This document shows positions 1 to 39,395 of a DNA stretch of 39,395 nt, piece by piece (within the stretch, counting starts at the first letter, position 1; each line of letters opens with the position of its first letter). The stretch covers positions 1 through 39,395 of the IMG/VR virus record IMGVR_UViG_3300031379_000011; one strand, written 5' to 3'. The notes beneath the pieces are model-generated. The model was not told the origin of the DNA and searched no databases. It saw nothing but the letters and a program-made list of their open reading frames with translations. Source of the stretch: a virus. Made by a program: the position numbers and the translations under genes.

Positions 1-146
1 TACATATGTATGGTATGTACTATATGTCTTTATACAATCTGGACAAAATATATCTCTACATACCTCACATTTAACCTTGCAATCATTACAAAGATATTTT
101 CCACATTCTACACAAACCCATTCACTTTCATTTTTATTACATACTT
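1..146. repeat. Terminal direct repeat, left copy
   Basis: The first 146 bases are repeated at 39250-39395 with one difference: C at position 20 against T at 39269. The last 126 bases of the two copies are identical. Joining the ends at this overlap gives a circle of about 39,249 bp and completes a gene that is otherwise cut at both ends. This fits a circular or terminally redundant, circularly permuted phage genome. It could also be a k-mer overlap left by an assembler, although the mismatch argues against a purely trivial overlap. Confidence 0.93.
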
Positions 147-165
147 CACACATATCATTACTCAT
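1..165 (-). CDS. Cys-rich zinc-finger protein, N-terminal part (gene spans the genome join)
   Basis: The start is ATG at 165, preceded by a GAGGAG ribosome site, and the start overlaps the stop of the 94-aa gene upstream. The N-terminus reads MSNDMCEVCNKNESEWVCVE and continues with more CxxC pairs (CGKYLCNDC, CEVC, CPDC), like a B-box or double zinc ribbon. The frame is open to base 1. It continues in the right-hand copy of the terminal repeat down to a TAG at 39064, for a joined protein of 116 aa. No enzyme motif is visible; a structural zinc fold acting as a protein or nucleic-acid adaptor is the most that can be inferred. Confidence 0.8.
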   Translation of the reverse strand, partial: MSNDMCEVCNKNESEWVCVECGKYLCNDCKVKCEVCRDIFCPDCIKTYSTYHTYV

Positions 166-442
166 TACTATTCTCCTCGTCTAATTTTGTCATTTCATTA
201 TAGTCATTTGTAAATACATAAACTTTATTATTGACTTCTATAAGATATGTATCATCTTTACCTACTTCAATAACTGTACCTTTTAGTTCATATCCAAAAA
301 ATTTAGATATTTTTTCTACTTTAGTCACAAATACGTTTTTCATAAAACGTTCACTCGGATAATTTATTATTCCACCAATGTAACCGTCGTTATCTTCTTT
401 TGATTTTATTACTACTTTGTCTCCAATTTTTATTTTAATCAT
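158..442 (-). CDS. Hypothetical protein, 94 aa
   Basis: ATG at 442 with an AAGGAG site about ten bases upstream. The protein begins MIKIKIGDKVVIKSKED and looks all-beta, with two similar stretches: KIGDKVVIKSKEDNDGYIGG and ELKGTVIEVGKDDTYLIEV. Such KGD-V repeats are common in small SH3- or KOW-like barrels, but I do not recognise a family. Its stop overlaps the start of the join-spanning zinc-finger gene, so the two are likely translated together in the early transcript. Confidence 0.7.
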   Translation of the reverse strand: MIKIKIGDKVVIKSKEDNDGYIGGIINYPSERFMKNVFVTKVEKISKFFGYELKGTVIEVGKDDTYLIEVNNKVYVFTNDYNEMTKLDEENSNE

Positions 443-491
443 CTTCTTTCATCTCCTTATTATTCCATTGATTAAATAAAACTAAAATTAA

Positions 492-1004
492 TCATTTGCC
501 AACTATACCTAAAATAAATCCTTGTAAAACATCTTTTTTGTATAAATAAATGCCATAATCCACAACTTGTAAATCATATACCCAATAATGCCTACGATCA
601 TTATTTATTTTCAAAAAGCTCTCTACATGTATAAAGTCAAAATAAACAGTTTTTTTATTATATACATTACAACAACCTAAATTTAACACTTTTCTATTAT
701 CGATCTTTTTATCTGATAAAAATTTTGTAAGATCCGTAAAATCAAAATTTTCAATATTTATAAAATTACTTTTTGGCAAAATTTTTGATAAGTTAAATGA
801 ATACTCAGAATCATTAATCTTTATCATTGAGTTATTCACCCTAACGAAACTACGCAAATTTGTCAACCATCGTGAATTATCGAATTTAAAATGACCTAAA
901 CGATAATTCAATCTGTTTTCATTCTCATAATGATAAAAACAATATTTATTCGATAATGAATTGGGCAATTCCATCTTTTTACCTTTTGGTAGTTTAATAA
1001 CCAT
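492..1004 (-). CDS. Hypothetical protein, 170 aa
   Basis: The frame is open to an ATG at 1031, but the first nine residues of that reading are the translation of the ribosome site AAGGAGGAAGAAG. The start is therefore ATG at 1004 (MVIKLPKGKKMELPNSLSNK). The protein is rich in aromatic, Asn and Lys residues, with no signal peptide or membrane segment. It lies between tiny zinc-protein genes in the early operon. No family recognised. Confidence 0.7.
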   Translation of the reverse strand: MVIKLPKGKKMELPNSLSNKYCFYHYENENRLNYRLGHFKFDNSRWLTNLRSFVRVNNSMIKINDSEYSFNLSKILPKSNFINIENFDFTDLTKFLSDKKIDNRKVLNLGCCNVYNKKTVYFDFIHVESFLKINNDRRHYWVYDLQVVDYGIYLYKKDVLQGFILGIVGK

Positions 1005-1031
1005 CTTCTTCCTCCTTACTGTTCCAATCAT

Positions 1032-1193
1032 TTATTTTGCACAATCATCACACATTTTATATAAATAATTGTAGCAATCTTTGTGAACGTAATTTTTACA
1101 CACATCACATTTGATACCGTCTCTTAAATCTAACCCTTTTCTACACACCGTACATGTAGTATGAATTTCACCTTCATTTTTTCCTCTTTGCAT
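1032..1193 (-). CDS. Cys-rich microprotein, 53 aa (zinc-finger-like)
   Basis: ATG at 1193, TAA at 1032. Three CxxC pairs (CTVC at 14-17, CDVC at 29-32, CDDC at 48-51) plus H36xxxC40 form a C1- or PHD-like two-zinc pattern. A likely cross-brace is C14-C17 with H36/C40 and C29-C32 with C48-C51. The ribosome site is GAAAGGAAT about nine bases upstream. It is one of about eleven such microproteins in the early region and was found by direct reading because it is short. Function unknown. Confidence 0.65.
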   Translation of the reverse strand: MQRGKNEGEIHTTCTVCRKGLDLRDGIKCDVCKNYVHKDCYNYLYKMCDDCAK

Positions 1194-1212
1194 AATTTAA
1201 AATTCCTTTCAT

Positions 1213-1323
1213 TTAATGAGTTGTATATTCATATCCACAAGCTGAACAATGAACAGTTCTACTTCCATCTTTATGAATTATTGTAGTTAGTGCTTCAAGT
1301 CCGCAAACATCACATTTTCCCAT
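1213..1323 (-). CDS. Zinc-ribbon microprotein, 36 aa
   Basis: ATG at 1323 preceded by AAAGGAGGGTAC, TAA at 1213. Two CxxC knuckles, CDVC at 4-7 and CSAC at 26-29, are separated by 18 residues and followed by GYEYTTH, the usual plan of a minimal zinc ribbon. It sits between the PGDYG-like gene and the 53-aa Cys-rich gene in the same transcript. No further function can be read from it. Confidence 0.65.
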   Translation of the reverse strand: MGKCDVCGLEALTTIIHKDGSRTVHCSACGYEYTTH

Positions 1324-1352
1324 AATTTTGTACCCTCCTTTTAAATTATTTA

Positions 1353-1745
1353 TCATTTATCATTTACAATTTCATTATATGAAGCTTCAAAGATATCGGC
1401 CTTACATGGGCATACTTCACCTTGAATACCTTTAATGACATAGTCTCTTTCTTTTGCTAACATAGTTCCCTCAAGAGTTCTTATTAAAAATTCTAGTCCA
1501 TTTATCCGTTCTATATTACCGTTCATAATTTCACTTATAAACCAATTTGGTACTATCATTCCTTTTTCTATTTTTACAGCTTTAACTTTGATAGGCTTTT
1601 TGATAGGCTTTTTGGTAGACTTTTTGATATACTCTGTCCCCTCCATTTTTTTATAAGTTTCTTCTGAGTCATTTATAGCCTTACTTAGTTCTTCGCATGT
1701 AATATTTCTACATTCCTTAAACATTGGTTCATCCCCAAATTTCAT
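1353..1745 (-). CDS. PGDYG-like phage protein, 130 aa
   Basis: ATG at 1745 after an AAGGAGG site; first gene after an operator-type promoter at 1780-1808. The C-terminal third (RTLEGTMLAKERDYVIKGI, then QGEVCPCKADIFEASYNEI) follows the widespread phage PGDYG-type pattern: EGTM, a D-Y/W-I-I-G strand, G-E-x-Y/C-P-C-K-x-D-I-F. The middle holds a Lys-rich repeat (KKPIKKPIK). The family is common in phages but its role is not established. Leading this operon suggests an early-expressed accessory role. Confidence 0.75.
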   Translation of the reverse strand: MKFGDEPMFKECRNITCEELSKAINDSEETYKKMEGTEYIKKSTKKPIKKPIKVKAVKIEKGMIVPNWFISEIMNGNIERINGLEFLIRTLEGTMLAKERDYVIKGIQGEVCPCKADIFEASYNEIVNDK

Positions 1746-1779
1746 ATTATAACTACCTCCTTAAAATTTAATATAACTA

Positions 1780-1808
1780 ATTATAACATGTTATAAATAA
1801 CATGTCAA
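1780..1808 (-). promoter_or_regulatory. Promoter with palindromic operator in the spacer (early operon)
   Basis: On the minus strand: TTGACA (1808-1803), a 17-base spacer, then TATAAT (1785-1780), a full consensus vegetative promoter. The spacer plus flanking bases forms a perfect palindrome, ACATGTTATTTATAACATGT, with an extra ACATGT half site just upstream. The same 20-mer occurs at the SSB promoter. It points at the gene starting at 1745, and a repressor bound here would block both hexamers. Confidence 0.85.
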
Positions 1809-1812
1809 CATG

Positions 1813-3303
1813 TTACCTATTAAAAATGCGATTTAAAATTTGATTGGCTTCCAGTTTTGTTAAAACTCCTGAATCTTGATGTGTAAATTTTTTTATAGTC
1901 TCTAATTGCTTATCAGTAGCAGGTTTATTCCCCCACGTTTTCATAATCCTTAGATCCCATAAATACCTTTTATCTTCATGATTTGCTTCCAACCATTCAT
2001 AAGCATTATCAAATAAATCCTGGATGTCTCTACCATCATTTGATTCATCAAGTTCATTTGGTGACTTGATTTTAAGTAATTTAACTTTTGGTAACTTTAA
2101 AGTTAAATCACCATTAGGCATTTTATACCAATTAACATTATGGGTTTGGTACTTTTTACCTTTTGCCCAAATGTTAACTAGTTTATGATTTATTTTCCAT
2201 ATATGTATGTTATCTTGATTTTTATTTATTTCCTCTGGAAGGTCAAATAAACTTTCAGTTATCTCATCTTTATCACTATCAGGTTTATCTATTTTAGTTA
2301 TACCTAATAAACTTGGTGCGGTGCACAAAGATAAGTTTTCAGATGTACCGACACAATCTATTAAAGTTAATTTATCTTTTCCAGGATAAAGTCTTAAGCC
2401 TCTACCTGTCATTTGAATATGAAGACTTTCATTTTTAGTAGGTCTTGCCATTATAATTGTCTCTATCAATGGTATATCTGTTCCTTCAGTAAAAATCATA
2501 TAGTTAATTAAGCATTGAAACTTTCTATTAGTAAAATCTTGTATGATTTTTTCACGATTTTTAGTCTTAGCATCCACAACTACACTATGGGGGATGCAAT
2601 TTGCTATGTCATAGGCATGTTTAACACTACATGCAAATATTAAAGTTTGACCTACAGCATACTTGTTATATACTTCTGCTATTGCTGACGAGGTATCTTG
2701 CATAGCTTCTTCCAGTTCATTAATTTTAAAATCTCCAGCTTGTGTACCGACTTTTCTTAAATCATAATTTATAAAAGTCCTGATACATTTTATATCGCAT
2801 AAGTAACCTTCCTTAATAGCTTCCAGTAAGGATTTTTTGTAAACTATTTTGTCAAAAACACCTTTCAATTTCACTCCGTCATTTCGGTTAGGGGTGGCAG
2901 TAAACCCAAAATGATGGGTAAAATTGAAATGATCATATATCTTTTGATATGAATTTGTAGAACTATGTTGACATTCATCTGTAATAATAACACTGAATCT
3001 ATTTCTATCAAATTTATCCAATCTTTTAACCAGAGATTGAACAGATGCAATTACTACACGTTCACCATTACTAGAGTGGTTAGCCATTTCAATTCCTACC
3101 GGTTCATTTAAATATTTTATTGGCTGATATATTAATTCTTCTCTATGTGCTAAAATTAATATATCTTTATTACTATTTTTATTTATAAATGTGGTAAAAC
3201 AAATTGTCTTGCCACATCCTGTAGGTAGCTGTATTAACCAGCTTCCACTAGAAATAGTTGACATAATGTCAACTATTTCCTCTTGATAAGGTCTAAGTTT
3301 CAT
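1813..3303 (-). CDS. SF2 DNA helicase (DEAD/DEAH, UvrB/type III restriction-like), 496 aa
   Basis: Superfamily 2 motifs appear in order: motif I LPTGCGKT (about 25-32), motif II DECQ (about 108-111, a DEAD-box variant), motif III FTATPNR (about 133-139), then motif VI QMTGRGLRLYPGKD (about 297-310). This is an ATP-driven duplex-unwinding engine of the kind used in phage replication or recombination. The C-terminal 150 residues are unassigned. The start ATG at 3303 overlaps the stop of the preceding paralog gene (ATGA), so translation is coupled. It is the last gene before the 1808 promoter. Confidence 0.92.
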   Translation of the reverse strand: MKLRPYQEEIVDIMSTISSGSWLIQLPTGCGKTICFTTFINKNSNKDILILAHREELIYQPIKYLNEPVGIEMANHSSNGERVVIASVQSLVKRLDKFDRNRFSVIITDECQHSSTNSYQKIYDHFNFTHHFGFTATPNRNDGVKLKGVFDKIVYKKSLLEAIKEGYLCDIKCIRTFINYDLRKVGTQAGDFKINELEEAMQDTSSAIAEVYNKYAVGQTLIFACSVKHAYDIANCIPHSVVVDAKTKNREKIIQDFTNRKFQCLINYMIFTEGTDIPLIETIIMARPTKNESLHIQMTGRGLRLYPGKDKLTLIDCVGTSENLSLCTAPSLLGITKIDKPDSDKDEITESLFDLPEEINKNQDNIHIWKINHKLVNIWAKGKKYQTHNVNWYKMPNGDLTLKLPKVKLLKIKSPNELDESNDGRDIQDLFDNAYEWLEANHEDKRYLWDLRIMKTWGNKPATDKQLETIKKFTHQDSGVLTKLEANQILNRIFNR

Positions 3304-3488
3304 TCTTTAATTATCCTTTCTATCCAATCACTTGATATTCGATAACCTAATACCTTAGGCTCTGTTATAATAAAGCCTAAATTGTTATGATGTTTTACAT
3401 TTATAAATCCATGTTCATTTTGAACTTCTAAAATGTCTCTAATCCATTCACCACTAACATCATCTGTAAATTTAACCATTACTTTCAT
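3300..3488 (-). CDS. Tandem paralog 3 of a small protein family, 62 aa
   Basis: ATG at 3488 overlaps the upstream stop (ATGA). The sequence begins MKVMVKFTDD and ends SDWIERIIKE. It aligns end to end with the next two genes upstream: MKV(I/M)(V/I)(K/N)F, W(I/M)(R/K)(D/Q)(I/L)L(E/D)(V/L)Q, GFINVK or GYITV, EP, then a WI(E/K)(R/E)(I/V)I(K/E)E end. It reads as a small alpha/beta fold of unknown role. Translation appears coupled to the helicase gene that follows. Confidence 0.75.
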   Translation of the reverse strand: MKVMVKFTDDVSGEWIRDILEVQNEHGFINVKHHNNLGFIITEPKVLGYRISSDWIERIIKE

Positions 3489-3679
3489 TCTTCAATTATC
3501 CTTTCTATCCATTCTGGTAATAATTTATAATTTATTATATCTGGTTCATTTATCTCATATTGGCAGTTATTACGTTTTATTACAGTTATATATCCTTGCT
3601 TTTTTTGTAAATCCAATATATCTCTAATCCAACTAACATCACCGTGATTTTTATAGTTAAATTTAACTATTACTTTCAT
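3485..3679 (-). CDS. Tandem paralog 2 of a small protein family, 64 aa
   Basis: The frame opens upstream, but the ATG at 3679 (MKVIVKFNYKNHG) overlaps the preceding stop and matches the start of its paralogs. Shared features are WIRDILDLQKKQGYITV in the middle and EWIERIIEE at the end. Function unknown. The three copies overlap by four bases each, the hallmark of a tandem duplication kept under coupled translation. Confidence 0.75.
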   Translation of the reverse strand: MKVIVKFNYKNHGDVSWIRDILDLQKKQGYITVIKRNNCQYEINEPDIINYKLLPEWIERIIEE

Positions 3680-3870
3680 TCTTCTATCACTTCCTTTATC
3701 CATTCTGAAGATAATAAATAATTTGACATACTAGGTTCTTTCAGTTCTAAAGTATATGTGGATACTTTTTTAACATTTATAAACCCTTGTTGCATTTGAA
3801 GTTCTAATAATTGCTTCATCCATTCACATTGATTTGACCATTCTGGAAAATTAATTATTACCTTCATCAT
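3676..3870 (-). CDS. Tandem paralog 1 of a small protein family, 64 aa
   Basis: ATG at 3870 (a second ATG follows at 3867) with GAGGTG upstream, overlapping the stop of the zinc-finger gene. The protein reads MMKVIINFPEWSN at the start, WMKQLLELQMQQGFINVKK in the middle, and SSEWIKEVIEE at the end, clearly homologous to the next two genes. It is the most diverged of the three. No known domain recognised. Confidence 0.75.
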   Translation of the reverse strand: MMKVIINFPEWSNQCEWMKQLLELQMQQGFINVKKVSTYTLELKEPSMSNYLLSSEWIKEVIEE

Positions 3871-4196
3871 TTATCTTCACCTCTCTTTATCAATTTAAGT
3901 ATATAGGCCTCTAAATAAATTTCTAGATCCTCTAGCTTTGTATTTAATATTGAAAATTCTTTATTTACAGAGAATTCTTTTTTTAATTTAGCTTTTAATT
4001 CTTTAATATGTTCTAAGTATTCAAATTTAGTTGCACATTCTATACATAGCAAATGACCTTTTTTGCCATTTGGCAATATACCCAATGCACAATCATGACA
4101 AATGTAACGATTACACATTTCGCATGTGTACCCAAATTTAATTTTGCTATTACACCTTTCACATGTATCATCAGAACATTGATGCCTATAAAACAT
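3867..4196 (-). CDS. Zinc-finger protein with C-terminal helix, 109 aa
   Basis: The ATG at 4196 is chosen because a GAGGAG site lies eight bases upstream; an in-frame GTG at 4205 abuts that site and is too close. The N-terminal 55 residues carry the knuckles CSDDTCERC, CEMC, CHDC and CIEC plus histidines, giving at least two zinc sites. Residues 60-109 form a charged, probably coiled-coil helix (KELKAKLKKEF and onward). Its first 40 bases resemble the start of the 4511-4621 gene. An adaptor-like protein of unknown partner. Confidence 0.7.
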   Translation of the reverse strand: MFYRHQCSDDTCERCNSKIKFGYTCEMCNRYICHDCALGILPNGKKGHLLCIECATKFEYLEHIKELKAKLKKEFSVNKEFSILNTKLEDLEIYLEAYILKLIKRGEDK

Positions 4197-4217
4197 TATT
4201 ATCACTCCTCTTATATT

Positions 4218-4499
4218 TTAAAAATTCCATTTTTCATCATTATAATAACTATACAATTCTTTTATATCTTCATTATTTGCAATTTTAGTTATGCTTTCAC
4301 TCATTTCTAAAAATGAATGTCTTAAACTATTTATTTGTTTTTTAGTAATATATCCTCTATCAATGTAAAAATGATATGTAAATACTATAAAATCATCTAA
4401 TAACCTATCTTTTTCAATTAATTTTACTAATGTTCTAATTATCATTTCATCATTATTCCTTAATAATTTATTAATTTCATCAACAGTCCATTTTTTCAT
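4218..4499 (-). CDS. Hypothetical protein, 93 aa
   Basis: ATG at 4499 with a GAGGTAATG site. Sequence begins MKKWTVDEINKLLRNNDEMI; mostly alpha-helical by composition, with no Cys. MKKWTVDEINKLL resembles the start of small helix-turn-helix or sigma-like proteins, but no second helix of that type is clear. It sits between two zinc-protein genes. Function unknown. Confidence 0.65.
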   Translation of the reverse strand: MKKWTVDEINKLLRNNDEMIIRTLVKLIEKDRLLDDFIVFTYHFYIDRGYITKKQINSLRHSFLEMSESITKIANNEDIKELYSYYNDEKWNF

Positions 4500-4510
4500 A
4501 TTTCATTACC

Positions 4511-4621
4511 TCACTTCGACTCATAATACCCACAGTTTGGACATTCCCAACCACCTAATGGAGTTTGCTCCATATCACACCTTTCACAGGTATCATCAGA
4601 ACATTGACACTTAGAAAATAT
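4511..4621 (-). pseudogene. Zinc-protein gene with its ATG replaced by ATA, 36 codons
   Basis: An ATG at 4714 gives a 67-aa frame, but its first 26 codons lie inside the preceding gene and in leader DNA. The natural start follows GGAGGGG, where the codon is ATA (4621). The homologous leader of the 109-aa gene has AATAATGTTT where this one has AATAATATTT. From there it codes CQCSDDTCERC fused to MEQTPLGGWECPNCGYYESK, the latter shared with the 32-aa gene at 4851. It is either a non-functional duplicate, a gene using a rare AUA start, or active only from the internal ATG of MEQTPLGG. Confidence 0.5.
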
Positions 4622-4646
4622 TATTACCCCTCCATTCCTTTTAATC

Positions 4647-4672
4647 TTGTGACCAATATTAAAATTGGTCAC
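4647..4672 (-). other. Hairpin around the stop codon of the 60-aa zinc gene
   Basis: Minus strand: TGTGACCAAT, loop TTTAAT, ATTGGTCACA. This is a perfect 10-bp stem whose loop holds the TAA stop of the 4659-4841 gene. It is not followed by a T run, so it does not look like a terminator. It could protect the 3' end or modulate translation of the next gene, which begins some 25 bases downstream. Confidence 0.55.
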
Positions 4673-4841
4673 ATTTGTTTCTTTCGTCGCAGTTGTCACA
4701 GTCCATACATCCAAGGCAACAAAATATAAGACCTAATTTTTCACAGTACAACATACAATTATCACAAACTTCCTGTTCACATATTTCACACTCGAACACC
4801 TCGTAAACTTCGGCTCCGCAATTTTCACATATTAATTTCAT
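4659..4841 (-). CDS. Cys-rich microprotein, 60 aa
   Basis: ATG at 4841 after GAGGTGTTGAA. Sixty residues with fourteen cysteines: CENC, CEIC, CDNC, then a run ending CCLGCMDCDNCDERNKC. The first three knuckles suggest a treble-clef or zinc ribbon; the clustered C-terminal cysteines could hold another zinc. It begins directly after the 32-aa gene in the same transcript. No known family assigned. Confidence 0.7.
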   Translation of the reverse strand: MKLICENCGAEVYEVFECEICEQEVCDNCMLYCEKLGLIFCCLGCMDCDNCDERNKCDQF

Positions 4842-4850
4842 TTCAACACC

Positions 4851-4949
4851 TCATTTCGACTCATAATACCCACAATTTGGACATTCCCAGCCACCTAATG
4901 GAGTTTGCTCCATATCGCAGCCGCATGGACATTCTCTATAACATTTCAT
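4851..4949 (-). CDS. Zinc-ribbon microprotein, 32 aa
   Basis: ATG at 4949 with a GGAGGGATAATAG leader, TGA at 4851. N-terminus MKCYRECPCGCD is joined to MEQTPLGGWECPNCGYYESK, identical at protein level to the end of the 4511-4621 frame. About 66 bases of DNA are nearly identical between the two genes, so the module was copied recently. Two Cys clusters can hold one zinc. Too short for a gene finder, but the ribosome site and reuse of the module support it. Confidence 0.6.
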   Translation of the reverse strand: MKCYRECPCGCDMEQTPLGGWECPNCGYYESK

Positions 4950-4952
4950 CTA

Positions 4953-5504
4953 TTATCCCTCCTGTTCCATTTTCAATTCATAATTTGGATATTGTATTGA
5001 AATTTTAATTTTTTCAGTAACAATTGCATTAAAACTATTAGTACCTCTGTATATACAAGTTACGTATATTTTAGGATTTTTTAAATTTAAATTGGATAAT
5101 TCATTCTTATCAATTTTTGAATCCACATGCTCAAAACTTTTCGGATTTTTTAAACTATTCATTATTGCCAAATTTACTAAACTATTACTTCCATCTTCTA
5201 AAATCTGAGAATTTATCCATTTGTCACGTTTTTGAATCTCATTTAATGTAGGTTCTGGCGTTTTAATTTCTGTAGGTTTTATTGTTTGTGTCTGTATTTG
5301 TTGTGTAGGTTCTATAGCATAAGTTTTATCTTTATTTTCAGTATCAACATTTTTATCATTTTGGATAATTCCAACCCATAAACAAAATATTAAAATTGGA
5401 ATTCCGATTCTAACTACTTTATTTACATTTTTTTCTTTCAAAATTATATACACTTTCACATATGGTATTAATAACCATGCTAAAATATTCAATATTGTTT
5501 TCAT
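4953..5504 (-). CDS. Membrane protein with extracytoplasmic domain, 183 aa
   Basis: ATG at 5504 after AAGGAG. Two hydrophobic segments (about residues 4-22 and 33-48) flank KEKNVNK. A Thr/Pro/Gln-rich linker (about 65-90) follows, then a soluble domain of about 90 residues containing MNSLKNPKSFEHV, a pattern seen in small secreted domains of Firmicutes. By its topology the soluble part is likely outside the membrane. It is co-transcribed with SSB. Possible roles include superinfection exclusion or membrane anchoring of replication; neither is shown by the sequence. Confidence 0.7.
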   Translation of the reverse strand: MKTILNILAWLLIPYVKVYIILKEKNVNKVVRIGIPILIFCLWVGIIQNDKNVDTENKDKTYAIEPTQQIQTQTIKPTEIKTPEPTLNEIQKRDKWINSQILEDGSNSLVNLAIMNSLKNPKSFEHVDSKIDKNELSNLNLKNPKIYVTCIYRGTNSFNAIVTEKIKISIQYPNYELKMEQEG

Positions 5505-5549
5505 TTATATCAATCTCCTTGTAATAATTATTTTTTTAAGAAGAACTGC

Positions 5550-6185
5550 CTAAAATGGCAGTTCATCATCTTTCTCTTCAATCCCTATGTCACCGTTTTG
5601 ATCTTCTTCATAACTGAATAAATCAGTAGCCTCAAACCTTACAACTTCTTTAAGTTGTACCCCTTGTAAAAATCTTGAAAAATAAGACTTGTCTTTAGGT
5701 TGTGTCATCTTAAATTGTACATTTACAAATTCCATATGGAACTTTACAGTTTCTAAATTATCAACATCATTACCTTTAAGATCCACGACTCTAATTTCAT
5801 AATTGCTAGATAATTTCATTAAATAATTATCAGTAGCAATTTTTAAATATTCCGCATATCCTGCCTTTTTCTTTTCGTCTATTTCAGCATCCAGTTTTCT
5901 TTTAATATCCTCCAAATCTTTAGATTTCAATGGATAATATTGTGTATTAGGTTTTATCTTAAAATTATTATTTTTTAATGACATTCTATCAAGCAATGCC
6001 ATTAACTGTTTTGTTTGTTCACCTTTTTTAGGTAACAATGCAGTACAATTATATTTCCCATCGCTAAACTCTCTACCTTCATCCGGTTTAGCAATGTTAC
6101 AATATACAAATAGTATATCCTCTAACAATACGTGAGCTTCCATGTCATTATTTCTTTTAGAATTTTCATAAATTTTAACTTTCAT
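5550..6185 (-). CDS. Phage single-stranded DNA-binding protein (DUF2815-like), 211 aa
   Basis: The start is ATG at 6185. A frame is open to 6230, but that region is the promoter -10 and the ribosome site AAAGGAGAG. The body fits the phage SSB family of about 200 residues, and the C-terminus ends EEKDDELPF, the acidic tip with terminal Pro-Phe that bacterial and phage SSBs use to recruit helicases and polymerases. It coats ssDNA during replication. First gene of an operon led by an operator-type promoter at 6221-6249. Confidence 0.85.
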   Translation of the reverse strand: MKVKIYENSKRNNDMEAHVLLEDILFVYCNIAKPDEGREFSDGKYNCTALLPKKGEQTKQLMALLDRMSLKNNNFKIKPNTQYYPLKSKDLEDIKRKLDAEIDEKKKAGYAEYLKIATDNYLMKLSSNYEIRVVDLKGNDVDNLETVKFHMEFVNVQFKMTQPKDKSYFSRFLQGVQLKEVVRFEATDLFSYEEDQNGDIGIEEKDDELPF

Positions 6186-6220
6186 AATTTGTAATCTCTC
6201 CTTTGTTATATTATATTTAT

Positions 6221-6249
6221 ATATTAACATGTTATAAATAACATGTCAA
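6221..6249 (-). promoter_or_regulatory. SSB operon promoter with palindromic operator
   Basis: Minus strand: TTGACA (6249-6244), 17 bases, TAATAT (6226-6221). The palindrome ACATGTTATTTATAACATGT fills the spacer and is identical to the one at 1784-1803. The following leader (TAACAAAGGAGAGATTACAA) is nearly the same as that of the gene at 8966-9274. Confidence 0.85.
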
Positions 6250-6256
6250 TATAAAT

Positions 6257-6291
6257 AAAAAAATATTTGGTATTATACCAAATATTTTTTA
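6257..6291 (-). terminator. Terminator of the DNA polymerase gene
   Basis: A perfect stem of about 16 bp (arm ending ATATTTGGTA), with the polymerase TAA stop as its three-base loop, followed by a T run on the minus strand. The SSB promoter begins eight bases beyond it, so the polymerase and SSB units are separated. Confidence 0.85.
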
Positions 6292-8828
6292 ATTATTTCA
6301 TCATTCAAATTTTCAAAATTTATAGGAGACTTAAAGTTGCACTCATAAAAACCATCACACGACCACACTACTGCTTTATTAACTATTTCATAAAATTTAC
6401 TATCTTTAAATTTAAAAGCACTATCAATTTTAAATATGAACTTTTTATTATACCCAAGTGTTACTTTGTTCCAACATTCAAATGTATTTGCCCGTTTTAA
6501 TTCTTCTAATAAAGGAGTTATTGATTTCCAACCAGTTTTAGCCTTTTTTAATTCTTTATCATAAATATCAATGTCAATAATAATAAATTTATCATTATTA
6601 TTATAAAAAGTCAAACTCTTACTCTCAGTAGATTCTAACACTTGAGTCAAATTATATTGGATTAATGATTTTATCATTGTTTGTTTATTATTTTTATTAT
6701 AAAACATACATTCTTTTTTCAAATCTCCTCTAAATCCAGCTAAACCAATTGTGGGGGATAATAATTTCGTAAATTTTCGTCTCATAGTCCTTTTTAGTTT
6801 TATATTTTCTTCAGAATCTTTTAGTAATTGTACTTCAAAGAAATTTATAGTTTCTTTTTTTTCAAGTTCAAAATCTAAAATCCTATCTTTTATAATTTTT
6901 GCATATTTATTATATATTTCTAATTCAGCTAAATTCTTATCTGTAGTGAAATAAAAAGGTTCATTATTTAAACCCAAAATCGTAGGTTTGACCGTATTTT
7001 TAATTATTACATCCCCCATAGATTTACTTGTAAGATAATATGCTTTTTCCTCTATTTCAAACCACTTAGGGTTAAAATATATTGGAAGAATTTCAACACT
7101 TTTATTATTTAATAATCTTAATGCATTATGAATATTCACCGCTAATTTTTCATTTTTGTTTATCCATTGCTTAATCTTAAGATTGTAACAACCTTTAGTT
7201 TTCATCTTACCATTTTGCCATTTAATGTAGTTATTTACATCTTTTTGAATTATCTTATCTATTTTTTCTATACCAACTTTAAAATACCCATCATCTTCAA
7301 TATTAATTTCCTGCTCTGGTACAATCAACCCATCGGTATTTCCATTATAAATTTGATCCACTTTTTCAGATAAATTTATTAATAAAGATTGCCCTTTAAG
7401 GCAGATGAATCTTCCTAAAGGTTTACAAGAAATTGGAAGATTGAAATTAGAGTTTATTAACCCATAAGCAGAATTTAATATGATCTTAAATCCATACTTT
7501 AAATCCTCCAATATCTTAATATCTTCGATATTTCGTTCCCATTTTAATTTTTGTTTAATATTAGTATTTCTTTCTATGTAGATTTGTTCATACAAATCTA
7601 CATCTAAAATATTTTTAAATAATTCAGCATATTGAAGTATAACCGATGGATATTGACTTTCATAATCTAAGTGTAGTAAATTTTCAACACGGAAATTTTC
7701 TTTAGCTCCATGAAGACCCCCAAGTCCAAATTTACATTTGCAACCTTTCAATTCAATTTCATCAAAACTGTTAACTTGAATATCAATATCAATATTATAA
7801 TCATCATCTATATAATCACGATTATTATAATCGCAATATACCTTTTTTAATTCTGCATCACTTTTAATATGTTGATTGTCATTACAAAACTTTACAAAAT
7901 TATTGAATTTTACATTATCTGTTTTTATAAGATTTGTATAATCAATATCAATATTTTTATCAGGATTTTCTATACTCAGAATCGATACAATTAAATCTGT
8001 ATTATTTTCACTATAAATTACTCTATTTTTTAATTCAACCTTCCTAAGACTATTAACGGCTTTTACAGCTAACCATTTTTCTTTAATTTTAGGTATTATA
8101 TTTTTATCAAAAAATCTATATAAAAAATCTACATCATTCTTAGAATATTCTATCCATTTATTATATAAATTATCTTCTTTAATTTTTTCAATATTTTTAT
8201 ATACCGAAAAGTCAATCTTGATGTTGTACCCTTCTTCCACTAATTGCAGTGACTTTAAGGAAATAGAAGGTATGAGTCTTCTATCATTCCTAATCGTGTA
8301 ATAATACATAATTTTAGGAATTGAATTAAACATCATATTTTTAAAAACTTTAGATTTTCCTAACATTTTACTGAATTTATCTAATAATTCTAAAGTGGGG
8401 GGATTATTAGAATAATGTAATTTGCATTTTTCAATAGCTAAATCAAAATCTTTCAAATCATCTTTAAAATAACATTCGACCCAGAAAAAACTATTTAACC
8501 TAAAATAATCTAATCCTTGCATAATTAGATTATTTAGTTCTCTCATTTTTAAACATAAATTTGCTTCATTATTTTCTACGAGTTTACATAAAAAATTAAT
8601 CATTACTGCATCATAATCAATGCTGTAAAAATACATAGGTCTTGTTATTTTACATAATACCTCACTATAAAATTTATAAAAATCTGAATCTTCATAACAT
8701 TCTACAATATAAGTTTTTGACATAGCTTCATTTCTATACTGAAATGACCAATAATCATATAAGCATTCCGTATCAATTATTAAAAATTTAGGATCAAAAA
8801 CTTCTAAATTTATTAATTCATTTAACAT
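6273..8828 (-). CDS. Family B DNA polymerase, 851 aa
   Basis: Exonuclease motifs: Exo I DTE (19-21) and a likely Exo III YSKND ahead of VDFLYRFF. Polymerase motif A is LDYESQYPSVI (about 383-393), with SQYPS in place of the usual SLYPS. Motif B is KIILNSAYG (about 450-458). Motif C is NTDG (about 495-498) instead of DTDS; the second, catalytic Asp is kept. It copies the phage genome and proofreads. Start ATG at 8828 with AAAGGG, and its own promoter at 8852-8880. The 350 residues after motif C are unassigned. No terminal-protein signature is obvious, so protein priming cannot be claimed. Confidence 0.9.
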   Translation of the reverse strand: MLNELINLEVFDPKFLIIDTECLYDYWSFQYRNEAMSKTYIVECYEDSDFYKFYSEVLCKITRPMYFYSIDYDAVMINFLCKLVENNEANLCLKMRELNNLIMQGLDYFRLNSFFWVECYFKDDLKDFDLAIEKCKLHYSNNPPTLELLDKFSKMLGKSKVFKNMMFNSIPKIMYYYTIRNDRRLIPSISLKSLQLVEEGYNIKIDFSVYKNIEKIKEDNLYNKWIEYSKNDVDFLYRFFDKNIIPKIKEKWLAVKAVNSLRKVELKNRVIYSENNTDLIVSILSIENPDKNIDIDYTNLIKTDNVKFNNFVKFCNDNQHIKSDAELKKVYCDYNNRDYIDDDYNIDIDIQVNSFDEIELKGCKCKFGLGGLHGAKENFRVENLLHLDYESQYPSVILQYAELFKNILDVDLYEQIYIERNTNIKQKLKWERNIEDIKILEDLKYGFKIILNSAYGLINSNFNLPISCKPLGRFICLKGQSLLINLSEKVDQIYNGNTDGLIVPEQEINIEDDGYFKVGIEKIDKIIQKDVNNYIKWQNGKMKTKGCYNLKIKQWINKNEKLAVNIHNALRLLNNKSVEILPIYFNPKWFEIEEKAYYLTSKSMGDVIIKNTVKPTILGLNNEPFYFTTDKNLAELEIYNKYAKIIKDRILDFELEKKETINFFEVQLLKDSEENIKLKRTMRRKFTKLLSPTIGLAGFRGDLKKECMFYNKNNKQTMIKSLIQYNLTQVLESTESKSLTFYNNNDKFIIIDIDIYDKELKKAKTGWKSITPLLEELKRANTFECWNKVTLGYNKKFIFKIDSAFKFKDSKFYEIVNKAVVWSCDGFYECNFKSPINFENLNDEIIKKYLV

Positions 8829-8851
8829 TATATCATCGCCCTTTCTATAAA

Positions 8852-8880
8852 ACTATAACACGGTAATTCTACCGTGTAAA
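8852..8880 (-). promoter_or_regulatory. DNA polymerase promoter with variant operator
   Basis: Minus strand: TTTACA (8880-8875), 17 bases, TATAGT (8857-8852). The palindrome ACACGGTAGAATTACCGTGT occupies the spacer. Arms are ACACGGTA instead of ACATGTTA, but centre, length and position match the operators at 1784, 6225 and 10101, suggesting a variant site of the same or a related regulator. Confidence 0.8.
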
Positions 8881-8955
8881 TTTACATTTTATTATAAAAT
8901 TTTTATTTAAAACTCTTAATTGTGTTAGCATTATTGCCAATTTTTCAAAATTCAT
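8869..8955 (-). CDS. Possible 28-aa microprotein
   Basis: ATG at 8955 with an AGAGGTGG site, reading MNFEKLAIMLTQLRVLNKNF and ending at TAG 8869, inside the polymerase promoter. The good ribosome site and position directly after the 8966-9274 gene support it. The length and the overlap with the promoter argue for caution. Confidence 0.4.
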   Translation of the reverse strand: MNFEKLAIMLTQLRVLNKNFIIKCKFTR

Positions 8956-8965
8956 TTGCCACCTC

Positions 8966-9274
8966 TTATAATATTTTTTGGAAGGTTATTCTTACATCAT
9001 GTGGGTTTACTACTCTTACCCTATTAATATAAATATGTATTCCTAATTGATAAATACAAACTTTTTCATTTTCTGCTAAAACTTTTTTTGGTGAATTTTC
9101 AAATCTTTCAATTTCTTCTTTACTTAAAGTCCTTTGGTTATTTTCTTCAATATTTCTCTCAATTGTAGATACTTCAAATCTATTCAATGCTCTACTCCAA
9201 TTTACTAATAAACCTAATTTTTCCTCAATATCCATTAACCTGCTTGTTGTTATTGTTGATCCATAATATGCCAT
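8966..9274 (-). CDS. Hypothetical protein, 102 aa
   Basis: The frame is open to 9316, but the true start is ATG at 9274 (MAYYGSTITTSRLMDIEEK) after CAAAGGAGAGATTGCAA; the extra codons translate promoter and leader. Mostly helical N-terminus and a beta-rich C-terminus (VCIYQLGIHIYINRVRVV). No family recognised. It has its own operator-type promoter, so it is an early gene under the same control as replication. Confidence 0.7.
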   Translation of the reverse strand: MAYYGSTITTSRLMDIEEKLGLLVNWSRALNRFEVSTIERNIEENNQRTLSKEEIERFENSPKKVLAENEKVCIYQLGIHIYINRVRVVNPHDVRITFQKIL

Positions 9275-9306
9275 TTGCAATCTCTCCTTTGTTATTTGAT
9301 AATATA

Positions 9307-9335
9307 ATTGTACCATGGTACAATTACCATGTCAA
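9307..9335 (-). promoter_or_regulatory. Promoter with TGGTA-type operator
   Basis: Minus strand: TTGACA (9335-9330), 17 bases, TACAAT (9312-9307). The near-palindrome ACATGGTAATTGTACCATGG fills the spacer, with TGGTA/TACCA arms. It drives the 8966-9274 gene, whose leader nearly duplicates the SSB leader. Confidence 0.8.
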
Positions 9336-9358
9336 TTACAATATTGTTACAAAATAAG

Positions 9359-9386
9359 AAAAAGAATGAGATTACTCATTCTTTTT
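9359..9386 (-). terminator. Terminator after the 75-aa gene
   Basis: Stem AAAAAGAATGAG / CTCATTCTTTTT with a four-base loop. On the minus strand it directly follows the gene ending at 9376 and overlaps its 3' end. It separates that unit from the promoter at 9307-9335. Confidence 0.8.
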
Positions 9387-9603
9387 TTACGAATCTTCTA
9401 TATGTTTCATATATGTTAATTGTTTCAAACTCTTCTTCAGATATAAGATTTTTTAACCTCATTTTTTTAAGTTCATGTTTACTGATATTAGATTTTACCT
9501 TAATTTTACCACTATCGCATATTCTCCAAATCGAATAGCCTTCTTTATGTAATTTTGATTCTAATTCACCGAGCTTATTACCTGACACTAATACATTAAT
9601 CAC
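9376..9603 (-). CDS. Hypothetical protein, 75 aa
   Basis: GTG start at 9603 with AAAGGAGATG nine bases upstream (MINVLVSGNKLGELESK). Alpha/beta, charged, with VKSNISKHELKKMRLKNLIS in the middle, which could be a small nucleic-acid-binding helix pair. It is the last gene of the unit starting at 10063. No family recognised. Confidence 0.65.
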   Translation of the reverse strand: MINVLVSGNKLGELESKLHKEGYSIWRICDSGKIKVKSNISKHELKKMRLKNLISEEEFETINIYETYRRFVKKE

Positions 9604-9605
9604 TA

Positions 9606-9815
9606 TTAATCATCTCCTTTATACCAATTATAAATGTAATCCCCGATAGTATATGTTGTTGATTGTTCCTGTAAATGCTTCTTAATTTCAGCATTCATCT
9701 TTTTTATTTCTTTATCTGTAAAAATTAAAGTGTTACTAAATTTTCTTATCCTAACTTTAGGCACAAATAAGAAATCTTTTATTTTATTTATTACCTTTCT
9801 TATCATTTTTATCAT
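9606..9815 (-). CDS. Hypothetical basic protein, 69 aa
   Basis: The frame starts at ATG 9815 inside the end of the 44-aa zinc gene (32-base overlap); a second ATG at 9806 is equally possible, and neither has a strong ribosome site. The first 27 residues are basic and amphipathic (IRKVINKIKDFLFVPKVRIR), the rest acidic. The stop lies just before the GTG of the 75-aa gene, consistent with coupled translation. Function unknown. Confidence 0.55.
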   Translation of the reverse strand: MIKMIRKVINKIKDFLFVPKVRIRKFSNTLIFTDKEIKKMNAEIKKHLQEQSTTYTIGDYIYNWYKGDD

Positions 9816-9918
9816 TTTTTACAGCTTCTTTCATTTTTTCTTTTACTTTTTCAATACAGTCTTTACAATATAATTCAGTTTCAATAATTTCTCTTCCACA
9901 TTCATAACATTTTGCCAT
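9784..9918 (-). CDS. Zinc-knuckle microprotein, 44 aa
   Basis: ATG at 9918 after TAGGAGGGATTTT. N-terminus MAKCYECGREI has CxxC at 4-7, and YCKDC gives a second CxxC at 18-21; together they form one compact zinc site. The tail is a Lys-rich helix (EKVKEKMKEAVKNDKND). It begins ten bases after the 44-aa gene upstream. Similar in plan to the 49- and 61-aa proteins at 38.5-39.1 kb: Cys module plus Lys/Asp tail. Confidence 0.65.
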   Translation of the reverse strand: MAKCYECGREIIETELYCKDCIEKVKEKMKEAVKNDKNDKKGNK

Positions 9919-9928
9919 AAAATCCCTC

Positions 9929-10063
9929 CTACATAATGCAATTAAACCACTTCCATAAATAATTTATAATTTCTACCTGTGATTTATCTGTCTTTTTCCT
10001 AATGCTGTGATAATGTTTATGTAAAAATTCACTCCAATAATACAATTTACCAACATTAGACAT
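9929..10063 (-). CDS. Small basic protein, 44 aa
   Basis: ATG at 10063 with AAAGGAGCAATTAAA upstream, TAG at 9929. Sequence starts MSNVGKLYYWSEFLHKHYHS and ends YLWKWFNCIM. Basic and aromatic-rich, with no known domain. It is the first gene of the leftward unit of the divergent control region, so its expression is tied to the operator at 10101-10120. Confidence 0.6.
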   Translation of the reverse strand: MSNVGKLYYWSEFLHKHYHSIRKKTDKSQVEIINYLWKWFNCIM

Positions 10064-10094
10064 TTTAATTGCTCCTTTCTTTATTGTTTTCTTA

Positions 10095-10123
10095 ATTGTA
10101 ACATGTTAATTGTAACATGTCAA
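10095..10123 (-). promoter_or_regulatory. Leftward promoter of the divergent control region
   Basis: Minus strand: TTGACA (10123-10118), 17 bases, TACAAT (10100-10095). Operator ACATGTTACAATTAACATGT fills the spacer. Only 16 bases separate its -35 from that of the rightward promoter, so both could respond to one bound regulator. Confidence 0.85.
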
Positions 10124-10139
10124 ATTACAATTTATTAAA

Positions 10140-10168
10140 TTGTAATGTTAAATATAACATGTTATAAT
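10140..10168 (+). promoter_or_regulatory. Rightward promoter of the divergent control region
   Basis: Plus strand: TTGTAA (10140-10145), 17 bases, TATAAT (10163-10168). The spacer TGTTAAATATAACATGT contains a TGTTA/TAACA palindrome of the same family. It drives the only plus-strand gene in the early region (10198-10371). Confidence 0.8.
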
Positions 10169-10197
10169 TAATTAAATTAAAGAAGGGATGAATCACA

Positions 10198-10371
10198 ATG
10201 GATATAGAAAAGAAGTTTAGATATAAATTTAAAAGAAGCAGCTTACAATTTCCCAAGGAATTTATTGAATTCCTTAATGAGCAAATTAAAGACGGACAAC
10301 CTAAAAATCATTTTATAATGGATAAGTGTGGATTCAAAAATTATAAAGACATGGGGGAAAGATTTAAATAA
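10198..10371 (+). CDS. Small protein, 57 aa, divergently transcribed; candidate autoregulator
   Basis: ATG at 10198 with AGAAGGGATG upstream, TAA at 10369-10371. Sequence begins MDIEKKFRYKFKRSSLQFPK. The stretch RSSLQFPKEFIEFLNEQ resembles the strand plus first helix of ribbon-helix-helix DNA-binding proteins (R-x-S-L-x-x-P-K-E-x-x-E-x-L). The second helix and its Gly turn are not convincing. Position is the better argument: it is divergent, alone, and under an operator of the regulon family. It may encode the repressor of these sites, which is inference. Confidence 0.6.
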   Translation: MDIEKKFRYKFKRSSLQFPKEFIEFLNEQIKDGQPKNHFIMDKCGFKNYKDMGERFK

Positions 10372-10395
10372 AAAAAGGCTTTAAAGCCTTTTTTT
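10370..10395. terminator. Bidirectional terminator
   Basis: Perfect 26-base palindrome AAAAAAAGGCTTT / AAAGCCTTTTTTT between two convergent genes. It serves the plus-strand gene ending at 10371 and the surface-protein gene ending at 10412 on the other strand. Confidence 0.9.
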
Positions 10396-10411
10396 ATTTA
10401 TACCCATTTAT

Positions 10412-11485
10412 TTAGATTATTCTTTTTTTTAAACTTACAAACAACCCTATACCTAAACCAATAAATGCAATGCCTCCAGCGACAAATGGTAACTTACTAC
10501 TTGAAGATTCTCCTGTTTTAGGTAGAACTCTACCGTTAGAATAAGTGTAATATGATTTTTTCGAATCTCCTTTAGCACTAAGTTTTGTATCACTTGTACT
10601 AAGTTCCGTCGCTGTATTCCTTCTAACATATACGTTTACTTTCTCACCGTCTACTTCAATTTCATTAGTTCCCTGGTTTAATGTAAACCCTTTGGACCAT
10701 TTACCATTGTAATAAATTTTAGTATTTCTCAATCCATTTACACAAGATGTAACCATTTTTTGAGTAATTTTACCTCTGAATTCACCCTGCATAATTTGGA
10801 TATTACAATTAGTATTACCTGATACATTTAATACATACTTACCAGTAGTTGTATTAGTGCATTTTGGTGTGCTAGTTGATGTTGCGCCTGGTGTTTCGCT
10901 TGCTGTACTAGTGGCTGTTTCAGATGCTGTACTAGTTGCTGTTTCAGATGCTGTACTAGTTGCTGTTTCAGATGCTGTACTAGTTGCTGTTTCAGTTGCT
11001 GTACTAGTTGCTGTTTCAGATGGTGAAGTGGATGCTTCTACAGTCAATTCTTCTACATTAAATGTAAAAATAAATACTACATTGTTAGCATAGTTAGCAA
11101 TTTTAGTATTTATATCTTCATATTGACTAGTAAGTATTTTCTTTTCAGCATTTACTGTAACTTCATTATAACCTAGCTTATTAAAATCTTGTGGTGAACT
11201 ACCTTCATAAACTATATGCCCATCATATTTACCTACTACTTTACAATTAGCTGTTAAATTAAATGCATCAAATGTATATGAACTACCTTTTGAAATACTT
11301 ACACCATTTACACTTGCAGTTTTTGTCCATGTAATCCCGTTAAGAGCAGTAATATCATCAGAAGTTACATCACTAAATGTAGTTTTATACTTTTTTGTTT
11401 CTGTGCCTGCATTTATATTAAGGCCTACACAAAAAATAGTAATTAAAATTGACATTGCTAAACTTATTGTTATGATTTTTTTCAT
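10412..11485 (-). CDS. LPKTG sortase-anchored cell-surface protein, 357 aa
   Basis: ATG at 11485 after AAAAGGGAG. A Sec signal peptide (MKKIITISLAMSILITIFCV, cleavage near NINAG) is followed by a beta-rich domain to about residue 150. Next comes a Ser/Thr/Glu repeat region with five units of about TASETATS, then a second beta domain. The C-terminus is a full cell-wall sorting signal: LPKTGE, a hydrophobic span (FVAGGIAFIGLGIGLFVSL) and KKR. A host sortase would link it to peptidoglycan. Likely role, by inference: alteration of the host surface during lysogeny, such as adhesion or phage exclusion. Transcribed from a regulon promoter at 11524-11552. Confidence 0.92.
   Translation of the reverse strand: MKKIITISLAMSILITIFCVGLNINAGTETKKYKTTFSDVTSDDITALNGITWTKTASVNGVSISKGSSYTFDAFNLTANCKVVGKYDGHIVYEGSSPQDFNKLGYNEVTVNAEKKILTSQYEDINTKIANYANNVVFIFTFNVEELTVEASTSPSETATSTATETATSTASETATSTASETATSTASETATSTASETPGATSTSTPKCTNTTTGKYVLNVSGNTNCNIQIMQGEFRGKITQKMVTSCVNGLRNTKIYYNGKWSKGFTLNQGTNEIEVDGEKVNVYVRRNTATELSTSDTKLSAKGDSKKSYYTYSNGRVLPKTGESSSSKLPFVAGGIAFIGLGIGLFVSLKKRII
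10901..11020. repeat. Five 24-bp tandem repeats coding a Ser/Thr/Glu stalk
   Basis: Five head-to-tail copies of TGCTGTACTAGTTGCTGTTT plus four bases, at 10901, 10925, 10949, 10973 and 10997. They differ by only two or three bases, so copy number probably varies by slippage. The 24-base period keeps the reading frame (8 residues per unit), so changes lengthen or shorten the stalk of the surface protein. Confidence 0.93.
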
Positions 11486-11515
11486 ATTAATTCTCCCTTT
11501 TCTCTAATATTTATA

Positions 11516-11552
11516 GTATGGTAATAATACCATGCATAATTTATAATGTCAA
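11516..11552 (-). promoter_or_regulatory. Surface-protein promoter, operator centred on the -10
   Basis: Minus strand: TTGACA (11552-11547), 17 bases, TATTAT (11529-11524). The near-palindrome GCATGGTATTATTACCATAC (11535-11516) is centred on the -10. An alternative -10, TATAAA (11515-11510), with a poor -35 (TATGCA) would place the operator in the spacer instead. Confidence 0.7.
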
Positions 11553-11591
11553 GCAAATTATGAATAAATTATGAATTAATTTTATCACAAA

Positions 11592-11623
11592 AAATAAGCT
11601 GAAAAATATTTTTCAGCTTATTT
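11592..11623. terminator. Perfect 32-base palindrome, probable bidirectional terminator
   Basis: AAATAAGCTGAAAAAT / ATTTTTCAGCTTATTT with no loop bases in between. AT-rich flanks on both sides. It insulates the surface-protein promoter from the origin-like gap upstream. Confidence 0.65.
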
Positions 11624-12162
11624 ATAAATGTTAATGTTGAAATATACAATTTTATTTTGATTATTCACATTATATCATATAATTTAGTACATTTTTATGA
11701 AATTTAAGTGCATTTCCATGAAATTTTGGTACATTTTCATGAAATTTAGGTACATTTCTATAAACTTTTAATTATTTAAAATATGGGGGAATTTCATCAT
11801 TTTTGGTTTTCCAGTTATGTAAATATTAGGTTAAAAAAAAAATATTGAAATATTTTCCAATTGACATCCTCCGGTGGAGTAGTTCTCCATATCTCCCCAC
11901 GCAAGTGATACCAATGGTTTCAAGGATTTTTTGGAGAGGAGGAGGACCATTTTTGCATCCTTTGTCTATTTTTTTTTTTTATGTATACATTTGTTTTCTA
12001 TTTGGTAATAATTAGTATCATAATATATACATTTTATTATAAAAATCATTATTATTATTTATTTATAATATATAGTCCTCCATCTCCACTATACACTAAT
12101 ACCAATATGAGGAGATGATTTTAATGTAATCCTCTATACTTCTCCTCTCCGCCCAAAATTGG
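11624..12162. other. Non-coding region, candidate replication origin
   Basis: No credible gene in about 540 bases (the whole gap is 11486-12179). It holds four 21-bp iterons (11687-11769), a TGGGGGA motif (11784), long A/T tracts, and two blocks richer in G and C (about 11866-11950 and 12073-12156). Both blocks have CTCC-rich and GGAG-rich halves around a shared ATACCAAT. In block two, CATCTCC and GGAGATG form a 7-bp inverted repeat. It lies just downstream of the VirE-like replication gene. An origin, a packaging site or both would fit. Confidence 0.55.
11687..11769. repeat. Four iterons, 21-bp period
   Basis: GTACATTTTTATGAAATTTA (11687), GTGCATTTCCATGAAATTTT (11708), GTACATTTTCATGAAATTTA (11729), GTACATTTCTATAAACTTTT (11750). 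Starts are exactly 21 bases apart, two helical turns, so bound proteins would stack on one face. Each contains a TTTCATGAAA-like palindrome. Such arrays are typical of plasmid and phage initiator binding sites. Confidence 0.8.
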
Positions 12163-12192
12163 AAAAAAAAAAAAGACTATTAAAGTCTTTTT
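12163..12192 (-). terminator. Terminator of the VirE-like gene
   Basis: Minus strand: AAAAAGACT, loop of five bases, AGTCTTTTT, then a run of T. The stop codon of the gene (12180) lies within the structure. Confidence 0.9.
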
Positions 12193-13970
12193 AAGTAATA
12201 ACTTACCATTTTTTTATGTCCCGTTTTAAATTTTACATTATTAGCTTTTAATTCTCTTCCTAATTTAAATTTATTAATGTATGGAAGTTCTTCACATATT
12301 TGTGAAGCTGTTAACCATTCCCCCATGTTGTTATCAGGGAATAAATCAAATTTACTCTCTACTTCTGATATAATTTCAGATGTAATTACATAATTCCTAT
12401 TTTCATCATTTATAATTTTAATTTTATCATTATCAAAATAGTAAGGTTCATTATTTAAATATTTCGAATAGATATACCCCCATAACATATCTAGGTCAAT
12501 ATCATGGTATGCATTGCATTGACAATTTATTAATGTTAAATATCTTCGATTACCTGTAGTATCTCGTAGATACTCAATATCATTAGTTGTAGCACATAGT
12601 ATCATATTTCTAACTTTATCAATTGCTTCTTTAGCATATGGAGGTCTTACTTTATCTAAAGTTCTGGTTATAAAATTTTTCATAGCTTCTTGATCAGATT
12701 TTTTAAATGTCCCTGCAATTTCACCACACTCACAAAGCCATACAGACATCATCTCTAAGATATCATCTTTATTATTTGCATCTAAACTTCTACCACCTAA
12801 CCAATATCTTAACCGCATAAATTTAGGTATTAAGTTTTGAAACCAAGTAGTTTTTTGTAAACCGTGGTCACCTTGTAGTACTAATATAAATTGAGCTGAA
12901 TTTAATTTGTCATTTGAATTACATCCAATATACACCATTTGCAATAAAAATTTATAAATATATTCATTTTTATTTTTACTATCAGTTTTTATAGTTTTTA
13001 ATAATTCATCAAAGATATTATCATTTTTATTATTACTATAATATTTATGAGATTTTTTTAAATATTCTTCAATTGGATTATATTTATATTCTTTACAAAT
13101 TAATATTAAATATTTTTCTAAATGTTCAATACTAATTCTAAAATTGTGTTTCTTACACATGTCCCATATATATACAATCATATCTGATAATGGTTTATCA
13201 TTTATTTCATAATTTAACTTTATTTCATTAAATCTGCATTTAATGAAATAATGATTAATTACACATTTAACATTTTCAATAACATCTAAAATTTGAAACT
13301 TTAAAATTTTTGGACGTTCTTCATAATCTGGATAAGATTCATTATATTTTTTTAATGAACTATTAACTTTATCACCGTCCAAATTTTTATAAGTTACAAT
13401 TACAAAATCTTCATCCCATTTTACATTTGTAAAATCCGGATTTTCTAAAGCTCTAATCTCATTCTTCCACTTATCCCATATTCTCCAATGTTTTTCATTA
13501 TTGCAATCTGAATGAGAAAATGTTACAACATTCAAAGATTTAATCCCTATACAGCATTTCATTTCTGATTTATCACAAATAGGACATGCAAACTTAATAT
13601 AATTTTTATTGAGTACGATATCATAATATCGTACTCCTTGTGTTTTAAGGTATTCCACTATAATTTTAGTTTTATTTTTCAAATTTGTAATATCTTGTGT
13701 CATTAAAGACTTGCCATTTTTGTCACATTGTGATACATTAAATGTATTAATGTATTTAAAATGTAAATTGTTATCAGTAACTACTATGAAATTTGAACCA
13801 TTCATATATAGCGAAATACCTTGATCTTCGAGGTATTTTTTTTCATTTTGAATTAATTTATCAAAATAACTATTATCATTAATACACTTATCGTAATCCT
13901 CATCATTAATGATTTGTTCTAAATCATCAAAAGTATATTTATAATATTTTTTTTCGGCTTCTTTTACCAT
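12180..13970 (-). CDS. VirE/D5-like replication ATPase with N-terminal zinc motif, 596 aa
   Basis: Walker A is GDHGLQKTTW (367-376) and Walker B lies in SVWLCECGEIAG (409-420). Downstream DKVRNMILCATTNDIEYLRD and TTGNRRYLTL carry the sensor and arginine-finger pattern of the virulence-associated E / phage P4-type superfamily 3 helicases. The N-terminus has CPIC (129-132), CC (139-140) and HSDC (153-156), a zinc site like those of primases. It likely melts or unwinds the origin and may prime it. The ATG at 13970 lies only a base after AAGGAG and overlaps the end of the AbrB-like gene. Confidence 0.88.
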   Translation of the reverse strand: MVKEAEKKYYKYTFDDLEQIINDEDYDKCINDNSYFDKLIQNEKKYLEDQGISLYMNGSNFIVVTDNNLHFKYINTFNVSQCDKNGKSLMTQDITNLKNKTKIIVEYLKTQGVRYYDIVLNKNYIKFACPICDKSEMKCCIGIKSLNVVTFSHSDCNNEKHWRIWDKWKNEIRALENPDFTNVKWDEDFVIVTYKNLDGDKVNSSLKKYNESYPDYEERPKILKFQILDVIENVKCVINHYFIKCRFNEIKLNYEINDKPLSDMIVYIWDMCKKHNFRISIEHLEKYLILICKEYKYNPIEEYLKKSHKYYSNNKNDNIFDELLKTIKTDSKNKNEYIYKFLLQMVYIGCNSNDKLNSAQFILVLQGDHGLQKTTWFQNLIPKFMRLRYWLGGRSLDANNKDDILEMMSVWLCECGEIAGTFKKSDQEAMKNFITRTLDKVRPPYAKEAIDKVRNMILCATTNDIEYLRDTTGNRRYLTLINCQCNAYHDIDLDMLWGYIYSKYLNNEPYYFDNDKIKIINDENRNYVITSEIISEVESKFDLFPDNNMGEWLTASQICEELPYINKFKLGRELKANNVKFKTGHKKMVSYYLKRL

Positions 13971-14139
13971 ACTCCTTATCCACCTTTTCTACCTCTCCAT
14001 AATAAGGTTTAATAATTATACTATTATTTTTTACTTCAAAGGATACATATTCTTCAAAATTTAAAGCTTGTAGTATAGCCTTATCAATAAGTACGTAACT
14101 ACAATCTTTACTACGCTTTGATAATTTTTTAATTCTCAA
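13939..14139 (-). CDS. AbrB/MazE-like swapped-hairpin DNA-binding protein, 66 aa
   Basis: An ATG at 14154 lies inside the ribosome site itself (ATGGAGG), so the start is TTG at 14139, seven bases after GGAGGT. KLSKRSKDCSYVLIDKAILQ, then ALNFEEYVSFEVKNNSIIIK, match the AbrB/SpoVT pattern (S-x-x-I-x-I-x-K-x-I-L-x-x-L, then D/E-x-V-x-x-x-x-x-x-x-I-I-I-K-P). Such dimers bind DNA as transition regulators or antitoxins. No toxin partner is seen. It is co-transcribed with and overlaps the VirE-like gene, so it may regulate replication. Confidence 0.72.
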   Translation of the reverse strand: MRIKKLSKRSKDCSYVLIDKAILQALNFEEYVSFEVKNNSIIIKPYYGEVEKVDKEYGKRSRKKIL

Positions 14140-14175
14140 TTTTATTACCTCCATTAATTATATTGTTATTATTAT

Positions 14176-14204
14176 ATTATATGTGCTAAAGTTTGACGTG
14201 TAAA
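14176..14204 (-). promoter_or_regulatory. Replication operon promoter without the palindrome
   Basis: Minus strand: TTTACA (14204-14199), 17 bases, TATAAT (14181-14176), ahead of the AbrB-like and VirE-like genes. The spacer (CGTCAAACTTTAGCACA) is not palindromic, unlike the regulon promoters, so this unit may be expressed independently. Confidence 0.75.
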
Positions 14205-14299
14205 TATTAAAATAAAATAACGATTTATGATACAGTATGATAGAATTAAACCATAGTTCTATTTTATTTTTATTAATCACCACTTTTTTACTATTAATA

Positions 14300-14331
14300 A
14301 AAAAAAGTTACTCAATTGAGTAACTTTTTTT
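14300..14331. terminator. Terminator at the end of the late operon
   Basis: Perfect palindrome AAAAAAAGTTACTCAA / TTGAGTAACTTTTTTT, overlapping the stop of the lectin-like gene and followed by T-rich DNA on the minus strand. It ends the structural operon before the replication promoter. Confidence 0.88.
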
Positions 14332-15040
14332 AAAACTTAGATTTAATATAATTCAATTGCGATGCTAGTAAATTCCAATTCCATGCACCGAAGGAATATA
14401 TTTTCCCATTAAATCCGCCAAGTATTGCATCATATTTTTCTTTATCACTATATGGTGGAGTAGTACTATCGTATATTTCAGTTTTATAATCATTAATCAT
14501 AATGTTTGATGTAATCATATCGTTTAAATATGTCCATGCTATAAATATATTATTAGATTCTTTATATTCATAATTATAAATTATTTTTTCTCCAATAATA
14601 AATTGAATATAATTGTTTTTATATACAATAGAATATAAATCTCCATATTTAAAAATATTACCATCACCTTCTAATATTACATTTAAAGCGATAGTAAACC
14701 TTTTACGATCATAAAATTTAGAAGTATCTACAAAATACATTGCAGAATTATTCGAAAATTCTAAATAAGTATCTATTTTTGGTTGGCTTATTTCAACATT
14801 TTGAAATAAGTCATTATTATTTCCACTTTGGTCATAAATTTTAGAAACATTAATTTTTCTAACATCTTGAAGATATTTGTAATTATTAATACCTTCCTGG
14901 TCATTATAACCAATATCTACTTTTGTGTTCCCCATTTGAATTTCAATAAATTTATCAGTATTATTAGTTAAATTATTTATACTGAATAAACTTATCATCT
15001 GATTATCAAATGGAGTACTTTTGGGTATTTCCTTATCCAT
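14330..15040 (-). CDS. Concanavalin/LamG-like lectin-fold structural protein, 236 aa
   Basis: ATG at 15040 after GGAGGGTTAAACT. The stretch ISKIYDQSGNNNDLFQ-like (read here as VSKIYDQSGNNNDLFQN) matches the YDQSGxxND-Q signature of LamG-type jelly-roll domains. FTIALNVILEG and GGFNGKIYSFGAWNWNL are typical later strands. It lies last in the connector block. Probably a virion surface protein that binds host glycans, or a head fibre; which one is not decided by the sequence. Confidence 0.7.
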   Translation of the reverse strand: MDKEIPKSTPFDNQMISLFSINNLTNNTDKFIEIQMGNTKVDIGYNDQEGINNYKYLQDVRKINVSKIYDQSGNNNDLFQNVEISQPKIDTYLEFSNNSAMYFVDTSKFYDRKRFTIALNVILEGDGNIFKYGDLYSIVYKNNYIQFIIGEKIIYNYEYKESNNIFIAWTYLNDMITSNIMINDYKTEIYDSTTPPYSDKEKYDAILGGFNGKIYSFGAWNWNLLASQLNYIKSKF

Positions 15041-15053
15041 AGTTTAACCCTCC

Positions 15054-15485
15054 TTAAGAATATTGCCTGCACAACCTATTTAAAACATTATTTATATTTC
15101 TTTTAAAAATAGGTTTTGAAGCATTAAAATTGTTATATATAAATGAATCTAACCTTTCTATTTTTTTAGCATATGGTACATCTGTTCCGAATGCTATTTT
15201 CATCTTACCAATATTACCATGTATATTACATACAAAATGATTACCTTCATGATCTGAATAACTATTTGTTTGTTCACGTATGCTTTTAACATATATACTG
15301 GCTCTTAATCTTCCAGTATCGACATGACCTTTCTCGGTAAGAGACTCTTTTGCTTTAGTCTCTAATTCTGTCTTAGCAGTAGCGATAAGCTCTTTTTCAA
15401 CTTCTCTTTCTATTTCATCTTTAAAATTTTGAAATCTCCGTATGAGCCTATCAGCACCCCTAATTTGGATTGAATTTCTAGCCAT
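15054..15485 (-). CDS. HK97 gp10-like tail-completion protein, 143 aa
   Basis: ATG at 15485 after GGAGAGG. KGHVDTGRLRASIYVKSI is the conserved core of the HK97_gp10 family (VDTGxLRxSI), followed by a beta region and AFGTDVPYAKKIERL near the end, also a family feature. It acts at the neck, joining the finished head to the tail tube. The length is normal for the family. Confidence 0.85.
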   Translation of the reverse strand: MARNSIQIRGADRLIRRFQNFKDEIEREVEKELIATAKTELETKAKESLTEKGHVDTGRLRASIYVKSIREQTNSYSDHEGNHFVCNIHGNIGKMKIAFGTDVPYAKKIERLDSFIYNNFNASKPIFKRNINNVLNRLCRQYS

Positions 15486-16073
15486 TTAAATCCTCTCCAA
15501 TACATATATAATTTGTTGACCTCCATCTAAAACTTTGTTATTTGTTTGTATTAAGATTTGTCTTATAATTTTAAAATCTGGTATACCATTCTTTCCAAGA
15601 AATTCATTATATTGAAATTTGTGAAAATGGAATTCGTTTGGTTCTTGGTTATATGGTACTAATATAATAATATAATTATTACAATGTTTAGATATTTCTT
15701 CTAATTTGGTATGAGGATCTTCAAAATGTTCTAAAACATTAGAACAATAGATCACATCATATTTATCCAAAAAATTTAATTCATTCTTAAATACCAAGTG
15801 GGGGAAATTGATGTTAGCTAAATTAATAGCCTCATCACTAAAATCATACCCAGTAACATTATGGTTTATAGTATTTAATATACTGGTTGCTTCTCCTAAT
15901 GCACAGCCATAATCTAATATAGAATCAGCATTTTGAATTATTTCTAATATTATATTATCTACAGATGTTAAAAGGAGACTTGCATAATATGCAGTTTGCA
16001 GTCTACCATCTATTCCGTATATCCATTTAGCCCGAAACTCTTCGTCCCACCATTCTTTACTATTTGTTTTCAT
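15486..16073 (-). CDS. Class I SAM-dependent methyltransferase, 195 aa
   Basis: Motif I DYGCALGEAT (about 57-66) binds SAM, an acidic GYDFSDEAI follows, and DVIYCSNVLEHFEDP is the usual fourth strand and helix. The substrate cannot be read; a small molecule, glycan or protein is more likely than DNA, because no N4/N6 (D/N)PP(Y/W) motif is present. It is inserted between two head-tail connector genes and has its own promoter with an operator of the phage regulon. It therefore looks like an accessory gene that can be expressed apart from the late operon. Confidence 0.85.
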   Translation of the reverse strand: MKTNSKEWWDEEFRAKWIYGIDGRLQTAYYASLLLTSVDNIILEIIQNADSILDYGCALGEATSILNTINHNVTGYDFSDEAINLANINFPHLVFKNELNFLDKYDVIYCSNVLEHFEDPHTKLEEISKHCNNYIIILVPYNQEPNEFHFHKFQYNEFLGKNGIPDFKIIRQILIQTNNKVLDGGQQIIYVLERI

Positions 16074-16087
16074 TAAATCACTCCTTT

Positions 16088-16124
16088 ACATGTTAATTAT
16101 AACATGTTAAGCATTATTATTCAA
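16088..16124 (-). promoter_or_regulatory. Methyltransferase promoter, operator centred on the -10
   Basis: Minus strand: TTGAAT (16124-16119), 17 bases, TATAAT (16101-16096). The palindrome ACATGTTATAATTAACATGT (16107-16088) is centred on the -10, and AAAGGAG follows at once, so the leader would be only a few bases long. Confidence 0.75.
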
Positions 16125-16433
16125 TTCTTCTTGGCAATTCAATTTCAAATATAGTCCCCTACCTGTAGGATCACTTGCTGCATTTATTTTTAGCATTTTA
16201 TTATTATATTTCAATACATTTGCGTTATTTAAGTCATCCATATATCGCATTGTTACATTATAAAATAAAAATTCTTGATCTTTTAAATTCTTAGTATCAT
16301 TTCTCATACTCACTCTTTTAACATTCCCCCATGTTTCGGTCACGGTTTGTAATGTAAGGCTATAACACCCTCCTTCAAATTCAGTCCTGGACTGTTCAAA
16401 AATTACAAGCCTATGTGGTAAGTTTGTAAGCAT
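16107..16433 (-). CDS. Head-tail adaptor / head closure protein, 108 aa
   Basis: ATG at 16433 after GGGGGTGTTATA, overlapping the preceding stop. The pattern fits the phage head-tail joining family (SPP1 gp16 / HK97 gp7 type): about 110 residues, an early TETWGNVKRVSMRND segment and a beta-rich remainder. It closes the portal channel after packaging. Position between connector genes supports the call. Confidence 0.75.
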   Translation of the reverse strand: MLTNLPHRLVIFEQSRTEFEGGCYSLTLQTVTETWGNVKRVSMRNDTKNLKDQEFLFYNVTMRYMDDLNNANVLKYNNKMLKINAASDPTGRGLYLKLNCQEELNNNA

Positions 16434-17032
16434 TATAACACCCCCAAATTTCTATGCCTTAATGGTGCTAATATCCTTTTAAATTCCATTGGTACATTGT
16501 TAATGTCATAATTTACAGACCAATTTTCTTCTGAATGTTGGATTAAATACATTTCCCTATTTTCATATAAATAAGCTGTTTGTCTTAATATTACATTTTT
16601 AATTACTTCTAATTCCTGCTCATTACTTATAGCACAATCAAATTCAATTTTATATCCGTCCCCTTCTCTAGCTTTTGTAAAATGTGTTGCATAAGGATAC
16701 ATGACATTATCAACCATTCTAAAATTAGTGTATGCTGTCCCTGTGCTATTATATAATTCATATATCGTAGCTGTAGGAGTACCGACAATAGGTGCATTAA
16801 AAAGCATAATTTTACTTAAATATTTATCGTTTACATAATCATATCCATCAATATATTGCTCAAAACTTTTAGCTTGTATTGATTTATGAATTATGTTTTC
16901 ACAAATAAACTCACTTGTTTTTAATATTGTTTCGATCAATGTATCATCTGTCGTATAACCGACTTTTAGAAAATTCTTAGCTACACTAACACTTATTAGT
17001 GTATCTGTGGTATAACTTATTTGTTTTAACAT
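16433..17032 (-). CDS. Head-tail connector (gp6-like), 199 aa
   Basis: The start is ATG at 17032 (MLKQISYTTDTLISVSVAKN), since GAGGAGG lies just upstream; an ATG at 17047 would overlap that site. The N-terminus follows the phage gp6-like connector pattern, in which a strand is followed by (A/V)KxxLxVxxxxDDxLIxxxI; here VAKNFLKVGYTTDDTLIETI. These proteins form the ring below the portal. Length is near normal for the family. Confidence 0.82.
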   Translation of the reverse strand: MLKQISYTTDTLISVSVAKNFLKVGYTTDDTLIETILKTSEFICENIIHKSIQAKSFEQYIDGYDYVNDKYLSKIMLFNAPIVGTPTATIYELYNSTGTAYTNFRMVDNVMYPYATHFTKAREGDGYKIEFDCAISNEQELEVIKNVILRQTAYLYENREMYLIQHSEENWSVNYDINNVPMEFKRILAPLRHRNLGVL

Positions 17033-17073
17033 TTTAAACCTCCTCAATTAAAATTTAAAAAAGTTTATAACTA

Positions 17074-17454
17074 TTAAACTTCTTCAATTAAAATTTGGTA
17101 ACGTAAATCTAAATTACGGTACTCTCCATCACGTTCACGGTCTTGTGAAACTTGTTTACATATAACGTTCCTGTAATTTACGTTATCAGTTTCAAATCTT
17201 TTCATATGCAACTTTGATTTTATTTCAGCTGCAATTGATAACGCAGGATAAAATCCTAAGCTTCCAGGTTTTGTATAAATAGTGATTAAAAAATTATTAT
17301 CAATTCCATCTTTACCGTGTTTTTGGAATGGTATTGAACCTCCCCCACCAATGATTACATATGAATATGGTTTATTTGGTGTAGGTTCATCATAAACTTC
17401 AACACTTATATCATTTATAGCATCATATACAATTTTTTGAGCTTCAAACTCCAT
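17074..17454 (-). CDS. Tail completion / neck protein (DUF3168-like), 126 aa
   Basis: ATG at 17454 after AAGAGGTGATC. YSYVIIGGGGSIPF, FLITIYTKPGS and YRNLDLRYQILIEE match the DUF3168-type tail-terminator proteins that cap the tail tube. It comes after the glycosyltransferase genes and before the connectors, so the glycosyltransferase cassette splits the head-neck block. Confidence 0.72.
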   Translation of the reverse strand: MEFEAQKIVYDAINDISVEVYDEPTPNKPYSYVIIGGGGSIPFQKHGKDGIDNNFLITIYTKPGSLGFYPALSIAAEIKSKLHMKRFETDNVNYRNVICKQVSQDRERDGEYRNLDLRYQILIEEV

Positions 17455-17490
17455 AATATGATCACCTCTTTTCTATATATTATATAACAC

Positions 17491-17524
17491 AAATAGAGTC
17501 TTATAATCTAATAAGACTCTATTT
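17491..17524 (-). terminator. Hairpin after the glycosyltransferase genes
   Basis: Arms AAATAGAGTCTTAT / ATAAGACTCTATTT, six-base loop. The T run after it on the minus strand is short (TTTG), so termination may be partial and allow read-through into the connector genes. Confidence 0.55.
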
Positions 17525-17549
17525 TACAGCTAGCCTATCTATATTAACC

Positions 17550-18296
17550 CTATTCGGGATTATTTTTTACAGCTTCTAGCTTTTTTAGATCTGAATCTCT
17601 ATAAATATGGAACGCCTGGTATTGTGTATCCATATATAAATTATATCCATGCGTCATTGCTCTTATAGAAAATGCTCTATCCTCCCATATGGAGAACGTT
17701 ACATTTTCGATAGGTGAATAATTTACACCTTTTCTATATACATCATTATTTACTAAAATTAATGCTCCTGTACCACCAACTTTATGTATACCTTTTTGTG
17801 TATAATCATATTGATTTCCGCCATATTGGTCATATTGCCATGCGTTAGTTCCTGGATGCTCGTCATTAACATTCCATTTAGTCCAAAATACTTCTGACAT
17901 TATATTGAGTTTTAAATGTTTTAAAGTTTTGTATAAATGAATTAATGTTAATGGATGTAAAATTAAGTCACTATCAACCCAAAATGTATAATCATAATTA
18001 TTTTTTAAGCTATAGTCTATTATTTCATTTTTAATAGTAGATAATGTTGTAAAATTTTCATACTTCCAGTGGTGTGTATCATTTGAAACTTTATAGCTAA
18101 TTTTATTATCATATCTTACAAGAGAAGTTTCGTCATTAAAATAATCTTTTAAATTATCATAGCAATTATGTAAATAAAAATGTCTATCCACACTAAATAA
18201 ATTTTTATCTATTATTAAATCATCTAAACTTTGTAAATAATGTTTTAAAATTTCAGGTTTTTGATTAATAGCTGCCGTTATTAAAATTTTATCCAT
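17550..18296 (-). CDS. Glycosyltransferase-like protein (GT-A fold), 248 aa
   Basis: ATG at 18296 with GGAGGATTTGATTTG upstream (a TTG at 18299 is less likely). An early ILITAAINQKPEILKHY strand-helix, the metal-binding DxD in YTFWVDSDLILHPL and a later HKVGGTGALILVNN match GT-A transferases. No membrane segment. It is the third of three such genes. Target unknown; cell-wall or virion glycans are plausible. Confidence 0.72.
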   Translation of the reverse strand: MDKILITAAINQKPEILKHYLQSLDDLIIDKNLFSVDRHFYLHNCYDNLKDYFNDETSLVRYDNKISYKVSNDTHHWKYENFTTLSTIKNEIIDYSLKNNYDYTFWVDSDLILHPLTLIHLYKTLKHLKLNIMSEVFWTKWNVNDEHPGTNAWQYDQYGGNQYDYTQKGIHKVGGTGALILVNNDVYRKGVNYSPIENVTFSIWEDRAFSIRAMTHGYNLYMDTQYQAFHIYRDSDLKKLEAVKNNPE

Positions 18297-18997
18297 CAAA
18301 TCAAATCCTCCAAATTTGGGTTTTTATCTAATATAGATTTATATTGTTCTAGTGATCCATATACTCCATCTGGATCAACGTCCATATACCTTTTAAATTT
18401 ATTTAATCTGTCTTTTTCAGTACTCCACCCCATATGTTTAACATATACATTTTCCAGTATGCCACAAGTATAATTTAATACTTTTGTAGGAAATCTCCCA
18501 CAATGTATGGGGGAATTAGAGAATGTTAAATCTTTTTCAATATATCGTGCTAGAAATGGAAATGCTCTAGTATGTGCGTTCCACAAATCATCGGACCTGT
18601 ACTGTTTATCATTCCACATGTCGAATAATCTTAATGCTATTAAATCTAAACTTTTATCATTTGATAACATTCCAAAATCAATAAATTCATGTAAATATTT
18701 AGCATCATATTTAGATATTAACTCATCTGCATCAAATATCGCTATCCAATCACTAAGTTTGGCATGATTACAACATTTATCCCATAACGCTTTTCTTAAT
18801 ATAGATTCGTTTTTTATAAAAGTATGTTCAGCTGTATCATATATAATATCTGTATACCTTGAACATATTTCTACTGTATTATCAGTACTTGCGTCATTTA
18901 ACACAACAATTTTATCACATAATATACTATACGATTCAAGGAATTCAGTTAGCCATCTATCAGCTTCATTTCTTACTAACAATCCACCAATTATCAT
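18296..18997 (-). CDS. Family 2 glycosyltransferase, 233 aa
   Basis: ATG at 18997 overlaps the preceding stop (ATGA) after GGAGGAAGC. LLVRNEADRWLTEFLESY, then KIVVLNDASTDNTVEI is a textbook GT2 nucleotide-sugar-binding start. WIAIFDADE carries the metal-binding DxD. It transfers a sugar from a nucleotide donor; the acceptor cannot be told. The three glycosyltransferase-like genes overlap and are surely one unit. Confidence 0.88.
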   Translation of the reverse strand: MIIGGLLVRNEADRWLTEFLESYSILCDKIVVLNDASTDNTVEICSRYTDIIYDTAEHTFIKNESILRKALWDKCCNHAKLSDWIAIFDADELISKYDAKYLHEFIDFGMLSNDKSLDLIALRLFDMWNDKQYRSDDLWNAHTRAFPFLARYIEKDLTFSNSPIHCGRFPTKVLNYTCGILENVYVKHMGWSTEKDRLNKFKRYMDVDPDGVYGSLEQYKSILDKNPNLEDLI

Positions 18998-19701
18998 GTC
19001 TTAGCTTCCTCCTCATCCATATATAATAATTTACCTTGATTCTTAGGATCTTTTTCCCAAGCTGACAAAGCCTCTTTTTGGTATTGTGAAGTAATTGGAG
19101 TTACAGCCAAATGACCAATATCGACTCTTGTATCACATAGTATTTTTACATTAATTTCTTGCCTGGCTTTTATACAAAATGTAATATCCTCCCCCATATT
19201 TGGGAACGGATAAAACCAGGGTTTTTTTATTTTATTTAAAATTGTAGTTTTAAACATACACGCCGCCATTCCACAAGCTTCTATTGGTATTATAGAATTT
19301 TCAATCCATTTTATAATACCTTCTAAATGTGGTTTGTATTCTATCCGATCATATTGATCCTTACTTTCAATTATTCGAGCTTTTAAATATATACATGGTT
19401 GGAATGGATAAGCTCTTTTAAAAATCAATCCTGACACCATATCACAAGTTTCCAATGTTTCTAAATATTTAATTATAGTATTTCTAGGTAAAACCATGTC
19501 AGAATCAACCATTAATATATAGTCAAATCCATTTTCTAAAGCAAATTTACATAAATTTTCCCTGGCATCATATATTAGACAATTTGAAATATACCTAAAA
19601 TTTATTTCGACATCTTTAGGCATTTCTAAATTCATTATGCTAGATACAGTCATAAAATGATAATATCCTGTGGTTGGAAGTCCTATTAATATTTTTTTCA
19701 T
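18994..19701 (-). CDS. Glycosyltransferase family 2-like protein, 235 aa
   Basis: ATG at 19701 after AAGGAGCAAAGTG. Features are KKILIGLPTTGYYHFMTV at the start, FDYILMVDSDMVLP with the DxD motif, and a later PFPNMGEDITFCIKARQ helix typical of GT-A enzymes. First gene of the glycosyltransferase unit, behind an operator-type promoter. Probably modifies host-surface or virion glycans. Confidence 0.82.
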   Translation of the reverse strand: MKKILIGLPTTGYYHFMTVSSIMNLEMPKDVEINFRYISNCLIYDARENLCKFALENGFDYILMVDSDMVLPRNTIIKYLETLETCDMVSGLIFKRAYPFQPCIYLKARIIESKDQYDRIEYKPHLEGIIKWIENSIIPIEACGMAACMFKTTILNKIKKPWFYPFPNMGEDITFCIKARQEINVKILCDTRVDIGHLAVTPITSQYQKEALSAWEKDPKNQGKLLYMDEEEAKT

Positions 19702-19724
19702 CACTTTGCTCCTTCAATAATAAT

Positions 19725-19744
19725 TTATGTTAATTATACCATAT
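19725..19744 (-). promoter_or_regulatory. Glycosyltransferase promoter with hybrid operator on the -10
   Basis: Minus strand -10 TATAAT (19738-19733) sits at the centre of ATATGGTATAATTAACATAA. One arm is of the TGGTA type and the other of the TAACA type, so it is a hybrid of the two operator classes. No good -35 lies 16-18 bases upstream, so the promoter may be weak or need an activator. Confidence 0.55.
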
Positions 19745-19810
19745 AATTTTATTTTATTATTTGATTAATCAGGTTTACTTTGTGCTATAATCTTAGGTTT
19801 CTCATAAGGT

Positions 19811-20035
19811 TTACATTTTGTCAAGGACAATCCCCTTGACAATCCACATCAAACTTTCTTCTAGTCTTTTTATGCCTTCTCTTTGTTGTTCGCAGTCATG
19901 ACTGTTATAACAAATATCAACAATAAGTGATTTATAGCCTTTTCTAATTGTTTCTATCCTATTTATCGCATTTTGATTCGGTGTATGATTTGTCATAGAG
20001 TCTTGGATCTCCATTATTCTTTTATCTATGTCCAT
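19811..20035 (-). CDS. Acb2/Tad1-like hairpin protein, candidate immune-signal sponge, 74 aa
   Basis: ATG at 20035 after AGAGGTGAT. Features follow the small Acb2/Tad1 family: an early (Y/N)HxPNxxxI (here NHTPNQNAI), then NRIETIRKGYKSLIVDI, then QQREGIKRLEESLMWIVKG, where the family has RE-x-S-x-A-x-x-x-LEE-x-x-MW-x-x-x-x-I. Known members bind cyclic nucleotides or ADP-ribose signals and so block CBASS or Thoeris defence. Length is right. It lies beside the accessory glycosyltransferases. The ligand cannot be predicted, and key contacts may have changed. Confidence 0.68.
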   Translation of the reverse strand: MDIDKRIMEIQDSMTNHTPNQNAINRIETIRKGYKSLIVDICYNSHDCEQQREGIKRLEESLMWIVKGIVLDKM

Positions 20036-20050
20036 GTTTTTATCACCTCT

Positions 20051-20293
20051 TTACATATATTCCTCATCAAAGTAGTGTCTTTCATCATCTTCAGGAGGAA
20101 AAATTGGACTATAGTATTCTGTCCACGCTTGGTTCATTTGCTCCCAGGTATCGTATATCCAATAATCCCAAGCGGTATCATTGAATCCCAGATACTCTGT
20201 AGTTCTTAATTTTGTAAAATTAGTATTATTAATATCAGTTTTACATTGCAAAACTACAAATTTTATAGTGTCATAATGCAGTTCTATAATCAT
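20051..20293 (-). CDS. Hypothetical protein, 80 aa
   Basis: ATG at 20293 after GGAGGTGCGGT. Begins MIIELHYDTIKFVVLQCKTD; the C-terminal half is acidic and aromatic (WDYWIYDTWEQMNQAW, then FPPEDDERHYFDEEYM). No family recognised. It sits between the BspA-like gene and the Acb2/Tad1-like gene, with a four-base overlap to the former. Confidence 0.65.
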   Translation of the reverse strand: MIIELHYDTIKFVVLQCKTDINNTNFTKLRTTEYLGFNDTAWDYWIYDTWEQMNQAWTEYYSPIFPPEDDERHYFDEEYM

Positions 20294-21288
20294 ACCGCAC
20301 CTCCATCATTTATAGTCCAGTTTTTAGTGGTCTGTAAATAAGTTCGTGCAGCTTCGGCAGCTCCGCCACTAGTGTATTTAGTACTGCATTTAAACGGTAC
20401 ATTTGATTGTACAGCTTGTGCGGCTGCTGAAATAAGGAATTTATCGTAGTTTTCAGTAGACCAAGATGTTGCACCTGTAAGCATATCATTCATTAGTGCA
20501 ACTTGTGTAAAATCAAGCATACTAATATCTTGATTAAATAAAGTACAGCCCTGAAAACTATTATTAAGCCCTACTAGATTTCCAGTATTCCAATCTGAAA
20601 CCGCTTGATTTAGTGAAGTACAGCCATAAAACATATATTGTGCGTCAACAACGTTTGTCATGTTAATTACATTTATGTTTTGATTCAGTGAAGTACAGCC
20701 ATAAAACATATGTCTTGTATTAGATGCTGAACTATTTGCAAATATGTTAAGACTTTTATTAAGACTACTACAACCATAAAACATAACCTGGAAAGTATCT
20801 ATGTTTTGTACATCTAACCAATCTAAATCACTGTTAAACAAAGTACATCCTCTGAAAAATTGCTGGCAATCTGTCATCGTAGGATTTTTTAATTTTCCCT
20901 TTGCGCTAATTTGCATATTAACACACCCATAAAAATAAGAACCACTATTACCTAATTCTAAATTGCCCCAGTTAGATATTTCTAGTAACTTAAGTCGATC
21001 TTCTGTATTATTAAACCTAAAACCCTTACAACTACCTTTTATCTTTATTGTATACGTTCCAATGGTAGTGTATGTGTGGGTAACCTCAGCTTGGTTATAA
21101 ATTGTTATATGATCTTTATAACCATCACCCCAACTTACATAGAAATTGTATGTACCACTTGCCTCAAGTGGTAACTTAATTTGGTGGTCTGTGGAACTAC
21201 CACTAGAAGTATTATCGGTTTTCCAGGTACTTATAAAATAACTAGGTATTGCATTGGCTCCATTTATCTTTAATCCTAAACCTAACAT
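20290..21288 (-). CDS. BspA-like (DUF285) repeat protein with PKD-like domain, 332 aa
   Basis: Residues about 15-110 look like a PKD-type beta sandwich (FYVSWGDGYKDHITIYNQ, then THTYTTIGTYTIKIKG). The rest consists of leucine-rich BspA/DUF285 repeats: MFYGCSSLNKSLNIF, MFYGCTSLNQNINV, MFYGCTSLNQAVSDWNTGN, and SFQGCTLFNQDISMLDF. Such repeats form surface solenoids in Firmicutes and Bacteroidetes. Placed just after capsid genes, it is probably a virion fibre or head decoration that binds the host or mucus. No signal peptide. Confidence 0.85.
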   Translation of the reverse strand: MLGLGLKINGANAIPSYFISTWKTDNTSSGSSTDHQIKLPLEASGTYNFYVSWGDGYKDHITIYNQAEVTHTYTTIGTYTIKIKGSCKGFRFNNTEDRLKLLEISNWGNLELGNSGSYFYGCVNMQISAKGKLKNPTMTDCQQFFRGCTLFNSDLDWLDVQNIDTFQVMFYGCSSLNKSLNIFANSSASNTRHMFYGCTSLNQNINVINMTNVVDAQYMFYGCTSLNQAVSDWNTGNLVGLNNSFQGCTLFNQDISMLDFTQVALMNDMLTGATSWSTENYDKFLISAAAQAVQSNVPFKCSTKYTSGGAAEAARTYLQTTKNWTINDGGAV

Positions 21289-21292
21289 CTAA

Positions 21293-21553
21293 TCACGCCT
21301 TTCCATGGTATGCGATTACACTTCCACTAGCTATAGTTACAGATGTATATTGACCATAAATTATAGATCCAGCTGTAAACGTAACACCTGACAATCCAGT
21401 TACATTCCCAGTACATGTTAATGCTGCATCTGTAACAATCTGGATAGCATTAAATATATACCCTGTAGATGGAGTAATAGTACTAGCAGTACTATATTTC
21501 CCCCCATAATTACCCATGCTTGCATATTGTATTGCTAAAATATTATCTGGCAT
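21293..21553 (-). CDS. Small beta-rich virion protein, 86 aa
   Basis: ATG at 21553 after AAGGAGGAAGTT. MPDNILAIQYASMGNYGGKY, then alternating Thr/Val/Ile strands with glycine turns (TCTGNVTGLSGVTF, IIYGQYTSVTIASGSVIAYHG). The composition is that of a trimeric spike tip or decoration protein. Located between capsid accessory genes. No firm family. Confidence 0.65.
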   Translation of the reverse strand: MPDNILAIQYASMGNYGGKYSTASTITPSTGYIFNAIQIVTDAALTCTGNVTGLSGVTFTAGSIIYGQYTSVTIASGSVIAYHGKA

Positions 21554-21574
21554 TTTTAACTTCCTCCTTATACT

Positions 21575-21611
21575 AAAGAATCCCTCACGTATTAAACATG
21601 GGGGATTCTTT
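21575..21611. terminator. Hairpin in the structural operon
   Basis: Arms AAAGAATCCC / GGGATTCTTT with a 17-base loop, between the 138-aa and 86-aa genes. The T run follows on the plus strand, so on the minus-strand transcript it may attenuate rather than stop. The right arm contains a TGGGGGA motif. Confidence 0.5.
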
Positions 21612-21620
21612 TATTTAAAT

Positions 21621-22037
21621 TTATGATTGTGGATTATAAGATCCACTCCATCTTTTTATATTTGCTGTAAATACTGTCGATGTTGGCATTGCAACATATG
21701 CCCCGATATAATTTTTATATTCATTATTAACGCTCATTTCAGGTACTCTAACTTCTAATTGCATTACAGCATCACTTGCACTTGTAATGCTACAAGTTGC
21801 AACACTAGCAGTAATAATTGTAGCACTTGCCGACCAGGTCGACACGTCACTTTCGTATACAGTTACACTACCGACGCCTTCGCCTTTTCCATCTGGAAGC
21901 CTATGAGTCATAACTTCTATAACTGCTTTTTCATATAATTTCATGTCTAATAGTCCAGACGAAGAAATACCTGTACTTGCAGTAGGTGCAACTTGTAAAC
22001 TAGTTGTTACACCTTCTGTAAATTTCATATTTGCCAT
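21621..22037 (-). CDS. Probable head decoration or minor capsid protein, 138 aa
   Basis: ATG at 22037 after AAAGGAGGTTGAC, directly after the capsid gene. Thr/Ser/Ala-rich with beta character (FTEGVTTSLQVAPTAS at the start, YVAMPTSTVFTANIKRWSG at the end). Position and composition suggest a capsid-binding protein. No sequence family recognised. Confidence 0.65.
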   Translation of the reverse strand: MANMKFTEGVTTSLQVAPTASTGISSSGLLDMKLYEKAVIEVMTHRLPDGKGEGVGSVTVYESDVSTWSASATIITASVATCSITSASDAVMQLEVRVPEMSVNNEYKNYIGAYVAMPTSTVFTANIKRWSGSYNPQS

Positions 22038-22054
22038 ATTATGTCAACCTCCTT

Positions 22055-23284
22055 TTACTTTAATATTACAAATGGTGATAATGTGCTAGAACCTTTGTAT
22101 GGTGTGATTGGTGAATCCATCCAAGGTTTACCTTCGACCCTCTTTACAAATTTCAAAGAATTTTTGTCTAAATTAAACTGGTAATGTTTAGAGTCTTCTA
22201 TCCTTAATCCTTCTCTATCTCCAATCAAATATTGCCCTAAATCATACAATCCTATATCACCTTCACTACCTAAAGTAGGGAATTTTTCAGACAATATCAC
22301 TTTAATTCCGTATACTGTACCAGGTACTTTACCAGAAATATTACCACTCATTCCTGGGTGGAATATAAAGTTGCCATTATTATCTTTAAGTGTATAAAGT
22401 TGTGGAATAGATGTTTGGTTTATTCCCCAGAATGCATTATCTAAGCTTCCTTTAAATCTTGCAATCATTCCAACTAAATCTATAGGATGTATTTGACTAG
22501 CAGTTGCTCTAGAAACTGTAACTGTACATGGTGCAGATAAAATCCCTAATGGTTTATCTATACCATTTCCATTTATAAATGCTGCATCCTCTTTATGTAA
22601 TATTACTTCAGAAAATAAACTTTGAATAAATGGAGATAATGCAATATAGGCATCTTGGTTTAATTCTTCTGGAATATCAGTAAACCCAACAAGTTTATTA
22701 GCTGTTAATTCAAGATACTTAAATTTTGGGTTTGTATTAAATGCCGATAAATCACTAGCTTCATCCGCCCAATAAGCAGTAACGCCACCATACTGATTAG
22801 TATCTGTATTATTAGAATATGCTAGTAATGGCATTTTAAACGTCAACGATGTCATTGTTAACACTTTAGCTCCATTATTCCTAATTATGGATTGTTCCAA
22901 TGGCACTTTTAAAATTTCTCTCGACCATTCTTCAGGAACTAATATTCCCCCATCTGCCCCAACATTTTCTGACAAACCTTTTAATTCCATGTTATTTCTT
23001 CTTACTTTATAAACTAATTCGCCGAAATTCTTACCATATATTTTTTCATCTATTACTTTAGTGTTATTTTGAGTAGTATTTACATTTGCCTTTTTAAATT
23101 CTTCTATAGCATCATTTATAATTTTATCCCTTTGTTCATCAAGTGATTTAAATTTTTGGTCATATTCTTCATCACGAGTTTTTAATTTATTTTGTAATTC
23201 TTCAAATTTAGTATTAAATTCTTCAGAATTAGCATCTTTGAATTTTTTCATTTCTTCTAAAATTTCTTTAATTGCTTCACTCAA
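22055..23284 (-). CDS. Major capsid protein, HK97 fold, 409 aa
   Basis: TTG start at 23284 (MSEAIKEILEEMKKFKDANS) with GAGGAGTGATAAG upstream; no better ATG. Residues 1-75 are a charged coiled coil, the delta/scaffolding domain usually removed by the protease. After a linker comes VGADGGILVPEEWSREIL, the typical start of the mature HK97-type shell protein. FINGNGIDKPLGILS is another family hallmark. It forms the icosahedral head. Confidence 0.92.
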   Translation of the reverse strand: MSEAIKEILEEMKKFKDANSEEFNTKFEELQNKLKTRDEEYDQKFKSLDEQRDKIINDAIEEFKKANVNTTQNNTKVIDEKIYGKNFGELVYKVRRNNMELKGLSENVGADGGILVPEEWSREILKVPLEQSIIRNNGAKVLTMTSLTFKMPLLAYSNNTDTNQYGGVTAYWADEASDLSAFNTNPKFKYLELTANKLVGFTDIPEELNQDAYIALSPFIQSLFSEVILHKEDAAFINGNGIDKPLGILSAPCTVTVSRATASQIHPIDLVGMIARFKGSLDNAFWGINQTSIPQLYTLKDNNGNFIFHPGMSGNISGKVPGTVYGIKVILSEKFPTLGSEGDIGLYDLGQYLIGDREGLRIEDSKHYQFNLDKNSLKFVKRVEGKPWMDSPITPYKGSSTLSPFVILK

Positions 23285-23964
23285 GTCTTATCACTCCTCA
23301 TTTTTTTAATTTCTGTTAATAATAAATCGAAATCTAGCGACTTTTTAGGTTTATTAGTACTGCATCCTTTTTCGTCATCCTGAGTGGACACGCTTCCCGA
23401 CTCAGGAGAGGAGGACTCTAAAAGTGCTGTTAAAATATCTATGACTTGTTTTATAGATGTTGCATTTATACCAGATAATACACGACCAGCCTTTACATCA
23501 TCTAAAAATTTTACAGCTGTTACATTAGCTTGATCGTTCATTCCGAACGCTACAAAACTATATTCATATAGCTTTAATTCCTGTAAATCTTGTACATCAT
23601 TATTCCTGTCATAGCTTCTCTTAACTATATCATAGCCTATAGATAATTCATTTACAATATCCTCTTTAGCTAATTCATAGATTTCAAGACTTCTAGCGGT
23701 ATTTATAAATTTTGTCTTTGTGTACAAACCTTTAGAATCTTCGACCATTTCTAAAGGTTTTCCTATTATATCGAACCAACTATGGTTAAATAATACCTTG
23801 ATTCGACTTTTATTTTCTTTTATGGTTTTCTTAAATGCACCTTTATTAACTCTATCCCTGCCACTATCTACATTACCGAATGTAGATGCATAGGCTTCTA
23901 CAATTAAATCCTCATTTTCTTGTTTTACATTCATTTGGACATTTTTAATATTTTTTGTAAACAT
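23281..23964 (-). CDS. HK97 family prohead protease, 227 aa
   Basis: The start is ATG at 23964 (MFTKNIKNVQMNVKQENEDL), since the upstream in-frame codons translate the GGAGGG ribosome site. YASTFGNVDSGRDRVNKGAF, the catalytic His in KVLFNHSWFDIIGKPL and the Ser in VNELSIGYDI match the HK97 serine protease. It trims the capsid delta domain. The tail past residue 190 is poorly conserved. It overlaps the capsid start. Confidence 0.92.
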   Translation of the reverse strand: MFTKNIKNVQMNVKQENEDLIVEAYASTFGNVDSGRDRVNKGAFKKTIKENKSRIKVLFNHSWFDIIGKPLEMVEDSKGLYTKTKFINTARSLEIYELAKEDIVNELSIGYDIVKRSYDRNNDVQDLQELKLYEYSFVAFGMNDQANVTAVKFLDDVKAGRVLSGINATSIKQVIDILTALLESSSPESGSVSTQDDEKGCSTNKPKKSLDFDLLLTEIKKMRSDKT

Positions 23965-24710
23965 TATGAACCCTCCTTTTTCCTTACATATCCTATGGTA
24001 CACCGACAACCAAATATCTCATTTTTACTACCGTTACGGTCGGCTGGGTAATCTAATTCAGTTTTTCCAACTTTAAACTTTTGATTTAAAGGTATGGGGG
24101 AATTTTTATTATATCTAGCTCCTGCTCTCTTATGTGTTTTACGAACCCTGGAGTCATGAGTATAAATCCAATACTTTTCTACCTTACCGGTAACTTGCTT
24201 AGCACCCTCTAACGATGCTAAATTGCAACCGCCAATGGTTTCAAACCTAGCAATTCTTGTGGCTCTATATAATGCTAAACCTTTCAATTCTTTTTGTAAT
24301 TCTTTTGAAGTTTCAGCTATTGTCAGTCCTTTATCAATAGCTTTTTTAGCAATTCTTTCTATCTTTTTTTTACTAGATTCTTGTATTTTTTTATTTTGTT
24401 CCCTAGCCATATTATTAAATATTGTTAAAAGTTCCAATGTGCTAGGGTTAAAATCTCTAGTATCCCCCATTAATTCTTTATATTGTAACTTGCCGTAATC
24501 TGCCATTATTCTTTTATATATGTCATTTAATATTCTTTCAGCTCTATTCGAATCTTGTTGAATAATTTTTATAATTTCTTTTTTAAAAATAACAAAATTT
24601 TCATTAAATGCTTTTATTATTTTAATGTTTTGATTAAAGAAAAATTGTCTCATAGAAGTTTCTAAAACATTAAACCAACGAAGCTTAGAATTTTCCATTT
24701 CATTATTCAT
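23964..24710 (-). CDS. Phage Mu F-like minor head protein, 248 aa
   Basis: ATG at 24710 overlaps the portal stop. The C-terminal half carries the MuF pattern: ARFETIGGCNLASLEGAKQV, YWIYTHDSRVRKTHKRAGAR and a final FGCRCTIGY. The N-terminal half is helical. A head morphogenesis protein carried in a few copies near the portal; it has no obvious fused toxin domain. Confidence 0.9.
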   Translation of the reverse strand: MNNEMENSKLRWFNVLETSMRQFFFNQNIKIIKAFNENFVIFKKEIIKIIQQDSNRAERILNDIYKRIMADYGKLQYKELMGDTRDFNPSTLELLTIFNNMAREQNKKIQESSKKKIERIAKKAIDKGLTIAETSKELQKELKGLALYRATRIARFETIGGCNLASLEGAKQVTGKVEKYWIYTHDSRVRKTHKRAGARYNKNSPIPLNQKFKVGKTELDYPADRNGSKNEIFGCRCTIGYVRKKEGS

Positions 24711-25966
24711 ACAGGCATCACTTCTTCAGTATTCTTAGCTTCCTCTTCAATATCTTCATCGCCTGACTCTATATCTGGCATAATTTCAGACATTAAACTG
24801 GATTTTAAATTATCACCATACTCTAATTTTTCCCAACCTAATTCTCCTCTTGCTTCATTTAAAGTTAAAAAGTCACTGTCCCACATTTTTAATACTCTGT
24901 CTGTTTTTTCATTTTGGTTTTCAGTTAAAACTTCAATATTATCTAAATTGTAATCTATATAATAATTTTCATTTAAAGTTACAAATTTAGGTAATAATGT
25001 TTGGTTAAGATCACATTTAATTTTATTAAGGTATTTTGGGATAACAGTATTTTTCCAAAATGCTTCTAGTGCTTCGCTATAGTTTGCATAAGTTTGACCC
25101 TCTGGATCTCCGACAACTTGTCCAGGTACACCAAATCCAGAACAAATTTCAGTCCTATTAACTTTTTTTTGTAATATAAAGTCCATTTCAACAGCATTTA
25201 CACCAAATGGGATGTAATTTGCTTTTTCTGAGTCAATTATTAAAGGCATTCTATTATTATTAGACCCCATGTAATTTTCACGCCATTTTGATCTAATACC
25301 TTCAATTTGATCTTGTGTAGGTGACTCAACCATTAATGCTCCTGGCGGAACTCCACTATTATCTAATGTTTTCTTATTCCAGTCTATCGCTGAATTTTCA
25401 GTATCTAATATTCTTGCTTGAGCTTTTATGGGGGATAATCCTTCATAAAAATCTAAAGGATCTATAAATCTGGACCATAACACTAAATTCTTTGAGTATT
25501 CTTGTAATTCGCTTCCTATTCTATATTCTAGCCCAGATATAAATTCCTCTTTGCTAGGAATAGGTTTGGTATAATATGGTATTAGTGGCTCGATGATATC
25601 TGGATTTATTGGACTGTTAAACTTAGCAAAAAACTTGCCATTTAAAGCCAAATATGTTGCCCACAATTCAAAAAAATCTCTGCTAGACAAGTTATCATTG
25701 GCTTTTTTATTTAGCAAATTTAATATCTGATGGTCTTCTATTTCTAGCAAACTTCCATCTGGATTTTTTTTATATAAAAGCCAGGGAACATTTGCAACAC
25801 TAGTCGCAATTAGAGATACACAAGAATATACCCATACAATTTTTTCAAAACTATCTCTTATCATTACATAATCGTTTACAGGACTCCATTTGGGTACATT
25901 ATAATTACCGCTAACTAAGTATCTAACAGCTCTTTTATAAAAAAAACTCTTAAAAAATTCAAACAT
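24707..25966 (-). CDS. Portal protein, HK97 family, 419 aa
   Basis: ATG at 25966 after GGGGTGTATTAAA. SCVSLIATSVANVPWLLYKK, then HQILNLLNKKAN and SRDFFELWATYLALNGKFFA are typical portal clip-wing segments; GVPGQVVGDPEGQTYANYSEA is the conserved middle and LTLNEARGELGWEKL the C-terminal helix. Forms the dodecamer for DNA entry and exit. Confidence 0.93.
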   Translation of the reverse strand: MFEFFKSFFYKRAVRYLVSGNYNVPKWSPVNDYVMIRDSFEKIVWVYSCVSLIATSVANVPWLLYKKNPDGSLLEIEDHQILNLLNKKANDNLSSRDFFELWATYLALNGKFFAKFNSPINPDIIEPLIPYYTKPIPSKEEFISGLEYRIGSELQEYSKNLVLWSRFIDPLDFYEGLSPIKAQARILDTENSAIDWNKKTLDNSGVPPGALMVESPTQDQIEGIRSKWRENYMGSNNNRMPLIIDSEKANYIPFGVNAVEMDFILQKKVNRTEICSGFGVPGQVVGDPEGQTYANYSEALEAFWKNTVIPKYLNKIKCDLNQTLLPKFVTLNENYYIDYNLDNIEVLTENQNEKTDRVLKMWDSDFLTLNEARGELGWEKLEYGDNLKSSLMSEIMPDIESGDEDIEEEAKNTEEVMPV

Positions 25967-25969
25967 TTT

Positions 25970-27196
25970 TTAATACACCCCACTTCCGATGCTTTCTGCC
26001 ATTTGATATTGCATTCCATATCTAATAGCATCTATCGCATGATTATTTCGATCTTCTGGCACATTTAAAGGATTACCGTCTTTATCTTCTCTATATTTAT
26101 GTAATGTAAATTCTTTTATAGTATTTACACATCTTATATCTATAATTATTTTTTGCTGTTTAAGCCATTTATAACCAAATTCAACACTACCTTTACCTTT
26201 TTTACAAGATTTCATTCTATATCCACGTTTGAATAATGTTTTAATGGTTTGTGCTTCTGCACAATCTGCCATAATTAACTCCTCTTCATATAATTTAGAC
26301 ATTTCCTCATCCAATTCATCAATACTTAATTCTCTCATATACATTTCTTCCACTATATATAAAGTTTTTCTATTCTTATTATATGACATTTTTATATATG
26401 CATTTGGATCACTTAGTCCGAAATCAAGTCCACTTTCAATTAATCCAAAATCCATTTCAGATAAATCTTGAGTTTCCCAATTTTTAAATATTACATTGCC
26501 TATTATTCCCCAATTCCCCAATGTATAGACATTATAGTAATATTTATCAGTTTCATTTTCAAGCTCTTTTATGTCATCTTTTGTAAGAAATTTGTTATTT
26601 TTGTAAGTACTTTTAATTATTAATAAATTATCAGATTTGAATATAGTTTTGCTATCGTCCCATAGTAAAAAGAATTCATTAAAGATCCAATGAGTTTTAT
26701 AAATTGGATTGAAACTCATTGTTATTCTCTTTTTAACTTTGGTTTTTCCGCGTAATCTTTTATTTAATTGCTTAAACGCCTGATAATTGATTTCAGTAGC
26801 TTCTTCAATCCATATATCAGTTAATACACCTTTTTGAGGTGTAATACTTTTTATTTTTTCGACATCATCTAATCCGGCAAATAAAATTTGAAAACCATTT
26901 ATGCAAGTTATTGTTAAATCTGTTTTATTTACTATAAATAACTTGCTAAGTTTAAAGTTACTAATTGCTTTTACAATTTCATTAAATACCGACCGTTTTA
27001 AAGTACTTGCAACGGCTCTACATATTAAGTAATTACGTTGCTCGGTTAAAACATCTAATACAACTCTTTGAGCTAAAAAGTAACTCTTACCTGAACTACT
27101 GCCACCAAAATATATCTGGATTCTTGTATCATCCTTTAAATGGGGGAAATACACATCATTGAATACTTTTTTTGAAATATTTAAATTAACATTCAT
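25970..27196 (-). CDS. Terminase large subunit (PBSX/Terminase_3 family), 408 aa
   Basis: Walker A GGSSSGKS (30-37), Walker B in GVLTDIWIEEATEI (about 130-143), then a C-terminal RNase H-like nuclease: GLDFGLSDPNAYI, MADCAEAQTI and NNHAIDAIRYG supply its acidic residues. It pumps and cuts DNA at the portal. ATG at 27196 overlaps the small-subunit stop. No HNH gene lies nearby. Confidence 0.95.
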   Translation of the reverse strand: MNVNLNISKKVFNDVYFPHLKDDTRIQIYFGGSSSGKSYFLAQRVVLDVLTEQRNYLICRAVASTLKRSVFNEIVKAISNFKLSKLFIVNKTDLTITCINGFQILFAGLDDVEKIKSITPQKGVLTDIWIEEATEINYQAFKQLNKRLRGKTKVKKRITMSFNPIYKTHWIFNEFFLLWDDSKTIFKSDNLLIIKSTYKNNKFLTKDDIKELENETDKYYYNVYTLGNWGIIGNVIFKNWETQDLSEMDFGLIESGLDFGLSDPNAYIKMSYNKNRKTLYIVEEMYMRELSIDELDEEMSKLYEEELIMADCAEAQTIKTLFKRGYRMKSCKKGKGSVEFGYKWLKQQKIIIDIRCVNTIKEFTLHKYREDKDGNPLNVPEDRNNHAIDAIRYGMQYQMAESIGSGVY

Positions 27197-27636
27197 TCAT
27201 CATCATCTTCAATTTTAATATTTATATTTAAGTCTTTGTTTGCTATCTCGTTTTGATCTTGTCTTTTCCATTTATCAGGATATAAATTACATAATACGAA
27301 TATTAAAGCTTGTACATCTGGCAACACATGTTTTTTAGTTCTGCTAACTTTCTTAAATGGTTGATCTCCTTTTTTAACTTCTCTCTTTGTTTCAAAATAT
27401 TCATAGCCTAAAGCTCTCTTATATAATGCGTTTTCCAAATCTCTTTGTAAATTTTGTTTTCCACGCCTAATTGATGCCTGCAATTCCTGATATTTATTTT
27501 TATAATCCTCCCATTGACTAGTAGCAATACCTAATTTATCACATATATCCTTTTCATACTCACCATTTCGTATCCATTTAGTAATATCTTCCAAATATGG
27601 TTGTACGTATGTTCCATATTTTGATTTCCTGGCCAT
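27193..27636 (-). CDS. Terminase small subunit, 147 aa
   Basis: ATG at 27636 after GGGTGATG. The N-terminus (ITKWIRNGEYEKDICDKLGI, then ATSQWEDYKNKY) is a helix-turn-helix for DNA recognition. A Lys/Arg-rich middle and VLPDVQALIFVLCNLYPDKW match the small terminase family. Directly precedes the large subunit. The DNA site it binds is not identified here. Confidence 0.85.
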   Translation of the reverse strand: MARKSKYGTYVQPYLEDITKWIRNGEYEKDICDKLGIATSQWEDYKNKYQELQASIRRGKQNLQRDLENALYKRALGYEYFETKREVKKGDQPFKKVSRTKKHVLPDVQALIFVLCNLYPDKWKRQDQNEIANKDLNINIKIEDDDE

Positions 27637-27643
27637 AATAACA

Positions 27644-29920
27644 TCACCCTATGTCCAAAGCTACACTATTAAATGGAGATATATTAGTATTACTTATTTG
27701 GATTTCATATATGACTCCATATCCACTATATATTGAAGCTCCACCAATATATAAATCCCATGTGTTCGTAAATCCTGATACATCCAATTCTAATATAATT
27801 TGATACGCTGTACCTTTAATTCTAAACCTTAATACATCATTGTCTTTTTCAATATAATACTGAGCTTTACTTTGCACAGCAATTGTGGCACTTTCATTAG
27901 ATGGATACCATGTACCAGAGCCATTTTGACGTTTATAAATACCAGCTACACCATTTTCCACCTGGCACATAATATAATTATCTGAATCTTGATATAGTGT
28001 AAAGCTTGGTAAATAATTAGCATATTTACAACAAATATATAATTTAGCAAAAAATTGTTTCAAGTCACTTTTTAAAAATAACTGTCTAGCACTGTACGCA
28101 TTTGGATTAGTATGTACTATTCCAGGAGATACAAAACCAGCTGTTGAGTCGATTGCTGTAGAATAATGGTCTAGATTAGGGTAAAACTTATAACTCCATT
28201 CTTGCCCGTTATACTTTTGGAAAACATTATAATAATTCGATAATACCGAATCCACTCTTGCCATATACATATATTGTATTACAATATATGCACCACTAGA
28301 AGATGCATAGTTATAACCTAACAAACCTATATATTGAATATCAGACCAACTATGCCCTGATCCTGTAGATGAAAAATCAGATTTTTTAAGACTCCAACAA
28401 TACCATCTATCATCTGTTATATTTCCGTTCCCATCAATATCCAAATCTTGATAATAACAATTTACATAATCAGCTCCTAATCTTATTCTAAAATAATCAA
28501 AATTGGCTTTATTTACAACTTTAAAACAAATAACTATAAAATCATTTGTATTACTTATTGAATCTGCTCCACTAAATTGTGCTAAATTTAAAGAAACTGA
28601 TTTTTCGATTGCAACATAATCTGTAGAAGCCGTACCAATTCTAGTCATCCTTTGAGCTTTGTCAAATAAGTAAAAATTTGTTGTATCGTTCGATAGTGTA
28701 GTATATGAACCTCTTGCACTCCAACCACTGTTAAAATAATCTATTACTTTCATACATTTCAAATAAAAATAATCTCGTTCATCAAAGTAATTTATATGAA
28801 AAGCCTTAACAGCATTTTGGTCATTAACATAAATTTGGTCGGTAATTTTTTTCATAGTAGTAGCATTGGCTTTAGATACCGTATTAACCCAATTTTCAGG
28901 CGTATAATTTCCTAAAACTGCTTCGGTGTAAGTTTCTCCCCCACCTTCTCCACCGCCGCCCGGTTCAGCATCAAATACATTACTCATTGCCGTTAATAAT
29001 GCTGAATTTGAGTCATATTCAGTAAGCCAAATTCCTAATCCTGCTATATTTTCATTAATTACATAATTAGCTTTGGCAGCTATTGAAGTCCCATTTTCAT
29101 AAAAAATATGATGGTAAGTATCTCCACTTATCCATTTTTCTAACCATGGTACTTGTGCGACGCTGTCATAATTACTGTACCAATCGTTTAAATCAATGTA
29201 GGTACTTAATAAATCAGAATATGAAATTAATTGATGGCTATTTTCATAATAATACCCATAAAATGGGCATCCCAATATTATTTTATCGTAATAATCAGAC
29301 CCTACAGTATCTTTCCATAATTGCACCATATTGTCACCGGATATTTGATACGTAATATTATTTTCAGTAGCAAATATTTCACTTACATATAATTGTGAGT
29401 GATGGCCTAACGTACTCCAATTATAGTCATACCCCATCAACATAGCGAAATCTGCGTATTGAAATGTATTTACAGCATTAACATAAGTTAAGAAAGTATC
29501 AAAATTACCGGCAGCATAACTAAGAGATGCCTCACTTCCAATTGCTGTCCTTATTTCAGATAATAAAGTTACTAAATTATTACCATCTGTAGTATTAGAT
29601 GGATATTCCCAATCTATAGAGACTCCATCAAAACCGTATGTTGAGATTGCACTTTGAATATTACTTATGAAAGTAGATCTATATCCAGCATTCGCAACCA
29701 TAGCGGTGTAATTTGCATCTGAACCGCCTATACTTAATATTACTGGTTTTGTAGGATTTGCGGCTTTAATATCAGCAATACAAGTGTCCCAACCTCCGTC
29801 AACAGTTAAAGCCCCTGCACTACTAGTTAAGTTAGCAATTGCCATCATCCAATGGGTAACTTTAGTACTATATACACCTGGATCACTTGCCGCAATATAT
29901 GCTACAATGCTTCTAGCCAT
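27644..29920 (-). CDS. GH18 chitinase-like glycosidase with carbohydrate-binding C-terminus, 758 aa
   Basis: ATG at 29920 (MARSIVAYIAASDPGVYSTK) after GGAGCGTGTGATA; a GTG at 29926 is less likely. GH18 motifs: SIGG (63-66) and the catalytic DGVSIDWE (98-105; Glu105 is the acid). A Gly/Glu linker (about 325-335) leads to 400 residues with lectin-like beta domains. It lies in the tail block, with no signal peptide, so it is probably a virion-borne enzyme that cuts surface glycans or peptidoglycan. Substrate not determinable. Confidence 0.88.
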   Translation of the reverse strand: MARSIVAYIAASDPGVYSTKVTHWMMAIANLTSSAGALTVDGGWDTCIADIKAANPTKPVILSIGGSDANYTAMVANAGYRSTFISNIQSAISTYGFDGVSIDWEYPSNTTDGNNLVTLLSEIRTAIGSEASLSYAAGNFDTFLTYVNAVNTFQYADFAMLMGYDYNWSTLGHHSQLYVSEIFATENNITYQISGDNMVQLWKDTVGSDYYDKIILGCPFYGYYYENSHQLISYSDLLSTYIDLNDWYSNYDSVAQVPWLEKWISGDTYHHIFYENGTSIAAKANYVINENIAGLGIWLTEYDSNSALLTAMSNVFDAEPGGGGEGGGETYTEAVLGNYTPENWVNTVSKANATTMKKITDQIYVNDQNAVKAFHINYFDERDYFYLKCMKVIDYFNSGWSARGSYTTLSNDTTNFYLFDKAQRMTRIGTASTDYVAIEKSVSLNLAQFSGADSISNTNDFIVICFKVVNKANFDYFRIRLGADYVNCYYQDLDIDGNGNITDDRWYCWSLKKSDFSSTGSGHSWSDIQYIGLLGYNYASSSGAYIVIQYMYMARVDSVLSNYYNVFQKYNGQEWSYKFYPNLDHYSTAIDSTAGFVSPGIVHTNPNAYSARQLFLKSDLKQFFAKLYICCKYANYLPSFTLYQDSDNYIMCQVENGVAGIYKRQNGSGTWYPSNESATIAVQSKAQYYIEKDNDVLRFRIKGTAYQIILELDVSGFTNTWDLYIGGASIYSGYGVIYEIQISNTNISPFNSVALDIG

Positions 29921-29922
29921 TA

Positions 29923-30402
29923 TCACACGCTCCTTTCAAACTTATCGTATCTGAATATTTGGATCTCTTCATTTTTTGCGGACCTGTCATCTTCAAAAGT
30001 AATGTATGATAATAGTTTACCTGTTCCAATTGTAGAAGTTGCTGTACTACCACCCCACAAACCTAATTCTTTTACATGAAAAAGTGCTTCTGTGGATAAT
30101 ACATAAAATACATTTAATACTTCACCAGTTCCACTGATTGTGGGGGATGCACCGATGTAAGTTCTAAATGTTTCACTACCCATATTGGTCATTGTGTTAT
30201 ATATTGTTGCTGATTGTGTGCCTAATCCTATATATGCGGGGACAAAATCATTAGACCCGTTATATAAGGCTTTTGCCATTTCATTTAAAGCAGTGTCCAA
30301 CAATTTGTTATATTTTATTTCTTCTCTTATTTTTCCAGTATCTTTATCTATAAATTTAAATTTAAATTTTCCAGACCACCCATGTCTATTAGTATCTTTC
30401 AT
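29923..30402 (-). CDS. Tail fibre-like / baseplate accessory protein, 159 aa
   Basis: ATG at 30402 after AAAGAGGTGATT. GWSGKFKFKFIDKDTGKIRE and YNKLLDTALNEMAKALY, then YIGLGTQSATI and TEALFHVKELGLWGGS are features of small Firmicutes phage tail-fibre domains. Sits between baseplate and GH18 genes; the four-base overlap with the next gene implies coupling. Confidence 0.7.
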   Translation of the reverse strand: MKDTNRHGWSGKFKFKFIDKDTGKIREEIKYNKLLDTALNEMAKALYNGSNDFVPAYIGLGTQSATIYNTMTNMGSETFRTYIGASPTISGTGEVLNVFYVLSTEALFHVKELGLWGGSTATSTIGTGKLLSYITFEDDRSAKNEEIQIFRYDKFERSV

Positions 30403-30427
30403 ATTTTTTTAATCACCTCTTTTTCAT

Positions 30428-31948
30428 TTATATATCTTTAATTTCTATGGTTGTCCCTGCACCACCTATAAATGTATCTTCTGAAATATAAGTATCTTCG
30501 GAAATATATGTTGGTACTGAAGATGTTATTTGATAACTAGATCCAACTTGATATTTTTCATTCATTTGTTGTAATTTAATTAAGTTAATATCTTCACCAA
30601 TCATCATGTCTTGAGCTTTTAATGCTACTTTCCTAAAATATGATGTCCAATCTCCTAAAGCTTCACCATTTATCAGTTTATATGTGTATATAAATCTACT
30701 TGGACTTTGCTCAAATACCATATCCCTGGATTCTATATAATATAATTGATCATCAGTCCAATTTGTGTAGTTCAAATTTACTAATTTACCTACATTCCTA
30801 TACACATTAGTTTTAACTGTTATAGACTCTGGTACATATCTATATTTATATAATAATGCATTCGCATAATTTATGGCCTCTTCTTTAGTTTCAATACTGG
30901 CCATTTCTTCAATTTTAGAATATATACCACTACTATAATACTGAGTTTGTTTTAAATCAGATTGTGCATCTATATTGTCAGATTGTACCAATATTTTAAC
31001 TAACCCTTGATAAGTTATACTGATTGTTTGTGTGGTTAATGTACCATATACACTAGTGTCTTGGGATATTTTATTATCATGTTTATTCCAATAAAAGGCT
31101 TTATCTTCATCCAAACCTCCAATTCCAACACTAGCCTCACTTACAGTGGTGTTATCTATATAAATAGTTGGTACTTTTGCCACCGGATATCTTAGAATAA
31201 ATTCTTTTGAACTTCCATCTGGTTTTGGAGTAGGCACTTCTTTAGTTTGTACATTAGTAGTATCATAACCAGCCCTTACGTATTGCCTATTCCTATAATC
31301 TTCTAATGTTTTATTTATTTGTATATCGTAAACGTTAGACATTTCTATGCTATCAGTGGTATCTTGACCTCTATAAAAAAAATAGAGCCATCCAGCATTA
31401 GAAATATTCCAATTCCACTGTACTTCTGTACATAAAAAATTTAATGCCTCCGTGGCAGTTACATAATTAAAAACAGCTTTCGAAATTATAGGGTCTTCAT
31501 CCGGAGGCCAATTCGCAAATGTTGGGTATTCAGGTAATAAATAATTTAAATAAATATGATTTATTATACCTTTTACGCTCCAATTTTCGTAAGTTTCAGC
31601 TATGATTACAGAATCATATACAATACTGTAATCATAACATTCTATATCAGCTATCCAGTCCCCACCTATACTCATTGGATATAAATTTATATTAGTAATT
31701 AAACCCATAAAAATATAATATTCATCACCAACACTCGTCTCATCCCTTGCCCAAATATGATTTCCAATATTTAAAGTTGTCTTATTTTCTACAATTGTTT
31801 TAAAATTAAATCTACACTTATTTAAAAGTGTATTTGAAAATGAAGGATCACCAATACAAGAAATAGATATTATATTTTCATCACCTGGTTGATTTTGGGT
31901 ATATACTGCTAATTTTTGAACTGTACCCACAGGCACATCAATTATCAT
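30428..31948 (-). CDS. Tail/baseplate hub-like protein, 506 aa
   Basis: ATG at 31948 after GGAGGTATATAG. Follows the tape measure gene, where distal tail and tail-associated proteins are encoded. GLITNINLYPMSIGGDW, then IECYDYSIVYDSVIIAETYE and TATEALNFLCTEVQWNWNI match the hub-type tail proteins of Firmicutes siphoviruses. Ends in a short Glu/Thr repeat (YISEDTYISEDTFIGG). Confidence 0.75.
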   Translation of the reverse strand: MIIDVPVGTVQKLAVYTQNQPGDENIISISCIGDPSFSNTLLNKCRFNFKTIVENKTTLNIGNHIWARDETSVGDEYYIFMGLITNINLYPMSIGGDWIADIECYDYSIVYDSVIIAETYENWSVKGIINHIYLNYLLPEYPTFANWPPDEDPIISKAVFNYVTATEALNFLCTEVQWNWNISNAGWLYFFYRGQDTTDSIEMSNVYDIQINKTLEDYRNRQYVRAGYDTTNVQTKEVPTPKPDGSSKEFILRYPVAKVPTIYIDNTTVSEASVGIGGLDEDKAFYWNKHDNKISQDTSVYGTLTTQTISITYQGLVKILVQSDNIDAQSDLKQTQYYSSGIYSKIEEMASIETKEEAINYANALLYKYRYVPESITVKTNVYRNVGKLVNLNYTNWTDDQLYYIESRDMVFEQSPSRFIYTYKLINGEALGDWTSYFRKVALKAQDMMIGEDINLIKLQQMNEKYQVGSSYQITSSVPTYISEDTYISEDTFIGGAGTTIEIKDI

Positions 31949-31952
31949 ATTA

Positions 31953-34343
31953 CTATATACCTCCTTGCATTCGTATAGCTTTAGTCATTAACGGTGCGAC
32001 CACCTCAGTCATTTTCCTACCATCTAAATAAATTGGAATTGTTATATTACTAGAATTCATATTAGATGTATTTGTCGGTGCTATTGCACCAGATATTTTA
32101 TCAGCTACACCACTTACCGATGCCCTAACTTTTAATTCATTATCTTCAATTCCATCAACTAATTGGCTCATCAATGTACCACCAACTTTAGGAAAATCCT
32201 TTAATGCTCCTTCTTTAGCTGGACTATGGGGGAAAAACGATGCTATTGCATCCGTCGCTTTTTTACATGCGTTTTTAACTTTGCCTATACCGTCACTTAT
32301 ACCTTTTACTAATTGGCTAATTAAATTTTTTCCTGCATTATATAGCCTACTACCTAAATTTGATATCGTAGAAATTATTGTATTTCCGAGTTCGGATACA
32401 ATATTGATGGCTCTATTTTTTCCGTCTACAAAACTATTAACCATGTTATTCCATGCATCCATTACTATTTTACGTACATTTCCAAACTTAACCCCAAATA
32501 TTGACGATATAGAATTTAAAACACTCGTAACTATCGTTAATATAAAGTTTAAAGCTTGTTGTATTATCGATTTTATAGTTGTACCAACACCACTTACAAT
32601 TTGTTTAATACCTTCCCATACTCTTTTCCAATCACCTGTGAATATCCCAGCAAATACATTAAAAATACCTGTTAGTGTTGTAACTAATCCATTAAATAAA
32701 GTTACTATATTTTTTATAGTATCTCCCAAAAATGCTATTATTTGACCAAAAACAACAATTACAATTTGTACTACTGTTTTAAGAACGGCAATTATAATCT
32801 CAAAAACTGGTTTTAAGCTGGTTATAATACTTGAAATTACGGGGATTACAGTTTGTAAATTAGTTTGGATATTTGTAAATGCTTCGAAAAAGGCTGCTTT
32901 TAATTTTGGTAACTGTTCATTTATGACCGGTGCAACATATTGATCCCATTTTTCTTTTATAAAACTCCAAATTTTTGAAATTATAGGAGACACCGTATTC
33001 CATGCGGTTTGAAACGCTGATATTATTTGATCTTTAAATAATATAAACACCGCAATTAAAGCGACAACCGCTCCTATTGCTATCCACATAGGAGCGGTCA
33101 TAGCACCGATAGCAACTCCTAAAGCTTCTATAGCTGGCATCATCATTCCAACTATACTAAGTATTTTTATAACTACTCCTGTTAAAAGCCCAAATGCTGC
33201 AACTGCTATAATAATTGCTGGATGTATATTTTTAACAACTTCACCAATTTGTGGCAAAGCTACTTTAGCATATTCCACAACCTTTTTAATAGTTGGTAGT
33301 AATGCTTGCCCTAATGGTACAATTACATCTAATTCTATAGTCCTTCCAATTTGTTTAAATTGGTTACCAATATCTTGAGCCGATGTATTATCTTTTATTT
33401 TTTGCATTGTGCCGTCAAATTTAACAGCACTTTTGTCTATATCTGCAAATGATGTGATCACTTGTGGCCCTAAATCCTCCCACATTGTACCAAATAAAGC
33501 TACACCGGCAGTATTTTGTTTTACTGGGTCTTTCATTTTTGCAAGTGAATCTATTACTGTATAGAATGCCTTATTCGCCTCTTCTCCACCTTTTGCAAAT
33601 GTAGCAGTCATTTTATCAGCATCTAACCCAATATCAGTAAATGCTTGTTGAGATGTTTTTGAGGCATCCATTGCCCTAATTCCAAATTCTTTTACTGCAT
33701 CTCCAACTTTATCTAAAGTAAATACCCCACCTTCACTACCTTTTTTAAGTATAGAAAACATGTCATTAGCATCTAGACCGATCTTCGAAAATTGAGGAGA
33801 ATATTCATATAGAGTGTCCATCAAATCGTCAGATTGGTTAAGTCCGTCCTGAAAACCTTTAGAAATAAAATCAAAAGCTTCATCCGCAGTAAGGCCAAAA
33901 TTTTTAATCAAATTACCGGCAGTCTTGGTACTTTCGGGTAAATCTACTTCAAAATTATCTCGTAAATATAATGCTGATTCAGTTATTCTAGACAAATCTT
34001 TAGAAGATTCAATTCCTAATTGCTTTGATTGTTGCTTAACATTAGCCATTGAAGCACTTACATCATCTAAAGATTCCCCCATACCGCCTTTATAAAGTTC
34101 TTTGATTTCTTCACCGTATTTTTTCATTTCCTCGGTGGACACACCTGTTTGATTTTGGAATTTTAAAAGGCCTGAATTTACATCGGCTACACTGCCAATA
34201 GCATCTGTAAAAGCAGAATTAATTTTATCCCCCATTTCACCTAAAGAATCGGCCACAATAGCTAAATTAGTTTTTATATCGGCTAAGCCCCTATCTAATC
34301 CCGAACTATCAGCACCTATATCTACAACTAAATCATTTGCCAA
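31953..34343 (-). CDS. Tail tape measure protein, about 796 aa
   Basis: Longest tail gene. Start probably TTG at 34343 (MANDLVVDIGADSSGLDRGL), six bases after GGTGAGG; a GTG at 34355 overlaps that site. The phage minor tail pattern is seen at about 70-300 (TKTAGNLIKNFGLTADEAFD, then GLDANDMFSILKKGSEGG). Hydrophobic stretches near 370-440 and a chain of helices set the tail length. At about 2.4 kb it predicts a tail near 120 nm. PHSPAKEGALKDFPKVGGTL near the end is another family hallmark. Confidence 0.95.
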   Translation of the reverse strand: MANDLVVDIGADSSGLDRGLADIKTNLAIVADSLGEMGDKINSAFTDAIGSVADVNSGLLKFQNQTGVSTEEMKKYGEEIKELYKGGMGESLDDVSASMANVKQQSKQLGIESSKDLSRITESALYLRDNFEVDLPESTKTAGNLIKNFGLTADEAFDFISKGFQDGLNQSDDLMDTLYEYSPQFSKIGLDANDMFSILKKGSEGGVFTLDKVGDAVKEFGIRAMDASKTSQQAFTDIGLDADKMTATFAKGGEEANKAFYTVIDSLAKMKDPVKQNTAGVALFGTMWEDLGPQVITSFADIDKSAVKFDGTMQKIKDNTSAQDIGNQFKQIGRTIELDVIVPLGQALLPTIKKVVEYAKVALPQIGEVVKNIHPAIIIAVAAFGLLTGVVIKILSIVGMMMPAIEALGVAIGAMTAPMWIAIGAVVALIAVFILFKDQIISAFQTAWNTVSPIISKIWSFIKEKWDQYVAPVINEQLPKLKAAFFEAFTNIQTNLQTVIPVISSIITSLKPVFEIIIAVLKTVVQIVIVVFGQIIAFLGDTIKNIVTLFNGLVTTLTGIFNVFAGIFTGDWKRVWEGIKQIVSGVGTTIKSIIQQALNFILTIVTSVLNSISSIFGVKFGNVRKIVMDAWNNMVNSFVDGKNRAINIVSELGNTIISTISNLGSRLYNAGKNLISQLVKGISDGIGKVKNACKKATDAIASFFPHSPAKEGALKDFPKVGGTLMSQLVDGIEDNELKVRASVSGVADKISGAIAPTNTSNMNSSNITIPIYLDGRKMTEVVAPLMTKAIRMQGGI

Positions 34344-34626
34344 TGTTAACCTCACCCCCCATCTGTCTTGTAAGTGTCATTAGCATTAATATTTGGCTTT
34401 CATTACTTTCATACTTAGGTTTACCATTTATTTTTATATTAAAAAAATCTTTAATTTTATATTTTTTAGATTTTTTTCTCATTTGTGAAAAATTGGCAAT
34501 AGTTGCACAAACTTGACCTGCCAACATCATTTTATTATTTAAATCGTCATTTTCCCTTTTTTTTCTAATTTCTATATATTCTATACCTTCACTTAATCTA
34601 AGGCTCATGAACTCTTTTCGAGTCAT
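34333..34626 (-). CDS. Tail assembly chaperone, frameshift extension (gpT-like)
   Basis: Read alone it would start at ATG 34626 (MTRKEFMSLRLSEGIEYIEI) without a clear ribosome site. The -1 frame from A8 at 34681-34688 continues straight into it (KHDLAIDFKPFVEAAIYFG then MTRKEFM). So it is best seen as the C-terminal part of a longer chaperone made by programmed frameshift, as in lambda G-GT. Its stop overlaps the tape measure start. Confidence 0.85.
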   Translation of the reverse strand: MTRKEFMSLRLSEGIEYIEIRKKRENDDLNNKMMLAGQVCATIANFSQMRKKSKKYKIKDFFNIKINGKPKYESNESQILMLMTLTRQMGGEVNIGK

Positions 34627-34670
34627 TCCAAAATATATAGCTGCCTCAACAAATGGTTTAAAGTCTATTG

Positions 34671-35012
34671 CTAAATCATGTTTTTTTTCGAATTTTCATC
34701 TTTTATAGTAGGTTGTTGTTTATTAAAAGTTGCTGTCCATTTTTTAATTTCATCTACAATAATTTTACTTAATTTATCAAATGTGTTATCTTCACTTTCT
34801 ATTAACCATGCGTCTATTAAATTTCCTATTTCATTTACAGAGAGTTTGTTTTTTTCCCATAAACACGCCCACAATAAAAGCCTTATAGTATTAAATCCTA
34901 ATTTACTTTGTAAATTGAGTATAGAATCTCCCGTACGTTCTTCTATATTACATACACCATTTGAAGAAAGATATACTTCATATTCATTATTATTAACTTT
35001 AAAAAATACCAT
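34671..35012 (-). CDS. Tail assembly chaperone (gpG-like), 113 aa
   Basis: The start is ATG at 35012 (MVFFKVNNNEYEVYLSSNGV) after AAGGAGAAATAGAACT. RLLLWACLWEKNKLSVNEIG is the helical core of these chaperones. Ends ENSKKNMI at a TAG right after an A8 slippery run. Binds the tape measure to help tube assembly. Lies between the tube and tape measure genes, its classic place. Confidence 0.85.
   Translation of the reverse strand: MVFFKVNNNEYEVYLSSNGVCNIEERTGDSILNLQSKLGFNTIRLLLWACLWEKNKLSVNEIGNLIDAWLIESEDNTFDKLSKIIVDEIKKWTATFNKQQPTIKDENSKKNMI
34681..34688 (-). other. A8 slippery site for -1 ribosomal frameshift
   Basis: Minus strand TCG AAA AAA AAC ATG ATT TAG. A one-base backward slip gives AAA AAA AAA CAT GAT TTA and bypasses the stop, joining gpG-like and gpT-like frames with no intervening stop. 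Matches the conserved siphovirus strategy. Confidence 0.82.
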
Positions 35013-35037
35013 AGTTCTATTTCTCCTTATTTTTATT

Positions 35038-35436
35038 TTATACTTCTGAAATTGAAGGTTTACCACTTATTTTTATGCTAATCGATAGTCCCATTAGATC
35101 ATCAAACGGATCAGCAGCTTCGTATGAAGAAACATGTCCATTACATACAAATTGTGTTGCACTTGGTGTGGTTGGATATGTAAGTGTTATGCTTTGTAAA
35201 CTTGTAGTTGCTAACAATTCACTTACAGTGTATGCATTGTCAAATTCAAAATATGCATCTACACTAAGCTCACCACTTTCTATTAATCCTTTTACGAATT
35301 CCCTAAATCTTGTAGTGCTGTCATGTGTTGTTCCATCTAGCATGTCAGCAGTTCCACCCATTCCACCTATGTTAGTCATTTGTGAAATTGTGAATCCTCC
35401 AATAACTAACGTTCCACCATATCCACTATTAGCCAT
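35038..35436 (-). CDS. Major tail (tube) protein, 132 aa
   Basis: ATG at 35436 after GGAGGTATCATAAT. TLVIGGFTISQMTNIGGMGG, then LDGTTHDSTTRFREFVKGLI (the GTTHDS and FxxG motifs of lambda gpV/HK97 tail tubes) and ISIKISGKPSIS at the end. Makes the hexameric rings of the tail. First gene of the structural operon on the minus strand. Confidence 0.88.
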   Translation of the reverse strand: MANSGYGGTLVIGGFTISQMTNIGGMGGTADMLDGTTHDSTTRFREFVKGLIESGELSVDAYFEFDNAYTVSELLATTSLQSITLTYPTTPSATQFVCNGHVSSYEAADPFDDLMGLSISIKISGKPSISEV

Positions 35437-35498
35437 ATTATGATACCTCCATTTTTTTATATTATAATTATATTATAATATAAAAAAGGAGTGGTTTT
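35437..35498. promoter_or_regulatory. Divergent AT-rich control region of the tail operon and a plus-strand gene
   Basis: Contains TATATTATAATTATATTATA and overlapping TATAAT boxes on both strands. Neither direction has a clear TTGACA at 17 bases, so late transcription from here may need a phage or host activator. It must supply the late operon because the unit upstream ends in a two-way terminator. Confidence 0.5.
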
Positions 35499-35747
35499 GT
35501 GAGAAAACTAGAATTAATTAAGGCTATTGATTACGCTATTGTAAATGGTGAACCAATAGGGGTTATTTTTAACAATGGAGAAATTATAATAAACCCATTT
35601 GAAAATTTGAAAGCTAAAAGAGATTATTATTTTAGTGCTTATGATGATGATTGTAAATTAATAACCAAACCTGATATTATAATTATAAACATACTGAAAA
35701 ATTATAATACAATTTCGACATTCCTTAAAGAAAAAATAGGCCAATAG
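35499..35747 (+). CDS. Hypothetical protein, 82 aa, divergent from the tail operon
   Basis: GTG start at 35499 with AAAAAAGGAGTGG upstream (MRKLELIKAIDYAIVNGEPI). Small alpha/beta protein, no motif. It lies opposite to its neighbours between lysis and tail blocks and is followed by tandem terminators. Such lone genes are often accessory cargo or regulators; here no function can be read. Confidence 0.68.
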   Translation: MRKLELIKAIDYAIVNGEPIGVIFNNGEIIINPFENLKAKRDYYFSAYDDDCKLITKPDIIIINILKNYNTISTFLKEKIGQ

Positions 35748-35758
35748 GCCTATTTTTT
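35731..35758. terminator. Bidirectional terminator between lysis and tail blocks
   Basis: AAAAAATAGGCC, loop AATA, GGCCTATTTTTT. T runs on both strands. Ends the plus-strand gene and blocks minus-strand transcription from the holin. Confidence 0.9.
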
Positions 35759-35767
35759 TAACAACGT

Positions 35768-35790
35768 CCTTAGGGGTTCTAAGGTTTTTT
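35768..35790 (+). terminator. Second plus-strand terminator
   Basis: CCTTAG, loop GGGTT, CTAAGG, then TTTTTT. Placed ten bases beyond the first hairpin, giving tandem termination. Confidence 0.75.
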
Positions 35791-35979
35791 ATTTGGGGTT
35801 TTTAATATCCCCAATTGTATTAAAATATTTGCAAGTATAATTAATATTTTATTATAAATCTCTAATTTATTCGAACCTATTATTTCCAATGTGTATAAAA
35901 TCAATAATATATTTGAAAATGTAGCAATAAAAATCATCGTATCAAATATGGGGGAATTTTTAATTTTTTTAAACATCAT
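35779..35979 (-). CDS. Holin-like membrane protein, 66 aa
   Basis: ATG at 35979 overlaps the amidase stop. Two hydrophobic segments (about 13-33, FDTMIFIATFSNILLILYTL, and 44-62, KILIILANILIQLGIL) joined by a short polar loop, ending KTPNKKP. Size and place next to the amidase are those of a holin that opens the membrane at lysis. Confidence 0.75.
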   Translation of the reverse strand: MMFKKIKNSPIFDTMIFIATFSNILLILYTLEIIGSNKLEIYNKILIILANILIQLGILKTPNKKP

Positions 35980-36655
35980 TTATTTTCAACTGTTATGAAA
36001 CTTTCAAATCCGGCTTTTTTTAATTCTTGTACTCTTTTATCCGCATTTTCTTTAACTGAAAAACTCCCACATACAACACGATATAATGTATTGATTGCTT
36101 GCTTTTTTAATTGTAAATTATATGTTTTAGCAATAGTATCTGATATACTTTCAGATATTATTTTTGGATTATATGCCTTATTATCTAATTGATTATCCAA
36201 AAATAATGCTTCTATTATCATAGCTGCCATACTTGTTTCCCGTATTACCCCATAATAATCTCCGTTATTACCTTCTTTAGAAAACGTTCGCCTAAACGGA
36301 ATATTTAAAGCTTGTGATAAATTTACACCTAACATTTTTGAAAATGCTTGAAATCTACCGTTTGCATATATTGAATGAATTGTCTCAGTTCCTCTAGCTA
36401 CACCATTAAAAGCATTTAAATGGCAACTTAAGAATAAATCGCATTGTTCATTATTTGCTAATTTTGCCCTCTCTGACAAGCTGGGATTAGAAGCATTATC
36501 AATTCTGGTTAAGATTATTTGTACATTTTCATATAATTCTAATTGATTTTTAAGCATTATAGCATACTCAAAATTTAAATCCCTTTCAATTTTACCAAAT
36601 CCAGAACACCCAGGATCATCCCCGCCGTGTGTCCAGGGTCAATACAAATCTTCAT
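35976..36655 (-). pseudogene. N-acetylmuramoyl-L-alanine amidase (Amidase_3 plus SPOR-like domain), 2-base frameshift
   Basis: The natural start is ATG at 36655 (MKICIDPGH) after AAAGGGAGGGATGG. At 36627-36632 a GTGTGT run (minus ACACAC) has one unit too many: it reads PGHTAG then a stop within 26 codons, whereas with two units the frame is PGHGGDDPGCSGFGKIERDL and opens to the end (225 aa). Zinc ligands are all present across both frames: His in PGH, Glu in KIERD, His in SCHLNAF; the catalytic Glu is in MIIEALFLDN. A SPOR-like YRVVCGSFSVKENADKRVQE domain follows. The phage endolysin, unless the shift is real. Confidence 0.85.
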
Positions 36656-36676
36656 AGTGACCATCCCTCCCTTTGT

Positions 36677-37414
36677 TTATATTATTTGTTTAAATTCTAT
36701 ACTAGGTAAAACATCTTTAAAACCTAGACTATTAGCCATCTCTACTACTCGTTTTTTAGCTTCCTGATAGATGTCTTTATAAAACATATTTTTATCCATA
36801 CCTTCTATAATTGCTTGCTTTACTATCATATCAGCTACTATTATTTTACTTAATTGAGATATACTAAGGATTTCCCTTACATTTTTAAATTTTTCTTTTA
36901 ATATAAAAAATGCTGAATTTTCCATTTTTGAAAAATTCATATAATATTTTTCTGCACTTTTAGAACCTTGTGATTTCGCATATTCTATAAATTGTTTTAT
37001 AACATCTGTTTCTTGTTTTCTTCCTAATTTACTTTTACCTCTGGTTTCAAGGTATTCTTGGTTTTGCTTTTGTGTCTTTTGTTCTAAGATCCATTTTTCC
37101 ATTTCAACAAATTTATCAGCAATCTCTAATTTAGCTTTCATAATTGTATTAATTTCATTTGCTTTTGTTCTCATATTTGTAATAAGGAAAATATATTGTT
37201 TTTTATTTAAGTAATAAACTTTTGTTGGCTGTCCACCTAAACTTCCTTTTTTTGGTTTAGCACTTTCAAAATGCAATACCCCCAATATTCCTAATTCATT
37301 TTCATATTTTTTTACTAAATTATAAATAACTTTATGATCTCTATTTAATTCTTGAGCTAAAATTTTTGTAGAAACATAAATTTTATCATTTTTAATAGTT
37401 ACTAAATTATTCAA
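36677..37414 (-). CDS. Rha family phage regulatory protein, 245 aa
   Basis: TTG start at 37414 (MNNLVTIKNDKIYVSTKILA), eight bases after AAAAGGAG; a GTG at 37423 overlaps that site. The N-terminus matches Rha: VSTKILAQELNRDHKVIYNL, then KVYYLNKKQYIFLITNMRTK and MKAKLEIADKFVEMEKWI. Residues 115-245 are helical and unassigned. Rha proteins are phage regulators with antirepressor-like architecture. First gene of the lysis unit, with its own promoter. Confidence 0.85.
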   Translation of the reverse strand: MNNLVTIKNDKIYVSTKILAQELNRDHKVIYNLVKKYENELGILGVLHFESAKPKKGSLGGQPTKVYYLNKKQYIFLITNMRTKANEINTIMKAKLEIADKFVEMEKWILEQKTQKQNQEYLETRGKSKLGRKQETDVIKQFIEYAKSQGSKSAEKYYMNFSKMENSAFFILKEKFKNVREILSISQLSKIIVADMIVKQAIIEGMDKNMFYKDIYQEAKKRVVEMANSLGFKDVLPSIEFKQII

Positions 37415-37444
37415 TATCAACACTCCTTTTAAGTTAATAAGTAA

Positions 37445-37473
37445 ATTATAAAGTATTTACATTATAAAGTAAA
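37445..37473 (-). promoter_or_regulatory. Rha promoter
   Basis: Minus strand TTTACT (37473-37468), 17 bases, TATAAT (37450-37445). GTAAATACTTTATAATTTAC covers the -10 with GTAAAT/ATTTAC arms, a different palindrome from the regulon type, and ACTTTATAAT is repeated twice 16 bases apart. Confidence 0.65.
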
Positions 37474-37585
37474 GACTATTTATTAAAAATAAGGCAGTTT
37501 ATAGTCATACCCAGGACATAAATAGTGTGTCTTATTAACATTCGGGTTATACTTATTATATGCTAAAAATATGAGGTAACAAAAT

Positions 37586-37792
37586 ATGAGTAAAGAAGAT
37601 CTAATTTTACAAGCAATTAAAGATTTAAAAAAAGATATAACAGAAATTAAAATTACAATGGTAACTAAAGAAATATGCGGCCTCAAATGTGAACAGAGTA
37701 ATAAAAAAATAGCTACAATATCCTCTTGTGTTACAGGGACTATTGGTGCTATTATCATGATTATTCAAAGTTATTTTAATAAATTAAAATAA
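37586..37792 (+). CDS. Small coiled-coil and membrane-anchor protein (XhlA/holin-like), 68 aa
   Basis: ATG at 37586 after TGAGGTAAC. A helix (SKEDLILQAIKDLKKDITEI), a short Cys-containing segment (CGLKCEQ) and one C-terminal membrane span (about 44-63) with a basic end resemble XhlA/BhlA-type phage proteins of 70-90 aa. It is transcribed opposite to the Rha gene and overlaps the RecU-like gene end by nine bases. A lysis accessory role is possible. Confidence 0.65.
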   Translation: MSKEDLILQAIKDLKKDITEIKITMVTKEICGLKCEQSNKKIATISSCVTGTIGAIIMIIQSYFNKLK

Positions 37793-38182
37793 CTCTTTAT
37801 AGTTAAAATTATTACAATCATTTATATTTATAGATTTTTTGTATTTTAATATTTCAAAAAATCTATTTATTTTTATTTGTTTTAATGATTTATTAAACAA
37901 TATAAGGAAAAAACAATCTATTCCATTTGTATTATATACTTTTTGTAAATTTATTGCTTGTTTAATATCTTTTTCCTCAATAACCCAAATGTTACCTTTT
38001 ACCATTTTAGCATCAAAACATATTTTATTTTTAATTGTAAAAATAACATAGTCAAAAGGTTCACCTTGAAGGTAAACCCCGTTATGGTTTCGGTTTGGAT
38101 GGTTTTTCCACCCAAACCCTTTATTTTGATTATTTATATAATCTAATAATTTATCAATTTCATGTTCTAAATAATTTTTCAT
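37784..38182 (-). CDS. RecU-like Holliday junction resolvase, 132 aa
   Basis: Core PD-(D/E)xK pattern: GEPFDYVIFTIKNKICFDAK gives the Asp and D-x-K, followed by IKQAINLQKVYNTNGIDCFF and LILF, as in RecU (Gln-linked helix then Gly and a hydrophobic strand). Resolves branched DNA before packaging and ends recombination intermediates. ATG at 38182. Last gene of the early transcript before the convergent plus-strand gene. Confidence 0.8.
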   Translation of the reverse strand: MKNYLEHEIDKLLDYINNQNKGFGWKNHPNRNHNGVYLQGEPFDYVIFTIKNKICFDAKMVKGNIWVIEEKDIKQAINLQKVYNTNGIDCFFLILFNKSLKQIKINRFFEILKYKKSININDCNNFNYKELF

Positions 38183-38185
38183 AAT

Positions 38186-38446
38186 TTAATCCTTATTTTT
38201 AAACCTTCTATCCAATTCATTATATACAGCATTTTTTAACTCATGTAAAAGTGATGGATCAACTTTTGGTACTTTATGTTTATACATATTTTTCTTAGTT
38301 ACTACAGTTAAATAATAATAACCATCTTGACTACTAGTATTTAAATCCATATTTGTAATATCGTCCATCAAATCTCTATTTTCATTTTCCATTACGCAAC
38401 TTGTCTGAAATGTCGTAAATAGTCCAATCAATTCTACTAATTTCAT
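38186..38446 (-). CDS. Hypothetical protein, 86 aa
   Basis: The ATG at 38446 is preferred over a TTG at 38449; the ribosome site is weak (GGTGG in the preceding gene's end). Begins MKLVELIGLFTTFQTSCVME; a beta-rich middle (GYYYLTVVTKKNMYKHKV) and an amphipathic C-terminal helix. No family recognised. Follows the 49-aa zinc protein by three bases. Confidence 0.65.
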   Translation of the reverse strand: MKLVELIGLFTTFQTSCVMENENRDLMDDITNMDLNTSSQDGYYYLTVVTKKNMYKHKVPKVDPSLLHELKNAVYNELDRRFKNKD

Positions 38447-38449
38447 CAA

Positions 38450-38599
38450 TTACCACCAGCCTTTCTTTTCATCTTTCTTATCTTTATCTTTATCATCTGC
38501 ATCTTCCCAAAAATTACATGCTAGTGTATCACCACTCTCTTTTGCTTGCATATGGCATTTTTCATATGCATATTTACAATTACTGCATTGTCTAATCAT
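38450..38599 (-). CDS. Cys-rich microprotein with charged tail and GWW end, 49 aa
   Basis: ATG at 38599 after GAAAGGTGGGATG. CSNC (5-8), C15 and C28 could hold one metal. The tail DADDKDKDKKDEKKGWW is nearly the same as in the 61-aa protein at 38939-39124 (KDKKDKKDKKKGWW), so the two are paralogs. The acidic/basic tail with two terminal Trp is unusual and may be a protein-docking end. Confidence 0.65.
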   Translation of the reverse strand: MIRQCSNCKYAYEKCHMQAKESGDTLACNFWEDADDKDKDKKDEKKGWW

Positions 38600-38618
38600 T
38601 AATCATCCCACCTTTCTT

Positions 38619-38765
38619 TTATTGTTTTTCACATACTGTACAATTATTCTTTTTAAGGTTTATGTTATCTCTACAGGCTATACAATAGCCTGTGTGACAA
38701 CATGGGCATTTGTATAGTTTGTCAACTAATTTCCCGCACTCATCACATGTTAAATAAAAAGCCAT
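38619..38765 (-). CDS. Zinc-finger microprotein, 48 aa
   Basis: The ATG at 38765 overlaps the stop of the 56-aa gene (TAATG). CDEC (7-10), CPCC (20-23), CIAC (28-31) and CTVC (42-45) supply eight or more ligands for two zinc ions, a compact cross-brace like those of RING or B-box proteins. No catalytic features. Confidence 0.65.
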   Translation of the reverse strand: MAFYLTCDECGKLVDKLYKCPCCHTGYCIACRDNINLKKNNCTVCEKQ

Positions 38766-38935
38766 TATTTTTTACCTCCAAAAATACTATCGAATATACT
38801 ATTTGAACCTTTTTCTATAGCATCGCCTATTTTATACCCTGCACTATCTGTATCTTCCTGATCTTTAGTGGCAGCATCCGCTACCTCTTTCATAAATCCG
38901 AAAAATCCTCCGCCTTTCTTTTTATCATCACCCAT
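38765..38935 (-). CDS. Small Gly-rich protein, 56 aa
   Basis: ATG at 38935 with GGTGGTAATTA upstream. Begins MGDDKKKGGGFFGFMKEVAD and ends IEKGSNSIFDSIFGGKK. No Cys, unlike its neighbours. Amphipathic segments with FFGF and SIFDSIFGG at the two ends suggest membrane or protein contact. The KKKG start echoes the tail of the gene just before it. Confidence 0.6.
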   Translation of the reverse strand: MGDDKKKGGGFFGFMKEVADAATKDQEDTDSAGYKIGDAIEKGSNSIFDSIFGGKK

Positions 38936-38938
38936 TAA

Positions 38939-39124
38939 TTACCACCATCCTTTCTTTTTATCTTTCTTATCTTTCTTATCTTTATTGTCTTCCTCAGATT
39001 CCCAACATACACACCAAGGCTCTTCCCATCTATGAAAAAGTTCAAGATTTCTTTCAGACCTTTCTATTTGTTTTTGATGACATGCTTTACCTTTATCTTT
39101 ACAAGTCTTACAAAGACGATACAT
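38939..39124 (-). CDS. Cys-rich microprotein with charged tail and GWW end, 61 aa
   Basis: ATG at 39124, GGTGGTGG upstream, inside the end of the join-spanning gene. CKTC (5-8), C15, CVC (38-40) resemble the pattern CxxC...C...C of the 49-aa protein, and both end in a Lys/Asp tail closed by GWW. A paralogous pair separated by two other small genes. Confidence 0.65.
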   Translation of the reverse strand: MYRLCKTCKDKGKACHQKQIERSERNLELFHRWEEPWCVCWESEEDNKDKKDKKDKKKGWW

Positions 39125-39395
39125 TTTACCACCACCCGTTTTGAAAGAGATTGTATCAATCTCTTGTCTGCTAACATATTGTGCATTGAATCAATTTTAA
39201 GATTATTTGTAACAAACTTATGTTTGTTAATATCTCTACACGTGTCACATACATATGTATGGTATGTATTATATGTCTTTATACAATCTGGACAAAATAT
39301 ATCTCTACATACCTCACATTTAACCTTGCAATCATTACAAAGATATTTTCCACATTCTACACAAACCCATTCACTTTCATTTTTATTACATACTT
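39064..39395 (-). CDS. Cys-rich zinc-finger protein, C-terminal part (gene spans the genome join)
   Basis: Continues the frame that begins at 165 across the terminal repeat. After the CPDC knuckle it reads YHTYVCDTCRDINKHKFVTN, so another CxxC with His residues completes the zinc sites, then a basic tail ends at TAG 39064. The last 20 codons overlap the next gene in a different frame. Joined length 116 aa. Confidence 0.75.
   Translation of the reverse strand, partial: VCNKNESEWVCVECGKYLCNDCKVKCEVCRDIFCPDCIKTYNTYHTYVCDTCRDINKHKFVTNNLKIDSMHNMLADKRLIQSLSKRVVVKCIVFVRLVKIKVKHVIKNK
39250..39395. repeat. Terminal direct repeat, right copy
   Basis: Right copy of the 146-base repeat at the start of the window. 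The only mismatch (T at 39269) changes an AGT codon (Ser, left copy) to AAT (Asn, right copy) in the minus-strand zinc-finger gene that spans the join. The difference therefore looks like a natural variant or a read error, not a frame-breaking artefact. Confidence 0.93.

Follow-up and report, generated by a model that had tools for sequence, protein, structure and literature searches.

We have found in a 39.4-kb virus record, analysed over its whole length (the window), a gene for an LPKTG surface protein that reads as an accessory, moron-like unit, turned on with the replication genes and coating the infected cell, where it would most likely block further phages or the phage's own progeny. 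We give this reading as a whole a probability of roughly one half (0.48). Its parts differ in strength. That the 357-aa product is displayed on the wall is very probable from its sequence, and exclusion as the purpose of the displayed protein, argued by analogy, is a serious but tentative proposal. Phage-made surface proteins of Gram-positive hosts are known mainly from integrated prophages and are often small lipoproteins. What appears to be new here, judging from the sequences, is a sortase-anchored version that integrase-less phages carry repeatedly and that falls under the replication regulon; a full-text search with partial coverage of the literature turned up no account of such recurrence of LPXTG proteins in phages that lack integrases. 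If true, cells under infection would be covalently re-coated by the virus. Such re-coating would matter for superinfection and for the way progeny escape attachment to cells already infected, and it would affect the habit of taking metagenomic LPXTG proteins as purely bacterial traits.

The LPKTG gene and its product

The gene is an intact open reading frame on the minus strand, and its product can be divided as follows.

10412..11485, minus strand: coding sequence of the 357-aa LPKTG surface protein, stop codon included
11408..11485, minus strand: Sec signal peptide, residues 1-26 (sequence and hydrophobicity; cleavage site by eye)
11027..11407, minus strand: N-terminal ectodomain, residues 27-153, an orphan with no family or PDB match
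10865..11026, minus strand: Thr/Ser/Ala/Glu stalk, residues 154-207, coded largely by a 24-bp unit
10568..10864, minus strand: C-terminal ectodomain, residues 208-306, with three Cys; weakly Ig-like, Glucodextran_B below cut-off
10415..10525, minus strand: sorting signal, residues 321-357 (LPKTG, membrane segment, basic tail; PF00746, TIGR01167)

An earlier note on this DNA had claimed a full Sec signal, a sortase signal and five near-identical 24-bp repeats coding a stalk, and all three stand. The N-terminus, MKKIITISLAMSILITIFCVGLNINAG, reads as a Sec-type signal with a basic n-region and a hydrophobic core and has no lipobox, and residues 1-26 fit by sequence and hydrophobicity. The C-terminus, LPKTGESSSSKLPFVAGGIAFIGLGIGLFVSLKKRII, is above both curated cut-offs, with 23.3 bits against PF00746 (Pfam cut-off 20) and 23.4 bits against TIGR01167 (NCBIfam cut-off 15.9). 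The likeness to the EF2685/EF0750-type sortase-dependent proteins (NF053819) is weak, involves the anchor and linker region, and stays below the 47-bit family cut-off for the window protein and for those of two relatives, G408 and G419. The stalk lies between the two ectodomains, and its array (10901-11022) holds 5.1 copies at 96% match, with a TRF score of 230. The copies agree at silent positions as well, which points to a recent expansion of the array. No second allele of the stalk was found in the homology searches, which in the large collections use short exact peptide seeds and may miss records very near the window; the earlier description of the stalk as variable is thus not supported. 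A 78-aa open reading frame antisense to the repeats was treated as an artefact of the 24-bp array.

The same searches gave no homologue of the LPKTG protein in viral contigs, GTDB contigs, phage records or plasmids. With the stalk masked, the protein had no match in 391 genomes of one class of Clostridia and five weak matches among 395 genomes of a second class; these were rejected as homologues, the four inspected neighbourhoods containing ABC transporters or other unrelated genes. Early matches to the whole protein were also discarded as driven by the stalk, the one inspected being a proline/threonine-rich protein. No ectodomain homologue of known function was found, the PADLOC defence library gave no match at E 0.01, and AlphaFold2 run on the single sequence produced an unusable model (pLDDT 35).

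Transcription, regulon and phage genome

The ends of the record repeat 146 bp at 99%, and it looks like a complete siphophage; completeness of phage records was inferred from such terminal repeats, and none were seen for two of the relatives described below (G410 and G413). The gene content comprises an HK97-type head, tape measure, portal, terminase, endolysin, VapE-type helicase, single-stranded DNA-binding protein (SSB) and a divergent DNA polymerase, and the LPKTG gene sits outside the virion module. The DNA polymerase (6273-8828, minus strand, 851 aa) is very divergent and has no Pfam match. The signals around the LPKTG gene are the following, promoter and terminators being called as consensus matches.

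11524..11552, minus strand: promoter TTGACA-17-TATTAT with TG before the -10, 11/12 matches
11517..11534, no strand: operator palindrome centred on the -10 of the LPKTG gene, one mismatch to CATGKTAN4TAMCATG
11592..11623, minus strand: upstream terminator hairpin with T run, towards the VapE-helicase side, z -5.7
10366..10400, no strand: bidirectional terminator between the LPKTG gene and a convergent 57-aa gene, z -3.8 and -5.5
11676..11770, no strand: iteron-like repeats of ~21 bp upstream of the LPKTG gene, from a repeat search

With a strong promoter of its own and with hairpin terminators upstream and downstream, the LPKTG unit appears insulated on both sides, and is thus moron-like. Judged by consensus matches, it has the promoter, the terminator and the placement between phage genes of a moron; however, a moron would be active in a repressed prophage, outside the control of the phage regulon, and here the phage's operator is present and no integrase was found. 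The iteron-like repeats lie within the 700 bp that separate the LPKTG gene from the VapE helicase gene, and are a possible replication origin.

The palindrome at the LPKTG promoter is one of nine sites in the window, the others being these.

1787..1804, no strand: operator in the promoter spacer of gene 1745..1353
6228..6245, no strand: operator in the promoter spacer of the ssDNA-binding protein gene
8859..8876, no strand: operator in the promoter spacer of the DNA polymerase gene, 2 mismatches to consensus
9314..9331, no strand: operator in the promoter spacer before ORF 9274..8966
10102..10119, no strand: operator in the 17-bp promoter spacer of a minus-strand operon
10144..10161, no strand: operator before the 57-aa plus-strand gene 10198-10371
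16089..16106, no strand: operator centred on TATAAT before a methyltransferase gene, geometry as at the LPKTG promoter
19726..19743, no strand: weak operator, possibly a chance match (2 mismatches), centred on TATAAT before a glycosyltransferase-like gene

Over the whole window CATGKTAN4TAMCATG occurs seven times when one mismatch is allowed, where a first-order Markov model predicts 0.05, and nine times when two are allowed, against 1.06 in shuffles; on this sequence enrichment the predicted operator is a genuine element. Two geometries are found. At six sites the operator fills the 17-bp spacer, always in one register, while at three (LPKTG, methyltransferase and, weakly, glycosyltransferase-like genes) it is centred on the -10, and either placement would be expected to block RNA polymerase. 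The earlier claim that the LPKTG promoter carries the regulon palindrome on its -10 is borne out, as 11517-11534 covers TATTAT and the operator is shared with the SSB, polymerase and other early genes. The two operators 10102..10119 and 10144..10161 together form a divergent promoter region. The 57-aa product encoded at 10198-10371 was considered as an Arc-like ribbon-helix-helix repressor and set aside on an all-helical, low-confidence model with no PDB match, a weak test. The window's operator was searched for in the relatives and is absent from them.

No tyrosine integrase or serine recombinase was detected in the window or in eight relatives linked by a Rha-type regulator, in a search that the control genomes matched. 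Since no integrase was found and the operator is shared with replication genes, the LPKTG protein would be expressed in infection and not from a silent prophage, and the earlier suggestion that it acts in lysogens is for the same reasons not upheld. The main rival to exclusion is a carrier state, in which the phage persists as an episome and the stalked protein works as an adhesin or colonisation factor that sticks the bacterium to a substrate or to other cells. An LPXTG anchor with a repeat stalk is the classical adhesin layout, the divergent promoters at 10102/10144, each bearing an operator, could act as a switch permitting the episomal state, and a wall-anchored protein, SasX, is found on a phiSPbeta-like prophage of S. 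aureus (PMC10232760). Against such a role, which we consider possible but rather unlikely, no integrase was found in any of the nine phages, no partition gene was recognised among the proteins scanned, and in a quiescent state the operator would silence the LPKTG gene together with the replication genes.

Related phages

The Rha-type regulator (36677-37423) ties the window to other IMG/VR records at 55-72% identity, and the eight large ones (G408, G410-G414, G419 and G421) were taken as the set of relatives. Two of the eight, G408 (290 aa) and G419 (365 aa), encode Sec+LPKTG proteins; both pass TIGR01167, and the Pfam anchor score is above cut-off in G419 and just below it in G408. G408 was first spotted by its LPKTG DNA pattern and then recovered independently through Rha. 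Between G408 and G419 the ectodomains share a distant relationship (E 4e-5), and neither detectably resembles the window protein outside the anchor region.

A further LPKTG phage, G423, was found via the LPKTG pattern, a biased route, and its DNA polymerase is 42% identical to that of the window. This 887-aa protein, aligned over 810 aa, is the sole long relative found for the window polymerase. The LPKTGD protein of G423 (L298:8204-9415, 403 aa) has a 57-bp repeat stalk and is encoded by a lone unit that is flanked by two hairpins and adjoins a primase-helicase-like gene. Its anchor, although below the Pfam cut-off, looks complete, with LPKTGD followed by a membrane segment and a basic tail. 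The N-terminal half is an Asn/Gln/Ser repeat of ~8 copies of the 57-bp unit, a stalk chemistry quite unlike the Thr/Ser/Ala/Glu stalk of the window. Across the LPKTG phages the anchor is kept and the ectodomains or stalks differ. Most other LPKTG strings in viral contigs have no real anchor and were rejected, and an LPKTG protein on an isolate contig (L137), placed among genes resembling a conjugative element, was left uncounted.

These analogues bear on two further explanations. The product could be a virion or assembly protein that merely resembles a sortase substrate, as Ig-like domains and repeats are frequent in phage proteins. We regard this as very improbable given the Sec signal with a complete sorting signal above cut-off, the gene's own promoter and terminators, its location outside the virion module, and the analogous Sec+LPKTG proteins in three related phages, which also favour the earlier claim that the infected cell rather than the virion carries the protein. 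Several of the Rha-linked relatives have no LPKTG gene, so the gene is dispensable, and its absence from some of them would suit a host surface gene acquired by chance and decaying or useless to the phage. The open reading frame is nevertheless intact, its third-position GC falls within the range of the phage's genes, near the lower end, and so gives no sign of recent arrival from a host of different composition, and the gene bears the phage's own operator while analogues recur in relatives, all of which makes chance acquisition improbable.

Two of the Rha-linked relatives, G411 and G413, encode instead Sec-exported papain-like C1 cysteine proteases (39410-40855, plus strand, of the G411 record, and L244:379-1608 in G413), both over the PF00112 cut-off and with extra C-terminal domains. 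The virion module of G411 resembles that of the window gene by gene, and its protease gene comes shortly after the VapE helicase gene, a position as for the LPKTG gene of the window. Phage-secreted proteases of this kind look unusual. Their replacing the LPKTG protein in two relatives hints that the surface or the surroundings may be remodelled more widely, and would suit a shield against non-phage threats (grazers, bacteriocins, wall hydrolases) or retention in the niche until lysis; the ectodomains, however, have no family match, and we think this explanation unlikely. It is also conceivable, although we hold it as speculative, that integrase-less phages of this group carry an exchangeable "infected-cell coat" made in the lytic phase and re-dressing or trimming the cell surface, either an anchored protein (window, G408, G419, G423) or a secreted protease (G411, G413), here under the replication regulator.

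Proposed exclusion by a wall-anchored protein

For the reading that we prefer, coating of the infected cell with exclusion of other phages, the steps would be as follows. With the operator-binding regulator inactive and the replication genes active, the LPKTG protein would be made during infection, a timing deduced from the shared operator, and it would be exported by Sec. The host's own sortase, assuming that it accepts LPKTG, would cleave the motif and link the protein to peptidoglycan; a motif scan of the phages for a TLxTC gene that resembles a sortase and has a fitting length gave none except a glycosyltransferase. The Thr/Ser stalk would hold the outer domain off the wall, and the masked or altered surface would then make further phages and the phage's own progeny fail to bind or inject.

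There are precedents for such a protein. SasX acts in colonisation (PMC10232760), and is a phage-encoded, wall-anchored surface protein, as is predicted for the window protein; it is carried by an integrated prophage, whereas in the window no integrase was found and the gene belongs to a replication-gene regulon, and a sequence relation between the two is not established. Superinfection-exclusion lipoproteins of the Ltp type are known from temperate S. thermophilus phages (PMC3952083), and an exported Ltp-like protein, gp41 of the C. acnes phage Aquarius, from integrase-less pseudolysogenic phages (PMC11480721). Ltp-type proteins are phage-encoded and exported to the surface of the infected cell, as is predicted for the window's product, and the C. 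acnes phages share with the window phage the absence of an integrase. The Ltp-type proteins differ in being small lipoproteins or signal-anchored, with neither sortase anchoring nor a repeat stalk, and Ltp is expressed from a prophage; the window protein has no lipobox and carries a C-terminal sorting signal in place of a lipoprotein signal. In CwpV of Clostridioides difficile, wall-displayed repeats stop infection after adsorption (PMC4737114). CwpV has tandem repeats and is wall-displayed, as is predicted for the window protein, the repeats of CwpV being C-terminal and carrying the anti-phage activity, but CwpV is host-encoded and phase-variable, with a PF04122 anchor and repeats of 79-120 aa. 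By analogy with such systems, phage exclusion is a reasonable inference for the window protein.

The Thr/Ser stalk might itself be modified by phage enzymes, namely the methyltransferase and possibly the glycosyltransferase that share one operator geometry with the LPKTG gene. This idea is weak, because homologues of the glycosyltransferases are present in G411, in which no LPKTG gene turned up, and were not seen in G419 or G423. Three glycosyltransferase-like genes (17550-19704, minus strand) lie within the virion module, have counterparts in the same module of G411, and may act in virion or surface glycosylation. In a tail-region protein (27644-29926, minus strand) the N-terminal domain is GH18 chitinase-like (PF00704, 8e-42), which may hint at a glycan-coated niche or receptor. 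The early region (3300-4949 and 38450-39124) codes for many small Cys-rich, zinc-ribbon-like proteins and contains tandemly duplicated small genes. The gene at 4953-5504 (minus strand) codes for a candidate second surface protein of the infected cell, a membrane protein that has a Thr/Pro linker, probably a domain on the outside, and a relative in G414.
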